64,000 nucleotides of DNA, from positions 1 through 64,000 of IMG/VR virus record IMGVR_UViG_3300046804_004208. One strand, 5' to 3'. Made by a program: the position numbers and the translations under genes. Shown here in pieces: positions 1-64,000 of the stretch (position 1 is the stretch's first letter; every line of letters starts with the position of its first letter). The notes under the pieces were generated by a model. The model worked only from the letters and a program-made list of their open reading frames with translations. It was not told the origin of the DNA and ran no database searches. The DNA comes from a virus.

Positions 1-27
1 GGCAAATCCTACTGGGTGGCAGTTTAG
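1..27 (+). CDS. 3' end of a possible upstream tiny gene (partial)
   Basis: Frame 1 reads GKSYWVAV and then TAG at 25-27. It is followed by a G/C hairpin and a promoter-leader, the same gene-end, hairpin, promoter layout seen throughout the island. Only eight codons are inside the window, so this rests on context alone. Confidence 0.3.
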   Translation, partial: GKSYWVAV

Positions 28-35
28 ATCCGCCA

Positions 36-55
36 GGGGGGCACACCCGCCCCCC
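36..55 (+). terminator. G/C hairpin before first island gene
   Basis: GGGGGGC (36-42) and GCCCCCC (49-55) can form a 7-bp stem with a 6-base loop. There is no T tract, so termination is uncertain. It occupies the same place relative to the next -10 box as the hairpins further along the island. Confidence 0.45.
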
Positions 56-58
56 GTG

Positions 59-88
59 CTACAGTACCCAAGCAACCGACACCCCACC
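59..88 (+). promoter_or_regulatory. Type-A promoter-leader, copy 1
   Basis: A stretch of about 30 bases beginning GCTACAGTACCC is shared perfectly with copy 2 (263-292). It contains a -10-like TACAGT (60-65) and leads into the ATG at 89 with no Shine-Dalgarno sequence. No good -35 hexamer lies 17 bp upstream. The AGCAA-CCG-CACCC pattern before the ATG resembles the type-B leaders downstream, which suggests a common origin. Confidence 0.5.
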
Positions 89-259
89 ATGACCGACCGC
101 ACCCTCCGCAATGCCATCGCTGCCATGCTCTTCTGCTCTGTGAGCATCGTGGCAGGTGCCTGGACCCTGAAGGCCGCGGCAACCGTTGACGCCCACCAGG
201 AGCGCATGGCAGACGCCCTCTGCACCGCCGACCCTGCCTGGTGTGGTGAGCGCCGCTGA
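89..259 (+). CDS. Tiny membrane-anchored protein, unknown
   Basis: A 56-aa protein, not recognised. Residues about 8-31 form a hydrophobic segment rich in Ala, Val, Leu and Ile, flanked by Arg at the N-terminus, so an inner-membrane anchor or signal anchor is likely. The C-terminal part is polar with two Cys. The start at 89 was preferred over an in-frame ATG at 56 because the conserved leader ends exactly at 89 and the upstream codons encode the leader itself. The gene is GC-rich (many GCC/CTG/CGC codons), unlike the AT-rich phage body. Confidence 0.65.
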   Translation: MTDRTLRNAIAAMLFCSVSIVAGAWTLKAAATVDAHQERMADALCTADPAWCGERR

Positions 260-262
260 CCT

Positions 263-296
263 GCTACAGTACCCAAGCAACCGACACCCCACACCC
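263..296 (+). promoter_or_regulatory. Type-A promoter-leader, copy 2
   Basis: Repeats the copy-1 leader (59-88) starting 4 bases after the stop of the preceding gene. It contains TACAGT (265-270). No hairpin lies in this gap, so the second gene could also be read through from the first. Confidence 0.5.
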
Positions 297-476
297 ATGG
301 CGATCTTTTCACAGTGCTCCGACCTGCAGACCCGCGAAACCATGTGGGTCGCTCGCAAGACAGACGACGCACCCCAGACCCGCTTCGCTGGACAGATCAA
401 CCCTGCCGAAGGGTACTGGTGGGCAGCACGTTACGCCGAACGCTACGCCGACGACGTGGTGCCCCTGGAGGGTTGA
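297..476 (+). CDS. Tiny GC-rich island protein, unknown
   Basis: A 59-aa soluble protein, not recognised. It is rich in Tyr, Trp and Ala near the C-terminus (GYWWAARYAERYADDV) and acidic at the end. The start is fixed by the shared leader that ends just before this ATG; an in-frame ATG at 186 would overlap the previous gene. The TGA stop (474-476) lies inside the -35 hexamer of the next promoter, so gene end and promoter overlap. Confidence 0.6.
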   Translation: MAIFSQCSDLQTRETMWVARKTDDAPQTRFAGQINPAEGYWWAARYAERYADDVVPLEG

Positions 477-526
477 CCCCTGCCCCCTGACCCTGTAGAA
501 TTCCAGAGCAAACCGCACCCCACCCC
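473..526 (+). promoter_or_regulatory. Type-B sigma70-like promoter and leader, unit 1
   Basis: TTGACC (473-478), exact 17-bp spacer, TAGAAT (496-501) preceded by TG. The 19-base core at 492-510 is repeated seven times in the island. The leader before ATG 527 differs from the later consensus in its last bases. No Shine-Dalgarno sequence. Confidence 0.75.
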
Positions 527-691
527 ATGCTGGACGGAACCATCGCCACCGCCTTCCACGACCTGACCTCCTTCCAACTGGAGGAGTGGCTGTGGGAAGG
601 CAACCCCACCACCAAGGAGCAGCGGGCCATCCTGAAGGAACTGGCAACCCGCCAGCAGCGCCTGGAAGCAATCGCTGACCTGCTCTGGTGA
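527..691 (+). CDS. Tiny helical island protein, unknown
   Basis: A 54-aa protein beginning MLDGTIATAF, not recognised. It is predicted mostly helical with alternating Leu and charged residues (LEEWLW, EQRAILKELA, QQRLEAIADLLW), which could form a small helical hairpin. It is preceded by a full -35/-10 promoter and followed by a perfect hairpin. Its GC-rich codons match the other island genes. Confidence 0.6.
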   Translation: MLDGTIATAFHDLTSFQLEEWLWEGNPTTKEQRAILKELATRQQRLEAIADLLW

Positions 692-698
692 CCCCTAC

Positions 699-760
699 GG
701 GGCACCTTGACGGGTGCCCCACCACCCTGTAGAATTCCAGAGCAAACCGCCACGGACCTG
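699..760 (+). promoter_or_regulatory. Type-B promoter unit 2 with -35 in hairpin loop
   Basis: GGGGCACC (699-706) pairs perfectly with GGTGCCCC (713-720). The 6-base loop, TTGACG (707-712), is exactly the -35 hexamer. TAGAAT (730-735) follows after 17 bp. The leader core is at 726-744. The hairpin could end the upstream transcript while the loop supplies the next -35 box. Confidence 0.75.
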
Positions 761-967
761 ATGACCACCCTGACCCTGACCGTGACCCCTGCCATCGCTG
801 ATGAGATCTGCCACGCTCTGATCGACGCTGGTATCCGCTGGGGCGAACTGGAGACTGCTGCCCGCAACGGTGAGAACGGCATGGCACCCAGCGCCTGCCG
901 CAGCATCCGTGAGAGCGCCTTTGCCATCCGCACCATGATCCGTGAGCAGATGGCAGAGCAGATCTGA
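761..967 (+). CDS. Tiny island protein, unknown
   Basis: A 68-aa protein, not recognised. A Thr-rich start (MTTLTLTVTPAIADE) is followed by Ala- and Arg-rich helices, suggesting a small soluble alpha-helical protein. The start is fixed by the conserved leader; the in-frame ATG at 707 lies inside the promoter hairpin and would translate the leader. It has its own promoter and no close downstream partner. Confidence 0.6.
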   Translation: MTTLTLTVTPAIADEICHALIDAGIRWGELETAARNGENGMAPSACRSIRESAFAIRTMIREQMAEQI

Positions 968-974
968 CCCCCCA

Positions 975-1034
975 GGGGGGTTGGCAAACGACCCCCCATC
1001 CTGTAGAATTCCAGAGCAAACCGCAACGCACCCG
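975..1034 (+). promoter_or_regulatory. Type-B promoter-leader unit 3
   Basis: TTGGCA (981-986), 17 bp, TAGAAT (1004-1009). G6 (975-980) and C6 (992-997) form a stem enclosing the -35 box. The leader from CCTGTAG (1000) to the ATG at 1035 is identical to those before the genes at 1331, 1588 and 1960. Confidence 0.75.
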
Positions 1035-1259
1035 ATGACCACCGCCCTCCGCGACTGCCTCAACGTGTACGCCCCTGGCACCACCTTCTCCGACATCCTG
1101 TGGGATTGCTCTCACCCTGCCGACGACACCATCGCCTGGCACATCGCCCTGGAGTCTGCAGAGATGCACTCCGCCCTCTACGACTTCCGCAAGGACTACG
1201 GGCACCTGCAGGGTGAGCGCATCGACTGCGGTGAGTTCCTCTCCTGGCTGGGGTACTGA
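1035..1259 (+). CDS. Tiny acidic island protein, unknown
   Basis: A 74-aa acidic protein, not recognised, with Cys at several positions and an aromatic C-terminus (CGEFLSWLGY). The start is set by the repeated leader; upstream in-frame codons only translate the promoter region. GC-rich codon use as in its neighbours. Its own promoter suggests expression independent of the flanking genes. Confidence 0.6.
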   Translation: MTTALRDCLNVYAPGTTFSDILWDCSHPADDTIAWHIALESAEMHSALYDFRKDYGHLQGERIDCGEFLSWLGY

Positions 1260-1267
1260 TCCGCTGA

Positions 1268-1330
1268 GGGGGTGGGTTGACCCCTGCCCCCCGACCCTGT
1301 AGAATTCCAGAGCAAACCGCAACGCACCCG
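1268..1330 (+). promoter_or_regulatory. Type-B promoter-leader unit 4
   Basis: TTGACC (1277-1282), 17 bp, TAGAAT (1300-1305). An imperfect G-run/C-run hairpin (G-rich 1268-1276, C-rich 1281-1292) again wraps the -35 box. The leader is the 39-base consensus form ending at the ATG at 1331. Confidence 0.75.
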
Positions 1331-1528
1331 ATGAGCAGCACCTGCCTCTACCGCATCGAACTGGATCGCGCCGATGGCACCACTGCCGTAGAGTTCCGCC
1401 GCCGCCGTCGTCCCACGACTCCTAAAGGGTTCGATCGCCAGCACAACAACGTGGTCAACTCTATCCTTGAGGAGATCCGCTACTACCGCATCGAAGGGTG
1501 GAAGCGCCTGACCGTGACGCGGGTGTGA
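1331..1528 (+). CDS. Tiny basic island protein, unknown
   Basis: A 65-aa basic protein, not recognised. A run of five Arg (FRRRRRP) in the middle and further Arg/Lys near the C-terminus suggest nucleic-acid or acidic-surface binding, but this is inference from charge only. The start is defined by the conserved leader. It ends 6 bases before the promoter of the next gene. Confidence 0.6.
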   Translation: MSSTCLYRIELDRADGTTAVEFRRRRRPTTPKGFDRQHNNVVNSILEEIRYYRIEGWKRLTVTRV

Positions 1529-1530
1529 GG

Positions 1531-1587
1531 GGGTCGACCCTCGGCACCCGACCCTGTAGAATTCCAGAGCAAACCGCAACGCACCCG
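1531..1587 (+). promoter_or_regulatory. Type-B promoter-leader unit 5 (weaker -35)
   Basis: TCGACC (1534-1539) replaces TTGACC, then 17 bp to TAGAAT (1557-1562). GGGTCGACCC (1531-1540) is a perfect palindrome over the -35 box. The leader is the full consensus. The changed -35 base may weaken this promoter. Confidence 0.65.
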
Positions 1588-1890
1588 ATGCCTGCCACCA
1601 CCGCCACCGCCTTCACCCCCGACCAGATGCTCTACCTGGGGCACTCCGTGTTCAGCAGCGCCATGCGCTCCTGGGCACTGGTGATGAACAACGACAACGA
1701 TGCCGAACTGCTGGTGCTGTTCAACAGCAGCGACACCGTGTACCGCTACGCCTTCCGCTCCTGGGAGGATGCCCGCAACTGGGATGAGATCCGCAAGCAG
1801 GGTGAGGATGAGGATGCCGACCGCATCTCCTGGGGGCGCTGCTTCCACCGCTTCTTGAGCGAAGGGGCGATCCTGCCCATCGCCGCCTGA
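1588..1890 (+). CDS. Small island protein, unknown
   Basis: A 100-aa protein, the longest in the island, not recognised. It has a mixed alpha/beta look: hydrophobic stretch SWALVMN, then AELLVLFNSSDTVYRYAF, an acidic patch (EDEDAD) and an aromatic helix (SWGRCFHRFL). The ATG at 1588 follows the conserved leader; an in-frame upstream ATG at 1498 lies inside the previous gene. GC-rich codon use. It is followed by a perfect hairpin-promoter. Confidence 0.65.
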   Translation: MPATTATAFTPDQMLYLGHSVFSSAMRSWALVMNNDNDAELLVLFNSSDTVYRYAFRSWEDARNWDEIRKQGEDEDADRISWGRCFHRFLSEGAILPIAA

Positions 1891-1897
1891 ACCCTAC

Positions 1898-1959
1898 GGG
1901 GCACCTTGACGGGTGCCCCCTGACCCTGTAGAATTCCAGAGCAAACCGCAACGCACCCG
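1898..1959 (+). promoter_or_regulatory. Type-B promoter unit 6 with -35 in hairpin loop
   Basis: GGGGCACC (1898-1905) and GGTGCCCC (1912-1919) form a perfect 8-bp stem whose loop is TTGACG (1906-1911), the -35 box. TAGAAT (1929-1934) follows after 17 bp. It nearly duplicates unit 2 (699-735), including the bases just upstream. Confidence 0.75.
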
Positions 1960-2220
1960 ATGCTCACCTCCATCATCCGCACCGCGATCCGCACCCGCCT
2001 CATCAACGACGGCCCGATGACCTGCAGCGATCTGGTTCGCGCCATGGGCATGGACCCCCGCCGCCATAAGGGCACCATCCACGCCGTGATGGTTGACCTG
2101 GAGAAGGCAGGCATCCTGGATTCCACCCGCAGCGACAACGGCAAGCGTGACCTCTGGTTCATCGTGCCCACCGCGATCCGCAAGCGTGATCGCCTTGCCG
2201 CCGCCATGGCAGGCATCTGA
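1960..2220 (+). CDS. Small winged-helix-like protein
   Basis: An 86-aa protein. The pattern of an N-terminal helix, DGPMTCSDLVRAMG, a second helix (HKGTIHAVMVDLEKAGIL) and then an SDNGKRDLWFIV hairpin resembles a winged helix-turn-helix fold. That suggests a small DNA-binding regulator, possibly of the island promoters or host genes; the function is inferred from pattern only. The start directly follows the consensus leader. GC-rich codons. Confidence 0.6.
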   Translation: MLTSIIRTAIRTRLINDGPMTCSDLVRAMGMDPRRHKGTIHAVMVDLEKAGILDSTRSDNGKRDLWFIVPTAIRKRDRLAAAMAGI

Positions 2221-2227
2221 TCTGCTG

Positions 2228-2291
2228 GGGGTGGGTTGACCCCTGCCCCCCGACCCTGTAGAATTCCAGAGCACACCACCCCCATACGAGA
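2228..2291 (+). promoter_or_regulatory. Type-B promoter unit 7 with divergent leader
   Basis: TTGACC (2236-2241), 17 bp, TAGAAT (2259-2264). G- and C-runs flank the -35 box as an imperfect hairpin. The core at 2255-2273 is conserved, but the leader diverges after GAGCA and is 2 bases longer than the consensus, ending at the ATG at 2292. Confidence 0.7.
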
Positions 2292-2588
2292 ATGGACTTC
2301 ACCATCACCCGCCTGCCCCGCCGTGGTCCCCGCAAGGGTGAGACTCTGACCCGCAACGCTCAGCACGGTGCTGGATCCGCCGTGGGTTCTGTTCGTGATT
2401 CTGACCTGCCCGCTGGTGGATTCTCCCATGCCGTTGGCGCTGGCAAGGGACTGACCATCACCCGCGTCAGTGGGTTGGGGCGTCAGTGGGTTGGCGATAA
2501 AGACGCCAACGCCTCCCGCTTCGCCGCCCAGGCGAAGGCAGACCGAATCGCTGCCGCCCGTGACCGCCTGGCAGAGCGGCAGGGGTGA
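2292..2588 (+). CDS. Small basic Gly/Arg-rich protein, unknown
   Basis: A 98-aa basic protein, not recognised. The first half is Gly/Arg-rich and low in hydrophobics (RLPRRGPRKGE). The C-terminal 30 residues are an Ala/Arg helix (AAQAKADRIAAARDRLAERQ). TITR appears twice (residues about 4-7 and 56-59), hinting at an internal duplication. It is the last gene of the GC-rich island and is followed by a hairpin. Confidence 0.6.
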   Translation: MDFTITRLPRRGPRKGETLTRNAQHGAGSAVGSVRDSDLPAGGFSHAVGAGKGLTITRVSGLGRQWVGDKDANASRFAAQAKADRIAAARDRLAERQG

Positions 2589-2596
2589 CAGTTCGT

Positions 2597-2615
2597 GGGG
2601 CGGCACACCCGCCCC
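2597..2615 (+). terminator. G/C hairpin closing the island
   Basis: GGGGCGG (2597-2603) pairs with CCGCCCC (2609-2615) around a 5-base loop, 9 bases after the stop of the last island gene. It closely resembles the hairpin at 36-55, including the CACACC core. There is no clear T tract. Confidence 0.5.
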
Positions 2616-2835
2616 TCATTCGTTCGTGAAGCAGCAGTTAATTGTATAACGTTATCGTTATGGCGGCGGGCCGTGTTTATAAAATCGATGGGTCCCACCA
2701 GTCTACAAAGTGTTACGAAAGGCATCGATATAATACCTTAAAAACAAAAAAATCCGGAATGAAAGAAAAGACTTAAAAGTTCATTGAAAATACACAAATC
2801 ATATATAATTTCAAAGTAAAAAATATATTAAAAAA
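2616..2835. other. Intergenic transition from GC-rich to AT-rich DNA
   Basis: No gene is seen. Composition changes within about 100 bases from strongly GC-rich to strongly AT-rich. Possible signals are TATAAT at 2729-2734 and at 2804-2809, the second 27 bases before the next ATG with TTGAAA upstream (2784-2789) at a short spacing. TCCGGA occurs at 2753-2758 and again inside the next gene at 2848-2853, each after an A-rich run. Confidence 0.5.
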
Positions 2836-3009
2836 ATGAAAAAAAAATCCGGAGATGAAAAACGCCCTATACAGGTTGATACAGTTAGTGGTGAGTATTA
2901 TGTTACCATTCCCGAGTGGATTATGAATGAATTATCTTGGTATGAGGATACTGAGATTAATTTTTTAATTGAAAATGGAGATGTTATTATATCAGAGTGT
3001 AATGAATAA
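2836..3009 (+). CDS. AbrB-like swapped-hairpin small protein
   Basis: A 57-aa protein. The pattern SGEYYVTIPEWIMNEL, then WYEDTEINFLIENGDVIISE, matches the SpoVT/AbrB swapped-hairpin fold (strand, IPxxI helix, Leu-Gly/Asp-rich strand, final II strand). Such proteins are usually dimeric DNA-binding regulators; the phage role is unknown. It is the first AT-rich gene after the island, and the next gene starts close to its stop. Confidence 0.6.
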   Translation: MKKKSGDEKRPIQVDTVSGEYYVTIPEWIMNELSWYEDTEINFLIENGDVIISECNE

Positions 3010-3016
3010 TAAGATA

Positions 3017-3184
3017 ATGAAAGTTTATAACATATATGCAAAGAACAAGTGTTTATATCATCTTATAAGTGAACAAGAGTTTGAAATTACATGGAAAACA
3101 CTCAAAAATATGGTCGGTTTAATGAAGACCGACTACAGTGTTGAGGACCTTTCATATGAAGAGGCGTTCATTGACATTGTATAG
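3017..3184 (+). CDS. Conserved small cyanophage protein, unknown
   Basis: A 55-aa protein beginning MKVYNIYAKN. It resembles short conserved cyanophage proteins of unknown role that end in a DYSVEDLSYEE-like motif. The start at 3017 was chosen because it follows the stop of the previous gene; an in-frame ATG at 3002 overlaps that gene and is possible. No catalytic motif is visible. Confidence 0.6.
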   Translation: MKVYNIYAKNKCLYHLISEQEFEITWKTLKNMVGLMKTDYSVEDLSYEEAFIDIV

Positions 3185-3221
3185 ATAATATTGTATGATA
3201 TGATTGTAACTACTTTCAATT

Positions 3222-3977
3222 ATGGCAAAAGGATTTACTGTTAAGGCAAAGGCACCACTTACAAGCCAAGAAATGGAATGGGATTATGACAAAGCAAGAG
3301 AAATTCTTAAAGGTAAAAGTATAGTATTTTGTCTTCCTGGTAGAGGAGTTTCCTATACTTATCTTAAGAATTTTGTACAGCTATGTTTTGATCTTGTACA
3401 ATCTGGTGCAAGTATTCAAATATCTCAAGATTATTCTTCCATGGTTAACTTTGCAAGATGCAAATGCCTGGGAGCAAATGTTCTAAGGGGACCAGATCAA
3501 TTACCATGGGATGGTAAATTAAACTATGATTATCAGTTATGGATTGATAGTGATATTGTGTTTACAACTGAAAAGTTTTTACAACTAGTTTTAATGGATA
3601 AAGACATTGCAGCTGGTTGGTATTGTACAGAAGATGGTATGACATCTTCTGTTGCTCATTGGTTAGAAGAAGATGATTTTAGAACAAATGGTGGAGTGAT
3701 GAATCATGAGACCATTGAAACAATGAAAAATCGTAGAAAACCATTTACAGTTGATTATACTGGATTTGGTTGGTTACTAATTAAACATGGAGTTTTTGAG
3801 CATCCAGAAATGAAGTATCCATGGTTTGCACCAAAAATGCAAGTTTTTGAATCTGGAGATGTTCAAGATATGTGTGGAGAGGATGTAAGTTTCTGTCTGG
3901 ATGCAAAGGAAGCGGGATTTGAAATTTGGTGCGATCCTCGTATTAGAGTTGGTCACGAGAAAACAAGAATTATTTGA
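3222..3977 (+). CDS. GT-A-type glycosyltransferase
   Basis: A 251-aa protein. The segment LWIDSDIVFTTEKF (about residues 106-119) carries a DxD motif typical of GT-A glycosyltransferases, which bind a nucleotide sugar through a metal. The later GFGWLLIKHGVFE and GEDVSFCLDAKEAGFEIWCDP blocks match the acceptor and base regions of the Anp1/GT2-like enzymes common in cyanophages. It may glycosylate virion proteins or DNA, or alter the host surface; the substrate is unknown. No membrane segment is visible. The next gene starts at the base after its stop. Confidence 0.7.
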   Translation: MAKGFTVKAKAPLTSQEMEWDYDKAREILKGKSIVFCLPGRGVSYTYLKNFVQLCFDLVQSGASIQISQDYSSMVNFARCKCLGANVLRGPDQLPWDGKLNYDYQLWIDSDIVFTTEKFLQLVLMDKDIAAGWYCTEDGMTSSVAHWLEEDDFRTNGGVMNHETIETMKNRRKPFTVDYTGFGWLLIKHGVFEHPEMKYPWFAPKMQVFESGDVQDMCGEDVSFCLDAKEAGFEIWCDPRIRVGHEKTRII

Positions 3978-4145
3978 ATGTCTGACAATACACGATACAA
4001 TGTTTTTTGCAAAGGTCGGAAAATTTATTCCGATCTAGATCAAAATTCGTTTTTTGATGTAATGGAGGATCTGGCACAGGAATTTTATGAAAATGGAACA
4101 CCAGATCCTTCTGATATAACCACAGAAATTATTGGAGAAAATTAA
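3978..4145 (+). CDS. Small acidic protein, unknown
   Basis: A 55-aa acidic protein beginning MSDNTRYNVF, not recognised. The ATG immediately follows the glycosyltransferase stop and its own stop is directly followed by the next ATG, so the three genes look translationally coupled. The central helix FFDVMEDLAQEFYENG and an acidic C-terminus are the only visible features. Confidence 0.6.
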   Translation: MSDNTRYNVFCKGRKIYSDLDQNSFFDVMEDLAQEFYENGTPDPSDITTEIIGEN

Positions 4146-4301
4146 ATGGCAGTAAAAGCAAAAGGTGGACTGAATAAGCACTCGTCTTATATTCCTGGTC
4201 CTCCTAAAAAATCTCGTCAAGGAGATGGTAATGGGACCAAATATGCAGCATCTTCTCGTAATAAAGCACGTAAAGCATATAGGGGTCAAGGAAAAGGATG
4301 A
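4146..4301 (+). CDS. Small basic conserved cyanophage protein
   Basis: A 51-aa very basic protein (MAVKAKGGLN... ending in RGQGKG) of a type often seen in T4-like cyanophages beside baseplate genes. It contains PGPPKKSRQG and SSRNKARKAYRG, rich in Lys, Arg, Gly and Ser, with no hydrophobic core, so it is likely disordered and possibly nucleic-acid binding. Its stop overlaps the next start (ATGA). Confidence 0.65.
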   Translation: MAVKAKGGLNKHSSYIPGPPKKSRQGDGNGTKYAASSRNKARKAYRGQGKG

Positions 4302-4909
4302 GTTATTTCCTAAATGTCAATGATGAATGGAATCAAATACATCACAAAGACATTTGGGCATATAACAAATTGTCATTAAGTCGGATTTTGGAATACAAAT
4401 GTGGTCCTTCGGGTACTACTGTTCCAAAATCCGACTTTTATATTGTTCGGCCATGTATCAATTTAATGGGTATGGGCCGTTTTGCTCGTAAAGAATGGAT
4501 AGAGGATACGACAGAACATTTTCATCCATCAGAATTTTGGTGTGAAATCTTTCAAGGACCTCATTTAAGTGTTGATTTTCATGAGAAGAAGTCAAAATTG
4601 GTGGTTTTGGGTGAGAAAACTGCCAATGACCTCCTATACAAGTGGCGTAAATGGACTAAAATAGATGTAGAAGTAGATTTTCCTTTAATTTTATGCGATT
4701 TGGTTGGTAATTATGAGTGGATCAATTGTGAATTTATAGGAAATAAGTTAATTGAAGTTCAATTTAGGCAAAATCCAGATTTTAGATATAAAAATTCGGT
4801 TGCAGTTCCAATATGGGAGAAAAAAATAAATAAAAATATAAAAGGATATCGTTTTATTGAAGACTTAGAATACGATACATATAAAAGAAAAGGATTTTAT
4901 GTTGATTAA
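4298..4909 (+). CDS. Conserved cyanophage protein, unknown
   Basis: A 203-aa soluble protein beginning MSYFLNVNDEWNQI. It belongs to a family I recognise as conserved in T4-like cyanophages but without assigned function. Notable blocks are WAYNKLSLSR, FYIVRPCINLMGMGR and YEWINCEFIGNKLIEVQFR. No clear catalytic motif. It overlaps the previous gene by 4 bases, indicating coupled translation. The stop lies in the first arm of an inverted repeat. Confidence 0.65.
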   Translation: MSYFLNVNDEWNQIHHKDIWAYNKLSLSRILEYKCGPSGTTVPKSDFYIVRPCINLMGMGRFARKEWIEDTTEHFHPSEFWCEIFQGPHLSVDFHEKKSKLVVLGEKTANDLLYKWRKWTKIDVEVDFPLILCDLVGNYEWINCEFIGNKLIEVQFRQNPDFRYKNSVAVPIWEKKINKNIKGYRFIEDLEYDTYKRKGFYVD

Positions 4910-4955
4910 GGGATAGAAACCCCTTAAAAAGTTCTAATTTTCTTTCATTTAGAAC
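4906..4955. terminator. Two inverted repeats after the conserved gene
   Basis: TTAAGGG (4906-4912) pairs with CCCTTAA (4921-4927). GTTCTAA (4931-4937) pairs with TTAGAAC (4949-4955). The second loop is T-rich. Together they fill the gap between two genes and may form a weak terminator or an RNA-processing site. Confidence 0.4.
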
Positions 4956-4961
4956 AAATTT

Positions 4962-5213
4962 ATGGCAATTCAACCAAATCCAGACAGAAATCAAGACTAC
5001 ATGTACAAAATGTGGGGAACAACTCATTTAGTGACTGATTATAATCAATCAAATTCAAAAAAAGTAATTCAAGAAATCATGCATGATGAAATTTTACCAA
5101 AAAAACATCATTTAAAAGAACAATCAGATCTTCATAAGATGATTCGTAATGATGATAACTATGATGATTGGGATTATGGTACAGAACCAAATTATGGAGA
5201 AACTTGGGCATAA
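4962..5213 (+). CDS. Conserved small cyanophage protein, unknown
   Basis: An 83-aa protein beginning MAIQPNPDRNQDYMYKMWGT, with a very acidic aromatic tail (NDDNYDDWDYGTEPNYGE). It is similar in layout to small proteins placed before gene 25 in cyanophages; function unknown. It is followed by a CATAAATA late-promoter-like box that overlaps its stop codon. Confidence 0.6.
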   Translation: MAIQPNPDRNQDYMYKMWGTTHLVTDYNQSNSKKVIQEIMHDEILPKKHHLKEQSDLHKMIRNDDNYDDWDYGTEPNYGETWA

Positions 5214-5216
5214 ATA
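5209..5216 (+). promoter_or_regulatory. Late promoter variant CATAAATA
   Basis: Differs in the first base from the T4 late consensus TATAAATA and lies 27 bases before the gp25 start, a spacing like the other late boxes here. It would be read by RNA polymerase with gp55. Confidence 0.45.
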
Positions 5217-5243
5217 AAGTTAATGTAAAGTCTTGTTTGGTAA

Positions 5244-5648
5244 GTGGCACAGATACAGAAAATATCACAATCATTCAAAGATATTAGTTTGTCTCTAGAT
5301 GTTCACCCGATTACAAAAGATTTATTGACTATAAAAGATTCGGATGCAATTAAAAAATCAATCCGAAACTTAATACAAACAATTCCTGGAGAAAAATTTT
5401 TTAATTCATCTTTTGGATCGGAATTAAGAGTAAGTTTATTTGATTTTATTGATTTTGGTACTGCATCTGTGCTTCAACAACAAATTGAAATAGCTGTTTC
5501 AAATTATGAACCAAGAGTTGAAAATGTATCAGTTGAAGTAAATCCAAAACCAAATGATAATGCATTTGAAATTTCAGTATATTTTGATATTATCGGACAA
5601 GAATTTCCAAGTCAAAAATTCAACTATATTTTAGAGGCAACAAGATAA
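5244..5648 (+). CDS. gp25: gp25-like baseplate wedge subunit
   Basis: A 134-aa protein, close to the 132 aa of T4 gp25, a lysozyme-related wedge and sheath-initiating component also found in type VI secretion systems. Diagnostic pattern: LSLDVHPITKDLLTIKDSDAIK near the N-terminus, IRNLIQTIPGEKFFNSSFGSEL, then a beta-rich end. It begins the wedge operon 25-6-7-like-8. The start codon is GTG, the only in-frame start that leaves the N-terminus intact (MAQIQKISQS). Confidence 0.9.
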   Translation: MAQIQKISQSFKDISLSLDVHPITKDLLTIKDSDAIKKSIRNLIQTIPGEKFFNSSFGSELRVSLFDFIDFGTASVLQQQIEIAVSNYEPRVENVSVEVNPKPNDNAFEISVYFDIIGQEFPSQKFNYILEATR

Positions 5649-5649
5649 A

Positions 5650-7512
5650 ATGCCTTTTACCAAATTTACCAATTTAGATTTTGATCAAATAAAGGAATCC
5701 ATTCGGGATTACCTTCGTGCAAATTCAAATTTTACAGATTATGATTTTGAGGGGTCAAATTTTTCCGTTCTTATTGATACTCTTGCATATAATACTTATA
5801 TAACGGCATTTAACTCAAACATGGCCGTAAATGAATCTTTTTTAGATTCTGCCACGGTAAGAGAAAATGTAGTTTCTCTTGCAAGGAATATCGGATATGT
5901 TCCAAGATCTAAAACTTGTGCAAAAGCTACGGTATCATTTACAATACAAACTTCAAGTACAGAAGGGCAACTTACTTTAAAATCTGGATTAGTATGCGTT
6001 GGTAATGTAGATAATACATCTTATGTTTTTTCTATTCCTCAAAATATTACTACTTCTATTAATAATGGAGAAGCAAGGTTTAGTGACATAGAAGTTTATC
6101 AAGGAGTACTATTAAACAAGCAATTTGTAGTTGATAACACTATTAACCAAAGATTTATTTTAGATAATTCTAATATTGATACTGATACTTTAGTTGTAAT
6201 AGTTGGTACAAGACAATATAGGAAGATTGATAATATTTTAAATTTAGATGGATCATCAGAAATATATTTAATTCAAGAAATTGCAGATGAAAAATATGAA
6301 ATTCTATTTGGAGATGGTATATTGGGAAAAAAACTTACTCATGGCGAAACTATAAAAATTAGTTATATAACAACTGATGGAAAAGAAGGCAATGGACCTT
6401 CATTATTTTCATATTCTGGAACTACAGTAGATTCATTGGATAGATTTGTTTCTCCAACAAATACAGTCACAATTGAGACAATAGTAAAAGCATCTAATGG
6501 TGGTGATATAGAACCAATTGAATCAATCAAATATTTTGCTCCAAGAGTATATTCATCACAATATCGTGCTGTTACTGCAATTGATTATGAAGCAATTATT
6601 CAAAAAATTTATTCTGATACAGAATCTGTTTCTGTAGTTGGTGGAGAAGAATTAAATCCTCCACAATATGGAAATGTTTTAATTAGTATAAAGCCCAAAA
6701 ATGGCATATCTATTTCAGATTTTACTAAATCTAGAATTTTAACAGAATTAAAAAAATATTCAGTAAGTGGAATTAACCAACAGATTATTGATCTTAAACT
6801 TCTTTATGTTGAAATTGAAAGCTATATTTACTACAATACTTCATTATCTTCAAATGCAAATGATGTAAGAACTAAAATTTTAAATACTTTAGAAAAATAT
6901 TCTAAGACTATAGATTTAAATAAATTTGGAGGAAGATTTAAATACAGTAAAGTTTTACAGTTAATTGATAATGTTGATTCTTCAATAACATCAAACATTA
7001 CTCGTGTTAAAATGAGAAGAAATATGAATTGTGTATTAAATACTTTTGCTCAATATGAGATATGCTTTGGAAATCAATTCCATAAAAATATAGGTGGATA
7101 TACGATAAAAAGTACAGGATTTAATATTGTTGGAGAACCGGATATGGTTTATTTTGTCGATGTTCCAAATCCAGATAGTAATATAGGAACACTTTCAATT
7201 GTCAAACCAAATGAAGAACTTAATAATTATCAAGTAGTCAAAAAGTCAATAGGAACAGTAGATTACACAAAAGGTGAAATTATAATTAATACAATAAATG
7301 TTTTATCTACAGAATTGGATGGTGGTATTATTGAAATTCAGGCATATCCAGAATCAAATGATATTATTGGACTTAAAGATCTTTATCTTGTTTTTGATAC
7401 TTCAAAAAGCACCATAAATATGGTAAAAGATACTATTTCTTCTGGTGATAAACTATCTGGCATAGACTTTTTAGTAACTTCAAGCTATTCAAACGGAAAA
7501 ATAACGAGGTAA
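5650..7512 (+). CDS. gp6: gp6-like baseplate wedge subunit
   Basis: A 620-aa protein (T4 gp6 is 660 aa). The N-terminal FTNLDFDQIKESIRDYLRAN and the NPxx-like region YNTYITAFNSNMAVNESFLDSATVRENVVSLARNIGY are characteristic of gp6/gpJ baseplate proteins, which dimerise to form the ring of the hexagonal baseplate. It starts 1 base after gp25, so the two are coupled. No unusual truncation. Confidence 0.92.
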   Translation: MPFTKFTNLDFDQIKESIRDYLRANSNFTDYDFEGSNFSVLIDTLAYNTYITAFNSNMAVNESFLDSATVRENVVSLARNIGYVPRSKTCAKATVSFTIQTSSTEGQLTLKSGLVCVGNVDNTSYVFSIPQNITTSINNGEARFSDIEVYQGVLLNKQFVVDNTINQRFILDNSNIDTDTLVVIVGTRQYRKIDNILNLDGSSEIYLIQEIADEKYEILFGDGILGKKLTHGETIKISYITTDGKEGNGPSLFSYSGTTVDSLDRFVSPTNTVTIETIVKASNGGDIEPIESIKYFAPRVYSSQYRAVTAIDYEAIIQKIYSDTESVSVVGGEELNPPQYGNVLISIKPKNGISISDFTKSRILTELKKYSVSGINQQIIDLKLLYVEIESYIYYNTSLSSNANDVRTKILNTLEKYSKTIDLNKFGGRFKYSKVLQLIDNVDSSITSNITRVKMRRNMNCVLNTFAQYEICFGNQFHKNIGGYTIKSTGFNIVGEPDMVYFVDVPNPDSNIGTLSIVKPNEELNNYQVVKKSIGTVDYTKGEIIINTINVLSTELDGGIIEIQAYPESNDIIGLKDLYLVFDTSKSTINMVKDTISSGDKLSGIDFLVTSSYSNGKITR

Positions 7513-7513
7513 T

Positions 7514-10500
7514 ATGATCACAACTGGTTTTGATACTAGAGTAAAAATCCAACAAATTGTTGAAAATCAGTTACCAGAATTTGTTCTATCAGAAAATCCG
7601 AAGGTTTCTGAATTTTTAAAGCAATATTATATTTCACAAGAATATCAAGGTGGACCATTAGATATTGCAGAAAATCTTGATCAATATATTAATTTAAATA
7701 ATTTAACTCCAGAAGTTATTTCTGGTATAACAAGTATAACTAAAAGTATTTCTTCTACCAATGATATAATATTTGTTAATACGACTAAAGGATTTCCTAA
7801 AGAATATGGATTACTAAAAATTGATGATGAAATTATCACATATACTGGAATTACCACAAATTCTTTTACAGGTTGTGTAAGGGGATTTAGCGCAATTTCA
7901 TCTTATAAAAATGACTTAAATTCAGATGAATTAGTATTTTCAAGCACAAGGTCCTCCTCACATATAAAAAATAGTAAGGTTGAAAATTTAAGTGCTTTAT
8001 TTTTAAAGGAATTTTATAAAAAAATAAAAATTCTGTTAGCTCCTGGATTTGAAAATATTGATTTTGTTTCAGGATTAAACGTAAATAATTTTATAAAGGA
8101 AATAAAATCTTTCTATCAGTCAAAAGGGACAGAAGAATCTTTTAAAATACTTTTTAATGTTTTATATGGAATAACTCCAAAAGTTCTTAATTTGGAAGAA
8201 TTTTTAATAAAACCATCTTCCAGTGAATTTATAAGAAGAGAGATTTTAGTAACTGAAAGAATAAGTGGTGATCCAAATAAGTTAATCGGTCAAATAGTTA
8301 AAAGTTATGATGACTCTGCTTCTGGACCAGTATCCGAAGTTGAATTGATAACTAGAAACAATAAAGTTTATTACAAACTACAATTATTTTCTGGATTTAA
8401 TGATAAAACTTTGATTGAAGGTCAATTTGAAATAACCGGAGAAACTAAATCTATAGATTCAGTTTCAATTGGATCTTCAATAATTACAGTTGATTCAACT
8501 ATTGGATTTTCACAATTCGGAACATTATATTCTGGTGATAATGTAATTTCATATTCAGATAAATCTATCAATCAATTTTTTGGATGTTCCGGGATTATTA
8601 AAAAAATAAATCCAAGAGATCAAATTAGATCTAATAATATCATTTATGGGTATGAAGATGGAAAAATTGACAAAAAAGTAGAATTGAGGGTAACAGGTGT
8701 ACTTTCAGAGTTGGAAGATACCCAAAATGTATTTCTTTTATCAAAAGGAGATGTAATTGAAATAACTAGTATTGGTGATAAAATTGAAAATCCTTCTGGA
8801 TTAAAAACATATAAAGAAGAGGTGTTTAATTCTTTTATTTACAATACTTCTTCTAGATATGAAATTGAATCTTTTTCTGGTAATAATGTTTTTTTATATG
8901 ATATTCCAGATAAATCTAGTTTAAAAATCGGAGATCATGTAGATATTTTAAATAGAAATTCTGAGAGTATTGTTTTAGAAAACGTAATAATTTTAAATAT
9001 TATTTCAAACAAATTAATATTAAACGTAAATATAACTAATGTAGATCAAAAAACAGAATTAAGTATTAGAAGAAAATTAAGTTATTCTTCTAGTTCAGGA
9101 ATACCACTGAAGTATGATAATATAACTTCAAATATACAAAACACTTATATTGAAAAAATTGGAGATGAAGAATTTATTAATATTGCAGCAAACTCTCTTC
9201 CAGATTATCCTATAGGTTGCAATTATAAATCTTCTTCTTTAATAATAAATTCTTCCTCAAATTTGGATCAAATATTTCAAGGATATGATGAAGGAGATCT
9301 AACATATTCTATAATATCATTTAAAAATAATGTTCCATTTAATAATGGAGATGCTGTTGTTTATACTGGATCTAATAAACCTTTATTTAACTTATCTTTT
9401 GGAAAAATATATTATATTCAAGTTTTAGTAAATGGAACCGAAAAAAACAAAATAAGGTTATATAATTCTAGATCTTTTATAGAATCCAACAATTATATTA
9501 AATTTGATTTATCTGAGGGTTATGTAGGAACTCACACATTTACCTTAGAATCTCAAAATGATAAATTAATTGAACCAAAAAAATATCTATTAAAGTTTCC
9601 TTTAAAACAAAATATAGAATCTGGAAAAAATATTCCAACACCAGTTGGATCAACAGGAGTTTTAATAAATGGTGTTGAAATTGTAAATTATAAATCAAAT
9701 GATAAATTATATTTCGGACCAATAGAAAATGTAAGAATTTATAATTCTGGGAAAGATTATGATGTAATAAATTTACCAAAAATTAAAATTTCTTCTCCCA
9801 TTGGGGTTGGGTCTACTGCTTATGCCGATGCGGTTATTAGAGGTTCTGTTAGAGAGGTAATAGTAGATCCAAATCAAGTTGATTTGGTAAGAGTTGTTTC
9901 TGCATCAATTTCTGGAGGAAATGGATCTGGTGCTGTATTGGAACCAATCTTAGAAAAAACTTTTAGAGAAATTGAATTTGATTCTGATCTATCACTATAT
10001 GGTGGAGGGATAGATAAAGATAATGATAGTCTTACATTTTTAAAAAATCATAACTTAAAAAATGGAACACCAATTGTATATAACAATAATGGAAATACTT
10101 CCATAGGTATTGGAACTTTTGATGGATTAAATACCGATCAAAATTTATACTTGGAGAATGGTGAAACATATTACCCAGAAATAATTAATTCTAGAGCAAT
10201 AAAATTATATAAAACTATTTCTGATTTAAATTCTGGAATTAATACTGTAGGATTTACTACTGTGAATTCTGGTGGTATTCATAAATTTAGGCTTTTAGAA
10301 GGAAAAAATGTTTTAAAAAATATCAAAGTTTTAAATAGCGGAAGTGGATATGAAAATAGATCTTTAAAGGTTAATCCATCTGGAATTTCAACAATTAATG
10401 ATAGTATTAGTTTCATAAACCATAATTTTAATGATGGAGATTTGGTCGAGTATCAAACGACTGGATCTGTTATTTCTGGATTGTCTACAGAAAAAAATTA

Positions 10501-13500
10501 TTATGTTTTAAAACTTGATGATAATTCTTTTAGACTTTGTGATGCTGGATACGTTGGAGTTGGTGCAGCAAAAACTGATTATTTAAGAAAAAAATACGTA
10601 AACTTTGAAAGTTCTGGAATTGGATATCAAATATTTTCATATCCAAAAATTACATTATCTTTGAATGTTGAATACTCTGGTTTTATAGGAACAATAACTG
10701 CAACACCAATTGTTAGGGGAAATTTAGTAGATTGTTACTTATATGAAAATGGATCTGGATATGGTTCACAAATTATGAATTTTCATAAAAAACCAAGTAT
10801 ATCAATATTAAATGGTGTTAATGCCCAAGTTAAACCAATTGTAAATAAAGGAAAAATAATTGCTGTAGAACTACAAAACGGTGGTCAAAATTATTATTCA
10901 ACTCCAGATTTAGTGGTAAATGGAAATGGAACGGGTGCAAAATTAAGAGCTGTTATTTCAAATGGATCAATAGTTAAAGTCATAGTTATAAATCAAGGTG
11001 TAAATTATGATAAAAATAATACTACAGTAAGTGTTATTTCTGCTGGAAGAAATGCAGTATTAAATTGTTCCGTGAAACCTTTAACAGTTAACAACTTTAA
11101 AAGATTTTCAGATGAAATAGCTCAAGAATTTAATGATAATTTATCTTATGGATTAGTTGGATATTCTACTATTAGAGAAGGTAGTAGTTTTTCAGATCCT
11201 ACATTAGAATCTGGACATTCAAAAATTATTGGATATGCATACGATGGAAATCCAATCTATGGACCTTTTGGATTTTCTGATCCAAACGACGATAATTCTA
11301 CTATAAAAAAATTAGAAACAGGATATGTTTTAGATCCTTCTTCAGTAAAAAGTAGACCATCAATTATTGATTTTGAACCTGGATTTTTTGTAGAAGATTA
11401 TATATTTTCTAATACTGGAGATTTGGATATTCATAATGGGAGATTTGCAAAAACTCCAGAATTTCCGGAAGGAATTTATGCATATTATGTTGGGGTAACA
11501 ACTGATACTAATACCAACACCTTAATTCCGAAATTTCCATATTTTATAGGAAATTTTTATCGTTCTTCATTAGATAATACTTCTATATTTGATCAATCGT
11601 TTGATTTTAATTCTTCAAATTTAGTAAGAAACACTTTTCCTTATAGATTAAATGAATTAAATTCCGGAAATGATTTTATACCAGAAGCAAATGACACTTT
11701 AAGACAAACTTCAATTATAAACTCAATTTCTTTAGGTGAAATTGAAGAAATTGAAATAAAAAATCCAGGAGAAAATTATGAAGTAAATGATTCTATCTCA
11801 ATTTTTTCAAAAACTGGAGGAGGATCTTCTGCAATCGTCAGTAAAATTAAAGGAAAGGAAATATATGGTTTAGAAACTAATTTTATTAAATATGAAAATG
11901 TTGTTTTTTCTTGGTTAGATGAAAATACTGTTTCTGCAAATATAAACCCACATCATAATTTTATAAACGGTGACAGTGTAAATATTTCTGGATTATCCAC
12001 AAGTATAAAAAATTTATCAGGATTTAAAGTAATTAGTTTTTCTCCAGAAGTAACAAGTTTAGCAAGTTCAATTTCTGCAAATTCAACTGTTGGTATTGTT
12101 ACAGATATAAGTATTTTTTCTCCAATATCGAAATTGAGTGTTGGCAGTTCAATTGGAATTGGAACAGAAACTTTTTCAGTTCTTAATATTTTTGATAATG
12201 AAAAAATATTAAGAGTTCGTAGAGGTGTTTCTGCTGGTCATTCTGAAGGATCATTAGTTAATAGTCTTTCAAATTTAATAACTTTAAAAGCAAATTGTCC
12301 ACAGTTTGATTCTACATTAAATAATATTGCTTATTTCAATCCTACTCTTTCTATTGGTGTCGGTACAATATCAGGATCTAATACAAATGTTTTATTTCCT
12401 ATTGGAAATTCTACAAGATTACTTTCTATTCCAACTCAAAGTATATATTTACCAAACCATAAATTTAAAAATAATCAAAAAGTATTATTATCAAAACCAC
12501 AATCTTCTTCACAATTAACTGTTAAAGATACTCCATCTGGATCATCTTTTAACTTACCTATAAGTGGAAATAGTCAATATGTTTATATAATTAATAAATC
12601 AAAAGATTATATTGGATTAGTTACTGAAGTTGGACTTACTACAACAACAAATGGATTATATTTTACTAATAATGGATCAGATAATTATCAATATAAATTA
12701 GAATCAGATTTTAATCAAGTTACTGGAGTATTACAAAAGGTTGAAACAAAAGTTTCATTATCAACATATCATGGACTAAGTTATGGTGATAAAATCGATT
12801 TAGTTGTAAATCCAAGTTTATCGGTTGGTATTGGAACTTCTTTAAGTATAAAATTAAAGTATAATGATCAATATGAAAAATTATTATTTAATCCAATTGG
12901 ATTTACTTCAACTTCCGTCAATATTTCTAATAATACAATCAATATAATAAATCATAAATTATCAACTGGAGATAAAATTTTATATACTTCAGAAGACTTA
13001 GTTTGTAGTGGATTATCTAGTGGTAAATATTTTGTTTATAGAAATGACGATAACTCCATAAGTTTGTGTGAAACTTATATTGATACTTTTTCAAATCCAC
13101 CAAATATAGTAAGCCTTGGTAGCACAGGAGGTAATTTACAAGAACTATCTTTAATTAATCCACAAGTAAAACTTTTTAGAAATAATAACTTAGTTTTTGA
13201 TACTAGTGATTCTAGTTTAATTAATTCAAATTTAAAAATATTTTATGATTCAAATTTTATTAATGAATTTGTTTCTGTTGGAACAACTAATTCATTTTTA
13301 ATTGAACAAACTGGAGAACCGGGGGTAGGAACTATATTTACGGACTCAAACATAACAATAAAATATAATCAAAAAATTCCAACAAAACTATACTATGCTC
13401 TTGAAAAAAATGGGACATTATTATCCAAAGACACTGAAGTAATTAATAATTCAGAAATATTGTATACTAATAGTCTCTATAATGGATCATACAATATATA

Positions 13501-16500
13501 TGGAATAGGAACCACAACTTTTAATATTAATTTAAATGATGTACCAGAAAAATTATCTTACAAAAAGTCCGAATGTTTTGATTTATCATATACAACAAAT
13601 TCCACCAATGATAGTGGACCAATTGACAAAATAAAAATTATATCTAGTGGATTTGGATATGATAGTTTACCTAATTTTGTTGGTGTTTCTACCATCAGTA
13701 GAGGTAAAAATGCAATTTTAAAATCAAAATCAAAATCAATAGGAAAAATAAATGATCTTCGTATTATTAATGAAGGTTTTGAGTATTCTTCAGATAAAAC
13801 ATTAAGACCAAAAGGAAAAATACCAACAGTTTTACAATTAGATAACAGCAGTAAATTAACTTCAGTTTCTGTTTTAAGTGGTGGAAGAAACTTTTTGTCT
13901 ACTCCTATTTTAGAATTAGTAAATAATTACACTAGAAAAAAAGTTAATAGTGGTATTTTAATTCCAGTTGTAAAAAATAATACTATAGTAGAAGTTAACG
14001 TAGTTGAAGAACCGTTGGGATTGCAATCAGTAGACCATACCATATTTACTACAAATAACAGTAATGGAATTCAAGTTTCTAAAATTCTTTCTTATACTAA
14101 TGGTATTGTTGAGTGTGAATTATCGACTCCACCTATTACTGGATTTTTAAATGTACCATTTAAACCTGGAGATAAAATATTTGTAGAAGGTATTTCAAAA
14201 GAATCCTTTACTGATGCATTAGGAAATACAACAACGCCTGGGAGTGGATTTAATTCTGTAGATCATGGATATGTATTTTTTACAGTAACTGAATTTAATA
14301 ATACAGATCCAGCGATATTAAAATATGATATATCTAAATTTACAGATAATGCAGGTGTTCCTAAAACATTACAAACAAATTATAGTTTAATTGTAAATCA
14401 AAAAAATTATCCAATATTTAGTATTGAGAAATCTTTAGCACAATTTTATGATAATGAAACTTTATTTGTTAATGGTTTAGAAACTGATTTAACTGTAAGG
14501 TCTTCAAATTATGATATTCTTAAAATATCTGGAGAATACCCAGTTAAATTGAATGATTTAATTTACGGAAAAATCTCAGGAAATTCTGCAACTGTTTCTG
14601 CAGTTAATAATTTTGAAAAATATTTTAAAGTAGATTATTCTAACAAAAGAAATTTTGACTGGAAAAATGATTTTGGAAAACTTAATAATGAAACACAAGT
14701 AATACAAGATAGTGACTATTACCAAACTCTTTCATACACAATTAAAAGTCCAATTTCTTATGAAGATTCTAAAGATTTTGTATCTAGGATGGTTCATCCT
14801 GTTGGAATGAAAAATTTTGCAGATATGGACATTTTTTCAAATTCTAATGTTTCAATTGCTGCTACACAGAATCTTTTACAAGTTCTTGATTTTGTCTCAG
14901 AACAAAGAGTGGATGTTGTCAGAAATTTTGATCTTGTAACTGATTATGAACCATTTTCAAATTCTTCAAATGCCATAAAGTTTAGGTATAAAAAATTATC
15001 AGACTATATTGATTGTAAAACAAATAGAGTTTTGCAAATTGATGATATAAGTTCTAGATTTTCTAGTCAAGAATTTAATAGAGATGCTTTTACTGAAGTA
15101 ATAGAATATCCAATTACAGATTTTTATTCTAAATTTTTAGTACAAGTTCATGATGAAGATAAACTAAGTTATCAGATCAGTGAAGTAGTAATCCTTAATA
15201 ATTTTGATAATACATTTACACTTAATAAATCAGATTTATACACGTTAGAAAAATTAGGAGATTTTACTGGAGAATTTGCACCTTCTGGAGATCCAGTATT
15301 AAAATTTATTCCAACAGATCCATATACAACTAATTATAATATTAAAGTTCATAGAGAAAGTTTTTCTCCAAATCCATTTAACATTGGTGTAGGATTTACT
15401 GATCTTGGATTTGTAAGGCTAACATCAAAAACTGAAAGAATGCCAAGATCATCTGGAATAAAAACTGATATTTTTATAGGATTATCTTCTTCATTCAATA
15501 CAATATATTCCAATATATTTGTTATGGATGAAGATACTTATGAAATGAATTATTTCGAAGTGATTGGATTTTATGATAGTAAAGATACGCACAAATCAGA
15601 ATTTTATTTTGATACTTATCCCTCTATAGGTGGATTATCTCAAGGATTTATTGGTACTTTTGGACTTTTTGTTGAAAACAATATTATAAAACTGCAATTT
15701 ACAAAAAATAATAATTTATCAAATATTTTAATAAAAGGAAAAACAGTTGGATTTGGTTCTACATCTGCAGGAATAGGTACATATAGATTTTTAGTTGCAG
15801 ATCAACTTGAAGGTACAGAAAAAACTTCTAAACTAGAGTCTAAACAATACAAAGGAACTGGAATTTCAACATTTATATCATATAATGCAGATGTAGAGTC
15901 TTCAGTTAAATCTTTAGTCAAAGTAGGTATAGGTACAACAGTAACTTCTCTACAGCAAGTTTTAGTATTATCAGATCTCAATAGAGTTAATATTCAACAA
16001 TATCCATTTGTTTCTGTTGGAAGCACTTCTGGTATAGGAACATTTGGTGTAACATTGAATAATAGTGTGGTTGATGTAATATTTTATCCAGACCCTCTAT
16101 ATTCTAGCAGTGAATACACAATTCAATCATTTAATCATTTTATGTTCTATGAAATTGATGAATTTAATATTCCAGAAGAATTAACTTATGGAACAGCAAA
16201 GGAGTCTTTTGATATATCATTTTACGGATCATTAAATGAGTTTGGAAAGGATAGATTAGATTTTGATTTAAACTATGAAAGAATTCCAATTTTTGAAAAA
16301 GTTTTTAATCCAAAAAATTCAAGTTTATTAGATTTGAGCACTGGAGTCTTTAAAATAAAAGATCATTTCTTCCAAACTGGAGAAGAATTAATATATACGC
16401 CTTCCTCAACTCTTATTGGAGTTCCTGGTGAACCACTTGGAATAGGTTCAACCTTAGTTAGTGGTACAACATTAATTGGAGATATTATAATTGGATTCTC

Positions 16501-19500
16501 AACAATTACAGGTGTTGGTTCAACTATTGGAATATCTACAAATGGTACTATAATTTTGGGTTCATCTATCCCAGATAATACTCAGATAATAGGAATAGGT
16601 AGAACATATACTTATTTTGTTGGTAATGTAGTTTCTTCTGGTTCATCGATAATAACTGGAGTTGCTAATACTCTTGCTCTAAAAGTTGGATCTGGAATTT
16701 ATTCTGGAAATAATATTTCTTTAGGAAATATTACATCAATTGGAATTAATTCAATAACTTCTTCAGTAACTATAAGTGAAGGTGATGATAGAATATATTA
16801 TTCTACAGATAACAATATATCACTTACTTTATCCAATGTTGCAACAGCCACTACAATTAGACAAAATTATATAACTGGAATAGTGACAGATATTTGTCCA
16901 GAAAAAGTTTATACAATTAAACTTAGTAAAGATACTTTTAAATTAACGGGAACTTTAGGTCAAACTGGAGCAGGTTTTACTTTTACATCTTCAGGATCTG
17001 GAAATATTCATAAACTAGAGATGAAAAAGAAATTAGAAAAATGTTTAATAACTGTTGATGGAGTAAATCAATATCCATTAATTCGTACGCCACTACAATT
17101 TTCAATTAAAAATAATGGAAATCCTATAGGATCTGCAACTACATTCATTACTTTAAGTGGCATTTCTTCAATATCTCCAAGAGATCTATATCAAGTAGAT
17201 GATGAATTTATGTATATTAACAATGTTGGATTGGCAACAGAAAATAATGGATTTGGACCTATAACTGGAATTGGAACTATTCCAGTTATAGAAGTTAAGC
17301 GTGGATGGGTTGGAACTGCTGCGACTACTCATGATGATAATTCAATTGGAAGAATTTATAAGGGTGCATATAATATTGTTGGTAATAGAATATGGTTTAC
17401 AGAAGCTCCTGATGGAAGAGGAAATAACAATAGATTGAATAGTAGTTTATTGCCTTTTGCGAAATCAACATTTAATGGGAGAGTATATTTAAGACAAGAT
17501 TATTCAACTAATAAAATTTATGATGATGTATCAGAAAATTTTAATGGAATTGGTAGAACTTTTACTGTTAAAAAAGATGGTGAAAATACTACAGGAATAG
17601 AAATTGGTAGTGGATTAGTCTTTATTAATGATGTTTTTCAGACTCCAGACACTGAAAATAATGCTGGCAATAATTATACATTTTCAGAAAATTCTGGAAT
17701 AACAAGCATTACATTTACCTCTGTATCAAGACCAACTCCACCATATGACATTTTAATATCCGAATATGATGTTAATCAAAATCAAGTTCCAAGAGGAGGT
17801 CTTATTGTATCTCTTGGATCTACTGGAGGATTAGGATATGCTCCTTTAGTTGGCGCTTCTGTTACTGCTATACTAAATTCTGGATCTATAGTTTCAATAG
17901 GAATAGGAACAAGTGGTTCTTTTGGATCGGGATATACAGGTAATGTATCTATAGGTGTTACAGACTCTACAGGAAATGGTGCAAATGTAACTGCAACTGT
18001 TGGTCTTGGCGGAACATTAATTTTTAATGTCGTTTCTGGGGGATTTGGGTATTCTAATCCAGAATTTATTATTAGTGATCCCTCATATCAAGATTTGCCA
18101 ATTGTTGGAGTTTCTAGATTATCGGTTGGAAATACAACGACTACTGGTATAGGATTGTCTATAACAGTTCAAGTTGGACCAAGTGATTCTGTTGGTATAG
18201 GATCTAGCTATTTTGAAGTTAAGTCTTTCAAAATAACAAAACCAGGATATGGATTTTCTCGTGGAGATGTTTTTGAAGTTGTTGGATTAGTAACTGATTC
18301 CAGATTAAATTATCCCATAGAACCATTCAGACTCGTTGTTGATGAAATATTTACAGACTCATTTGCTTCTTGGCAAATGGGAGAATTTGATTATATTGAT
18401 AGTATTAAACCTTTACAAGATGGAGTTAGAACTAGATTTCCATTGTACAGAAATAATGAATTATTAAGTTTTGAAGTTGATAGAAATGATATTGAAGCAT
18501 CTCAAATAGATTTTAATTCACTCTTATTGATATTTGTTAATGGTGTGATGCAAGAACCAAACGTATCTTATACTTTTGAAGGTGGAACAACATTTAGATT
18601 TAAAGAACCCCCTGTACAGACTGATAATATAGCAATATTCTTCTACAGAGGAACAAGAGGTGTTGATAGTGACATTATTAATATTAATGAAACTATTAAG
18701 GTTGGAGATACTATTAAAATAAACAAAAATAATAACATTTTTGGCACAATACCTCAAGATGAAAGAATTGTATCTTTAATACAGTCTGCAGATACAACAG
18801 AAACTGGAATTTATCTTGGAGATGGAATAGATGAAAATAATTTTAAACCTTTAGATTGGTTTAAGCAAAAAAGAGATTTAATTGTAAATGAATCTTTTGA
18901 ATATAAGTCAAGAGATTCATTAGAAGCACTGGTATTTCCAAGTGCAAAAATAATAAAAGATTTATCTACAAAAGATAATTCAATTTTTGTTGATGATTCA
19001 ACACTATTTAATTATGAAGAAAATGAATCTACATTAGAAATACAAAAGTTTTCTGCATTAGTTTTACCTCATTCTAATTTTTCCCCAGGAAAAATAACTG
19101 CCGTGGTAGACAATAACAGCACTGACATATCTTCATTGATAATTGAAAATGGTGGTAGTGGATATACTGGAAATTCAGTTGTTTTAAAAATTTCCAATCC
19201 TAAAAAAATTGGTATTGGTATAGGAACTACCGCAACTGCTACTGTCACTGTGTCTGCTGCCGGTACTTTAACAAGTCCAATAACAATATCAAATCCAGGA
19301 TTTGGTTATACCTTTATCCCACAGGTTTTAATACCAGAACCAGAAACAATTGGTGAAATGTTAGACGACATTCAACTTGTTGAGGGATTTTCGGGAATTA
19401 TAACTGGAATTACTACTAGTGTTGGCACAAATGGAAATCCATTGGCAATAAATTTCCAAGTTAAATTTGATCCAGAAAGTATAATCAGTGGATTATTGCC

Positions 19501-19897
19501 AGGTTATCCTATTTTTGTTTTTGATACAACCGTTGGTAATGGAATTACATCTATAGATAATGGAGACTTAAATGTAGTAGGAATTGGTACAACTTTTGTA
19601 GATAACATATATTATGTTCACAATATTACAGAAAATAATTTAAGAGGTTTAATTGTTAGTAATATTTTATCATCAACTGATTTATCAGGACTAAGTACTT
19701 CTGGAGTTGATATTTGTGGTAGATTCTCTTGGGGAAAATTATCTGGATTTAAGAGATCTTCTAATCCGATTTCAATAGGAGTTAGTGGATATACTATCAA
19801 CTCTGGACTTACAACATTCCATTCAATACAAAGAAGAAAGTATGGATTGAGAGATAGTGGATCGCTGATAAAACAGTTCCCAGAGGGATCTTTATAA
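7514..19897 (+). CDS. Giant gp7-like baseplate protein with YHYH domain
   Basis: A 4127-aa protein, by far the largest in the window and about four times T4 gp7 (1032 aa). The first 120 residues (FDTRVKIQQIVENQLPEF, then KVSEFLKQYYISQEYQGG) resemble the protein that follows gp6 in cyanophages and is taken as the gp7 wedge initiator. A YHYH-type signature (GYAYDGNPIYGPFGF) lies at about residues 1239-1253. Much of the rest is beta-rich, with many NxGxGYxxxP repeats (nt about 9740-9960, 10330-10400, 10735-11060, 13640-13920, 17800-18120, 19130-19320) and GIGT/VGIGS tracts. It probably extends the baseplate outward and may contact the host surface. The gp7 assignment relies on position and N-terminus; fiber-like roles for the middle are inference. 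Confidence 0.75.
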   Translation: MITTGFDTRVKIQQIVENQLPEFVLSENPKVSEFLKQYYISQEYQGGPLDIAENLDQYINLNNLTPEVISGITSITKSISSTNDIIFVNTTKGFPKEYGLLKIDDEIITYTGITTNSFTGCVRGFSAISSYKNDLNSDELVFSSTRSSSHIKNSKVENLSALFLKEFYKKIKILLAPGFENIDFVSGLNVNNFIKEIKSFYQSKGTEESFKILFNVLYGITPKVLNLEEFLIKPSSSEFIRREILVTERISGDPNKLIGQIVKSYDDSASGPVSEVELITRNNKVYYKLQLFSGFNDKTLIEGQFEITGETKSIDSVSIGSSIITVDSTIGFSQFGTLYSGDNVISYSDKSINQFFGCSGIIKKINPRDQIRSNNIIYGYEDGKIDKKVELRVTGVLSELEDTQNVFLLSKGDVIEITSIGDKIENPSGLKTYKEEVFNSFIYNTSSRYEIESFSGNNVFLYDIPDKSSLKIGDHVDILNRNSESIVLENVIILNIISNKLILNVNITNVDQKTELSIRRKLSYSSSSGIPLKYDNITSNIQNTYIEKIGDEEFINIAANSLPDYPIGCNYKSSSLIINSSSNLDQIFQGYDEGDLTYSIISFKNNVPFNNGDAVVYTGSNKPLFNLSFGKIYYIQVLVNGTEKNKIRLYNSRSFIESNNYIKFDLSEGYVGTHTFTLESQNDKLIEPKKYLLKFPLKQNIESGKNIPTPVGSTGVLINGVEIVNYKSNDKLYFGPIENVRIYNSGKDYDVINLPKIKISSPIGVGSTAYADAVIRGSVREVIVDPNQVDLVRVVSASISGGNGSGAVLEPILEKTFREIEFDSDLSLYGGGIDKDNDSLTFLKNHNLKNGTPIVYNNNGNTSIGIGTFDGLNTDQNLYLENGETYYPEIINSRAIKLYKTISDLNSGINTVGFTTVNSGGIHKFRLLEGKNVLKNIKVLNSGSGYENRSLKVNPSGISTINDSISFINHNFNDGDLVEYQTTGSVISGLSTEKNYYVLKLDDNSFRLCDAGYVGVGAAKTDYLRKKYVNFESSGIGYQIFSYPKITLSLNVEYSGFIGTITATPIVRGNLVDCYLYENGSGYGSQIMNFHKKPSISILNGVNAQVKPIVNKGKIIAVELQNGGQNYYSTPDLVVNGNGTGAKLRAVISNGSIVKVIVINQGVNYDKNNTTVSVISAGRNAVLNCSVKPLTVNNFKRFSDEIAQEFNDNLSYGLVGYSTIREGSSFSDPTLESGHSKIIGYAYDGNPIYGPFGFSDPNDDNSTIKKLETGYVLDPSSVKSRPSIIDFEPGFFVEDYIFSNTGDLDIHNGRFAKTPEFPEGIYAYYVGVTTDTNTNTLIPKFPYFIGNFYRSSLDNTSIFDQSFDFNSSNLVRNTFPYRLNELNSGNDFIPEANDTLRQTSIINSISLGEIEEIEIKNPGENYEVNDSISIFSKTGGGSSAIVSKIKGKEIYGLETNFIKYENVVFSWLDENTVSANINPHHNFINGDSVNISGLSTSIKNLSGFKVISFSPEVTSLASSISANSTVGIVTDISIFSPISKLSVGSSIGIGTETFSVLNIFDNEKILRVRRGVSAGHSEGSLVNSLSNLITLKANCPQFDSTLNNIAYFNPTLSIGVGTISGSNTNVLFPIGNSTRLLSIPTQSIYLPNHKFKNNQKVLLSKPQSSSQLTVKDTPSGSSFNLPISGNSQYVYIINKSKDYIGLVTEVGLTTTTNGLYFTNNGSDNYQYKLESDFNQVTGVLQKVETKVSLSTYHGLSYGDKIDLVVNPSLSVGIGTSLSIKLKYNDQYEKLLFNPIGFTSTSVNISNNTINIINHKLSTGDKILYTSEDLVCSGLSSGKYFVYRNDDNSISLCETYIDTFSNPPNIVSLGSTGGNLQELSLINPQVKLFRNNNLVFDTSDSSLINSNLKIFYDSNFINEFVSVGTTNSFLIEQTGEPGVGTIFTDSNITIKYNQKIPTKLYYALEKNGTLLSKDTEVINNSEILYTNSLYNGSYNIYGIGTTTFNINLNDVPEKLSYKKSECFDLSYTTNSTNDSGPIDKIKIISSGFGYDSLPNFVGVSTISRGKNAILKSKSKSIGKINDLRIINEGFEYSSDKTLRPKGKIPTVLQLDNSSKLTSVSVLSGGRNFLSTPILELVNNYTRKKVNSGILIPVVKNNTIVEVNVVEEPLGLQSVDHTIFTTNNSNGIQVSKILSYTNGIVECELSTPPITGFLNVPFKPGDKIFVEGISKESFTDALGNTTTPGSGFNSVDHGYVFFTVTEFNNTDPAILKYDISKFTDNAGVPKTLQTNYSLIVNQKNYPIFSIEKSLAQFYDNETLFVNGLETDLTVRSSNYDILKISGEYPVKLNDLIYGKISGNSATVSAVNNFEKYFKVDYSNKRNFDWKNDFGKLNNETQVIQDSDYYQTLSYTIKSPISYEDSKDFVSRMVHPVGMKNFADMDIFSNSNVSIAATQNLLQVLDFVSEQRVDVVRNFDLVTDYEPFSNSSNAIKFRYKKLSDYIDCKTNRVLQIDDISSRFSSQEFNRDAFTEVIEYPITDFYSKFLVQVHDEDKLSYQISEVVILNNFDNTFTLNKSDLYTLEKLGDFTGEFAPSGDPVLKFIPTDPYTTNYNIKVHRESFSPNPFNIGVGFTDLGFVRLTSKTERMPRSSGIKTDIFIGLSSSFNTIYSNIFVMDEDTYEMNYFEVIGFYDSKDTHKSEFYFDTYPSIGGLSQGFIGTFGLFVENNIIKLQFTKNNNLSNILIKGKTVGFGSTSAGIGTYRFLVADQLEGTEKTSKLESKQYKGTGISTFISYNADVESSVKSLVKVGIGTTVTSLQQVLVLSDLNRVNIQQYPFVSVGSTSGIGTFGVTLNNSVVDVIFYPDPLYSSSEYTIQSFNHFMFYEIDEFNIPEELTYGTAKESFDISFYGSLNEFGKDRLDFDLNYERIPIFEKVFNPKNSSLLDLSTGVFKIKDHFFQTGEELIYTPSSTLIGVPGEPLGIGSTLVSGTTLIGDIIIGFSTITGVGSTIGISTNGTIILGSSIPDNTQIIGIGRTYTYFVGNVVSSGSSIITGVANTLALKVGSGIYSGNNISLGNITSIGINSITSSVTISEGDDRIYYSTDNNISLTLSNVATATTIRQNYITGIVTDICPEKVYTIKLSKDTFKLTGTLGQTGAGFTFTSSGSGNIHKLEMKKKLEKCLITVDGVNQYPLIRTPLQFSIKNNGNPIGSATTFITLSGISSISPRDLYQVDDEFMYINNVGLATENNGFGPITGIGTIPVIEVKRGWVGTAATTHDDNSIGRIYKGAYNIVGNRIWFTEAPDGRGNNNRLNSSLLPFAKSTFNGRVYLRQDYSTNKIYDDVSENFNGIGRTFTVKKDGENTTGIEIGSGLVFINDVFQTPDTENNAGNNYTFSENSGITSITFTSVSRPTPPYDILISEYDVNQNQVPRGGLIVSLGSTGGLGYAPLVGASVTAILNSGSIVSIGIGTSGSFGSGYTGNVSIGVTDSTGNGANVTATVGLGGTLIFNVVSGGFGYSNPEFIISDPSYQDLPIVGVSRLSVGNTTTTGIGLSITVQVGPSDSVGIGSSYFEVKSFKITKPGYGFSRGDVFEVVGLVTDSRLNYPIEPFRLVVDEIFTDSFASWQMGEFDYIDSIKPLQDGVRTRFPLYRNNELLSFEVDRNDIEASQIDFNSLLLIFVNGVMQEPNVSYTFEGGTTFRFKEPPVQTDNIAIFFYRGTRGVDSDIININETIKVGDTIKINKNNNIFGTIPQDERIVSLIQSADTTETGIYLGDGIDENNFKPLDWFKQKRDLIVNESFEYKSRDSLEALVFPSAKIIKDLSTKDNSIFVDDSTLFNYEENESTLEIQKFSALVLPHSNFSPGKITAVVDNNSTDISSLIIENGGSGYTGNSVVLKISNPKKIGIGIGTTATATVTVSAAGTLTSPITISNPGFGYTFIPQVLIPEPETIGEMLDDIQLVEGFSGIITGITTSVGTNGNPLAINFQVKFDPESIISGLLPGYPIFVFDTTVGNGITSIDNGDLNVVGIGTTFVDNIYYVHNITENNLRGLIVSNILSSTDLSGLSTSGVDICGRFSWGKLSGFKRSSNPISIGVSGYTINSGLTTFHSIQRRKYGLRDSGSLIKQFPEGSL

Positions 19898-19917
19898 TTA
19901 ATATCTTAAATATCAAT

Positions 19918-19925
19918 TATAAATA
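19918..19925 (+). promoter_or_regulatory. Late promoter TATAAATA for gp8
   Basis: Perfect T4 late promoter box 23 bases before the gp8 ATG, in the AT-rich gap after the giant gene. It would let gp8 and downstream genes be expressed independently of the 12-kb reading frame upstream. Confidence 0.7.
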
Positions 19926-19948
19926 TAGAAAAAAGCTAAAAATATAAA

Positions 19949-21505
19949 ATGGCGGCAATTGTAACAGACCAATTTAGAATTTTAAATGCTAATAATTTTG
20001 TAGAATCTGTACAAAATAGTGACAATTCATATTATGTATTTTTAAGTTTGCCTAATCCATCAATTGTTGGATTCGGTAGATCTGAGTCTTGGGATGATAG
20101 TGTACCAAATCCTATTGATAATTTAGATTATTTAAGTCATGTAAGAGATACTATTATATTTGGTAAGAAAATTTCTCCCAATGACATTAGAAGATTAGTA
20201 AAAAGAGTTAATTGGGAGCAAGGAAAAATCTATGAAATGTATAGGCATGATTATAGTATTTCAAATCGTTCTCCACAGACAAACTCCGCACGGTTATACG
20301 ATGCAAACTACTACGTAATTAATAGTGATTACAGAGTTTATATCTGTATTAGTAATGGATCTAGTGCTACCAATCCATTAGGTAATTTTTCTCAAGATGA
20401 ACCAACTTTTATTGATTTAGAACCTTCTAGAGCTGGTGAAAGTGGAGATGGTTATATTTGGAAATATCTTTTTACAGTTTCTCCAAGCGATATCATTAAG
20501 TTTGATTCTATTGAATATATTCCTGTTCCAAATAAATGGTTAACAAGCACTGATTCGCAAATACAGTCTATTAGGGAAAATGGAAACTCTAACGTAAATG
20601 ATAATCAAATAAAGACTGTATATATCGATTCGGAAGGATCTGGTTATAATACTACAGAAAGTGAACTTGATATTATTGGAGATGGAAGTGGCGCAAAAGT
20701 TATTGTCGATGTTGTTGGTGGAAAAATAACAAATACTACAGTTTCATCTGGTGGAAAAGGATATACATATGGAAGAGTTGATTTATCTTCTATAAATTCT
20801 GGAGCAACTTCTTTTGCCAAATTAATTCCAATTATTCCTCCAGAAAAGGGGCATGGTAGTGATATATATTCCGAATTAGGAACTGATAAGGTTTTAATTT
20901 ATGCTCGTTTTGATGATTCAACAAAAGATTTTCCAATAGACACAAGATTTTCTCAAATTGGAATTATTAAAAATCCATGTAGAGTTGGATCATATTCTTC
21001 AATATTCTTAGAAAATCAATTTTCTGGTTTATACTCTATTAAAATGAATTCAGTATCTAATCCAGAAGATGCCGTGCCTGGTAATAAAATATATCAAACT
21101 ATCGCTGGAGTTGGAACTGCTATTGGATATATCGCTTCTTATGATATAGAAACTAAAGTATTGAAATATTTTGTAGATAGATCTTTATATTATAATACTC
21201 TTTCATACGATCAAAAAGATTCAAGAAGAGTTTCAATAGAATCTAAAAAAGTGGACTTTTTACCTTCTTCAGGAACAATAATTTCAGATAATAGTTTTAC
21301 TGGTTCTCCAGATCCAACATTTACAGGAATTAGTACCACAGTGTCTTTGACAAAAAGAGTAAATTTAGCAACTAATTTTACAAATGGTTTCTCTCCTCCA
21401 GAGATAAATAAATCAACAGGACAAATTATTTACTTGGATAATAGACCAACAGTTTCTAGAAATCCAAGACAAAAAGAAGATATTAAAATTATCCTGGAAT
21501 TCTAA
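19949..21505 (+). CDS. gp8: gp8-like baseplate wedge subunit
   Basis: A 518-aa protein (T4 gp8 is 334 aa). The N-terminal MAAIVTDQFRILNANNF and the later blocks YDANYYVINSDYRVYICISNG and DGYIWKYLFTVSPSDIIKF are typical of cyanophage gp8, a wedge dimer placed between gp7 and gp10/gp53. The extra length includes a GxGY repeat at about residues 223-262 (SEGSGYNTT, then SSGGKGYTYG), the same module seen in the flanking giant proteins and in gp14. Confidence 0.88.
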   Translation: MAAIVTDQFRILNANNFVESVQNSDNSYYVFLSLPNPSIVGFGRSESWDDSVPNPIDNLDYLSHVRDTIIFGKKISPNDIRRLVKRVNWEQGKIYEMYRHDYSISNRSPQTNSARLYDANYYVINSDYRVYICISNGSSATNPLGNFSQDEPTFIDLEPSRAGESGDGYIWKYLFTVSPSDIIKFDSIEYIPVPNKWLTSTDSQIQSIRENGNSNVNDNQIKTVYIDSEGSGYNTTESELDIIGDGSGAKVIVDVVGGKITNTTVSSGGKGYTYGRVDLSSINSGATSFAKLIPIIPPEKGHGSDIYSELGTDKVLIYARFDDSTKDFPIDTRFSQIGIIKNPCRVGSYSSIFLENQFSGLYSIKMNSVSNPEDAVPGNKIYQTIAGVGTAIGYIASYDIETKVLKYFVDRSLYYNTLSYDQKDSRRVSIESKKVDFLPSSGTIISDNSFTGSPDPTFTGISTTVSLTKRVNLATNFTNGFSPPEINKSTGQIIYLDNRPTVSRNPRQKEDIKIILEF

Positions 21506-21507
21506 AA

Positions 21508-24500
21508 ATGACACAAAAAACAAATTTAAACATTTCACCATATTATGATGATTTTGATCAGGAAAAAAATTACTATAGGGTTCTTTTTAAACCAGGATTT
21601 CCAGTTCAATCAAGAGAACTGACTACTTTACAATCAATTTTACAAAGTCAAATTTCATCTTTTGCTAATCATATCTTTAAAGATGGATCAGTTGTTATTC
21701 CTGGAAATATTTCATATGATCCAAATTATTACGCAGTCAAATTAAATCCTAAACATTTAGGATTAGACGTAGGATTATATATTAACGAATTAATTGGAAA
21801 AAAAATATCCGGACAAACAAGCGGAATAACTGCTATTGTAAAAAATATTATTACAAACTCACAATCTGAAGAAGGATACTACACTTTATATGTAAAATAT
21901 TTAAATTCCGACACATCTTTTAAAATTAATACTTTTTCGGATGGAGAAACCTTAATAACACAAGATACTTTTTCTTATGGTAATACGAGTATTGTTTCTG
22001 GGGAGACAATATGTAGTTTAATAAGTTTAAATTCAACTGCAACTGGTTCTGCAGTTTCAATTTCAAAAGGAATATATTACGTTAGAGGAACGTTTGTAAA
22101 TGTTGATGATTATACTTTAATTCTAGATCAATATACAAATACACCATCATACAGAATTGGATTAGAGGTTATTGAAGAAATAATAGATTCTCAGAATGAT
22201 AATAGTTTATATGATAATGCAAGAGGGTTCGCAAATTTTTCAGCTCCAGGATCTGATAGGCTAAAAATATCTACAATATTAAATAAAAAATCATTAAATG
22301 ATTATAATGATAAAAATTTTATAGAAATATTAAGAGTTACTAATGGTATAGTTAAAAAAATACAAGATACGAACACATATTCATTAATAAAGGAATATAT
22401 TGCTAAAAGAACATATGAAGAATCTGGAGATTATTCACTGATTCCTTTTGATATTGAAATCAATAATTCTCTTAATGATAAAATTTCTTCAGATGGATTA
22501 TTTTTTAGTGAGCAAAAAACAGATCAAGGAAATACCCCAAATGATAATCTTCTTTGTGTTAAAGTTTCACCAGGAAAAGCATATGTAAGGGGATTTGATA
22601 TTGATAAATCATCAACTTCTATCTTAGATATAGAAAAACCAAGGGATGTTGAATTTATAAAAACATTTGGAATTCCCTTTGAAATGGGAAATCTTGTTAA
22701 GATTAATAATGTATCGGGAACTCCATTATTGGGTTTAGATAATAATTTTTATGTCAATCTCCAAAATCAAAGAAAATCTTCAACAACTGTTGGTTCCGGA
22801 ATAACTATAGGAAATGCAAGAATATATTCTTTTTCATTAGCGGATTCTTCATATTCTAATCAATCTTCAGAATGGAATTTATATCTATTTGATATTCAAA
22901 CTTATGAGGTTTTAACTTTAAATCAACCTTTAAATTCATCAGAGTGTCCAGAAACTTCTTATGTTAAAGGATTAAGCAGTGGTGCATCCGGTTATGTAGT
23001 TTCACCTCCAAATGGGGTAGAGGTTACTATAACACAAACATCTGGAACATTTTCCACTGGAGAACAGTTAGAAATAAATGGATCTAAATTTCTTTCAAGA
23101 ACAGTATCCGCAATTAAGAGATATTCAATTCAAGATATAAAATCTTTATACCAAAATAAAAATATTACCGGATTAAGTACATCATTTACAGCAGATACTG
23201 TTCTTCAGAGCAAAATAGGATCTAATTTTAGTATATCTGATCAAATTGAAATATCTTCATCTGGAATAGCCTCATGTGCAGGAAGAAACTTTGTTGGAAT
23301 AAAAAGTGATACAATAATTAGATACAGAAGAGTTGGATTTTTAACAGAGACTTATAACAGAATTGTATCTGTTTCTTCTGATGGGTTATATGCATCTCTT
23401 GCAGGAGTTTCGACCGTAAATCAAGTTTGTGATGGTGGAGTACCAACTACAATAACAAATGTTCCTTTTACATTTGGTGATCCTACTATTTTATACTCAG
23501 AAAAATCTTCATTGTATTCTCCATTAGGACATAAAAATATTTCTGAACTTGATTTATCTAATTCAAACTTAAAATTAACAAAACAAATAAAAGGAAAATC
23601 TAGTGGTAGTTTGGGGTCTTTATCTATAGGTTTGGCAGATGTTGGACTAACTAGTTCATTTTATGAACCATATGATTCTGAAAGATATTCTATTTTTTAT
23701 GAAGATGGATCTATTGAAAATTTGTCTAATAACAATGTATCATTAGACCCTGGATTATCATTAGTGACTTTTTCTGGATTAAAACCAAATCAAAATAATA
23801 TTACTATTAATACAACAATTCAAAAAAATTCTATTATTAGTAAACAAAAATTATATGTTAGAAGTGAAAAATTAGAGGTTAATAAGATATCTTCCGCAGT
23901 CTTAACCTCAATTTCTGGGTTAAGTACAAGTAATTATTACGGTTTAAGAGTTGATGATAAAGAAATATCATTAAATGTTCCAGATGTATCTAAAATAGTA
24001 GCGATATACGAATCTTTAAATACTTCATCTCCAGTACTAGACAAATTAAGTTTTAACACCTCATTAAATTTGGATAGTTCATCTATTTTAGGTGAACAAA
24101 TTATTGGTTCTTCAAGTGGTGCAATTGGTCAATTAGTTACAAAATATTCTTCATCTGAAATTGAATTTGTTTACTTGAATACTAATAAATTTATTAATGG
24201 GGAAACAGTTCGTTTTCAAGAGTCTAATATTGTTGGATCTATACAATTTATAACTGTTGGAAATTATTTGGATAGAACTCAAGATTATATTTTAGATAAT
24301 GGACAAAAAGAACAGTATTATGATTATTCCAAATTAATTAGAAAAAACAATTTTAGTATACCAACAAAAAAATTGTTGATAATTTACGATTGCTATCAAG
24401 TTCCCTCTAATGATTCTGGAGATCTTTACACAGTACAGAGTTATGGTAAAGAAAGGTATAATAAAGATGTTCCTATCTTAAATAATAATACTAGATTATC

Positions 24501-27500
24501 AGATGTCATTGATTTTAGACCAAGAGTTTCTAAATTCACAAACTCTTCTTCTTCGCCATTTGCATTTACATCAAGAGATTTTTCAATTTCAGGTTTAAAT
24601 CCAACCATAATTCTTTCACCAAATGAAAGTGCAAATATTGGATATTATTATTATTTACCAAGAATAGATAAACTTGTTTTAAATAAAAATGGAAATTTTT
24701 CTTTGGTAAAGGGAATTTCTTCTATAAATCCTAAGATTCCATCTTCAATTGATGAATCAATGGATATTGCAACTATTGAACTTCCAGCATATTTATATAA
24801 TACTTCCGATGCTAAAGTTAAATTAATTGACAATAGACGTTATACTATGAGAGATGTTGGAAAATTAGAACAAAGAATAGAAAATTTAGAAAATTTGTCT
24901 TCGTTATCTTTATTAGAAATAGATACAAAATCTTTGGAAATCAAAGATTCTGATGGATTTTCTAAATTTAAATGTGGATTTTTTGCGGATGGATTTAAAA
25001 ATACATCTTTTATTGATGTTGAGAATGGAATTTCTAAATTTTCAATTAATAATAATCTTGAAGAGTTGGAATCAGATATTTCACTATACTCTTTAAAATC
25101 TGAAATTTCATTATCTTCTGCAACAAATATAGAAAATGCAGATTTTTCTGCAGATTTAACACTTTCAGATCCAAATGTTAAAAAAACCGGAGATTTAATT
25201 ACTTTAAATTATGCAGAAGTAGATTGGGTTGACATTTCTCAAAATTTTGCTACAAAAGAAGAATCAATAAATCCATTTTCAAATGTTAATTATAATGGAA
25301 ACATTAGATTATACCCATCATCGGATACTTGGGTTAAAACTGTTCTTAGTGAAACTGGATCTATAGTTAGATCAGAAAATGATTGGAAAAATACTTATAT
25401 TTCAAATTTAGTTACTGGAAGCCAATATAGTGATTATACAAGATCCAGAAATGTGGAATTTTCTGCAAGTGGATTGATACCTAAAACTCAATATTACTCA
25501 TTTTTAGATGGAAATACTAATATAGATGTAATTCCAAAATTACTTCAAATTTCCATGTCTTCTGGAATTTTTCAAACTGGTGAGGATGTTAATGGTTACA
25601 TAGGAAATGAACTTGTATGTTGTTTTAGATTGGCGACACAAACTCATAAGTATGGTCTTTATAATTCTCCATCTGAAGTTTATTCAGAAAATCCATATAA
25701 TCCTGCAGCAAGTTTTACTAATTATTCTTCTTCATCTACAATTCTTAATATTGATACAAAATCTTTATCAGATAATTCGAGTGGTAAATATTTTGGATAT
25801 ACCCCAACTGGAATGGTATTAATTGGAAAAACATCAAAAGCACAAGCTACTGTAATTCCACAATCTTTAATTTCAGATAGTTTTGGAGATTTAATAGGTT
25901 GTTTTTATATTAGAAATCCATTATCTAATCCAACACCTCCAGTTTTATTTAAAAGAAATTCTAAATCATTTAGATTATCTTCTAGTTCAACAAATTCTAG
26001 TTCTATTTCTATTAGTTATACAGAAACTACTTTCTTTGCTTCTGGGATTTTAAATTCATCCACTTATTCCGAAAGTATATCTGTCAGAAAATCTCCACCA
26101 GCTTTGCCATTAAATGCTTTAAGGAAAGATCCTTTTTCTCAAACATTTAGAACTGATAATGATGGAGGATTTTTAACTAGTGTAGATCTTTTCTTCTCAA
26201 ATAAAGATTCTGCAGAAAAATTATTTGTAGAAATTAGAGAATGTGATATTGGTGGTGTTCCAAAAGATCAACTAGTTCAAGATTTTGCTAGAGTGGAAGT
26301 TTTACCATCTCAGATAGCAGTATCTTCAGATGCCTCAGTTCCAACTAATATAAAATTTAAATCTCCAATATATCTTCAACCAAATAAACAATACGCAATA
26401 TCAATTTTCTGCCCTACGTCATCAAATTATAAAGTTTGGATTGCAGAATCAAATAATCCTACTGTTACTACTTCTTCCTTACCCGCTGTTCTCCAAACAA
26501 TATATTCAAATAACTACACAGGAGGACATTTATTCAAACCTCAAAATGGATCAGTATGGAATTCAAGTTTATCTGAAGACTTATGCTTTAAATTTAAAAA
26601 AGCTCAATTTGTTAGTAAATCTGGGACAATTTATTTCCACAACCCATCATTATCAATTGGAAGTACCCATGGTAGATACGATTCAAATATTCAAAATTTA
26701 ATAAAAAACCCATTAAAGGCACTTCCTAGAAAACTTGTAGTTGGAATCATAACTTCTTCAAATATCTCTAATGTACTTTCAGTAGGTACAAAAGTGCTTG
26801 AGGGAACGAATTTTGGATACATTGAAAAAATAGGGGGTAATATAGGTATTATTACATCAACTAATACAGGAATTGGATATTCAAATGGATCTTTCACTTC
26901 TGTACCATTATATACAATAACAGGTTCTGGCAATGGTGCTACTGCAAATATAACTTTCATAAATTCAAAAGTATCTACAGTATCTATTGCTAATACTGGA
27001 TCTGGATATGTTGTTGGAGATGTTTTGGGAATTACTACAAGTGCTGTAAATAAAGGTAAAGGAGCAACTATAACAGTTTCATCAACTATTAATTCCGATA
27101 CTTTATATTTAACTAACGTTCAGGGTCAATCTTTTACTCAAGGGAATGTCATTTCATATTATGATGGTTCTACAAATGTTTCTCTATCTGGAACTACTGT
27201 TAGAGGTCAAACATATGTAGAAGATGATTTGTATACAGGAAATGTATTTGAAGTTACTCAATACAATCATAGTATGCATTCTGATAATAATATTCTTTCC
27301 ATTTCTGGAGTATTTCCGGATACTATTCCTGAACTATTAACTGCGTCATTACCTTCAACAACTTTAACAATATCTGTTGCAAATACAGCAAATTTTGTTA
27401 ATTTTGAGGGTAGTCAAGTTAGTGGATCTAATCTTGGATATGTATTAATAAACAATGAAATAATTTCTTATAGTGGAATAACAGTTGGTGGATTAACAAT

Positions 27501-28563
27501 TAATAAAAGATCTGAAAATGATTCAATATTCAGAATTCATCAAGTTAATGATTTAGTATACAAATATGAAATAAATGGAATTTCTCTTACAAGAATTAAT
27601 ACTGCACACAATATGCCTACAAATTCGTTATTGAAATCAATTAGAGATTTGGATAGATATCATATCGAATTTAATAGAGACGATAAACCTTTATTGAGTT
27701 TTATTGAAGAAAAAAGTTTTGGTGGATCTCACTGTCAAGCAACACAAAATTATCAATTCAATTCAATTATACCCCAATTTAATTTAATTTATCCAAATCA
27801 AACTAATGTTTTTGCATCATTGAGAACAGTTTCTGGAACAAGTTGTTCTGGAAATGAGACTTCTTTCTTAGATCAAGGGTTTGAAAGTGTAGAATTAAAT
27901 GCAGTAAATAATTTATCTTCTCCTAGAATGGTATGTTCAAGAATAAATGAACTTAATAATCTTTCTGATTCTGTATTTAAAAATAATAAATCATTAACAC
28001 TAGGAATTACTTTAGAAAGTGAATCCTCAAATGTTTCTCCAGTAATAGATACTTCAGAATCTGCTACATTTATTTTTATTAGAAACAGAATAAACAGTCC
28101 TGTAAAAAATTATGTTTCTGATTCTACATCTCATGATATCATATTTGATCCACATCAGTTCTGCTATGTTTCTAAAAAAATATCTCTAAAAAAACCGGCA
28201 ACTTCTTTAAAAGTTATTTTAAACGCTTATAGGAGTTCTCAAAATGAATTTAGAGTTTATTACAGATTATTTAAATCTGATTCTGATCAGATATCTCAAT
28301 CTTATAATCTTTTCCCAGGATATAATAATTTAAAAGATATTGATGGGGATAATATTGGAGATCTTATTATAGACACATCTCTAAATGATGGTCTTTCTGA
28401 TATATTTGTTAATCCAAGTACTTTTAATGAATTTTTAGAATATCAATATACTGCAAATGAATTAGAAGAGTTTAATGCATTTTCTATTAAAATAGTTGCA
28501 AATGGATCAAATGAAGCAGATACTCCAAGATTTACAGATATTAGAGCAATCGCATTAGCATAA
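21508..28563 (+). CDS. DUF4815 giant virion structural protein
   Basis: A 2351-aa protein. The N-terminus (MTQKTNLNISPYYDDFDQEK, then FKPGFPVQSRELTTLQSILQ) is diagnostic of the DUF4815 cyanophage structural proteins encoded after gp8, probably baseplate-attached appendages in the gp9/gp10 position. A predicted helix around residues 1117-1135 (RDVGKLEQRIENLENLSSL) could trimerise the protein. GxGY repeats occur near nt 26845-27085. The final 150 residues are beta-rich. The next gene overlaps its stop by one base. The exact T4 equivalent is uncertain. Confidence 0.8.
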   Translation: MTQKTNLNISPYYDDFDQEKNYYRVLFKPGFPVQSRELTTLQSILQSQISSFANHIFKDGSVVIPGNISYDPNYYAVKLNPKHLGLDVGLYINELIGKKISGQTSGITAIVKNIITNSQSEEGYYTLYVKYLNSDTSFKINTFSDGETLITQDTFSYGNTSIVSGETICSLISLNSTATGSAVSISKGIYYVRGTFVNVDDYTLILDQYTNTPSYRIGLEVIEEIIDSQNDNSLYDNARGFANFSAPGSDRLKISTILNKKSLNDYNDKNFIEILRVTNGIVKKIQDTNTYSLIKEYIAKRTYEESGDYSLIPFDIEINNSLNDKISSDGLFFSEQKTDQGNTPNDNLLCVKVSPGKAYVRGFDIDKSSTSILDIEKPRDVEFIKTFGIPFEMGNLVKINNVSGTPLLGLDNNFYVNLQNQRKSSTTVGSGITIGNARIYSFSLADSSYSNQSSEWNLYLFDIQTYEVLTLNQPLNSSECPETSYVKGLSSGASGYVVSPPNGVEVTITQTSGTFSTGEQLEINGSKFLSRTVSAIKRYSIQDIKSLYQNKNITGLSTSFTADTVLQSKIGSNFSISDQIEISSSGIASCAGRNFVGIKSDTIIRYRRVGFLTETYNRIVSVSSDGLYASLAGVSTVNQVCDGGVPTTITNVPFTFGDPTILYSEKSSLYSPLGHKNISELDLSNSNLKLTKQIKGKSSGSLGSLSIGLADVGLTSSFYEPYDSERYSIFYEDGSIENLSNNNVSLDPGLSLVTFSGLKPNQNNITINTTIQKNSIISKQKLYVRSEKLEVNKISSAVLTSISGLSTSNYYGLRVDDKEISLNVPDVSKIVAIYESLNTSSPVLDKLSFNTSLNLDSSSILGEQIIGSSSGAIGQLVTKYSSSEIEFVYLNTNKFINGETVRFQESNIVGSIQFITVGNYLDRTQDYILDNGQKEQYYDYSKLIRKNNFSIPTKKLLIIYDCYQVPSNDSGDLYTVQSYGKERYNKDVPILNNNTRLSDVIDFRPRVSKFTNSSSSPFAFTSRDFSISGLNPTIILSPNESANIGYYYYLPRIDKLVLNKNGNFSLVKGISSINPKIPSSIDESMDIATIELPAYLYNTSDAKVKLIDNRRYTMRDVGKLEQRIENLENLSSLSLLEIDTKSLEIKDSDGFSKFKCGFFADGFKNTSFIDVENGISKFSINNNLEELESDISLYSLKSEISLSSATNIENADFSADLTLSDPNVKKTGDLITLNYAEVDWVDISQNFATKEESINPFSNVNYNGNIRLYPSSDTWVKTVLSETGSIVRSENDWKNTYISNLVTGSQYSDYTRSRNVEFSASGLIPKTQYYSFLDGNTNIDVIPKLLQISMSSGIFQTGEDVNGYIGNELVCCFRLATQTHKYGLYNSPSEVYSENPYNPAASFTNYSSSSTILNIDTKSLSDNSSGKYFGYTPTGMVLIGKTSKAQATVIPQSLISDSFGDLIGCFYIRNPLSNPTPPVLFKRNSKSFRLSSSSTNSSSISISYTETTFFASGILNSSTYSESISVRKSPPALPLNALRKDPFSQTFRTDNDGGFLTSVDLFFSNKDSAEKLFVEIRECDIGGVPKDQLVQDFARVEVLPSQIAVSSDASVPTNIKFKSPIYLQPNKQYAISIFCPTSSNYKVWIAESNNPTVTTSSLPAVLQTIYSNNYTGGHLFKPQNGSVWNSSLSEDLCFKFKKAQFVSKSGTIYFHNPSLSIGSTHGRYDSNIQNLIKNPLKALPRKLVVGIITSSNISNVLSVGTKVLEGTNFGYIEKIGGNIGIITSTNTGIGYSNGSFTSVPLYTITGSGNGATANITFINSKVSTVSIANTGSGYVVGDVLGITTSAVNKGKGATITVSSTINSDTLYLTNVQGQSFTQGNVISYYDGSTNVSLSGTTVRGQTYVEDDLYTGNVFEVTQYNHSMHSDNNILSISGVFPDTIPELLTASLPSTTLTISVANTANFVNFEGSQVSGSNLGYVLINNEIISYSGITVGGLTINKRSENDSIFRIHQVNDLVYKYEINGISLTRINTAHNMPTNSLLKSIRDLDRYHIEFNRDDKPLLSFIEEKSFGGSHCQATQNYQFNSIIPQFNLIYPNQTNVFASLRTVSGTSCSGNETSFLDQGFESVELNAVNNLSSPRMVCSRINELNNLSDSVFKNNKSLTLGITLESESSNVSPVIDTSESATFIFIRNRINSPVKNYVSDSTSHDIIFDPHQFCYVSKKISLKKPATSLKVILNAYRSSQNEFRVYYRLFKSDSDQISQSYNLFPGYNNLKDIDGDNIGDLIIDTSLNDGLSDIFVNPSTFNEFLEYQYTANELEEFNAFSIKIVANGSNEADTPRFTDIRAIALA

Positions 28564-28775
28564 TGTTAAAAATAGAAGGACATGGAAATTTATTTAGAGA
28601 TGAAAATAATAATGCAATTATAAATTGCAATGATTTTGAATATGAGGAATATATTAAACTAAAAAATGAAAGAAAAAATAAAAAAAATGAAATAAAAGAA
28701 TTGAAGAAAGAAGTAAATTACCTTAAATCTTTAGTAGAGGAACTTATCAATGAAACCAGAAGAAATCAAAATTGA
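28563..28775 (+). CDS. Small coiled-coil protein
   Basis: A 70-aa protein with a short N-terminal segment (MLKIEGHGNLFRD) and a Lys/Glu-rich coiled coil from about residue 30 to the end (KKNEIKELKKEVNYLKSLVEE). It overlaps the DUF4815 stop by one base, and the next gene starts inside its 3' end, so the three are coupled. Small proteins of this shape occur at this site in cyanophages; the function is unknown. Confidence 0.65.
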   Translation: MLKIEGHGNLFRDENNNAIINCNDFEYEEYIKLKNERKNKKNEIKELKKEVNYLKSLVEELINETRRNQN

Positions 28776-28920
28776 AAGTATTGATAAACTTTTCGAATAT
28801 GAAAAACATTGTAGAATAATTGAAGAGTTGGATTTTAATGATCTTAAAAATTTTGCTAAACTTTATTGCAAACTTTATTTAAAGCAACAAGAAGTTATTT
28901 CTTCTCTAGGGGCATTGTAG
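28750..28920 (+). CDS. Small helical protein, unknown
   Basis: A 56-aa protein beginning MKPEEIKIES, overlapping the end of the preceding gene by 26 bases in another frame. It is predicted all-helical (IDKLFEYEKHCRIIEELDF, then NLKNFAKLYCKLYLKQQEV-like helices). The stop TAG abuts a perfect late promoter. Not recognised beyond position and shape. Confidence 0.55.
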   Translation: MKPEEIKIESIDKLFEYEKHCRIIEELDFNDLKNFAKLYCKLYLKQQEVISSLGAL

Positions 28921-28928
28921 TATAAATA
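28921..28928 (+). promoter_or_regulatory. Late promoter TATAAATA
   Basis: Perfect T4 late box, directly after a stop codon and 33 bases before the next ATG. Likely drives the coiled-coil gene and the gp13-gp14-gp15 neck cluster. Confidence 0.7.
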
Positions 28929-28961
28929 TAGTTTAGGTAATTAAAAATTGGAGGATACCTT

Positions 28962-29120
28962 ATGTCTAGTGAAATTGACATTAATTCATTAGTAACAATC
29001 TATAATCAAAAAATTTCTTCACTAATTAATGAAAATATTATTTTGGAGGCAAAATTACTTCTTTTGGATAAAGAATTAAGAGAAACAAAGAAGTTATTTG
29101 AAGAAAGTAATAAAAAATAA
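28962..29120 (+). CDS. Tiny coiled-coil protein
   Basis: A 52-aa protein beginning MSSEIDINSL. Almost the whole length is a heptad-like helix (YNQKISSLINENIILEAK, then LLLDKELRETKKLFEES). A clear Shine-Dalgarno GGAGG lies at 28950-28955, unusual among the weak ribosome sites nearby, so good translation is expected. Possibly a small assembly factor; function unknown. Confidence 0.6.
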   Translation: MSSEIDINSLVTIYNQKISSLINENIILEAKLLLLDKELRETKKLFEESNKK

Positions 29121-29154
29121 GTATCAATATAGTAAACAATTATAGGTCATATTA

Positions 29155-30000
29155 ATGGCAAAACCATCAAGTAGACAAGAATTAATTGATTATTGTCTTA
29201 GACGCTTGGGTGCTCCAGTATTGGAAATAAACATAGATGATGATCAAATAGATGATCTTGTCGATGATGCCTTACAATATTTCAATGAAAGGCATTTTGA
29301 TGGAGTTGAAAAAATGTTTTTGAAGTATAAAATAACAGAAGATGATATTAATAGAGGTAAAGGATCTATATCAAATGGATCTGGTGTTGGAGTAACTACT
29401 ACCACTGCGACTACTTCTATAAATGGGGTTCCAACCTCATTTAACTTTTATGAATCTTCAAATTATATTCAAGTTCCAGACTCTATAATAGGAATAGAAA
29501 AAATTTTTAAATTTGATACTAGTGATATTTCTGGAGGAATGTTTAGTATCAAATATCAATTATTTTTGAATGATTTATATTATTTTAATTCAGTTGAACT
29601 TTTACAGTATTCAATGGTTAAATCATATCTTGAAGATATTGATTTTCTTTTAAAAACGGATAAACAAATTAGATTTAATAAAAGGCAAAATAGATTATAT
29701 TTAGATATTGAATGGTCAGCACAAAAAAAGGATACTTATTTAATAATAGAGTGTTATAGAATTTTAGATCCGAATGATTTTACAAAAGTATACAATGATA
29801 GCTTTCTAAAAAAATATTTAACTTCTTTAATTAAAAAGCAATGGGGACAAAATTTAATTAAGTTTAGAGGTGTTAAACTTCCGGGAGGAATTGAATTGAA
29901 TGGGAGAGAAATTTATGAAGATGCTTTACGAGAGTTAGAAGATATCAAAAATAGTATGGTTCTTGAATATGAATTACCACCTCTAGATTTTATAGGATAA
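29155..30000 (+). CDS. gp13: gp13-like neck (head completion) protein
   Basis: A 281-aa protein (T4 gp13 is 309 aa). The N-terminus SSRQELIDYCLRRLGAPVLEINIDDDQIDDLVDDALQ-type pattern and the later RLYLDIEWSAQKKDTYLIIECYR region are typical of gp13, which with gp14 closes the filled head and forms the collar for tail joining. Its stop overlaps the gp14 start by one base. Confidence 0.88.
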   Translation: MAKPSSRQELIDYCLRRLGAPVLEINIDDDQIDDLVDDALQYFNERHFDGVEKMFLKYKITEDDINRGKGSISNGSGVGVTTTTATTSINGVPTSFNFYESSNYIQVPDSIIGIEKIFKFDTSDISGGMFSIKYQLFLNDLYYFNSVELLQYSMVKSYLEDIDFLLKTDKQIRFNKRQNRLYLDIEWSAQKKDTYLIIECYRILDPNDFTKVYNDSFLKKYLTSLIKKQWGQNLIKFRGVKLPGGIELNGREIYEDALRELEDIKNSMVLEYELPPLDFIG

Positions 30001-31391
30001 TGGCACTAAATCCATTTTTTATACAAGGGTCTAAATCTGAACAAAGATTAATTCAGAATTTAGTTAACGAACAATTAAAAATATATGGGGTTGAAGTTAC
30101 TTATATTCCCAGAAAATTTGTAAGAAGAGATAGAATACTCAGAGAAATTACTTCTTCCAAGTTTGATGATAGTTTTTTAATAGAAGCATATGTAAATAAC
30201 TATGATGGTTATGGTGGTGCGGGAGATATTTTAACCAAATTTGGAATGTCTTTAAGGGATGAATTATCCCTTGTAATTTCAAGAGAAGTTTTTGAAAACT
30301 TTATTGCACCATTTTTAAAATCAGAAAATGATGATGAGATTCCGGAAGAAGTTTCTCATAGACCTAAAGAGGGTGATTTAATTTATTTTCCTTTAGGAAA
30401 AAGATTATTTGAGGTAAAATTTGTTGAACATGAGCAACCTTTTTATCAATTAGGTAAAAATTATGTGTATGAATTAAAATGTGAATTATTTGAGTATGAA
30501 GATGAAATTCTTGATACAACTATTGAAGAAATTGATGATCTTTCGGAAGGTTCTATTACTACTTTAAATTTATTAGGTATAGGAAAAACTGCCCTTGCTT
30601 CTGCTACAATTGGAACAGGATATGTTAGAGAAATATTCATTAATAATGACGGAAGTAAGTACAAATATACACCAACAATAACATTTTCTCCTTCTCCAGT
30701 TAGTGGTGGAACTGCTATCGGAATTGGAATTTTAACCACAGTCGGCGGTGTTACTTCCCTAGAAAAAATTCTTTTAACTAGTTCTGGATATGGATATACA
30801 GAAGCACCTACAATAAAAATTACTGATGGTGGTGGGTCTGGCGCTGCAGCAACTTGTTCTATAGAAACTGTTCGTAGTGGAGTTACCTCAATAACTGTAA
30901 CAGATTTGGGAGATGGTTATCCTATCAATCCATTGATTATTTTATCAACTCCACTGGATGAAGTTGGATATGGAATTACTGCTACTGCAGTTTCATTTAT
31001 AAATAATGAAACTAATTCTCTGTCTTCAATAAAAATATCCAATCCTGGTATTGGATATTCTCAAGCACCTATAGTTACTGTTACAAATCCACCATTAATA
31101 ACAGGAATAGGAACTTATTTGTTTAATGAAATAGTTATTGGATCTCAATCTGGAGCAAAAGGAAGAGTTAAATCTTGGAATGCAGTTACTGGAGAACTAA
31201 AAATTTCAGTAACAGATGGAAAATTTACTCCAGGTGAGACTGTTGTTGGATATGCTTCTTCAGCAATTTATACAATAGATACATATGATAGAAAAACAAT
31301 ATCTGATAAATATAGTCAAAACGATGAGATTGAAGAAGAAGCAGATCTCATATTAGATTTTTCACAGTCAAATCCATTTGGTGTCTATTGA
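30000..31391 (+). CDS. gp14: gp14-like neck protein with repeat insertion
   Basis: A 463-aa protein, much longer than T4 gp14 (256 aa). The first 190 residues match gp14 (FIQGSKSEQRLIQNLVNEQL, then GVEVTYIPRKFVRRDRILRE). Residues about 205-360 are an insertion of GxGYxxxP beta repeats (SSGYGYTEAPTIKITDGG, then NPGIGYSQAPIVTVT), like those in the baseplate giants. The final 70 residues return to the acidic gp14-like tail. It joins head and tail with gp13. The insertion could decorate the neck. Confidence 0.87.
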   Translation: MALNPFFIQGSKSEQRLIQNLVNEQLKIYGVEVTYIPRKFVRRDRILREITSSKFDDSFLIEAYVNNYDGYGGAGDILTKFGMSLRDELSLVISREVFENFIAPFLKSENDDEIPEEVSHRPKEGDLIYFPLGKRLFEVKFVEHEQPFYQLGKNYVYELKCELFEYEDEILDTTIEEIDDLSEGSITTLNLLGIGKTALASATIGTGYVREIFINNDGSKYKYTPTITFSPSPVSGGTAIGIGILTTVGGVTSLEKILLTSSGYGYTEAPTIKITDGGGSGAAATCSIETVRSGVTSITVTDLGDGYPINPLIILSTPLDEVGYGITATAVSFINNETNSLSSIKISNPGIGYSQAPIVTVTNPPLITGIGTYLFNEIVIGSQSGAKGRVKSWNAVTGELKISVTDGKFTPGETVVGYASSAIYTIDTYDRKTISDKYSQNDEIEEEADLILDFSQSNPFGVY

Positions 31392-32437
31392 TGTTAGGAA
31401 CTTATTTTTATCACGAAATTATTCGCAAAACAGTTGTTTCATTTGGAACTGTTTTTAATCAGATTTATATTAAGCACAAAGATGCTAATTCCGATGTTAT
31501 TAGTGACATGAGAGTTCCTCTTGCATATGGTCCTATGCAAAAGTTCTTAGCTAGAATAGAACAACAACCAGATTTGAATAAACCCATTCAAATCACATTA
31601 CCTAGAATGTCATTTGAATTGAACGGTATTGAATATGATCCAACAAGAAAAAGTACTGTGACTCAAACGTTTTCGTCTGTTGGATCTAACGATAAGATAA
31701 GAAAGGTATATATGCCCGTTCCTTATAATTTAAGGTTTGAATTGAATATTTTAACTAAAATAAATGATGATATGCTTCAAATAATTGAACAGATATTACC
31801 ATTTTTTCAACCTTCTTTTTCATTGACAGTTGATTTAATAGATTCTATTGGAGAAAAAAAGGATATTGCAATTGTTTTGGACAGTATTAATATTCAAGAT
31901 GATTACGAAGGAGATTTAACTACTAGGAGGGCATTGATTTATACATTACAGTTTACAGCTAAAACCTTTATGTTTGGTCCAATTGCGGACGATCCTGAAG
32001 GTCTTATTCGCAAAGTTCAAGTTGATTACTATTCGACTACAAATACAAATACTGCTAAAAGAGAGGTAAGATATATTGTTACACCAACTGCTAAAAAAGA
32101 CTATGATTCAGATTCCTCGGCGTCTTTACAAGAAGATATAAATCTTTCAGAACAAAATTTAAATTTAAATGATGCTTCGGCAATTTCTTCTGGAGATAGA
32201 ATTATTATTGATAGTGAAATTATGTATGTAAAATCAAAATCAGGAAACATGATAATTGTCAAAAGAGGATATGATAATACTAAATCTTCTGAGCATAGTG
32301 CAGGAACAGAAATTAATATTTTATCTTCAGTTGACAATTCACAAATAGTTCCTGGAGATGATTTTGGGTTTAGTGAAGAAACAACATTTTTTACTGATGG
32401 TTCAACATACAGTCCTACTAGAAAAATTGATATATAA
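31388..32437 (+). CDS. gp15: gp15-like tail sheath terminator
   Basis: A 349-aa protein (T4 gp15 is 272 aa). The start MLGTYFYHEIIRKTVVSFGT and central MPVPYNLRFELNILTKINDD are diagnostic of gp15, the hexamer that caps the sheath and binds the neck. It overlaps gp14 by 4 bases. The C-terminal 90 residues contain a GDRIIIDSEIMYVKS beta domain that T4 gp15 lacks; similar phrases occur in the giant baseplate protein (IDDEIITYTG). Confidence 0.88.
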   Translation: MMLGTYFYHEIIRKTVVSFGTVFNQIYIKHKDANSDVISDMRVPLAYGPMQKFLARIEQQPDLNKPIQITLPRMSFELNGIEYDPTRKSTVTQTFSSVGSNDKIRKVYMPVPYNLRFELNILTKINDDMLQIIEQILPFFQPSFSLTVDLIDSIGEKKDIAIVLDSINIQDDYEGDLTTRRALIYTLQFTAKTFMFGPIADDPEGLIRKVQVDYYSTTNTNTAKREVRYIVTPTAKKDYDSDSSASLQEDINLSEQNLNLNDASAISSGDRIIIDSEIMYVKSKSGNMIIVKRGYDNTKSSEHSAGTEINILSSVDNSQIVPGDDFGFSEETTFFTDGSTYSPTRKIDI

Positions 32438-32441
32438 TACC

Positions 32442-32867
32442 ATGGCCGATAACTTTAAATCTATTGGAAAAAGTCTTAATGTAGACAATCAATTTTCAGA
32501 TTCAAATATTATAAAATCTTCAGAAAATATTGATATTGTTAAAAATGAAGATAATGATGTACAAAAAGATTATGAGTATACTAGGGCAAATTTATACTCA
32601 TTAATAGAAAAGGGTCAAGAAGCAATAAATGGAATTATGGAATTAGCGGGCGAAGGAGGTAGCCCAAGAGCATATGAAGTTGCTGGACAATTAATAAAAA
32701 ATGTAGCAGATACTACAGATAAACTTATAGATTTGCAAAAGAAATTAAAAGAAGTTTCTAATGAAACTATTAAAACAACAAATGTTACAAATAACGCACT
32801 ATTTGTTGGATCAACATCAGAACTATCAAAATTATTAAAACAAGGTTTTCTAAATAATAAAGAGTAA
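32442..32867 (+). CDS. gp16: gp16-like small terminase subunit
   Basis: A 141-aa protein (T4 gp16 is 164 aa). It has an acidic, Asn-rich N-terminus, then the conserved helical pair (ANLYSLIEKGQEAINGIMEL, then YEVAGQLIKNVADTTDKLIDLQKKLKE) that forms the oligomerising coiled coil of T4-type small terminases, and a C-terminal FVGSTSELSKLLKQG motif. It recognises concatemeric DNA and stimulates gp17. The start at 32442 (ATGGCCGAT) was chosen over an in-frame ATG at 32358 that overlaps gp15. gp17 is three genes downstream, not adjacent. Confidence 0.88.
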   Translation: MADNFKSIGKSLNVDNQFSDSNIIKSSENIDIVKNEDNDVQKDYEYTRANLYSLIEKGQEAINGIMELAGEGGSPRAYEVAGQLIKNVADTTDKLIDLQKKLKEVSNETIKTTNVTNNALFVGSTSELSKLLKQGFLNNKE

Positions 32868-32880
32868 ATGTATATTTTTA

Positions 32881-34641
32881 ATGAGTTGGTCTAAGGATTA
32901 TAAGAAATCAATAGACTGTGATAATCCAAGAGGATTTTCACAGAGATCTCATTGTGCGGCTCGTAGAAAAAGAAAAAGAGGTGAAGAAACTAGATCTAAA
33001 TCACTTTTTAGTGAGGGAACTTTGCATCATTGGTATCAAGGATCTGAATCTGAAGGAGGAAAACCAGGTTGGGTTCAATCTGATGGTTCTCCATGTGCAA
33101 ATGAACCAGGAGAAACTAAAACTCCTAAATGTTTTAGTAGTGGAAGATTGAGAGCATTAAAAAGAAAAGGAAAAAAAGGTCTTTCATTAATTAAATCAGC
33201 AGTTCGTCGTAAGCGTCAAAAAGATAAAGGACAACAAGAAAAATCCGGAGCAGCAGCACCCACAAATGTTCCAACCTTTGCAAAAGGTAAAAAAGATAAA
33301 AATTACGTTAAATCTGAACCAGGAATTAAGGAATCAATGGAACTTAACGAAGCAAAAAAAGATAGACCAGGTAAAGGTAGTGGTACAAAAGACGCTTGTT
33401 ATCATAAGGTAAAATCAAGATATGATGTTTGGCCAAGTGCTTATGCATCTGGAGCACTTGTTAAATGTCGTAAAGTTGGTGCTGCAAATTGGGGAACCAA
33501 AACAGAAGAAGCAACAACATCTTTAAATTATGATTGGGATACGCCAATTCGTGAAAGACCTGATAGATATTGTCCAAAATGCGAAAAATTAGAATTAAGA
33601 CATGAATGTAAATATGGTCCAAAATATTGGGATTTATATTCATTACCGGCAGAAATAATTCAAAATAAAAAAGATTATAGTGTAACTATGCCATATGCAG
33701 TACCAAATTCAGTTTCAGTTTCACCATCATTATCTTTAAATCAAATGAGATATAATTCAACTAGACCTCATCCCGCAAATGAAGAAAAAGATCACGAGTA
33801 TTCAATGGCTCGTTCTGAACTTTCTACTATCATTTCGGCAGCAAAAAGATTAAAGAAAAAAATGAAGGGTGAAGGCGGAATTGAGGCATGGGTTCAATCA
33901 AAAATTACAAAAGCAGCAGATTATATTGATACTGCAGCAGACTACTTGGAAAGTGGAGAACATAAGATAGAATCTGTTTCTATTGAAGATTCTAATGGAA
34001 GGCACTACGCAGAATTTATTGATATAATTAAGGTAGAACCACTAAAGCCCTCAAGAGGTATAGGTAGTAGACTTCTTGGAGAAGGATCTAAAAAATGCTG
34101 GAAGGGATATGAAAAAAAGGGATCACAAGAGATATTTGGGAAAAGATATAATAGATGTGTTAAAAGCGAAGAGTACTCGGATTGGAGGAAAGAATTATTT
34201 GAGCAGGGAAATTATATAATGCCTAGTGCAAGTCAATCTGGTGCTTATTCGGGTGGAATCAAAGGACGTGCTTATAAAGTAGGAGACACAATTCCGACGA
34301 GTGCTACAAAACCAAAACCACAATTAAATTTAAAGGCAATTAGAGATGCTGGTGATAAGTATGGAAAAACAACATTTAATGAAGACTGGCAATCAGCAAA
34401 TCGTAAAGATAGAACTGATGGAATGAGTCGTAAAACAGTTAAAAAATATCGTGATGAAAATCCAGGTTCAAAACTTCAGACTGCAGTAACTGAGAAGAAA
34501 CCAACAGGAAAAAGAGCAAAGCGTCGTGCAAACTTCTGCCGTCGTATGAAAGGCATGAAGTCAAAACTGACTTCTGCAAAAACTGCAAGAGATCCTGATT
34601 CAAGAATTAACAAAGCACTACGTCGTTGGAACTGTAACTAA
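32881..34641 (+). CDS. Mosaic basic Cys-rich protein with DUF5872-type module
   Basis: A 586-aa strongly basic protein built of short modules that I recognise as separate small pieces in cyanophages and giant viruses. A, residues 1-33: CDNPRGFSQRSHCAARR. B, 45-112: HHWYQG...PCANEP...PKCFSSGR. C, 160-206: the DUF5872-type KDACYHKVKSRYDVWPS with KCRKVGAANW. D, 231-244: CPKC...HEC, zinc-ribbon-like. E, 308-358: helical WVQSKITKAADYID. F, 405-430: KKCWKGYEKKG...RYNRCVK. G, 540-586: NFCRRMKGMK...RINKALRRWNC. Several Cys pairs could bind zinc. LNE/A (157-158) and LGE/G (401-402) fit gp21-type cleavage sites. Position between gp16 and gp17 suggests a DNA-binding virion or packaging role; this is inference. 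Confidence 0.7.
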   Translation: MSWSKDYKKSIDCDNPRGFSQRSHCAARRKRKRGEETRSKSLFSEGTLHHWYQGSESEGGKPGWVQSDGSPCANEPGETKTPKCFSSGRLRALKRKGKKGLSLIKSAVRRKRQKDKGQQEKSGAAAPTNVPTFAKGKKDKNYVKSEPGIKESMELNEAKKDRPGKGSGTKDACYHKVKSRYDVWPSAYASGALVKCRKVGAANWGTKTEEATTSLNYDWDTPIRERPDRYCPKCEKLELRHECKYGPKYWDLYSLPAEIIQNKKDYSVTMPYAVPNSVSVSPSLSLNQMRYNSTRPHPANEEKDHEYSMARSELSTIISAAKRLKKKMKGEGGIEAWVQSKITKAADYIDTAADYLESGEHKIESVSIEDSNGRHYAEFIDIIKVEPLKPSRGIGSRLLGEGSKKCWKGYEKKGSQEIFGKRYNRCVKSEEYSDWRKELFEQGNYIMPSASQSGAYSGGIKGRAYKVGDTIPTSATKPKPQLNLKAIRDAGDKYGKTTFNEDWQSANRKDRTDGMSRKTVKKYRDENPGSKLQTAVTEKKPTGKRAKRRANFCRRMKGMKSKLTSAKTARDPDSRINKALRRWNCN

Positions 34642-34642
34642 A

Positions 34643-34951
34643 ATGAAATCCTTTCAACAGTTTATTTCAGAAAGTATCACTATCAATGGTGATTTCAATG
34701 GAACTCTAAATGTAGGTTCCTCTCAACCAGAACAAGCAACCGAGTCTTTCTTTGCCGACGTTGTTTGGGAAGGGAAGATGTATCGTTTGGAAGTGGAAGG
34801 CAAGATGCTTTCTAAGAATGAACTCGCAGAACAAATTCAAGGGGAATATCCTGGCGCAATTGTTCATAATGTTTATCCTTCTCAAGTAAATACTTCAAGA
34901 ATCAAAAACGCACAGAGATACCAACCAGAAAGATTATCGTGGAGTGAATGA
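34643..34951 (+). CDS. Candidate head-internal protein with capsid-targeting N-terminus
   Basis: A 102-aa protein. Its first ten residues, MKSFQQFISE, closely match the T4 capsid-targeting peptide of the internal proteins (MKTYQEFIAE), which is removed by gp21 after the Glu; here cleavage would give SITING... The rest is beta-rich (FFADVVWEGKMYRLEVEGKML) with no known catalytic motif. It lies 1 base after the mosaic protein, and the next gene begins 3 bases after it. Packaging in the head is inferred from the N-terminus. Confidence 0.6.
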   Translation: MKSFQQFISESITINGDFNGTLNVGSSQPEQATESFFADVVWEGKMYRLEVEGKMLSKNELAEQIQGEYPGAIVHNVYPSQVNTSRIKNAQRYQPERLSWSE

Positions 34952-34954
34952 TTA

Positions 34955-36805
34955 ATGGCTCAGTGGAATAAGAATACACAAGACTTTCTAAATCAAGAAA
35001 GAACTCTTTTTGAAGTTTTTAATGTAGCAACAAAAGATGGAGAACAGGTTAGTTACTCTAATCCATTTCCAGTATCTCTTGGAAGTTCGACAATTACAAT
35101 TGTTGGAGATATTACAATTCCAACAACAGTAAGTGTTGCAAGTTCTCCAGCAAATCCAATTCATAATCACATTACAGAAGTTGGAACAAGTGATATATTG
35201 AATGTTCCATATCTTCCAGTTGGTATTGGAACTACAAATTTAAATCTAACATATCTTCCAGTTGGTATTTCTTCATTACTAAACACAGTATCAATATCTA
35301 ACACATCATTCTATATTAGTGGTTTCGGTTCTCATGTTTCTATATCCAATACAAGTTTTTATATCTTAAATCCTGTTACTTCAGTAACTGTTGGTGGAAC
35401 TGTATCAATTGCTAATACAGTATCAATATCTAACACATCATTCTTTGTAACTGGTATTGGTTCTACTGTATCAGTTTCAGGAACGGTAAGTATCAATGAT
35501 GGTGGTAATAGTATCACTGTTGATGGAACAGTTTCCGTTAGTGCTGGTGCATCAATCGCAATCACTGGTCAAAATCTTGATGCATTTGGAAGATTAAGAG
35601 TATCAGAACCATTTACACTTGGAGATTATTCTCATGTTTATGGTGAAGAAGTAGAACTTCTCACAAAGACAGTTGGTGCAGCATCAACAACAACTTCAAG
35701 TGGAACAGAAGCAGCAATTATTCTTTCAGTTGGAACTGGTGCGACTGATAGAGTAGTTCACCAGTCCAGGATGTATCATCATTATATGCCTGGAAAATCT
35801 CAATATATTCTAGAAAGTTTTAATTTCAGAGAACCCAGAAATAATACTTATAAAGCAATTGGATATTTTGATGCCTATAATGGTGTTTTTGTAAAACAAG
35901 TTGGTATTGGAACAACAGCAAGATATGATATTGTAAAAAGGTCTAATGTTGGTGGAGCAGTCACTGAAACTACAATTCCTCAAAGTGAGTGGAATATTGA
36001 TTCACTAGACGGAACTGGACCTAGTGGCATTAATATATTCTTTGAAAGGTCTCAATTACTCTTTATTGATTTCCAATGGTTAGGTGTTGGTAGAGTCAGA
36101 GTTGGATTTGAGAATGGTGGAACTTTCCATACTGCTCACGAATTTGTACATACTGGTAATATTGAATATGTTTATTGGAGTCTTCCTTCACTTCCAATAA
36201 GATGTGAGGTTGGTAATTTTGGTGCAGCAGTTGGTATTGCGTCTATGAACCAGATGTGTGCAACTGTAATGAGTGAAGGTGGATATAAGGAAACTGGTGT
36301 AGAATTTTCAGTCAATACTGGCGGAATTACACTTGCAAAGACTGATCCTACAAATACACAATGTGTATTAGCAATTCGTCTCAAAAACTCATACAAAGGA
36401 CTTCCAAATCGGTCAATTGTAAGAATTAGTGATTTACAAATTTTAAGTTCTTCAGCATCTTGTGGATATTCAGTTTGGAGACTTCCATCTTCAACACTAA
36501 TAACTGGGGGAAGTTGGGTAAGTGATAATGATGATTCCACTGTTGAATATAACACGAGTGTTGGAACTGCATTTACAACTACTGGTGGATTAAGACAAGC
36601 ATCTGGATTTATTGCTGCTAATAATCCATCAGGAAAACAATCAAGTGGTGTTGCTGCTGGAGACCCAACATCAGCAAAAAGGTCTTATTTAAGTCAGAAC
36701 ATTGATAGTGATGATAGTAATGTATATGCGATTGTTGTTACAAATTTAAGCACAAGTGCAGAAACAGACATTTATGGTTCATTACAGTGGAGAGAGACTA
36801 GGTAA
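34955..36805 (+). CDS. Virion structural / fiber-like protein
   Basis: A 616-aa protein of a family seen in cyanophage virions. Residues about 70-205 are repeats of the VSISNTSFYI and TVSVSGTVSI type, compatible with a beta-helical or beta-sandwich shaft. The C-terminal 400 residues (from GRLRVSEPFTLGDYSHVYGEE) form a globular domain conserved in cyanophages. A perfect 28-bp DNA repeat (35285-35312 and 35417-35444) encodes two repeats. It may be a decoration or fiber protein; the location between terminase genes is notable. Confidence 0.65.
   Translation: MAQWNKNTQDFLNQERTLFEVFNVATKDGEQVSYSNPFPVSLGSSTITIVGDITIPTTVSVASSPANPIHNHITEVGTSDILNVPYLPVGIGTTNLNLTYLPVGISSLLNTVSISNTSFYISGFGSHVSISNTSFYILNPVTSVTVGGTVSIANTVSISNTSFFVTGIGSTVSVSGTVSINDGGNSITVDGTVSVSAGASIAITGQNLDAFGRLRVSEPFTLGDYSHVYGEEVELLTKTVGAASTTTSSGTEAAIILSVGTGATDRVVHQSRMYHHYMPGKSQYILESFNFREPRNNTYKAIGYFDAYNGVFVKQVGIGTTARYDIVKRSNVGGAVTETTIPQSEWNIDSLDGTGPSGINIFFERSQLLFIDFQWLGVGRVRVGFENGGTFHTAHEFVHTGNIEYVYWSLPSLPIRCEVGNFGAAVGIASMNQMCATVMSEGGYKETGVEFSVNTGGITLAKTDPTNTQCVLAIRLKNSYKGLPNRSIVRISDLQILSSSASCGYSVWRLPSSTLITGGSWVSDNDDSTVEYNTSVGTAFTTTGGLRQASGFIAANNPSGKQSSGVAAGDPTSAKRSYLSQNIDSDDSNVYAIVVTNLSTSAETDIYGSLQWRETR
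35285..35312 (+). repeat. 28-bp direct repeat, copy 1
   Basis: Identical to 35417-35444 inside the fiber-like gene. Both copies encode the same protein repeat, so recent duplication within the shaft is likely. Confidence 0.85.
35417..35444 (+). repeat. 28-bp direct repeat, copy 2
   Basis: Second identical copy, 132 bases downstream of the first. The spacing is a multiple of three, so loss or gain by recombination would keep the reading frame. Confidence 0.85.
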
Positions 36806-36854
36806 TTTTTTATGAGTGAAGTTTATCTTAGGGGTCCAGAAAGGGGGTATGAAT

Positions 36855-39491
36855 ATGTCTAACGATGTCTATTTGGGCAATCCTCTGCTCAAAAAAGCAA
36901 ACACACAGATTGAATTTACAGAAGACCAAATTATTGAGTTCTTAAAGTGCAAGGAAGACCCTGTTTACTTTGCTAGAAATTATATCAAAATTGTTTCTTT
37001 GGATCACGGTTTAGTTCCTTTTGAGATGTATCCATTTCAAGAGAAATTGATTCAAAACTTTCATAATAATCGTTTTAATATTTGTAAGATGCCCCGTCAG
37101 ACGGGTAAAGCTTTATCATTGGATACTCCAATTCCAACTCCAAACGGTTGGACAACTATGGGAGATCTTAAAGTTGGTGATGATATTTTATCTCCAACAG
37201 GAGATTCTGTTTCAGTTGTAATGAAAACTGAAACAATGTACAATCATGATTGTTATAAAATATATTTTGATAATGGTGAAGAAATAATTGCAGATGCAGA
37301 TCATTTATGGGAAGTTAATAGTTCATATTGGAGAACTGGAAAGAAAGTTATAACTTCTAAAGATATATTTGATCAATATCAATCAAAGGTAAAAAATAAA
37401 AGAGGAAAGGGATTTCAAGGATCTTTATTTGTAGACAAATCAAAACCAATTAACTTTATTAAAAATATATTAGATATTGATCCATATCTTCTTGGTGTTT
37501 GGTTGGGTGATGGATATTCTTCTGATGGAAGAATAATCGCACATAAAGATGACTATGATTTTTATAAAGAAAAGTTTGATATAGAACATGGGAAAGAACA
37601 GAATAATTGTATTAGATTTAAAATTAAAAATTTATATTCCAAATTAAAAAACTATAATTTACTTAAAAATAAGCACATTCCGCCAAAATATCTTCGTTCT
37701 TCTTATGAAGATAGATTAGAACTTCTTCGAGGTTTAATGGACACTGATGGATCTGTTAGAAACAACAGCAGATCGTTTGAATTTTATCAAAAAAATTATG
37801 ATATAATTTTACAAGTTGTTGAGTTACTTTCTTCTCTTGGCATAAAGTCAAATATAAGAAGGAAAAAAATTGAAGAAAATTACTATCATACAGTATCTTT
37901 TTCAACTAAAGAAAGAGTATTTAATCTTCCAAGAAAAATTAAAAATATAAATTCAACAAAGTTAGTCAGAAAACAAGAAAGTAGACACTATATTCATAAA
38001 ATAGAAAAAGTTGATAGTGTACCAGTTGCGTGTATACAAGTTGATAGTGAAGATCATCTGTTTTTGTGCGGTAGAACTTTTATTCCCACTCACAATTCTA
38101 CAACTGTCGTTTCATATCTTTTACACTACGCTGTTTTTAATGATAATGTCAATATTGCAATTTTGGCAAACAAGGCATCAACGGCAAGAGACCTACTTGG
38201 TAGGTTACAACTTGCATATGAAAACTTGCCAAAGTGGATGCAACAAGGTATCATATCTTGGAATAAGGGTAGTTTAGAATTAGAAAATGGCTCCAAAATT
38301 TCATCTAACTCTACTTCTTCATCTGCTGTCCGAGGCGGATCCTATAATGTCATCTTTCTTGACGAGTTCGCGTTCATCCCGAATCACATTGCTGATGACT
38401 TCTTTGCCTCTGTTTATCCTACTATTTCTTCTGGACAGAGTACGAAAGTAATTATCGTTTCTACTCCACGCGGTATGAACCATTTCTACCGCATGTGGCA
38501 TGACGCTGAACGGGGCAAGAATGAATACGTACCTACAGATGTCCATTGGTCGGAAGTACCTGGTAGAGACGCTGCCTGGAAGGAGCAGACGATTGCTAAC
38601 ACTTCTGAGCAGCAGTTTAATGTGGAATTTAACTGCGAGTTCTTGGGTTCTACAAATACCCTTATCAATCCAGCAAAACTCAGAAATCTAGTTTATGAGG
38701 ATCCAATTAAGAGAAATGCTGGGTTGGACATTTATGAACATCCAAAAAAGGATAATAATTATCTAATAACTGTTGATGTTGCTCGCGGTATGGGTAACGA
38801 TTATTCAGCATTTGTTGTTTTTGATATTACAAATTTTCCATATAAAGTAGTTGCAAAGTATAGAAATAATGAAATAAAACCAATGTTATTTCCAAACATT
38901 ATTAATGAAGTAGCAAAGGGTTACAATAATTCTTGGGTTTTGATTGAAGTTAATGATATTGGTGATCAAGTATCTAATATACTTCACTTTGATTTAGAAT
39001 ATGATAATATTTTAATGTGTTCAATGCGTGGTCGTTCTGGACAAATTGTTGGATCTGGATTTAGTGGAAAAAAATCTCAACTTGGAATTAGAATGACATC
39101 TTCTGTTAAAAAATTAGGTTGTTCAAATTTAAAAACTTTAATGGAGGATGATAAATTAATTACTGTAGATTATGATATTATTTCAGAATTAACTACATTT
39201 ACCCAACGTCATAATTCTTTTGAAGCGGAAGAGGGTTGCAATGATGATTTATCCATGTGTCTTGTCATTTTTTCTTGGTTAGTTGCACAAGATTATTTTA
39301 AAGAAATGACAGATAATGATGTTAGAAAAAGAATTTATGAAGAGCAAAAAAATCAAATAGAACAAGATATGGCACCATTTGGATTTTTATCCGATGGATT
39401 GAGTAACGTAACAAGTTTTACTGATGTTGATGGTGATAGATGGTATTCAGATGAATACGGTGATATATCATATATGTGGGATTACCAATAA
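36855..39491 (+). CDS. gp17: gp17-like large terminase, interrupted by an intein
   Basis: An 878-aa precursor; removing the 329-aa intein leaves 549 aa (T4 gp17 is 610 aa). The terminase is the ATPase motor that fills the prohead and the nuclease that cuts DNA. Walker A MPRQTGK-STT is split by the intein; Walker B is VIFLDEFAF, followed by the IIVSTPRG coupling motif. The C-terminal nuclease domain starts near TVDVARGMGNDYSAF, with the catalytic Asp. The start at 36855 was chosen because an AGAAAGGGGG ribosome site lies 6-7 bases upstream and cyanophage gp17 begins MSxDxYLGNP; earlier in-frame GTG (36816) and ATG (36849) are less likely. Codon use shifts within the gene: 38320-38660 is clearly richer in GC than the intein and the last 800 bases. 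Confidence 0.93.
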   Translation: MSNDVYLGNPLLKKANTQIEFTEDQIIEFLKCKEDPVYFARNYIKIVSLDHGLVPFEMYPFQEKLIQNFHNNRFNICKMPRQTGKALSLDTPIPTPNGWTTMGDLKVGDDILSPTGDSVSVVMKTETMYNHDCYKIYFDNGEEIIADADHLWEVNSSYWRTGKKVITSKDIFDQYQSKVKNKRGKGFQGSLFVDKSKPINFIKNILDIDPYLLGVWLGDGYSSDGRIIAHKDDYDFYKEKFDIEHGKEQNNCIRFKIKNLYSKLKNYNLLKNKHIPPKYLRSSYEDRLELLRGLMDTDGSVRNNSRSFEFYQKNYDIILQVVELLSSLGIKSNIRRKKIEENYYHTVSFSTKERVFNLPRKIKNINSTKLVRKQESRHYIHKIEKVDSVPVACIQVDSEDHLFLCGRTFIPTHNSTTVVSYLLHYAVFNDNVNIAILANKASTARDLLGRLQLAYENLPKWMQQGIISWNKGSLELENGSKISSNSTSSSAVRGGSYNVIFLDEFAFIPNHIADDFFASVYPTISSGQSTKVIIVSTPRGMNHFYRMWHDAERGKNEYVPTDVHWSEVPGRDAAWKEQTIANTSEQQFNVEFNCEFLGSTNTLINPAKLRNLVYEDPIKRNAGLDIYEHPKKDNNYLITVDVARGMGNDYSAFVVFDITNFPYKVVAKYRNNEIKPMLFPNIINEVAKGYNNSWVLIEVNDIGDQVSNILHFDLEYDNILMCSMRGRSGQIVGSGFSGKKSQLGIRMTSSVKKLGCSNLKTLMEDDKLITVDYDIISELTTFTQRHNSFEAEEGCNDDLSMCLVIFSWLVAQDYFKEMTDNDVRKRIYEEQKNQIEQDMAPFGFLSDGLSNVTSFTDVDGDRWYSDEYGDISYMWDYQ
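37110..38096 (+). mobile_element. Intein with LAGLIDADG homing endonuclease in gp17
   Basis: A 329-aa in-frame insertion between Lys and Ser of the Walker A motif (QTGK and STT). It starts with Ala instead of Cys (ALSLDTPIPTPNGWTTMGDL), an alternative first residue known in some phage terminase and KlbA-type inteins. It ends with IPTHN followed by Ser, the usual splice junction. The N-terminal splicing block B is IADADHLWEV. Two LAGLIDADG motifs, LLGVWLGDG (about intein residues 128-136) and LLRGLMDTDG (about 205-214), suggest an active homing endonuclease. Because it disrupts ATP binding, splicing should be essential for packaging. Confidence 0.92.
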
Positions 39492-39718
39492 TGGAATTAA
39501 ATGATCAATTTGATTTAGAACATTTATTTTTTACGGAAAGAAAATGTAGATCTTGTAAAAATATAAAAAGTCTCACAGATTCTTTTTATAGAATTCGAAA
39601 GAATAATACATTGTCTTCTTCATATTCTTATGAGTGTAAAGATTGCACAATAAAAAGAATTATTGAGTCTAAAAAGAAAAAAGTTTATAAGATTGAATGG
39701 GAATATCCAGATTGGTAG
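39491..39718 (+). CDS. Small zinc-ribbon protein
   Basis: A 75-aa protein with two Cys pairs, CRSC (residues 19-22) and CKDC (49-52), spaced like a small phage zinc ribbon, plus a Lys-rich C-terminus. The start ATG overlaps the gp17 stop by one base; an upstream in-frame start at 39476 would overlap more. Possible DNA- or RNA-binding helper of packaging, or a remnant of an HNH-type zinc domain, but the His-Asn-His residues are not present. Confidence 0.6.
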   Translation: MELNDQFDLEHLFFTERKCRSCKNIKSLTDSFYRIRKNNTLSSSYSYECKDCTIKRIIESKKKKVYKIEWEYPDW

Positions 39719-39755
39719 GTTCATGCAGTGTTTCCCCAATGGAAATAGTATTTTT

Positions 39756-39763
39756 AATAAATA
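39756..39763 (+). promoter_or_regulatory. Late promoter variant AATAAATA for gp18
   Basis: One mismatch to TATAAATA, 36 bases before the gp18 ATG, which has a GGAG ribosome site at 39788-39792. Confidence 0.45.
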
Positions 39764-39799
39764 TTTTTAGAATAATTCTGGATATCACGGAGAAACAAG

Positions 39800-41947
39800 A
39801 TGCCACTAAATTTAGCATCTCCTGGAATTGTAATAAGGGAAGTTGACTTAACACTTGGGAGAGTAAGTCCTGCGTCAGATAAGATAGGTGCTATTGTGGC
39901 ACCTTTTCCCAAAGGAATAGTAGGAGAACCAATTTTAATTCAAAATGAACAAGAATTAATTGAAAATTTTGGAACACCATCCCTTGCCGATAAGCAATAT
40001 GAAACTTGGTTAGTTGCCTCTTCATTTTTATCATATGGAGGTAGTCTTAGAGTAATTAGATCAGATGATGAAAATATTTCTAATGCTTTTGTTGGATCAG
40101 CAACTAGCATAAAGATTAAAAGTTATGAAGACTACATTAACTTGGGATATGACGAAAATGTAATTTCTGGGGTAACAGTTTGTGCTAAAGATCCTGGATC
40201 TTGGGCAAATGGTGTTAAAGTTGCAATCATTGATGCGAAAGCAGATCAGATTTTAAGTGGTCTTAGCACAGATATTCAAGTTGGTTGTGGAGTAACTCAA
40301 GCAATTACTTCGGTTCTTGCTGGTTCAGGATCTACATCTGTTTTGGGTGGATATTTAAAGGGTGTAGTTACTGGAATAGGTGTAAGTTCAATCCAAGTAA
40401 AAGTTTTGAGTCATGTATCTGCAGATGGAACAGAGACTACAGTAGATTATCAACCACAAGGAGTTTACTCTTTTGCGTCTGGAGGAACACTTGGTATTCA
40501 TACCAGCGGTGTATTAACCGCATATACAACTAAAACATATGCCGCTCAACAAGATTGGTTTGATCAACAAACAATCAGTCTTACAAATTCTAAAGTTTAT
40601 TGGAATACTCTTGCAGATAGACCCTCAACCTCAAACTTTGCTGCAGCAAGAGGAGCAAGATTCGATGAAGTTCACGTAGTTGTATTTGATGATATTGGGT
40701 CTATTAGTGGAAATACTGGAACAATATTAGAAAAGCATCTTTCACTTTCTAAAGCGTCTGATGCGGAATTCTCTGTTGGAAGTACTTCGTACTGGAGAAA
40801 GTACATAGCAGAAAATTCTAGATATATTTTTGCTGGATCTGCACCGTCTGGAATTGTTACTACCGCATATACTTCTGGATTTACTTTAGCAACAGATACA
40901 GGTTGGGATCAATCTGCGAGTGGAATTTATTTTGCTGGAACAGGATCAAATGTTCTAACATTAGCAAATGGTAAAAATTATGATGGAAATACTGATTTAA
41001 CTGTAGAAGGATCACTCAGTTCAACCCTCGCCAATTTGTCTAGTGGTTATGAAATTTTTTCAAATTCTAATGAGTATCTAGTAGATTTCTTACTCATGGG
41101 ATCTGCAGGTTATGAGAAAGAAACTGCACAAGCTCTTGCTTCTAAATTGATATCTGTTGCCGAAGAAAGAAAAGATTGTATAGCATTTATATCTCCATAT
41201 AGATCCGCACTTTTAACAGAATCTTCTGGTAATAAATATGTTCTTAAAGATTCTGCAACTATAACTGATAATTTAATTAGTTTCTATTCTTCAATTCCAT
41301 CTTCATCATTTGCAGTATTTGACAGTGGATACAAGTACATGTATGATCGTTTTAGTGATACTTTTAGATATGTTCCTTTAAATGGAGATATTGCTGGTGT
41401 TTGTGCTAGAACTGATACAACTTCTTTCCCATGGTTTTCCCCAGCAGGAACTTCAAGAGGTGCAATTTTAAATGCCGTAAAATTAGCATATAATCCTTCA
41501 AAAATCCAAAGAGATAGACTTTATTCGAATAGAATCAATCCAATTATTTTTTCACCTGGTTCTGGAATAGTATTGTTTGGGGATAAAACTGGACTTGCAA
41601 AATCCTCTGCATTTGATAGAATTAATGTTCGTAGATTGTTTATCTATCTAGAAAAAGCAATTTCTAGTGCTGCAAAAGATCAATTGTTTGAATTCAATGA
41701 TGAAAATACAAGAAGAAACTTCGTATCCACAGTTGAACCATTCTTGAGAGATATTCAATCAAAGAGAGGTATTGAAGGTTATAGAGTAATTTGTGACACA
41801 ACAAATAACACAGCTTCTGTTATTGATTCGAATGAATTTATTGCCGATATTTTTATAAAACCAAATAGATCTATTAATTACATTGGATTAACATTTGTTG
41901 CTACTAGAACAGGTGTTTCTTTTGAAGAAATAGTTGGTACGGTTTAA
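39800..41947 (+). CDS. gp18: gp18-like tail sheath protein
   Basis: A 715-aa protein (T4 gp18 is 659 aa). The N-terminus SPGIVIREVDLTLGRVSPASDKIGAIVAPFPKG and the C-terminal FVSTVEPFLRDIQSKRGIEGY block, ending in FIKPNRSINYIGLTF, are the standard contractile-sheath signatures. It polymerises around the gp19 tube and contracts on infection. A variable middle region (about residues 130-420) is typical of sheath proteins. Its own ribosome site and late box suggest strong late expression. Confidence 0.93.
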   Translation: MPLNLASPGIVIREVDLTLGRVSPASDKIGAIVAPFPKGIVGEPILIQNEQELIENFGTPSLADKQYETWLVASSFLSYGGSLRVIRSDDENISNAFVGSATSIKIKSYEDYINLGYDENVISGVTVCAKDPGSWANGVKVAIIDAKADQILSGLSTDIQVGCGVTQAITSVLAGSGSTSVLGGYLKGVVTGIGVSSIQVKVLSHVSADGTETTVDYQPQGVYSFASGGTLGIHTSGVLTAYTTKTYAAQQDWFDQQTISLTNSKVYWNTLADRPSTSNFAAARGARFDEVHVVVFDDIGSISGNTGTILEKHLSLSKASDAEFSVGSTSYWRKYIAENSRYIFAGSAPSGIVTTAYTSGFTLATDTGWDQSASGIYFAGTGSNVLTLANGKNYDGNTDLTVEGSLSSTLANLSSGYEIFSNSNEYLVDFLLMGSAGYEKETAQALASKLISVAEERKDCIAFISPYRSALLTESSGNKYVLKDSATITDNLISFYSSIPSSSFAVFDSGYKYMYDRFSDTFRYVPLNGDIAGVCARTDTTSFPWFSPAGTSRGAILNAVKLAYNPSKIQRDRLYSNRINPIIFSPGSGIVLFGDKTGLAKSSAFDRINVRRLFIYLEKAISSAAKDQLFEFNDENTRRNFVSTVEPFLRDIQSKRGIEGYRVICDTTNNTASVIDSNEFIADIFIKPNRSINYIGLTFVATRTGVSFEEIVGTV

Positions 41948-41985
41948 TTTTTAAAAAATTCACATAAAAAACAGAGGTAAAAACA

Positions 41986-42579
41986 ATGACATTAAGAAGT
42001 ATTACAGATTTTAAGGGTCAACTTATTGGTGGAGGATCTAGACCCAATTTATTTTCAGTTGCTCTAACTTTTCCTACTACAATAGGATCTCAAGCAATAA
42101 CAGATTCTGTTAATGCTGGAAGTAAACTTGAATTTTTAGCAAAATCAGCAGCACTACCAGCTTCAAATATTACTCCAATTGAAGTGCCATTTAGAGGAAG
42201 AGTTTTAAAAGTTGCTGGAGAAAGAACATTCGATACTTGGTCAATTACTGTAATTAATGATGTAGATTTCAAAATTCGTACCGCATTTGAAGAATGGATG
42301 AATGGAATTAATGATCTTAATCAGGCAACTGGTGAGACAAGACCTGCCGAATATGATTGCGATTTACAAGTATCACAATTAAATAGAGCAGGTGAAGCAA
42401 TAAGAACATATGATTTTATTGGTTGTTTCCCAACAAATATTTCTCAAATTGATTTGTCCATGGACACAACTGATACAATTGAAGAGTATAGTGTTGAATT
42501 TCAAATTCTTTATTGGAGAGCTTCTGCAACAACTGCATCTAGTCCAGTTCCTATTACTTCACCTGCAATTTCTACCTGA
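41986..42579 (+). CDS. gp19: gp19-like tail tube protein
   Basis: A 197-aa protein (T4 gp19 is 163 aa). RPNLFSVALTFP at the N-terminus, then FLAKSAALPASNITPIEVPFRGR and FDTWSITVINDVDFKIRTAFEEWMNGI, match the phage T4-like tube fold. It forms the inner tube through which DNA passes. An AGAGG ribosome site lies 8-12 bases upstream. It follows gp18 as in T4. Confidence 0.93.
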   Translation: MTLRSITDFKGQLIGGGSRPNLFSVALTFPTTIGSQAITDSVNAGSKLEFLAKSAALPASNITPIEVPFRGRVLKVAGERTFDTWSITVINDVDFKIRTAFEEWMNGINDLNQATGETRPAEYDCDLQVSQLNRAGEAIRTYDFIGCFPTNISQIDLSMDTTDTIEEYSVEFQILYWRASATTASSPVPITSPAIST

Positions 42580-42585
42580 TAAATA
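42578..42585 (+). promoter_or_regulatory. Late promoter variant GATAAATA for gp20
   Basis: Overlaps the gp19 stop and lies 33 bases before the portal ATG; one mismatch to the late consensus. Confidence 0.45.
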
Positions 42586-42618
42586 GTTTTAAGATATTTA
42601 AAACTATAAAATTATAAA

Positions 42619-44298
42619 ATGGCAAAACTCTTTGGTTTCTCTATTGAAAATTCTGATCAAAAATCTAAATCAATTGTCTCCCCCGTTCCTCCAAATAATG
42701 AGGACGGGGTTGATAATTACATTGCTAGCGGTTTTTATGGTTCGTATGTAGATATTGAAGGGGTATATAGGACAGAATATGATTTAATTAAAAGATATAG
42801 AGAAATGGCATTACATCCTGAGTGTGATAATGCTATTGAAGATGTTGTAAATGAAGCCATTGTAAGTGATCTTTATGATTCACCTATAGAAATAGAACTT
42901 TCTAATTTAAATGCAAGTGATAGATTAAAGGAAGTTATAAGAGAAGAATTTAAATATATTAAGGAAATATTAGATTTTGATAAAAAATGCCATGAGATTT
43001 TTAGAAATTGGTATGTTGATGGAAGAATTTATTATCATAAAGTAATTGACTTAAAAAAACCAGAAGAAGGGATTAAAGAAGTAAGATATATAGATCCCAT
43101 GAAAATGAGATTTATAAGACAACATAAAAAAGATAAAAATTCTATACCTGGTTCAAATCTTAATAGATTAGATGAAACAGAAAAATCTATTCATCCAGAA
43201 ATAGAAGAATATTTTTTATATACACCAAAACCAAATTTTCCAGTTGGTGCTATTGCTAGTGTAGGTACATCTACAAAAGGAATAAAAATAGCAAAAGATT
43301 CTATTACTTATGTAACTTCTGGACTAGTAGATAGAAATAAAGGAAGTATTCTTTCATATTTACATAAAGCAATTAAAGCACTCAATCAACTTAGAATGAT
43401 TGAAGACTCTTTGGTAATTTATAGACTATCGAGGGCACCGGAACGTAGAATTTTTTATATTGATGTTGGAAATTTGCCCAAAGTAAAGGCAGAACAATAT
43501 CTCAGAGATGTTATGCATCGTTATAGGAATAAATTAGTCTATAACGCTTCAACTGGAGAAGTTCGTGATGATCGTAAATTTATGAGTATGATGGAAGATT
43601 TTTGGCTTCCAAGAAGAGAGGGTGGTAGAGGAACTGAGATTACTACTCTTCCAGGTGGACAAAATCTTGGAGAACTTTCAGATATTGAATATTTTCAAAA
43701 AAAACTTTATAGAGCACTTGGAGTTCCAGAATCTAGAATTGCCTCAGATGGTGGATTTAATCTTGGAAGATCATCAGAAATTTTACGTGATGAATTAAAA
43801 TTTTCAAAGTTTGTTGGACGTTTGAGAAAACGTTTTTCATATTTATTCAATGATATGTTAAAGACGCAATTAATTCTTAAAAATATTATTACTCCAGAAG
43901 ATTGGGAAAAAATTTCAGACCATATTCAATATGATTTTCTATACGACAATCAATTTGCAGAATTAAAAGAATCGGAATTGATGACTGAAAGAATAACACT
44001 ATTGGCATCAGTGGAACCATATATTGGAAAATATTTTTCCCAGGATTATGTTCGGAGAAAAATACTTCGCCAAACAGACGCGGAAATTGTTGAAATTGAC
44101 AAAAGAATTAAAAAAGAAATTGAAGATGGGATAATTCCGGATCCAAATTCTATTGATCCTATTACTGGTGAACCATTACCTCCACAAAATGGAGAAGTGG
44201 GTCCTCTTGGAGAAGTTCCTCAAGAACCAAATCTTGATGCACAAGGAGCAGCAACAGATGCTCAGTTGCAAAAAGATACCAAAAAAGCTGAAATATAA
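42619..44298 (+). CDS. gp20: gp20-like portal protein
   Basis: A 559-aa protein (T4 gp20 is 524 aa). The region DLIKRYREMALHPECDNAIEDVVNEAIV, then RIYYHKVIDLKKPEEGIKEVRYIDP and the RLSRAPERRIFYIDVGNLPK block, are highly diagnostic of myovirus portals. Twelve copies form the head vertex that starts prohead assembly and anchors the terminase. The C-terminal tail is Pro/Gln-rich and probably flexible. Confidence 0.95.
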   Translation: MAKLFGFSIENSDQKSKSIVSPVPPNNEDGVDNYIASGFYGSYVDIEGVYRTEYDLIKRYREMALHPECDNAIEDVVNEAIVSDLYDSPIEIELSNLNASDRLKEVIREEFKYIKEILDFDKKCHEIFRNWYVDGRIYYHKVIDLKKPEEGIKEVRYIDPMKMRFIRQHKKDKNSIPGSNLNRLDETEKSIHPEIEEYFLYTPKPNFPVGAIASVGTSTKGIKIAKDSITYVTSGLVDRNKGSILSYLHKAIKALNQLRMIEDSLVIYRLSRAPERRIFYIDVGNLPKVKAEQYLRDVMHRYRNKLVYNASTGEVRDDRKFMSMMEDFWLPRREGGRGTEITTLPGGQNLGELSDIEYFQKKLYRALGVPESRIASDGGFNLGRSSEILRDELKFSKFVGRLRKRFSYLFNDMLKTQLILKNIITPEDWEKISDHIQYDFLYDNQFAELKESELMTERITLLASVEPYIGKYFSQDYVRRKILRQTDAEIVEIDKRIKKEIEDGIIPDPNSIDPITGEPLPPQNGEVGPLGEVPQEPNLDAQGAATDAQLQKDTKKAEI

Positions 44299-44301
44299 AT
44301 A
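44294..44301 (+). promoter_or_regulatory. Late promoter TATAAATA for prohead core genes
   Basis: Perfect late box overlapping the gp20 stop, 25 bases before the gp67-like ATG. Confidence 0.7.
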
Positions 44302-44326
44302 AAGTATACAGTTATATTAAATTTTT

Positions 44327-44494
44327 ATGGAAGAACTTATAGATTTGGTGGCAACTGATTGTCAACCTTCTGATATTAGTGACAAAATTAAAGAACTTTT
44401 ATTTGCAAAGGCAATCGAAAGAATTGAATTTGCAAAACCAATAGTTGCTTCTTCATTATTTGATGGAGAAGTAGAAGGTACTGAGGAAGAATAA
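44327..44494 (+). CDS. gp67: gp67-like prohead core protein
   Basis: A 55-aa acidic protein beginning MEELIDLVAT. It shares with T4 gp67 (80 aa) a leading short helix, a second helix (AKAIERIEFAKPIVASSLF) and a Glu-rich end (GEVEGTEEE), and it lies between portal and protease genes just as gp67 does. It would belong to the scaffold core that sets head shape and is destroyed by gp21. The acidic tail is much shorter than in T4. Confidence 0.7.
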   Translation: MEELIDLVATDCQPSDISDKIKELLFAKAIERIEFAKPIVASSLFDGEVEGTEEE

Positions 44495-44760
44495 TGACTA
44501 CAAAAATTTTAGCAGATGAAATAAGTTTACCGATTTCAACAGGCGCTGCTACTAGTTTTAGTTCTGCAACTGTTGTTCGTCTTGTAAATACAGATACTTC
44601 AGCACATACCATATCAATTGTTGAAACTCAAGGAGGAACTGGTGTCGGTTCTATCACTATGCCAGCTGGATCTGTTGAACAGATTGTAAAAGTTGCAAGT
44701 TATTGTGTTTTTGCAGATAGTGCTTTAGTTAGAGGAACAAAAGTAGGATTTACAAACTAA
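44494..44760 (+). CDS. Small conserved protein in prohead operon, unknown
   Basis: An 88-aa beta-rich protein (ATVVRLVNTDTSAHTISIVE, then TMPAGSVEQIVKVASYCVFAD), overlapping the gp67 stop by one base. Similar proteins occur at this site in other cyanophages. The place matches T4 gp68, but the sequence does not look like it; a small capsid-associated beta-sandwich is possible. Function unknown. Confidence 0.6.
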   Translation: MTTKILADEISLPISTGAATSFSSATVVRLVNTDTSAHTISIVETQGGTGVGSITMPAGSVEQIVKVASYCVFADSALVRGTKVGFTN

Positions 44761-44765
44761 AAAAA

Positions 44766-45416
44766 ATGAAACTCATCACAGAAGAAATTCAAAAAGTAGA
44801 ATTTATTACCGAAGGTAAAGGTGCTGAAAAACAGTGTTACATTAAAGGTATTTTTCTACAAGCAGAACAAGTTAATAGAAATGGGAGAATGTATCCCATG
44901 TCTATTATGGAGAGAGAAGTAAATCGTTATAACGAAAACTTTGTTCTAAAGGGTCGTGCTCTCGGTGAATTGGGTCATCCAGATGGTCCAACTGTAAATC
45001 TTGATAGGGTTTCGCATAAAATTTGTGAACTTTATAGAGATGGTAATAATTTTATGGGTAAAGCAAAACTTCTCGAAACACCTATGGGTAAAATTGCAAT
45101 GTCTTTAATTAAGGAGGGTGTTTGTCTTGGTGTTTCTTCTCGTGGTGTTGGATCTCTTCAAATGACTCAGGAAGGTCATAAAGTTGTTGGTGAAGATTTC
45201 ATGCTTGCTACTGCTGCAGATATTGTTGCAGATCCTTCTGCACCTGACGCTTTTGTTCAAGGAGTTATGGAAGGTAAAGAATGGATTTGGGAAGGAGGAA
45301 TTCTTCGTGAACAATTTGTAGAGTCAACAAAACGCAGAATTAACACTTTAGTCGATGAAAGAAGACTTCAAGAACACAAAGTTAAATTATTCAAAGAATT
45401 TCTTTCAAATCTTTAA
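44766..45416 (+). CDS. gp21: gp21-like prohead protease
   Basis: A 216-aa serine protease (T4 gp21 is 212 aa). GELGHPDG (His71) and GVSSRGVGS (Ser124/125) are the catalytic blocks of this family. The enzyme sits in the prohead core and cuts capsid, scaffold and internal proteins after Glu in an Ile/Leu-x-Glu context. Its own FITE/GKG (16-17) is a likely self-cleavage site. Matching sites appear in gp23 and in several small proteins of this window. Confidence 0.93.
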   Translation: MKLITEEIQKVEFITEGKGAEKQCYIKGIFLQAEQVNRNGRMYPMSIMEREVNRYNENFVLKGRALGELGHPDGPTVNLDRVSHKICELYRDGNNFMGKAKLLETPMGKIAMSLIKEGVCLGVSSRGVGSLQMTQEGHKVVGEDFMLATAADIVADPSAPDAFVQGVMEGKEWIWEGGILREQFVESTKRRINTLVDERRLQEHKVKLFKEFLSNL

Positions 45417-45418
45417 TT

Positions 45419-45426
45419 TATAAATA
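45419..45426 (+). promoter_or_regulatory. Late promoter TATAAATA for gp22
   Basis: Perfect late box 31 bases before the scaffold ATG. It allows higher expression of scaffold and capsid than of portal and protease. Confidence 0.7.
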
Positions 45427-45457
45427 AATATAGATTATAAACAAATATCTAAAAACA

Positions 45458-46594
45458 ATGTCCGTTGGTAGTAATTTACAAGAAATGGAAAACGTAGTAA
45501 CCAAAGGAGCTAAACCTGCAGAACCAATGCAAAAGTTAACCACAGGAATTCCTGATGGTCAAACTGGCAATTGGGAAGATCTGGGTGGACCAACTCCAGA
45601 AAATTATCGTTCAGACGATGATTCGGCAAAACTTAAAGATGCAACTTCTCTTGCTTCTGTAAGAAATGTTGTCAATCAGAAAGCACAACAAGCGATGCCT
45701 ATGCAAAAACTTGCATCAGGTTCTGTTAAGGAAGAATCTGAAGATGAAGGTGAAGTTTTAGTTGATGATGAAGAAGAAGAAGAAGTTTTAGTTGATGAAG
45801 AGGATATTGAAGAAGTTGAAGAAACTGCTGCTGAAGAAGAAGTAGTAGAAGAAGAAATTGATATTGAAGAAGATGTTCAAGCTCTTTTAGAAGGAGAAGA
45901 TCTTTCAGAAGAGTTTCAAGAAAAAGCACGTACTATTTTTGAAGCATCTATTAGATCAAAAGTTTTAGAAATTAAAGAAGATTTGCAGACAAGATATGAA
46001 AATTCTTTAATTGAGGAAATATCCTTAATTAAAGAAGAACTTACAGATCGTGTTGATGCATATCTAGAATATGTTGCTGATGAGTGGATTCAGGAAAATG
46101 CACTCGCAGTTGAGCACGGTCTTAAGACTGAAATGACCGAATCATTCCTTCAAGGAATGAAGGGTCTTTTTGAAGATCATTATGTTTCAATCCCTGAAGA
46201 TAGATATGATGTAATCGAGAGTATGGTAGATAAACTTGATGAAATGGAAGCAAAACTCAACGAGCAAATCGAAAGAAATGTTGCTCTAAATAGAAGATTA
46301 GCAGAGTCAGTTGCTGATGTAATTTTTGCAGATGTCGCTGAGGGTCTTGCACTTTCTCAGAAAGACAAACTCGCTTCTCTTGCCGAAAATGTTGAGTTTG
46401 ATAGTGAAGCAAACTATCGTGAGAAACTGGTAACTCTGAGGGAATCTTATTTCCCAACCAGATCCGCTGGTACTCAAAAAGACTTTTCTGAGAATTTGTC
46501 CGAAGAATTTTCATATGAGGAAAATCTGAACGAATCAGTATCTCCAATTATGGAAGCATACCTTCAAACTCTCAGTAGAGTATCTAAAAAGTGA
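45458..46594 (+). CDS. gp22: gp22-like prohead scaffold protein
   Basis: A 378-aa acidic protein (T4 gp22 is 269 aa). An N-terminal repeat pair (AEPMQKLTTG and AMPMQKLASG) is followed by a Glu/Asp-dominated stretch at residues about 91-142. After that come long helices typical of the T4 core protein (IFEASIRSKVLEIKEDLQTR, then MVDKLDEMEAKLNEQIERNVALNRRL). It assembles inside the prohead and is degraded to small peptides by gp21. Confidence 0.9.
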   Translation: MSVGSNLQEMENVVTKGAKPAEPMQKLTTGIPDGQTGNWEDLGGPTPENYRSDDDSAKLKDATSLASVRNVVNQKAQQAMPMQKLASGSVKEESEDEGEVLVDDEEEEEVLVDEEDIEEVEETAAEEEVVEEEIDIEEDVQALLEGEDLSEEFQEKARTIFEASIRSKVLEIKEDLQTRYENSLIEEISLIKEELTDRVDAYLEYVADEWIQENALAVEHGLKTEMTESFLQGMKGLFEDHYVSIPEDRYDVIESMVDKLDEMEAKLNEQIERNVALNRRLAESVADVIFADVAEGLALSQKDKLASLAENVEFDSEANYREKLVTLRESYFPTRSAGTQKDFSENLSEEFSYEENLNESVSPIMEAYLQTLSRVSKK

Positions 46595-46627
46595 TTTTTA
46601 AATCATAACAATCAAACTAAATTTTTT

Positions 46628-46635
46628 AAAGAGGT
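46628..46635 (+). promoter_or_regulatory. Strong ribosome binding site of gp23
   Basis: AAAGAGGT about 8 bases before the ATG at 46644, better than most sites in the window, as expected for the most abundant virion protein. A second in-frame ATG at 46650 is too far from it to be preferred. Confidence 0.6.
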
Positions 46636-46643
46636 AAACTAAA

Positions 46644-48053
46644 ATGCAAATGTTCAATGCCGAGCATCTGCAGGAGAAGTGGGCACCAATCCTTGACTAC
46701 CAAGGAATGGATCCGATCAAAGATTCACATCGTAGAGCGGTAACTGCTATCCTGTTAGAAAATCAAGAAAGAGAACTTCGTGAGGAAAGAGCATTCCTTG
46801 CCGAAGGTCCAACTGTAAATACTGGTTCATCTGGTGGAACTGCTGGTTTCAGTGCTAACGCATCAGCACCTGTTGCAGGTTTTGATCCTGTTCTGATCTC
46901 ATTAATCAGACGCTCAATGCCTAACTTAGTCGCATATGACCTTGCTGGCGTTCAACCAATGAATGGTCCTACTGGACTTATCTTCGCAATGCGTTCGAAG
47001 TATAGTTCTATGAGCGGCACAGAAGCTCTATTCAATGAAGCAGATACTGCATTCTCTGGAACTGATTCCACTCCAGCAACTGGAGAAATTGGAACTGCAT
47101 ATGTATCTGGTTCCGATGGTGCTTCAGTTGGTTTTGGTACTACCGCTCATGGTGGTACAAATCCAGGTCTTTTAAATCCAGAAAGTGGTCAAGCATACAA
47201 CACCTATAGTGTAGGTCGTGGTATGGATACCGAGGATGCAGAATCACTCGGAACAAACAGCAACCACTTTAACGAAATGGCATTCTCAATCGAGAAAGTC
47301 ACCGTTACTGCAAAGTCAAGAGCATTGAAAGCTGAGTATTCACTTGAGCTTGCTCAAGACCTCAAGGCAATTCATGGTTTGAATGCAGAAGCTGAGTTGG
47401 CAAACATTCTGTCAACTGAAATTCTTGCCGAAATTAACCGTGAGGTTATTCGTACAATTTATAAGGCAGCTGAGTCTGGTGCTCAGAATAACGTTGCTTC
47501 TGCTGGTACGTTTGACCTTGATGTTGACTCCAACGGTCGTTGGTCGGTTGAGAAGTTCAAGGGTCTTATCTTCCAAATTGAGCGCGATGCCAACGCAATT
47601 GCACAAAGAACTCGTAGAGGAAAGGGCAACATGATCCTTTGCTCTGCAGACGTTGCCTCAGCTCTGACCATGGCTGGTGTACTTGATTACACTCCTGCCC
47701 TGAATGCTAATCTTAACGTTGATGACACCGGAAACACTTTTGCTGGTGTTCTGCAGGGTAAGTATCGTGTTTATATCGATCCTTATTCGGCAAACGTTTC
47801 AAATAGTCAGTACTACGTTGTTGGGTATAAGGGTTCTAGCCCATATGATGCTGGTATTTTCTATTGCCCATATGTTCCTCTCCAAATGGTTCGTGCCGTT
47901 GGTGAGAACACCTTCCAACCAAAGATTGGATTTAAGACCCGTTACGGTCTTGTCGCCAATCCATTTGCTGAAGGAACTGAAGCGGGTCTTGGACGTATCA
48001 CTGCTAATAGCAATCGCTATTATAGAAGAGTTCGCGTTAACAACCTTATGTGA
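46644..48053 (+). CDS. gp23: gp23-like major capsid protein
   Basis: A 469-aa protein (T4 gp23 is 521 aa). The region GFDPVLISLIRRSMPNLVAYDLAGVQPMNGPTGLIFAMRSKY is the classic T4-type capsid signature used as a marker gene. The likely gp21 cleavage is at FLAE/GPTV (Glu54), removing the N-terminal delta domain. The C-terminal MVRAVGENTFQPKIGFKTRYGLVANPF block is also diagnostic. It has a higher GC content and more C-ending codons than its neighbours, compatible with high expression. A strong terminator follows. Confidence 0.97.
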   Translation: MQMFNAEHLQEKWAPILDYQGMDPIKDSHRRAVTAILLENQERELREERAFLAEGPTVNTGSSGGTAGFSANASAPVAGFDPVLISLIRRSMPNLVAYDLAGVQPMNGPTGLIFAMRSKYSSMSGTEALFNEADTAFSGTDSTPATGEIGTAYVSGSDGASVGFGTTAHGGTNPGLLNPESGQAYNTYSVGRGMDTEDAESLGTNSNHFNEMAFSIEKVTVTAKSRALKAEYSLELAQDLKAIHGLNAEAELANILSTEILAEINREVIRTIYKAAESGAQNNVASAGTFDLDVDSNGRWSVEKFKGLIFQIERDANAIAQRTRRGKGNMILCSADVASALTMAGVLDYTPALNANLNVDDTGNTFAGVLQGKYRVYIDPYSANVSNSQYYVVGYKGSSPYDAGIFYCPYVPLQMVRAVGENTFQPKIGFKTRYGLVANPFAEGTEAGLGRITANSNRYYRRVRVNNLM

Positions 48054-48071
48054 TCCAATTTCACATATTCA

Positions 48072-48100
48072 AAAGACCCCCATTTTGGGGGTCTTTTTTT
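48072..48100 (+). terminator. Rho-independent terminator after gp23
   Basis: A perfect 10-bp stem AAAGACCCCC (48072-48081) / GGGGGTCTTT (48087-48096) with loop ATTTT and a continuing T run to 48100. Confidence 0.93.
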
Positions 48101-48130
48101 ATCTAAATAAAAATAAAACTAATAATAAAA

Positions 48131-48289
48131 ATGAAACCAACACCTAAACAAATGCAAGAAATATATAAAAACTACGAAAAAGTAGTTGAACATTTAATCA
48201 GAGAAGGTTATGCCGTTGATAAAGAATCTGCCCATACTATTATTAATGGTATGAGTGAATCGTGGTTTAATCTAATTATAGAAGAATGA
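48131..48289 (+). CDS. Stand-alone EGYA/NMSEEW module protein
   Basis: A 52-aa protein beginning MKPTPKQMQE. Residues about 16-52 (VEHLIREGYA, then INGMSESWFNLIIEE) form the same helical module that occurs inside three larger proteins at 55454, 56564 and 57655. Here it is nearly the whole protein. IRE/G fits the gp21 cleavage rule. Its stop overlaps the next start. Function unknown; a head-internal or binding module is inferred. Confidence 0.6.
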   Translation: MKPTPKQMQEIYKNYEKVVEHLIREGYAVDKESAHTIINGMSESWFNLIIEE

Positions 48290-48504
48290 AAAGTTTTAAA
48301 AATTTTTGTGAGCAAGCATTTCATCCAGATTTGGTAATTAAAGTGAACGATCCTGAGGTTCAAAAAAACCTTAGAAGTACTGTTATACCTCCTGGACAAA
48401 GATATGCATCAGGTCCTCCAGAAATAAAAGTTCCTGAAAAAAAACCCATCATCAAATCTAAAAATTCATTTTTAGATAGAATAATTCGCAATGCACCTTA
48501 TTAA
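48286..48504 (+). CDS. Candidate head protein with capsid-targeting-like N-terminus
   Basis: A 72-aa basic protein. The start MKSFKNFCEQAF resembles the T4 capsid-targeting peptide (MKTYQEFIAEA) but lacks an exact Ile/Leu-x-Glu site. The rest is Pro/Lys-rich and probably disordered (IKVPEKKPIIKSKNSF). It overlaps the upstream module gene by 4 bases. Confidence 0.5.
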   Translation: MKSFKNFCEQAFHPDLVIKVNDPEVQKNLRSTVIPPGQRYASGPPEIKVPEKKPIIKSKNSFLDRIIRNAPY

Positions 48505-48513
48505 TAAATCGTA

Positions 48514-49053
48514 ATGACATTTCCAAATCAAATTAGTAATAGAAATTTTTTATCTCCAATTGGATTTAAATTTAATATATCTAAAAACAGGAAAATTGAT
48601 TTTTTTTCAAATAAAGCTAGAATACCAGGGTTAAATTTAGGAATATCAAAACAACCATCTCCATTTAAAATAATTGATGTTCCAGGTGATACCATTGAAT
48701 ATGAAGATTTTATTCTAAATTTTATAGTTGATGAAAATTTGGAGAATTATATGCTAATCCATAATTGGATTACTGGTTTAGGATTTCCAGAAAATTTTGA
48801 TCAATTTAAAAATTTAACTACAAACGATGATGGGATAGGAGATGAAAAATTACAGTTTAGTGATGGTTCTTTAGCTATACTCAATAGTAACTATAAAGAA
48901 ATTGCACAAATTAGATTTAGAGATTTATATCCTTATATGATAACGCCAATTGAGTTTGATGCAACAGTAAATGATATTCAATACTTTACAGCAGAGGTAA
49001 GTTTCAAGTATACTATCTACAATATTGTTGATACAAATGGAAATCCTTTATGA
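48514..49053 (+). CDS. gp3: gp3-like tail completion protein
   Basis: A 179-aa protein (T4 gp3 is 176 aa), in the position of gene 3 after gp23 in cyanophages. FLSPIGFKFNISKNRKIDFF at the N-terminus, DVPGDTIEYEDFILNFIVDENLENYMLIHNWITGLGFP in the middle and a beta-rich end resemble tail-terminator proteins of tube-like fold. It would cap the tail tube and set tail length. The assignment rests on position and family resemblance. Confidence 0.65.
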   Translation: MTFPNQISNRNFLSPIGFKFNISKNRKIDFFSNKARIPGLNLGISKQPSPFKIIDVPGDTIEYEDFILNFIVDENLENYMLIHNWITGLGFPENFDQFKNLTTNDDGIGDEKLQFSDGSLAILNSNYKEIAQIRFRDLYPYMITPIEFDATVNDIQYFTAEVSFKYTIYNIVDTNGNPL

Positions 49054-49481
49054 ATCTTGATGAAATTCAGGAGATGTGGCAGAGAGATTCTGTCATTGAT
49101 CCTGATAATTTACACGATGAATCTTTAAAAATTCCTCAACTTCACGCTAAGTATTATACAATTTACAATACAATTACTCTGTTACGTGAAAAAGCAAGAG
49201 AATCATACAATAGAGTTAAACTTGAACGCTATAACTACTACACTGGAAAGGCACCTATAGAGGTCTACGAAGAAGAACCATTTCCCTATAAAGTTCGGGA
49301 CAAAGAGGCATTACAGAGGCATATGGATGGGGATGAGAAACTAAGTAAGGTAGAACTCAAGATAAGATACTACGATATTATGTTGAAGTTTTTAGAGGAG
49401 GTCATTCGTATGATTTCTAATAGGACTTATCAAATTAAGAATAGTATAGAGTTTTTAAAATTTACTGCTGGTTACAATTAA
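49050..49481 (+). CDS. uvsY: UvsY-like recombination mediator
   Basis: A 143-aa protein (T4 UvsY is 137 aa). The pattern LDEIQEMWQRDSVIDPDNLHDE, then LERYNYYTGKAP and IRYYDIMLKFLEEVIRMISNRTYQIKN, matches UvsY, which loads UvsX recombinase onto gp32-coated single-stranded DNA. It overlaps the gp3-like stop by 4 bases and is followed by uvsW, as in cyanophage genomes. Confidence 0.88.
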   Translation: MNLDEIQEMWQRDSVIDPDNLHDESLKIPQLHAKYYTIYNTITLLREKARESYNRVKLERYNYYTGKAPIEVYEEEPFPYKVRDKEALQRHMDGDEKLSKVELKIRYYDIMLKFLEEVIRMISNRTYQIKNSIEFLKFTAGYN

Positions 49482-49513
49482 TCAAATAAATAATCATAAC
49501 TGATATGTTATGA

Positions 49514-50977
49514 ATGTCCCATTTGATTATTTCAAAAAAGAATGAGGTATTTCTTCAAGTTGAAGCAGAACCACACGTCTACTATGAACTAAGAGACGCA
49601 TTTCAATTTGAAGTACCAAATGCTAAATTCGCTCCTGCTTACCGAAACAAGTGGTGGGACGGATTTATCTATCTTTTTAATGTAAATACACAAGAAATAT
49701 ACGTTGGTCTATTAGATAAACTCATAAGATTTTGTGAGCAACATAATTACACTTATGAGTTTCGTAACAATAAGTATTACGGCCTTCCTTTTGAAGTAAA
49801 TGAACACATCTCAAAGGAAGGTGTAAAGGATTATATAAATTCTATCTGCAAGTACGCTCCCCGCGATTATCAAGTTGAGGGAGTATACGACGCTTTACGA
49901 CATAATAGAAAGTTGCTGATATCTCCAACTGCTTCTGGAAAGTCTTTGATGATATATTCAATTGTGAGATATTACGTTGAGAAAGGACAAAATATTCTCG
50001 TAGTTGTCCCAACGACATCCCTTGTAGAGCAGATGTATAAAGATTTTGCAGACTATGGGTGGGATGTTGGTTCATTTTGCCACAAGATATATGCTGGAAA
50101 AGAAAGAGAAACAGACTCTCAGGTAATTATCACAACCTGGCAGTCCATCTACAAACTTCCCCGACAATATTTTTCAAGATTTAATGTGGTAGTTGGAGAT
50201 GAAGCACACCAGTTTAAATCAAAGTCATTAGTATCTATAATGACAAAACTTTCTGACTGCAAATATAGATTTGGATTTACTGGTACATTAGACGGATCAC
50301 AGACTCATAAGTGGGTACTGGAAGGTTTATTTGGACCTTCCTATAAGATTATTAAAACTGATGAATTAATGAAAAAAGGTCATGTCGCTACATTAGATAT
50401 TAATATTCTTCTATTGAAACACCCACCGAATCGCTTCGAAACTTTTGAAGATGAGATTCAATATATTATTAATCATGAAAAAAGAAATAAGTTTATTAAA
50501 AATCTTGCTCTTGATCTAAAAGGCAATACTCTGATTCTTTTTGCAAGAGTTGAAGGTCATGGTCAACCTTTATATGAATTAATAAATAAGAGTATCAATG
50601 ATGATCGCCATGTATTCTTCGTACATGGTGGTGTTGATACTGAAGATAGAGAAAAAGTTCGTGAAATTACTGAAAAGGAAAATAATGCGATCATTGTGGC
50701 ATCATATGGAACTTTTAGTACAGGAATTAACATTAAAAATTTACATAATGTTATTTTTGCATCACCTTCAAAGTCTAGAATACGTAACTTACAATCAATC
50801 GGAAGAGTGCTTAGAAAAAGCAATAACAAAGTAAAAGCAACTCTATACGACATTGCTGATGATATCAGTTATAAGTCAAGAAAGAATTACACACTTAATC
50901 ACTTAATAGAAAGAATAAAAGTTTATAACGAAGAAAACTTTAATTATGATATTGTAAACATACCACTTAAAAACTAA
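49514..50977 (+). CDS. uvsW: UvsW helicase
   Basis: A 487-aa superfamily 2 helicase (T4 UvsW is 503 aa). Walker A SPTASGKS (residues 137-144), DEAH box (229-232), FTGTLDG motif III, and motif VI QSIGRVLRKS near the end. It unwinds branched recombination and replication intermediates and R-loops, pushing the phage from origin- to recombination-dependent replication. The next gene overlaps by one base. Confidence 0.94.
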   Translation: MSHLIISKKNEVFLQVEAEPHVYYELRDAFQFEVPNAKFAPAYRNKWWDGFIYLFNVNTQEIYVGLLDKLIRFCEQHNYTYEFRNNKYYGLPFEVNEHISKEGVKDYINSICKYAPRDYQVEGVYDALRHNRKLLISPTASGKSLMIYSIVRYYVEKGQNILVVVPTTSLVEQMYKDFADYGWDVGSFCHKIYAGKERETDSQVIITTWQSIYKLPRQYFSRFNVVVGDEAHQFKSKSLVSIMTKLSDCKYRFGFTGTLDGSQTHKWVLEGLFGPSYKIIKTDELMKKGHVATLDINILLLKHPPNRFETFEDEIQYIINHEKRNKFIKNLALDLKGNTLILFARVEGHGQPLYELINKSINDDRHVFFVHGGVDTEDREKVREITEKENNAIIVASYGTFSTGINIKNLHNVIFASPSKSRIRNLQSIGRVLRKSNNKVKATLYDIADDISYKSRKNYTLNHLIERIKVYNEENFNYDIVNIPLKN

Positions 50978-51384
50978 TGGGAGAAGAGTTCTACGCAATT
51001 ATAAAATTAATCTCTGGAGAAGAAATATTTTCCATAGTTTGTATAGATGAAAATGATGGAGACCCAGTAGTAATATTATCAAATCCAGTGATAATAAAAT
51101 ATATTCATACAGCAGAAACAATAATGGTTAAGATTAAACCATGGATAGATTTATCTGATGATGATTTTTTTATTCTCAGACAAGATAAAATAATTACAAT
51201 GACCGAAACTAAAAATAAAAATTTAATTGGAATGTATAATAATTACATTAGCAATGATTTGGGAGAATCTTCTTTTACAAACGATCTGGGTAATGGTAGA
51301 GTAAAAGTATCTAATAAAATGGGTTATATATCTTCAGTAGAAAATGCTAAGAAAATTCTTGAAAAGATATTTAATAACACTTAA
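50977..51384 (+). CDS. Conserved cyanophage protein, small beta-barrel-like
   Basis: A 135-aa protein beginning MGEEFYAIIKLISGEEIFS. The alternating pattern IIKLISGEEIFSIVCID, then VVILSNPVIIKYI and IMVKIKPWIDL, is typical of a small Sm-like or SH3-like barrel. It is conserved beside uvsW in cyanophages. No catalytic motif; function unknown. Confidence 0.6.
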   Translation: MGEEFYAIIKLISGEEIFSIVCIDENDGDPVVILSNPVIIKYIHTAETIMVKIKPWIDLSDDDFFILRQDKIITMTETKNKNLIGMYNNYISNDLGESSFTNDLGNGRVKVSNKMGYISSVENAKKILEKIFNNT

Positions 51385-51514
51385 ATAATTCTTATATTAT
51401 TATCTTCAACCATGACAAAGGTAGTCTAGTCCTATTTGGCAATCTTGTCAAGATCTAGTAATAATGTTATAATAAATTTAACTTATAAAATTAGATTTAT
51501 TAAAATTAAATAAT
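51385..51514 (+). promoter_or_regulatory. Sigma70 promoter of gp55 with palindrome over the -35 box
   Basis: TTGTCA (51445-51450), 17-bp spacer, TATAAT (51468-51473), 41 bases before the gp55 ATG. The 13-base inverted repeat ATCTTGTCAAGAT (51442-51454) covers the -35 box and could be an operator. This is the only gap of this size in the right half, and a host-type promoter for the late sigma factor is expected. Confidence 0.65.
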
Positions 51515-52030
51515 ATGACGAAAAAAAAATCAGAGCATTATGTAAATAATAAAGAATTGTTAGAAGCACTTATTGTTTATCGGAAAAAAGTAGAAAAAGA
51601 TTTTTTTTCTAAAAATTCTAGAAATCCAACAAGAGAAGATAGGGCCAAATATTGGGAAGGTAAACCACAAATACCGAACTACTTGGGAGATTGCTTTCTC
51701 AAAATTGCAACTCATTTATCATATAAACCAAATTTTGTAAATTATATGTTCCGTGAAGATATGATTTCTGATGGTATTGAAAATTGCGTTCAGTATATTC
51801 ATAACTTTGATCCAGAGAAATCAAATAATCCTTTTGCATACTTTACTCAAATCATTCATTATGCATTTTTAAGAAGAATTCAGAAAGAAAAGAAACAACT
51901 TGAGATAAAAACAAAAATTATTGAAAGAAGTGGATTTGATGAGGTCATGATGGTAGATGAGGGCTTGCTTACTGGGAGTAGTTCGGAGTATAATAGTATT
52001 AAGGACGCCATCCAATACCGCAATAAATGA
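51515..52030 (+). CDS. gp55: gp55-like late sigma factor
   Basis: A 171-aa protein (T4 gp55 is 185 aa). YVNNKELLEALIVYRKKVE at the N-terminus and the sigma region 2-like block ISDGIENCVQYIHNFDPEKSNNPFAYFTQIIHYAFLRRIQKEKK match T4 gp55. It directs host RNA polymerase to TATAAATA promoters with the gp45 clamp. The matching boxes appear at many places in this window. It overlaps gp47 by 4 bases. Confidence 0.92.
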   Translation: MTKKKSEHYVNNKELLEALIVYRKKVEKDFFSKNSRNPTREDRAKYWEGKPQIPNYLGDCFLKIATHLSYKPNFVNYMFREDMISDGIENCVQYIHNFDPEKSNNPFAYFTQIIHYAFLRRIQKEKKQLEIKTKIIERSGFDEVMMVDEGLLTGSSSEYNSIKDAIQYRNK

Positions 52031-53061
52031 AGGTAGCAATTATTACAGATACTCATTATGGGGCAAAAAAAGGTTCAAAGTATCTTCACGACCATTTTGA
52101 ACTTTTTTATAAAAATGTATTTTTTCCTTCCCTAGGAGAATACAATGTAGAAACAGTTATTCATATGGGAGATGCTTTTGATAGTCGTAAATCAATTGAT
52201 TATCAAAGTCTTGAGTGGTCAAAGCGTGTGGTATTTGACCCACTTAAAAAATATGATGTTCATATGATTATTGGTAATCACGATACATATTACAAAAATA
52301 CCAATACAGTAAATTCTCCAGAACTTCTTCTTCAAACTTATTCTAACATTAAGACTTATAGTAAACCGACAGAAGTTAATATTGGTGGATTGAATATTTT
52401 ATTTTTACCCTGGATTAATCAAGAAAATGAAGAACTCACTTTTAAACTTATTAAAAACACAACTTGCAAGTGTGCGATGGGGCACCTTGAGTGTCAAGGA
52501 TTTAGAGTTAATCGACAACTCATCATGGAACATGGTTTGGAGAGCCAATTATTTGAGAAGTTCGAACGTGTCTTCTCGGGACATTATCACACTAGATCGT
52601 CTAATGGAACAATCTATTATCTAGGAAATCCATATGAGATGTATTGGACTGATGTGAATGACACTCGTGGTTTTCATATCTTTGATACGGAAACATTGGA
52701 GCATACTCCAATCAACAATCCTTATAAATTATTCTATAACATTTACTATGAAGATACTCCACATCAATTATTTGATGCGACAGAGTATAAAAATAAAATT
52801 GTCAAAGTGATTGTTCGTAAAAAATCTAAACCAAAAGATTTTGAAAAATTTATTGATAAACTTTATAGTGTTGGAGTTCAAGAATTAAAAATTATTGAAA
52901 ACTTTGAAATTCAAGAAAGTGAAGATTTTCAAGTAGATGAAGATGAAAACACTTTATCCGTATTGAATCGTTATATAGATGATTCTGAATTTAATTGTGA
53001 TAAAAATATCATAAAAACAATCATTCAAGATCTTTATCAACAAGCGTCACAAGTAGAGTAA
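52027..53061 (+). CDS. gp47: gp47-like Mre11-type nuclease subunit
   Basis: A 344-aa protein (T4 gp47 is 339 aa). Metallophosphoesterase motifs are in order: DTHYG (residues 8-12), HMGDAFDSRK, IIGNHDTYY, CAMGHLECQG and FSGHYHTRS. With gp46 it resects DNA ends to start recombination-dependent replication and degrades host DNA. It is separated from gp46 by one small gene. Confidence 0.94.
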   Translation: MKVAIITDTHYGAKKGSKYLHDHFELFYKNVFFPSLGEYNVETVIHMGDAFDSRKSIDYQSLEWSKRVVFDPLKKYDVHMIIGNHDTYYKNTNTVNSPELLLQTYSNIKTYSKPTEVNIGGLNILFLPWINQENEELTFKLIKNTTCKCAMGHLECQGFRVNRQLIMEHGLESQLFEKFERVFSGHYHTRSSNGTIYYLGNPYEMYWTDVNDTRGFHIFDTETLEHTPINNPYKLFYNIYYEDTPHQLFDATEYKNKIVKVIVRKKSKPKDFEKFIDKLYSVGVQELKIIENFEIQESEDFQVDEDENTLSVLNRYIDDSEFNCDKNIIKTIIQDLYQQASQVE

Positions 53062-53062
53062 A

Positions 53063-53332
53063 ATGTTTCTTCTAACTATTAAAGATAAAAAAGATGATGG
53101 AGCATATGCTGTCCAAGATCAATATGGACACAAAGTTTTATTTCTTTTTGAGGAAGAAGATGATGCTACTCGGTATGCTCTAATGTTGGAAGATCAAGAA
53201 GACGCTGAAATGGATGTAGTTGAAGTTGATGATGAACTTGCAATAAAAACATGTAAAATGTACAACTACAAATATGCAGTGATTACACCTGAAGATATCG
53301 TAATTCCCCCCAAAAATGATACTATTTCATAA
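53063..53332 (+). CDS. DUF3110-like small protein
   Basis: An 89-aa acidic protein. The arrangement of a strand (MFLLTIK), VLFLFEEEDDATRYALMLEDQEDAEMDVVEV and a short C-terminal strand resembles DUF3110, a family mainly of cyanobacteria. It starts 1 base after gp47 and overlaps gp46 by 17 bases, so it is co-expressed with the recombination nuclease. A host-derived origin and a link to gp46/47 are inference. Confidence 0.6.
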   Translation: MFLLTIKDKKDDGAYAVQDQYGHKVLFLFEEEDDATRYALMLEDQEDAEMDVVEVDDELAIKTCKMYNYKYAVITPEDIVIPPKNDTIS

Positions 53333-55043
53333 GATTAAATATAAAAATTTCCTTTCATCTGGAAATCATTTTACTGAAATTGACTTTCAAAAAAGTAATA
53401 CAAATCTCATAATTGGGACAAATGGTGCAGGAAAGTCTACAATGTTAGATGCACTTACATTTGTTCTTTTTAATAAAAGTTTTAGAGGAATTACAAAACC
53501 GCAACTTGTCAATAGTGTAAATGAAAAAGATTGTGTAGTTGAAATTGAGTTTTCAATTAATAGTAAAAAATATTTGGTTCGTCGTGGAATTAAACCAAAT
53601 ATTTTTGATATTGAAATAAATGGAATTCCTCTTCATAAAGAATCGGATGATCGTGCAAATCAAAAAATCTTAGAAGAAAATATTCTTAAAGTAAATTACA
53701 AATCCTTCACTCAAATTGTGATATTAGGTAGTAGTAATTTTGTACCATTCATGCAACTTACTTCTTCGAATCGTCGTGAAGTAATTGAAGATCTTTTAGA
53801 TATTAGGGTCTTTTCTGCTATGGGTGGTATTGTAAAGGAAAGGATTAAGGAACAAAAAGAAGAGATTAAATCTTTAAATTTAAAAAAGGATAATCTCAAG
53901 GATAAAATCAGTATGCAAGAAAGTTTCATTGAAGAACTTGAAAATCGCGGAAATGCCAATATAAATGCCAATAAAGAAAAGATTGCTAATTTAGATAAAG
54001 AAGTTGGCATTTATATGACTGAGAACGCTAAGGTAGAAGAAGAAATTATTAAGTATACAAAAGAACAGGAAGAAGTAATTGGTGCTGATGATAAATTAGT
54101 AAAGCTCAACAATTTAAAGGGTAAAATATCTCAAAAAGTATTAACTATTACTAAGGAGCACAAGTTTTTTAATGAAAATACGGTCTGCCCTACCTGTACA
54201 CAAACTATAGAAGAAGAGTTTCGGTTAAATAGAATTACAGACGCTCAAAATAAGGCAAAGGAACTCCAGAAAGGTTTTCAAGAACTTGAGGAGACTATAA
54301 AGTTTGAACAAGAACGAGAGCGTCAATTTACCGTTCTTTCCAAGGAGATTACGAAACTCAACCATGAGATTTCTCAAAACAATACTCGGATTTCCCTTAA
54401 CCAGAGACAAATACGAGACCTTGAATCTGAAATTCAAACTATTGCCCAAAACCTTGCAAACAGAAATACTGAGCATGAGAAGTTAGAAGAATTTCAAACC
54501 AATCTCCAAAAAACATTCGAAGACCTTTCAAAGAAAAAAGAAGAAATCGTTTATTACGATTTTGCCTACTCCTTACTCAAGGACGATGGTGTAAAAACGA
54601 AGATCATTAAGAAGTATCTTCCGTTCATAAATCAGCAGGTCAATCGTTATCTTCAGATGATGGATTTTTATATTAATTTCCATCTTGATGAAGAGTTTAA
54701 TGAGACAGTAAAATCTCCCATTCACGAAGACTTTTCTTATAGTTCTTTTAGTGAAGGTGAAAAGATGAGGATTGACCTTGCTCTACTCTTCACCTGGAGA
54801 GAAGTGGCAAGAGTTAAGAACTCTGTGAATACGAACCTGCTGATTATGGATGAGGTGTTTGATTCCTCACTTGATGGTTTCGGCACTGATGAGTTCCTTA
54901 AGATTATCCGTTATGTGATTAAAGATGCTAATATTTTTGTGATTTCTCATAAGGCAGACCTTCATGACAAATTTGAAAGTGTCATAAGGTTTGAAAAGGT
55001 CAAAGGTTTTTCCCGTATGATACCTCCATCAACACAAGACTAA
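53316..55043 (+). CDS. gp46: gp46-like Rad50/SbcC-type ATPase subunit
   Basis: A 575-aa protein (T4 gp46 is 560 aa). Walker A GTNGAGKST (residues 34-42), coiled-coil arms, zinc hook CPTC (291-294), signature FSEGEKMRIDLAL and Walker B LLIMDEVFDSSLD. It works with gp47 in DNA end resection. The 3' half (from about 54180) has clearly higher GC content than the 5' half. Its stop overlaps the next start by one base. Confidence 0.95.
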   Translation: MILFHKIKYKNFLSSGNHFTEIDFQKSNTNLIIGTNGAGKSTMLDALTFVLFNKSFRGITKPQLVNSVNEKDCVVEIEFSINSKKYLVRRGIKPNIFDIEINGIPLHKESDDRANQKILEENILKVNYKSFTQIVILGSSNFVPFMQLTSSNRREVIEDLLDIRVFSAMGGIVKERIKEQKEEIKSLNLKKDNLKDKISMQESFIEELENRGNANINANKEKIANLDKEVGIYMTENAKVEEEIIKYTKEQEEVIGADDKLVKLNNLKGKISQKVLTITKEHKFFNENTVCPTCTQTIEEEFRLNRITDAQNKAKELQKGFQELEETIKFEQERERQFTVLSKEITKLNHEISQNNTRISLNQRQIRDLESEIQTIAQNLANRNTEHEKLEEFQTNLQKTFEDLSKKKEEIVYYDFAYSLLKDDGVKTKIIKKYLPFINQQVNRYLQMMDFYINFHLDEEFNETVKSPIHEDFSYSSFSEGEKMRIDLALLFTWREVARVKNSVNTNLLIMDEVFDSSLDGFGTDEFLKIIRYVIKDANIFVISHKADLHDKFESVIRFEKVKGFSRMIPPSTQD

Positions 55044-55177
55044 TGAACACTCCAAACTGGCAACACCACTCTAAAAAGGAGCAGAAGCGGAAACTGAAAC
55101 CGCAAGCACTCCGACAAGCAAAGGCACGTCGCCAAGCACTCAAGAAGCGCCTCTCTGGAGGCGCTTCTTTTTTATAA
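55043..55177 (+). CDS. Tiny very basic protein containing the terminator
   Basis: A 44-aa protein beginning MNTPNWQHHS with a dense Lys/Arg helix (KEQKRKLKPQALRQAKARRQALKKR). Its last codons (KRLSGGASFL) are encoded by the terminator stem-loop itself, so the gene and the terminator overlap. It is coupled to gp46 by a one-base overlap. Short basic proteins with this start are seen after gp46 in other cyanophages; a DNA-binding role is inferred from charge. Confidence 0.6.
   Translation: MNTPNWQHHSKKEQKRKLKPQALRQAKARRQALKKRLSGGASFL
55144..55173 (+). terminator. Rho-independent terminator after gp46
   Basis: A perfect 10-bp stem GAAGCGCCTC (55144-55153) / GAGGCGCTTC (55158-55167) with a 4-base loop and six T. 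The T run merges directly into a late promoter box. Confidence 0.9.
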
Positions 55178-55180
55178 ATA
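55173..55180 (+). promoter_or_regulatory. Late promoter TATAAATA fused to terminator
   Basis: The first T of this perfect late box is the last T of the terminator tract, and the ATG at 55196 follows after 15 bases. Confidence 0.75.
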
Positions 55181-55195
55181 TCTAAAAACCATAAT

Positions 55196-55414
55196 ATGAA
55201 AACTTTTCAAGAATTTCAAACTGAGAGTAAATCTCAAGAATTTAAAGATAGGTTGGAAAAATTGAAAAAAAGAAGTGCTGCTACAGATGCTGAAGCACAA
55301 AAAACGGCGTCTCAAGCCAGATCAGATTTTGATAGATTATCTACATCGGTTGAAAAATATAAAAAAACAGTTAGTACGGATAGAAAGGCAAATCCTCATG
55401 CGGATGAGAACTGA
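55196..55414 (+). CDS. Candidate head-internal protein with capsid-targeting peptide
   Basis: A 72-aa protein. The first ten residues, MKTFQEFQTE, differ from the T4 internal-protein signal MKTYQEFIAE at only three positions, and the following Ser would be the new N-terminus after gp21 cleavage. The remaining part is a charged helix (SQEFKDRLEKLKKRSA, then FDRLSTSVEKYKKTV). It has its own late promoter. Probably packaged with DNA; function unknown. Confidence 0.65.
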   Translation: MKTFQEFQTESKSQEFKDRLEKLKKRSAATDAEAQKTASQARSDFDRLSTSVEKYKKTVSTDRKANPHADEN

Positions 55415-55421
55415 CTTTAAA

Positions 55422-55429
55422 TATAAATA
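55422..55429 (+). promoter_or_regulatory. Late promoter TATAAATA
   Basis: Perfect late box 24 bases before the ATG at 55454. Confidence 0.7.
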
Positions 55430-55453
55430 ACTAAAAAGTTTTTTTATAAAAAA

Positions 55454-56482
55454 ATGAAAGCACAACAGATGCAGTCTTTGTTTGAGGCATATCAAAACAT
55501 ATATGTCCGAGAAGAAGTACAAGAAGAATTTTCGGAAGAAGTAGAAATTGCTGCTCAATATTTTTATGAAATGGGTTTAAATGAGGTTGGTGTAGATATT
55601 TTAATTGAAGAACTCGGTGACGAAGAATTTGCTGAGTTTGTTTATGATATTGCCGAAGAATATGTTTTAACGGAAGCACGTGCTGGTGGCGCAAAGATTG
55701 AACCTAAACTTGCTTCTGGAAAAGCAATTCAGGGAAAACCAAAAGCAGCATCATTAAAAAGACTACGTGATCAAAAGGCAGAAAGAAAAGAAGCTGAATC
55801 AAAAGCATCTGAATCAAAACCATCTGGAATGAAGGCATCTCTTCAAAGACAATCTGCAGTTGCTGCTGCTGCAAAGAAGCAACCTAAAAAACCAGGTCTT
55901 TTAGATCGTGTTGCTGGTGCAGTGAACAGAGGTATTGAAGCTGCTCAAACAAGATCTGCTGCTGACGTACAAAGAAGAAAAGAATTTATGAGTGCTGCAA
56001 AAGAGACTGGAAAGGTAATTCGTAACGCAGCAGGAAAAGTTGGTGGTGTTGCAAAAGAAGTTGGCAGAGGAGCATCTGGTGCTACTAAACTTGCTGGGCA
56101 TGTTGCAAGAAAAGGATTGAGTGATGAGTATATTATAGGATATCTGATTGATGAAGGGTATGCTGAAACAACAGAAGCAGCAGAAGCAATTGTGGTGAAT
56201 ATGAGTGAAGAATGGAGAGAAGATATTGTTGAGGCAGCAAAGGATCAATCAAATAAGCAAATTGAAAGAGGTGTAAAGACAACTTATAAGGCAGGAAATG
56301 TTCTTGATAATCAACATCAAGGTAGGAGTCGTGGTTTATCCCGACTTTCGGCAGGTGAAAGAGAAGAAAAAACTAAAAGAATGAGAGGTCGTCTAAAGAG
56401 TCGTAGAGATGATTTATTTGGAGAGCGTAACAGACGTGAAGATGAAGCAAGAGCAGAAATGAAGAAAAAATACGGTCTGTAA
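55454..56482 (+). CDS. Candidate head-internal protein with EGYA/NMSEEW module
   Basis: A 342-aa protein. N-terminus MKAQQMQSLFE/AYQNIY fits a removable capsid-targeting peptide with an LxE/A gp21 site. A second perfect site, VLTE/ARAGG, is at 74/75. Residues 10-74 are acidic, while 75-225 are Lys/Ala/Arg-rich and resemble small DNA-condensing proteins. Residues 227-260 carry the shared module (GYLIDEGYA, then VVNMSEEWREDIVE), and the tail is Arg-rich. After cleavage the basic part could coat packaged DNA. The homology is internal to this window; the role is inferred. Confidence 0.6.
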   Translation: MKAQQMQSLFEAYQNIYVREEVQEEFSEEVEIAAQYFYEMGLNEVGVDILIEELGDEEFAEFVYDIAEEYVLTEARAGGAKIEPKLASGKAIQGKPKAASLKRLRDQKAERKEAESKASESKPSGMKASLQRQSAVAAAAKKQPKKPGLLDRVAGAVNRGIEAAQTRSAADVQRRKEFMSAAKETGKVIRNAAGKVGGVAKEVGRGASGATKLAGHVARKGLSDEYIIGYLIDEGYAETTEAAEAIVVNMSEEWREDIVEAAKDQSNKQIERGVKTTYKAGNVLDNQHQGRSRGLSRLSAGEREEKTKRMRGRLKSRRDDLFGERNRREDEARAEMKKKYGL

Positions 56483-56510
56483 TAGGACACTTCTCAAACT
56501 GATACACTAG

Positions 56511-56533
56511 AGGGTCTCACCACCCTTTTTTTT
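56511..56533 (+). terminator. Rho-independent terminator
   Basis: AGGGT (56511-56515) / ACCCT (56522-56526) with loop CTCACC and eight T. The same CTCACC loop occurs in the terminator at 60741. Confidence 0.75.
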
Positions 56534-56540
56534 ATAAATA
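56533..56540 (+). promoter_or_regulatory. Late promoter TATAAATA fused to terminator
   Basis: A perfect late box starting at the last T of the terminator, 23 bases before the next ATG. Confidence 0.75.
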
Positions 56541-56563
56541 TTAAAAAAAGTTTTTATAAAAAA

Positions 56564-57631
56564 ATGAATTCAAAAGAATATAAAAATATATTGGAAGCAT
56601 ACCAAAGTATTTACGAGCAGATTGGAATTCCTATTCCTCCTGGAAAAACTGCCAAGGATGTTTTAACCCCTTTAATTAAATCTCATGGTGGTGGTAAAGT
56701 TGTTGAACCTAAAAAACCAACATTGCAAAATGCACATTATCAGTTTGAAGATGGTGAAGAGTTAACTGAAAATCCTTTATCAACATTAGATAGGATTGGA
56801 AGATCTGCAGCTCAAACTGTTGGTAGTGAGATTGGTAGGAGACAGGGACAGAAAACTGGAATTCCTGGTGGGGGGGTAATAGGTGGTTTAGTTGGTAGTA
56901 ATAAAGGTGGACAGATGTATGATAAAGCGACAGCACCATTGAGGAAAATTCCTGGATTCAACAAAGGGGGAACAGTTAAATCTGAAGATGTTGAAAATGA
57001 TATCTTTAACTGTCTTGTAGAATATTTGATTTCTGAAGGATATGCTGATAATGAAAACAGTGCCTCAGTAATTATCTGCAATATGGGTGAAACTTGGAGA
57101 ACTAGTGTTCTTGAAGAATTGATTGTTGAAAATGCTTTGCAGGATGTTGGAAGAAATATTGGCAATGCTGCAAAGATGTTTAGAATGATGACTGGTATTG
57201 AAAAAATCCCTCAAAAAGCACCTAGTGGACCTGCTAATTTGACTAAAATTGCTATACAAGGACCTTCAGAGCAAACTCCTCCTAAACAAACATTTAAAAT
57301 TGGTACACCACCCAAACCAAATCAAACAGGTCAATATAATTTAATGAGAACTGTTCAATCTAATACTTCATTAAGACCCAAAAATCCAGGTATTTCAATT
57401 CCTGGAAGATTGGGTGTTGCAGCTGCTGGATTACAGGCATATAATACTGGAGATTCAACACTTAAGGCTGCTTTGAAAAGAGGTGATTATAAACCAGAAC
57501 AAGGTCCAAAAAATCCAGACCAGGGATTGACTAAAGCACAATCTTTTGATAAAGCTTTTAAACAAGCTAGATCTTCAGGACAAAAAGAATTTACCTGGAA
57601 CAATAAAAAATATAATACAAAAATTAAATAA
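56564..57631 (+). CDS. Candidate head-internal protein with Gly-rich segment and shared module
   Basis: A 355-aa protein. N-terminus MNSKEYKNILE/AYQSIY parallels the neighbouring genes, with an ILE/A gp21 site. Residues about 80-125 are a Gly/Ala-rich segment (GGGVIGGLVGSNKGG) resembling a glycine zipper, which in other proteins inserts into membranes. Residues 147-184 carry the shared module (LVEYLISEGYA, then ICNMGETWRTSVLE). The last 150 residues are Pro/Lys/Thr-rich. A role in head or in DNA delivery at the membrane is possible but unproven. Confidence 0.6.
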   Translation: MNSKEYKNILEAYQSIYEQIGIPIPPGKTAKDVLTPLIKSHGGGKVVEPKKPTLQNAHYQFEDGEELTENPLSTLDRIGRSAAQTVGSEIGRRQGQKTGIPGGGVIGGLVGSNKGGQMYDKATAPLRKIPGFNKGGTVKSEDVENDIFNCLVEYLISEGYADNENSASVIICNMGETWRTSVLEELIVENALQDVGRNIGNAAKMFRMMTGIEKIPQKAPSGPANLTKIAIQGPSEQTPPKQTFKIGTPPKPNQTGQYNLMRTVQSNTSLRPKNPGISIPGRLGVAAAGLQAYNTGDSTLKAALKRGDYKPEQGPKNPDQGLTKAQSFDKAFKQARSSGQKEFTWNNKKYNTKIK

Positions 57632-57634
57632 ATA
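57627..57634 (+). promoter_or_regulatory. Late promoter variant AATAAATA
   Basis: Overlaps the stop of the previous gene and lies 20 bases before the next ATG; one mismatch to the consensus. Confidence 0.4.
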
Positions 57635-57654
57635 ACTAAAAAAGTATTCGTAAA

Positions 57655-58299
57655 ATGGAAGCAAAACAAGTTAGAAGTTTAATGGAGGCTTATACTTCCA
57701 TTTATACAGACATCTCCGAATCCCACTTTAAAGTTGGTGATGAGGTTGTATGTAAAGCGAGTGGGATGGAAGGTGAGATTGTAAAAGTTGACCCAGAAGG
57801 CAAGGGTAAGTATTATACTGTCAAGCGTGAAGATGGTAAAACAATGAAGTATGCTCCTGACGAGTTAAAACTTGATAAGGAGGAAGAAAAAGGTGAAAAG
57901 GAGGAAGAAGGCGCAAGTAAAGAAAAAGAAGGTGAGTTTCACGACAAGTTAGATAAAATGGTTCATAAAACTTTTGGTAAAAGACCAGAAGAAAAGAAAA
58001 TGAAGGAAGAAGTAGAAACCGATCTCTTTGATTATCTTCTAGAATACTTAGTTGCCGAAGGTTATGCAGACACCAATAAGGCAGCACTTGCTATTATGGC
58101 AAATATGAGTGAAGAGTGGAAGCAGAGTATTGTTGAGCAAACTGCAAGAATTGATTACACTCAAGACAAATTTAATCGTCAAAATGCTGAAAAATCTGGA
58201 TCAGGTCTTACTTATATTCCAGGAAAACAAAATGCTGGACAAGCACTTCAAAAAGCAAAAGAGTCTGCAAGACAGATGGGGAAACTTGAAGGGGTTTGA
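57655..58299 (+). CDS. Candidate head-internal protein with KOW-like and shared modules
   Basis: A 214-aa protein. N-terminus MEAKQVRSLME/AYTSIY is a third member of the same leader type with an LME/A site. Residues 24-72 (FKVGDEVVCKASGMEGEIVKVDPEGKG region) look like a KOW/SH3 small barrel. A Glu/Lys-rich linker follows. The shared module is at 124-161 (YLLEYLVAEGYA, then NMSEEWKQSIVE). Expression is late, judging by the promoter type. Function unknown. Confidence 0.6.
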   Translation: MEAKQVRSLMEAYTSIYTDISESHFKVGDEVVCKASGMEGEIVKVDPEGKGKYYTVKREDGKTMKYAPDELKLDKEEEKGEKEEEGASKEKEGEFHDKLDKMVHKTFGKRPEEKKMKEEVETDLFDYLLEYLVAEGYADTNKAALAIMANMSEEWKQSIVEQTARIDYTQDKFNRQNAEKSGSGLTYIPGKQNAGQALQKAKESARQMGKLEGV

Positions 58300-58323
58300 T
58301 GCCACTTTCTAAACTGTCCACTG

Positions 58324-58348
58324 GGAGGTCTTCGGACCTCCTTTTTTT
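58324..58348 (+). terminator. Terminator with cUUCGg tetraloop
   Basis: GGAGGTC (58324-58330), loop TTCG, GACCTCC (58335-58341) and seven T. The C-TTCG-G closing is the very stable tetraloop type. Confidence 0.9.
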
Positions 58349-58349
58349 G

Positions 58350-58376
58350 TATAATGACTCCATACGCAACAAATCT
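58350..58376 (+). promoter_or_regulatory. TATAAT promoter and short leader of the vWA gene
   Basis: TATAAT (58350-58355) begins 2 bases after the terminator T run, and the leader runs 21 bases to the ATG with no Shine-Dalgarno sequence. The -35 position falls inside the terminator hairpin, the same layout as in the GC-rich island. Confidence 0.6.
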
Positions 58377-60533
58377 ATGACCGTCCGCCACGAAATCAAG
58401 TCTCAACTCGCCAAACTGCTTGCCACCGAAGACCTTGTGGTTGAGCACAAGAAGGTGGAGACTGCCTGCTTCAATGTTCACACTCGTGTGCTGACTCTGC
58501 CTATGTGGGAGAAGGCAAGCAACACCGTGTATGACCTTCTGGTGGGGCATGAGGTTGGTCACGCTCTTTATACTCCCGATGAGGATTGGACCAAGAATTT
58601 AAAGGTTCCTCCTCAATTTGTGAACATCGTAGAGGATGCACGTATTGAGAAGATGATGAAGCGCCGTTATCCTGGTCTTTCCAAAACCTTTTATAACGGA
58701 TATAAAGAGTTTTCTGATGATGACTTCTTCCAGATTGGTGATGATGATCTGGAAACCTATAACCTTGCAGATCGTGTAAACCTTTGGTTCAAGATCGGTA
58801 ACTATGTAGATATTCCTATTGAACGTGGCGAAGAGACTGAAATCATCAATATGGTTGCCGAAACCGAAACCTTTGCCGATGTTCTGATTGCTGCAGAAGC
58901 ACTGTATAAGTACTGTAAGCGCAAGCAACAGGAGGAAACCAAGACTCCTATGGATAATCTGGAGGCGCAGGATAGTGGTGCAAGTCAACAACCTGCCTCT
59001 GATTTTACTGATCAGCAGGAAGGTGAGAATGATCAACAGGAGCAACCTGGCGAATCTGGATCGTATGGTGGAACTGCCGAAAAGAATGACCAGCAGCAAC
59101 CTAAAAACACTCAAGAGGGTGGAGAAAAGGATGAAGATCCAGAAGTTAAAACTATGGACTCTCTGGAAGAGGCACTGAAGGATCTTGTCAATCCTGACTC
59201 ATATGAGAATGTTTATCTTGAACTGCCTCAACTTGATCTTAATAGGGTAATTGTCTCAAATCAAGAAATTCATTCTAATTGCAAACAGTATTGGAATAAT
59301 TATGTTGAGGATCAGGGATGGAAATATGAAGATATTTTTGGTGCGGTTGATAAGAAGTTTAATGAGTTCAAGCGTTCTGCTCAAAAGGAAGTTAATTACC
59401 TTGTGAAAGAATTTGAATGTCGTAAAGCAGCAGACTCCTATGCCCGTGCTTCTACTGCACGTACTGGTGTTTTGGACTGCACTAAACTTCATACTTACAA
59501 ATACAATGAAGATCTTTTTAAGAAAGTAACTACTCTTTCTGACGGTAAGAACCATGGATTGGTGTTTATTCTTGATTGGTCTGGATCTATGTCAAACGTG
59601 ATGGAAGATACAGTCAAGCAACTTTTTAATCTTGTTTGGTTCTGTAAAAAAGTTTCTATTCCTTTTGAGGTTTATGCTTTTACTACCGACTATCCTCTGG
59701 TGAAGTATGATGACAACGGTAAAGCAACACTTCGCCAACTCTCTTATGAAAAGAAAGATGGACTTATTCAAGTTGGCGAATGGTTCTCTTTGATGAACCT
59801 TCTTACCAGTAAAGTGAATGGCAAAACGCTTGAAGAGCAAATGCTGAACGTATTTCGTCTTGCTGCTTCCTTTGCTTATAAATCTCACTGTTATTACAGC
59901 ACTCCTCCAGGTCTGACTCTTTCTGGAACTCCTTTGAATGAGTCGCTGATTGCCTTGCATCAAATTCTTCCTAAATTCCAAAAAGAAAACAAACTTCAAA
60001 AGGTTCAGTGTGTTGTTCTGACTGATGGAGAGGGTTGCTATCTTAAGTATCACCGTGAAGTTCAACGCCGATGGGAAGAAGAACCTTACCTGGGAACTTC
60101 TCATATTGGTCCTAATGCATATATTCGGGATCGTAAGACTGGAATGACTTATTCATGCGATGGTGAACATTATGATTTCACTGATGTCCTTCTTCGTAAT
60201 TTGAGGGATAAGTTTACTGATATCAACTTTATTGGTATTCGTGTTCTTGAGTCTCGTGATGCTGGACACTTCATTCGCCGTTACTATGGGTATTATGGTG
60301 ATGAATATGATAAGGTAATGAACTCTTGGAAAAAGGAGAAAGCATTTACCATCAAGAAGTCTGGATACCATTCATATTTTGGTCTTTCTTCTAGTGCTCT
60401 TTCTCAAGAGGCAGAATTTTCTGTTGCTGAAGATGCCACAAAAGCACAAATTAAAAGTGCTTTTGTGAAGAGCTTAAAGACTAAAAAAATGAATAAGCGT
60501 ATTCTTGGTGAGTTTGTAGAACTTGTTGCCTGA
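58377..60533 (+). CDS. CobT-like vWA protein with HExxH motif
   Basis: A 718-aa protein. HEVGH at residues 58-62 followed by NIVEDARIEK (about 83-92) fits a zinc metallopeptidase-like site. Residues about 190-260 are Gln/Glu/Gly-rich and acidic, as in CobT. A vWA domain begins at VFILDWSGS, with MIDAS residues D400, S402, S404. Together with the CobS-type AAA+ gene downstream it forms a MoxR-vWA pair, usually acting as a metal-inserting or remodelling chaperone. The start at 58377 was chosen because the upstream in-frame ATG (58296) lies before the terminator. Peptidase or cobaltochelatase activity is not proven. Confidence 0.75.
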   Translation: MTVRHEIKSQLAKLLATEDLVVEHKKVETACFNVHTRVLTLPMWEKASNTVYDLLVGHEVGHALYTPDEDWTKNLKVPPQFVNIVEDARIEKMMKRRYPGLSKTFYNGYKEFSDDDFFQIGDDDLETYNLADRVNLWFKIGNYVDIPIERGEETEIINMVAETETFADVLIAAEALYKYCKRKQQEETKTPMDNLEAQDSGASQQPASDFTDQQEGENDQQEQPGESGSYGGTAEKNDQQQPKNTQEGGEKDEDPEVKTMDSLEEALKDLVNPDSYENVYLELPQLDLNRVIVSNQEIHSNCKQYWNNYVEDQGWKYEDIFGAVDKKFNEFKRSAQKEVNYLVKEFECRKAADSYARASTARTGVLDCTKLHTYKYNEDLFKKVTTLSDGKNHGLVFILDWSGSMSNVMEDTVKQLFNLVWFCKKVSIPFEVYAFTTDYPLVKYDDNGKATLRQLSYEKKDGLIQVGEWFSLMNLLTSKVNGKTLEEQMLNVFRLAASFAYKSHCYYSTPPGLTLSGTPLNESLIALHQILPKFQKENKLQKVQCVVLTDGEGCYLKYHREVQRRWEEEPYLGTSHIGPNAYIRDRKTGMTYSCDGEHYDFTDVLLRNLRDKFTDINFIGIRVLESRDAGHFIRRYYGYYGDEYDKVMNSWKKEKAFTIKKSGYHSYFGLSSSALSQEAEFSVAEDATKAQIKSAFVKSLKTKKMNKRILGEFVELVA

Positions 60534-60539
60534 TAAATA
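60532..60539 (+). promoter_or_regulatory. Late promoter variant GATAAATA
   Basis: Overlaps the stop of the vWA gene and lies 25 bases before the next ATG. Confidence 0.45.
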
Positions 60540-60564
60540 ATTTTATAGAATTCTATTATGATTA

Positions 60565-60717
60565 ATGAGTAGATTTACCGATTTATTCCAAGAGTCTGTA
60601 CCAGAACCTGCAGTAGAACCAGCACCTACAGTAAAACAAGAAACTGCAGTAGAACCAGAACCTGCAGTTAAAGAAACTAAAACCCCCCTGCCAAAAAAGA
60701 AGTTCACTATGGATTGA
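60565..60717 (+). CDS. Tiny Pro/Glu-repeat protein with capsid-targeting-like start
   Basis: A 50-aa protein. MSRFTDLFQE/SVPEP resembles the FxxF/LxxE pattern of capsid-targeting peptides; the rest is a run of PEPAVE-type repeats ending KKKFTMD. Probably disordered. The late promoter box supports a virion role. Function unknown. Confidence 0.5.
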   Translation: MSRFTDLFQESVPEPAVEPAPTVKQETAVEPEPAVKETKTPLPKKKFTMD

Positions 60718-60720
60718 TAA

Positions 60721-60766
60721 CCAGTTACTGAACTGGCACAGGGGGCACTCACCTGCCCCCTTTTTT
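60721..60766 (+). terminator. Double hairpin terminator before cobS
   Basis: CCAGTT/AACTGG (60721-60736) is a small perfect hairpin. GGGGGCA (60741-60747) / TGCCCCC (60754-60760) with loop CTCACC and six T is the terminator proper. Confidence 0.85.
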
Positions 60767-60776
60767 CTTCTATAAT
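60748..60776 (+). promoter_or_regulatory. TATAAT promoter of cobS overlapping the terminator
   Basis: TATAAT (60771-60776) lies exactly 17 bp after the hairpin loop CTCACC (60748-60753), so the loop occupies the -35 position as TTGACS does in the island units. The ATG follows 32 bases later without a Shine-Dalgarno sequence. Confidence 0.55.
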
Positions 60777-60808
60777 TACTTTGTTGAAACGAACCACCTA
60801 ACTAAATC

Positions 60809-61942
60809 ATGCCCCGCAAAATTTCTGTGACTGACGAACAACTCATTTCTGATCTGAAATCTCTGTTTGGTACAGAGTTTTCTTCTGGTGATGTACGTGG
60901 TTATTGTGCCTCTAAGGGTATTTCTTATCCCACTGTTACCAGTCGCCTTGAAAAATTCAAAACTGATCGTGGTCGTTGGAACCTGGAAGTGACTCAAGAA
61001 CGTGTTGAAGAGATTGAGCGTTCTTATCAAGCACCTTCTGTTCTCCCCGCAGCAGAACAAAACCTCATTCCTGATAAAGATGATACCTTCGTCAAGTTTG
61101 GTAACTTTAACGATATTAAGAAAATTATTCAGTCCAATCTTTTTTATCCGACGTTTATTACGGGTCTTTCGGGTAATGGTAAAACGTTCAGTGTTGAACA
61201 AGCGTGTGCTCAACTTAAGCGTGAACTAATCCGCGTAAACATTACAATTGAAACTGATGAAGATGATCTTATCGGTGGTTTTCGTCTTGTGGATGGTGCT
61301 ACTGTTTGGCATAATGGTCCAGTCATCGAAGCACTCCAGCGTGGGGCGATCTTGCTCCTTGACGAGATTGACCTTGCCTCCAACAAAATCCTTTGCTTAC
61401 AATCCGTGCTAGAAGGCAAGGGTGTGTTCCTTAAGAAGATTGGTAAATTTGTAAAACCTGCTGAAGGTTTCAACGTATTTGCTACTGCAAACACCAAGGG
61501 CAAGGGTAGCGATGATGGACGTTTCATCGGCACCAACGTGCTCAACGAGGCGTTCTTGGAGCGTTTCCCTGTGACCTTTGAACAGTCCTATCCCGCTCCC
61601 AGCACCGAGCAGAAGATCCTTGAGGGGGTTGCTCTGGATTTGGGTGTGGAGGATCGTGACTTCTGTAAGCGACTGGTGGACTGGGCAGACATTATCCGCA
61701 AGACCTTCTACGATGGTGGTATTGAGGAAATTATCAGCACCCGCCGATTGGTTCATATCATCCGTGCTTATGGCATCTTCCAAGACAAGGCAAAAGCAAT
61801 TCAAGTATGTGTGAACCGTTTTGATGACGAAACCAAGCAAGCATTCATGGAACTCTATGACAAAGTGGATGTTGACTTCCAGATGCCTTCTACTGGTCCC
61901 GAACTGACTGTAGAATATATTGACGACAAGCAAGCAAACTGA
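60809..61942 (+). CDS. cobS: CobS/MoxR-type AAA+ ATPase
   Basis: A 377-aa protein. A small N-terminal domain (about 1-75, with a helix-turn-helix look: SSGDVRGYCASKGISYPTVTSRL) precedes an AAA+ core. Walker A is GLSGNGKT (119-126), Walker B LLLDEID (182-188), and VFATANT is the sensor block. This is the CobS gene carried widely by cyanophages and named after the aerobic cobaltochelatase subunit. The vWA partner next to it supports a MoxR-like chaperone machine. Codon use is richer in GC than the structural genes. Confidence 0.85.
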   Translation: MPRKISVTDEQLISDLKSLFGTEFSSGDVRGYCASKGISYPTVTSRLEKFKTDRGRWNLEVTQERVEEIERSYQAPSVLPAAEQNLIPDKDDTFVKFGNFNDIKKIIQSNLFYPTFITGLSGNGKTFSVEQACAQLKRELIRVNITIETDEDDLIGGFRLVDGATVWHNGPVIEALQRGAILLLDEIDLASNKILCLQSVLEGKGVFLKKIGKFVKPAEGFNVFATANTKGKGSDDGRFIGTNVLNEAFLERFPVTFEQSYPAPSTEQKILEGVALDLGVEDRDFCKRLVDWADIIRKTFYDGGIEEIISTRRLVHIIRAYGIFQDKAKAIQVCVNRFDDETKQAFMELYDKVDVDFQMPSTGPELTVEYIDDKQAN

Positions 61943-61950
61943 TAGAATAT

Positions 61951-61976
61951 GAGGAGGTAAATGTGCCTCCTCTTTT
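61951..61976 (+). terminator. Rho-independent terminator after cobS
   Basis: GAGGAGG (61951-61957) / CCTCCTC (61966-61972) with an 8-base loop and four T. Confidence 0.8.
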
Positions 61977-61998
61977 GTTAACTTTACTATGAAAAATC

Positions 61999-62508
61999 AT
62001 GCCCTCTGAAAACCTAGAAACAAACTATTCGGATTACATTCCTGCACAAACCATCTTTGGTAGTGCTAGTTCAGATACTATTTCATTCACAAGTTCTCGT
62101 CTTCCTGGTGGAATGGCAGATCATTCTCAAGACTTCTGGAATTATGATGGAATTAGTTTGACTGGAAATCCTTACACTTCTCCCGATACTATTACTTTTA
62201 ATTTGAACATGCCTGAAGATACAAACAAAAACGGTTTCTGGAAATATAACGAGGATAAAATCCTCAAGCAACTTGAAGAATATATTGCAAGCACTTATCG
62301 GCAACATTATGTTGATCGTACTGGTGGTGGTAAAGAGCAAACCCTAGATAAGATCAAGCACAATCGTCGTGAAGGTTTCTGTGCTGGTAATGTAACCAAG
62401 TACATTGACCGTTATGATACAAAAGGTACTCCCCGTGCTGATTTGTTCAAAGTTTTGCACTACACTATTCTTCTGATTAATCATCTCAACCTTATTGAAA
62501 ACAAGTGA
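61999..62508 (+). CDS. DUF3310-domain protein
   Basis: A 169-aa protein. The C-terminal block EGFCAGNVTKYIDRYDTKG, then DLFKVLHYTILLINHL, matches the DUF3310 signature (GNxxKYxxRY) found in many phages and sometimes named a nucleotide kinase, without proof. The N-terminal 70 residues have no recognised domain. The start at 61999 is preferred over the ATG at 61989, which is closed by a stop after six codons. Confidence 0.75.
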   Translation: MPSENLETNYSDYIPAQTIFGSASSDTISFTSSRLPGGMADHSQDFWNYDGISLTGNPYTSPDTITFNLNMPEDTNKNGFWKYNEDKILKQLEEYIASTYRQHYVDRTGGGKEQTLDKIKHNRREGFCAGNVTKYIDRYDTKGTPRADLFKVLHYTILLINHLNLIENK

Positions 62509-62525
62509 AACTCCAAGACAAAACT

Positions 62526-63191
62526 ATGAAACTATCTGATAACACTCTGACTATTCTCAAAAATTTTGCTGGTATTAATAATTCTATTCTTGTGAAGCAA
62601 GGAAACAAACTTCGCACTATTTCTGTTGCTAAGAACATTCTGGCAGAAGCAGACATTACTGAAGATTTTCCTCGTGACTTTGCCATTTACGATCTCAATC
62701 AATTTCTGAATGGTTTGAGTCTTCATAATGATCCTGATTTGGATTTTAAAGAAGATTCTTATCTGAGTATCAAAGAAGGTAAGCGTAGGGTTAAGTATTT
62801 CTTTGCAGATCCTAATGTGATTATTTCTCCTCCTGAGAAAGACATTCAACTTCCATCACAAGATGTTTGCTTCCAATTGGATAGCACTTCTCTGGAGAAA
62901 TTGGTAAAAGCAGCAGCAGTTTATCAACTTCCCGATCTTTCTGCTATTGGTGAAGCGGGTGTAATCAAACTGGTTGTTCGTGATAAGAAGAATGATACTT
63001 CTAACGAATATGCTATCGTTGTTGGTGAAACCGATGATGAATTTACATTTAACTTCAAGGTTGAAAACATCAAGATCATTCCTGGTGCCTATGACGTTGT
63101 GGTCTCTTCTAAACTTTTGTCACAATTCACCAACACCAAGTACAATCTGACCTATTATATTGCTCTGGAACCCGATTCTACTTTTGGTTGA
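62526..63191 (+). CDS. gp45: gp45-like sliding clamp
   Basis: A 221-aa protein (T4 gp45 is 228 aa). MKLSDNTLTILKNFAGINNSILVKQGNKLRTIS at the N-terminus and FAIYDLNQFLNGLSL are diagnostic. The trimeric ring gives processivity to the polymerase and, with gp55, activates late promoters. The start at 62526 (ATG) was chosen over a GTG at 62505 inside the previous gene. Confidence 0.93.
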   Translation: MKLSDNTLTILKNFAGINNSILVKQGNKLRTISVAKNILAEADITEDFPRDFAIYDLNQFLNGLSLHNDPDLDFKEDSYLSIKEGKRRVKYFFADPNVIISPPEKDIQLPSQDVCFQLDSTSLEKLVKAAAVYQLPDLSAIGEAGVIKLVVRDKKNDTSNEYAIVVGETDDEFTFNFKVENIKIIPGAYDVVVSSKLLSQFTNTKYNLTYYIALEPDSTFG

Positions 63192-63706
63192 TGAACATTT
63201 TTGTCACTTCCCCCTGGCCTGCTGAGAGTGCTATTTGCCTCCCAGACAAGCATGTTGTTAAAATGCCCTTAGAGTGCTGTCAGATGCTCTCTATCGTTGC
63301 CTCTGACAAGTGGGGACACGGGTATGGCACCCTCCCTAAGGCAGATGGAACCCCCTACAAGACCGAGAAAGGAGCATTCCGCAATCATCCCTGTACCAAG
63401 TGGGCACTGGAGAGCATCCATAATGCCTACTGGTTAATCAAGTGGGGATTGAACTTGTCTGATGAATACTGCCTGCGGTATAATAAAACTCACTCCTGCT
63501 ATAAAACTCTTGTGGACGCATATTATTTGTTTCCCAAAGGTAAGATTACAGAAGTGACTCCATTTGCTCGTGCTATGCCTGAGGAATGGAAGACTGACAA
63601 AACTATTGATACATTTGAGGCATATAAAAGATATATTGCATCCAAACCTTGGGTGTCTGAAAATTATCTTCGTATGCCTGAGCGTAAACCTTCTTGGATA
63701 AATTAA
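63191..63706 (+). CDS. Conserved phage protein, unknown
   Basis: A 171-aa protein beginning MNIFVTSPWPAES. The DKHVVKMPLECCQML motif, HPCTKWALESIHNAYWL and VTPFARAMPEEWK are conserved in a phage family without secure function. His, Cys and Glu residues could make a metal or catalytic site. It overlaps the gp45 stop by one base and lies between the clamp and clamp loader, hinting at a replication or nucleotide role. Confidence 0.65.
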   Translation: MNIFVTSPWPAESAICLPDKHVVKMPLECCQMLSIVASDKWGHGYGTLPKADGTPYKTEKGAFRNHPCTKWALESIHNAYWLIKWGLNLSDEYCLRYNKTHSCYKTLVDAYYLFPKGKITEVTPFARAMPEEWKTDKTIDTFEAYKRYIASKPWVSENYLRMPERKPSWIN

Positions 63707-63709
63707 ATT

Positions 63710-64000
63710 ATGGCGAGTGAATTTCTTCTGACCGAAAAATACAGGCCGCAAGTAATTGATGACTGTATTCTTCCTGACGAAACTAAAAAAACATTTAAGG
63801 AGTTTGTAGAGAGGGGCGAGATTCCAAATCTCCTTCTTGCAGGACCTCCTGGTATTGGTAAAACCACAATTGCAAAGGCACTGTGTAACGAATTAGGAGC
63901 AGACTATTATGTCATCAACGGATCCGACGAAGGACGTTTCTTGGATACTGTACGGAACCAAGCAAAGAACTTCGCTTCGACCGTCTCACTTACGGAATCT
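63710..64000 (+). CDS. gp44: gp44-like clamp loader ATPase (partial, cut by window end)
   Basis: The first 97 codons are present. FLLTEKYRPQVIDDCILP, Walker A GPPGIGKTT (about residues 45-53) and INGSDEGRF match T4 gp44, the AAA+ subunit that with gp62 opens and loads the gp45 clamp. The reading frame runs off the right edge. Confidence 0.92.
   Translation, partial: MASEFLLTEKYRPQVIDDCILPDETKKTFKEFVERGEIPNLLLAGPPGIGKTTIAKALCNELGADYYVINGSDEGRFLDTVRNQAKNFASTVSLTES

Follow-up and report, generated by a model that had tools for sequence, protein, structure and literature searches.

The locus examined here raises the question of how a row of tiny GC-rich genes, each opened by a near-identical promoter and leader, came to stand beside the baseplate genes of a phage, and how its members are exchanged. 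We analyzed a window of 64,000 nt (positions 1-64,000 of IMG/VR record IMGVR_UViG_3300046804_004208) from a phage that is T4-like and presumably lytic. With a probability of roughly 0.7, this window opens within a hyperplastic island of a T4-like cyanophage (Kyanoviridae) and covers the right-hand end of that island, which is made of one-gene cassettes.

The nine short ORFs of 54-100 aa described in an earlier note on this DNA were confirmed (Table 1). Within positions 473-2291, the seven promoters claimed there were recovered as sigma70-type sites, all with a 17-bp spacer and the -10 hexamer TAGAAT, against 0.4 expected in shuffled sequence, and they resemble host sigma70 sites at the sequence level, as proposed. 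Additionally, TGTAGAATTCCAGAGCA occurs seven times versus 0.28 expected. The type-I leader comprises about 25 nt of C/A-rich sequence between the -10 and the ATG, no Shine-Dalgarno motif was found in it, and 117 of 118 type-I units precede an ORF of 52-100 aa. Four leaders are indeed identical, but over 38 bases including the ATG, not 39. The second leader type reported for two more genes was found as the type-II leader TGCTACAGTACCCAAGCAACCGACACCCCAC, common to the two upstream genes (57-87 and 262-292). No known RNA family was found in window positions 1-3000.

The earlier note missed a hairpin joined to the promoter. Right after the preceding stop codon, most units have a G+C hairpin whose loop contains or abuts the -35 hexamer. 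The hairpins (64 distinct copies) have a median of -18.8 kcal/mol and a mean z of -2.0, and their arms covary across copies, with 7.40 of 8 positions paired versus 6.62 ± 0.10 in swaps. A good hairpin is lacking at unit 1, and unit 2 can also fold in another way. Because no U-run follows the hairpins and a terminator scan called no canonical intrinsic terminator in the gaps, termination by these hairpins is unproven.

Table 1. Features of the array and its right-hand neighbors, in window coordinates.
Feature	Position	Strand	Remarks
Hairpin GGGGGGC-ACACCC-GCCCCCC	36-55	+	Precedes first type-II leader; identical sequence in contig L008
Type-II leader, copy 1	57-87	+	-10 TACAGT 60-65, no -35 match; family D3, 100% to copy 2
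ORF 1	89-259	+	56 aa; no family
Type-II leader, copy 2	262-292	+	Repeat of copy 1
ORF 2	298-476	+	59 aa; relative (F18) behind type-I leader in contig L034
Type-I unit 1	473-526	+	-35 TTGACC 473-478, -10 TAGAAT 496-501, leader to ATG 527; no good hairpin (z 0.1)
ORF 3	527-691	+	Family F01, 54 aa; 14 loci
Hairpin GGGGCACC-TTGACG-GGTGCCCC	699-720	+	Loop is the -35; minimum-energy fold of a longer stretch favors different pairing; 22-mer recurs in 24 IMG/VR stretches
Type-I unit 2	707-760	+	-35 TTGACG 707-712, -10 TAGAAT 730-735, leader to ATG 761
ORF 4	761-967	+	F07, 68 aa
Hairpin GGGGGGTTG-GCAAA-CGACCCCCC	975-997	+	Overlaps -35; z -1.8
Type-I unit 3	981-1034	+	-35 TTGGCA 981-986, -10 TAGAAT 1004-1009
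ORF 5	1035-1259	+	F00, 74 aa; relatives encoded in 126 viral stretches
Hairpin GGGGGTGGG-TTGACC-CCTGCCCCC	1268-1291	+	Loop is the -35; z -2.0
Type-I unit 4	1277-1330	+	-35 TTGACC 1277-1282, -10 TAGAAT 1300-1305
ORF 6	1331-1528	+	F10, 65 aa; phrog_5495; relatives in 51 cyanophage records
Hairpin around -35 TCGACC	1520-1550	+	Starts within 3' end of ORF 6; z -2.0
Type-I unit 5	1534-1587	+	-35 TCGACC 1534-1539, -10 TAGAAT 1557-1562
ORF 7	1588-1890	+	F11, 100 aa
Hairpin GGGGCACC-TTGACG-GGTGCCCC	1898-1919	+	Loop is the -35; z -3.4
Type-I unit 6	1906-1959	+	-35 TTGACG 1906-1911, -10 TAGAAT 1929-1934
ORF 8	1960-2220	+	F02, 86 aa, probable winged helix
Hairpin GGGGGTGGG-TTGACC-CCTGCCCCC	2227-2250	+	Loop is the -35; z -1.7
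Type-I unit 7	2236-2291	+	-35 TTGACC 2236-2241, -10 TAGAAT 2259-2264; 27 nt from -10 to ATG 2292
ORF 9	2292-2588	+	F06, 98 aa; last slot is F03 in other contigs
Closing hairpin GGGGCGG-CACAC-CCGCCCC	2597-2615	+	After last gene, promoter-free; from sequence
g25	5244-5648	+	Conserved right-hand neighbor of island
g6	5650-7512	+	Conserved right-hand neighbor of island

The array is longer than the window displays. The contig L008 overlaps it exactly over 8,818 bp (window 1-8818) and extends leftward beyond it, where the array continues for about another 5 kb and has a third leader type (type III). On the right, G+C steps sharply from 64% to about 33% near position 2,590; the earlier note mentions neither of these features. 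GC3 contrasts strongly within this one phage genome, at 82% in the island and 10-13% in the neighboring g25, g6 and long tail gene. In the leader search proposed in the earlier note, the type-I leader was found in 41 IMG/VR stretches, in like GC-rich islands nearly always just upstream of the baseplate genes g25-g6 of T4-like cyanophages (Kyanoviridae). BLAST against GenBank phages returned type-I matches at chance level only. The type-III leader matched S-SRM01, S-PM2 and others among the GenBank phages. The direct repeats of S-RIM32, S-WAM2 and S-CAM1 comprised a few repeated elements and no dense type-I-like array.

The cultivated phage S-PM2 carries a related GC-rich array at the same locus, including a gene annotated as anti-restriction protein. 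The stretch at 21.5-25 kb, adjoining the so-called ORFanage, holds type-III units, one of them with a -35 TTGACG in the hairpin loop. The ORFanage of this Kyanoviridae phage is an ORFan region left of g25 with shuffled synteny, for which a single early promoter and two possible stem-loops were reported and PeSL (promoter-early stem-loop) exchange was judged unlikely (PMC4503421). The island resembles it as an ORFan region left of g25 with shuffled gene order; the array at 21.5-25 kb is not described in that paper.

The coding parts belong to at least 20 separate, unrelated families, mostly under purifying selection (pN/pS mostly 0.05-0.28), and gene order varies between contigs. Homology blocks stop at the stop-to-start element: 26 of 39 distinct block ends fell in the gaps, versus 21% expected, and 35 of 39 lay within 12 nt of them, counts to which related contigs contribute non-independent ends and in which alignments are prone to run on across shared repeats. 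The family F00 stands behind many different leaders. These varied orders, the blocks ending at the element and the one family with many leaders argue for shuffling and not duplication. Leader distances were 0.185 within the same locus, 0.200 between unrelated leaders and 0.151 within the same family, which indicates reassortment and not concerted evolution; leaders are only weakly tied to family or locus. Homogenization of leaders within a phage was rejected, as same-locus leaders are hardly closer than unrelated ones. Unrelated genes thus appear to be shuffled via a shared promoter/hairpin element. The earlier description of a constant control unit with a variable coding part fits these near-identical elements and unrelated families. 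Cassette duplication, offered there as the source of diversity, is not supported, since the coding families are separate and the control element is recombined with any gene that stands behind it.

We propose that a composite element closes gene N and opens gene N+1, in the order stop codon, hairpin with the -35 in or touching its loop, -10, leader and ATG. Unmodified host RNA polymerase would read every gene separately, early in infection, and the hairpin would terminate or protect the upstream transcript and curb read-through across the next promoter. The near-identical elements may act as homology arms through which genes are exchanged, inserted and deleted by phage recombination. The gene products would target the host, in takeover or counter-defence, and their GC-rich codons would fit early translation with host tRNAs. 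Promoters, covarying hairpins, families, orders, block ends and leader exchange were read from the sequence, and we give the whole model of one-gene cassettes with this element, presumptive steps included, the same probability of about 0.7. An early host-takeover role is plausible, given that cyanomyoviruses are without alt/modA/modB and motA/asiA and their early genes are thought to be transcribed by unmodified host RNA polymerase (PMC2984593), that S-PM2 has its anti-restriction annotation, and that the F02 product (ORF 8) is a probable winged-helix DNA binder.

Duplication of a single promoter-gene unit, with later divergence of the coding part, would explain the near-identical tandem control elements; however, the coding families show no detectable similarity, their identities are conserved across phages, the same family is found behind different leaders, and F10 relatives span marine cyanophages without this leader array, which makes such an origin very unlikely. 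The hairpins might instead serve chiefly to stabilize or process a polycistronic early RNA, with the -35 overlap a by-product of packing. The missing U-run agrees with this, as do the leader-III units, which usually have a hairpin and have a -35-like loop in 7 of 129 cases, whereas in type I the -35 keeps its place within or beside the loop as the arms co-change, and each type-I gene has a promoter match; we consider this explanation possible but unlikely.

Recent acquisition of the island from a GC-rich host or plasmid, bringing its own promoters, would produce the GC3 contrast. Yet 84,980 bacterial and archaeal species genomes contained no exact leader (one form) and no F02 relative (one protein family), F00 relatives occur in more than 100 viral stretches, the leader is kept at one locus in its 41 stretches, and F10 relatives in the phage collection were found in cyanophages only. 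Such a transfer is therefore quite improbable, and island genes other than F02 may have a cellular source. Neither F02 nor F00 proteins had a convincing relative in GenBank phages. An island at a contig's end with an abrupt G+C step could also suggest a chimeric assembly, a reading with next to no probability that independent contigs refute: L008, possibly from the same sample as the window, spans the junction, the same island and junction recur in many contigs of other IMG datasets, and the array of S-PM2 lies at the same place.

The cassette model has a precedent in T4-type coliphages. Arbiol in 2010 and Comeau in 2014 reportedly described PeSLs of RB49 and phi1 as "mobile regulatory cassettes". 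The stem-loop of a PeSL is an effective transcription terminator, and mini-circles are reported to arise by recombination between neighboring PeSLs. PMC4503421 presents PeSLs as a sigma70-like early promoter plus a stem-loop, located between small non-core genes in hyperplastic regions. We checked these features on the RB49 sequence. The array shares the strong sigma70-like promoter (7 versus 0.4 expected), the stem-loop joined to it, the setting among non-core genes in a hyperplastic region of a T4-type phage, and gene exchange with junctions in the element. In RB49, however, some hairpins with a U-run precede the promoter and others occupy the spacer or surround the -10, whereas here they enclose the -35; the -35 flanks were paired at 5.09 of 8 positions in RB49 (33 promoters) versus 7.40 of 8 here. 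The absent U-run, one promoter per gene and the strong G+C contrast also set the array apart. By analogy, it would work like PeSL cassettes but with a different geometry.

Lambdoid morons are likewise lone genes that have a promoter and an end signal of their own and a G+C differing from the surroundings; they occur as isolated insertions, whereas the units here stand in tandem in a T4-like phage and share one element. Morons are expressed from a resident prophage, and the present phage is presumably lytic. In other T4-like phages, novel ORFs have the same G+C as the genome (PMC1524935). Part of PMC8707807 describes promoter-bearing intergenic repeats in the tailed halovirus HF2, which resemble the present elements but use archaeal TATA-type promoters, and that part holds no comparable small-gene exchange array. 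Integron-like gene cassettes were dropped as a model because each type-I gene has its own promoter, whereas integron cassettes are promoterless and come with attC sites and an integron integrase.

More tentatively, and at somewhat less than even odds, the g25 locus of Kyanoviridae may be a dedicated gene-exchange platform, where a composite element with the -35 in the 3' hairpin loop of the preceding gene would at once end that gene's transcript, provide an early promoter and be a site of recombination, and a host-codon-adapted pool of takeover or counter-defence genes would circulate among cyanophages apart from the AT-rich core. The exchange unit, its junctions and a pool of 20 or more gene families are directly visible in the sequence, which bears on how phages gain and lose small genes, probably for host takeover and counter-defence, swapped like plug-in cartridges. 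The locus can be found in metagenomes by its leader, with a related array available in cultivated S-PM2, and an "ORFan region" becomes a set of defined promoter-gene units that can be mapped and counted singly. The GC3 contrast within one phage could also serve to test codon adaptation of early genes. For the S-PM2 ORFanage, PeSL-type exchange was judged unlikely (PMC4503421); the findings suggest that it may act densely right beside that region.

Seven promoter-leader units were recovered in the window by a consensus scan, which returned exactly these seven against 0.4 in shuffled sequences, and the tandem array of near-identical units described in the earlier note is thus upheld. In these type-I units, the -35 is followed by an exact 17-bp spacer, TAGAAT, and 25 nt to the ATG (27 nt in the last unit), and the C/A-rich leader has no Shine-Dalgarno. 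Four leaders are identical, as the earlier note had stated, over 38 bases including the ATG rather than 39, and a second leader is indeed common to two genes upstream of the type-I units. The core 18-mer of the leader occurs nowhere else in the 103,861-bp IMG/VR record, of which the window covers bases 1-64000.

Positions of features and order of gene families (F) behind type-I leaders
Sequence	Position	Feature
Window	473-2291	Seven promoter-leader units
Window	near 2,590	G+C step, about 64% to about 33%
Window	4378-4393 / 4422-4437	Inverted repeat with perfect 16-bp arms and 28 nt between them, within conserved ORF 4298-4909 (phrog_3577)
Window	7514-19897	Single 4,127-aa ORF directly after g6; site of giant virion structural protein in S-PM2 and S-RIM32
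Window	46644-48053	gp23 gene
L008	763-6063 (oriented)	About ten more one-gene units across roughly 5 kb, upstream of the window, reverse strand
S-PM2 (NC_006820.1)	about 21,500-25,000 (L139 2,500-6,000)	Eight type-III-like leader matches in a stretch of high G+C (maximum 63%)
S-PM2	23,789	ORF of the YNGWTNY-TWNV type
S-RIM32 (L049)	10748, 11923, 15479, 16019, 16237	Five copies of a 28-nt repeat starting GACAGT
Window		F01-F07-F00-F10-F11-F02-F06
L014/L022		F01-F10-F07-F00-F02-F03
L020		F01-F07-F00-F02-F03
L028		F00-F11-F02-F06

Because G+C falls sharply and the island lies at a contig end, a chimeric assembly had to be excluded. Window bases 1-8818 are matched exactly by the IMG/VR contig L008 (14,854 bp), which extends another 6,036 bp to the left; as L008 and the window record may derive from one virus in one sample, the independence of the junction rests on other contigs. 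Exact leader matches were found in 41 IMG/VR stretches from many datasets, mostly in GC-rich islands flanked by AT-rich DNA. The window's right flank, with g25 and g6 as neighbours, was scored by an automated rule as following the island in 32 of 40 loci; alignments that start before the flank show it in L008, L019, L028, and L041. L008 across the junction and the same island in many other datasets rule out a chimera, and the earlier concern that leader copies might be confined to a misassembled contig is settled. Ten longer records each have the exact leader core in a single island only, and matches elsewhere carry two mismatches. The window phage is T4-like, its gp23 gene being closest to those of S-SRM01 (76%) and P-SSM2 (74%).

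Across 41 loci and the window, 118 type-I units were collected (the window's own units being counted again in L008), and 117 precede an ATG ORF of 52-100 aa. Upstream of the -10 lies a G+C hairpin (64 distinct copies; mean z -2.0, median -18.8 kcal/mol) that generally begins some 7 nt past a stop codon and has the -35 TTGAC in or against its loop, as in GGGGCACC-TTGACG-GGTGCCCC, GGGGCAGG-TTGACG-CCTGCCCC, and GGGGAGGG-TTGACG-CCCTCCCC. The arms covary: 7.40 of 8 positions are paired versus 6.62 +- 0.10 when right halves were swapped among copies (1000 swaps, maximum 7.04). Type-I hairpins are followed by no U-run, and no terminator was called in any gap of the window island. Window unit 1 lacks a good hairpin; unit 2 has a perfect 8-bp hairpin, yet its minimum-energy fold favours an alternative pairing.

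In most upstream units of L008 the leader is of a third type (III), either TATACTGATCTCAGTTCA or a variant of it, and many units have a hairpin before the -10. The exact leader-III pattern was found in 110 IMG/VR stretches. A small ORF (median 65 aa) follows 121 of 129 distinct copies, and a hairpin is present in 81 of the 129 (12% in shuffles), with a -35-like loop in just 7. These counts make the hairpin the broader characteristic, with placement of the -35 in the loop typical of type I. As G+C sinks gradually leftward in L008 to about 45%, whereas the island's right boundary is sharp, the cassettes may be of different ages or origins.

Gene order behind type-I leaders varies among loci. Twenty-six of 39 distinct ends of homology blocks between the window island and others fall in stop-to-start gaps (21% would be expected from the length of the gaps; p about 2e-9 in a binomial test, a guide only, as related contigs are not independent), and 35 of 39 lie within 12 nt of such gaps, bearing in mind that alignments tend to extend through shared repeats. 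Many different leaders precede members of family F00 (126 viral stretches), the L034 relative of window ORF 2 has a type-I leader, and leaders are weakly tied to family or locus (distance 0.151 within a family and 0.185 within a locus, versus 0.200). These comparisons indicate that control element and gene recombine, a reading that supersedes the gene-cassette duplication proposed earlier.

Among cultivated relatives, S-RIM32, S-WAM2, and S-SRM01 have one or two type-III units each, and S-PM2 has an array directly before g25 (GC3 25%). One S-PM2 unit reads GGGAGCAGG-TTGACG-CCTGCTCCC, TATACT, leader, ATG, and the following unit precedes ORF 068, annotated as an anti-restriction protein. A protein of the YNGWTNY-TWNV type is encoded in both the S-PM2 and the L008 array, matching DUF7249 in L008 and assigned by inspection in S-PM2. 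The annotated S-PM2 ORFs 067 and 070 are probably wrong calls, because they run antisense to the array and overlap plus-strand ORFs with type-III-like leaders. The putative Pho box for S-PM2d250, CCTATACT GAT CTCAGTTC at -30 (PMC10976474, Table 2), equals the type-III promoter-leader sequence and thus may be a core promoter, not a PhoB site. Some S-RIM32 repeats read GACAGT-N6-ACTGTC beside small genes; they may bind a regulator or belong to a further kind of promoter cassette.

The nine ORFs form separate families. None matches a Pfam family above cut-off, which agrees with the earlier statement that they could not be assigned to any family, except that one matches phrog_5495 and has relatives in 51 records of Synechococcus/Prochlorococcus phages. 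Codon-position changes point to purifying selection (pN/pS mostly 0.05-0.28; exceptions, all on few pairs, are F04 at 0.48, F05 at 2.5 with eight changes, and F09 at 0). The predicted F02 structure is a winged helix (pLDDT 71, pTM 0.56) with MarR-type regulators as best PDB matches (E-values near 1e-3), a lead short of identification. The island has a GC3 of 82%, versus 13% in g25, 12% in g6, and 10% in the long tail gene, whereas novel ORFs of other T4-like phages share their genome's G+C (PMC1524935). The GC-rich codons fit early translation with tRNAs of a putative GC-rich host, but a bias in mutation or conversion could have the same effect, as G+C is 65% between the genes as well. At 33%, the GC3 of gp23 is above that of g25, g6, the portal gene, and the long tail gene (10-14%); selection on the codons of highly expressed genes would produce such a difference.

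The island element works like the PeSLs of RB49 and phi1, with a different geometry. In RB49, the hairpins stand either upstream, within the spacer, or around the -10, and the -35 flanks of 33 consensus promoters pair at 5.09 of 8 positions (7.40 in type I), whereas the type-I hairpin sits at the -35. Because of this stem-loop placement, the element is PeSL-like, not a plain member. In the S-PM2 ORFanage, adjoining the type-III array, a single early promoter and two possible stem-loops were reported, and PeSL exchange was judged unlikely (Puxty et al., PMC4503421).

Comparative sequence analysis of metagenomic loci, the basis throughout, demonstrates the anatomy, conservation, covariation, and exchange of the units. 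The T4 genes that modify host RNA polymerase are missing from cyanomyoviruses, whose early genes are believed to depend on host sigma70 (PMC2984593); early expression of the units, each as its own transcript, is therefore most likely. The most likely role of the hairpin is to end the upstream RNA or protect it. The hairpin's overlap with the next -35 would make a very compact element, able to act as a homology arm for exchange.
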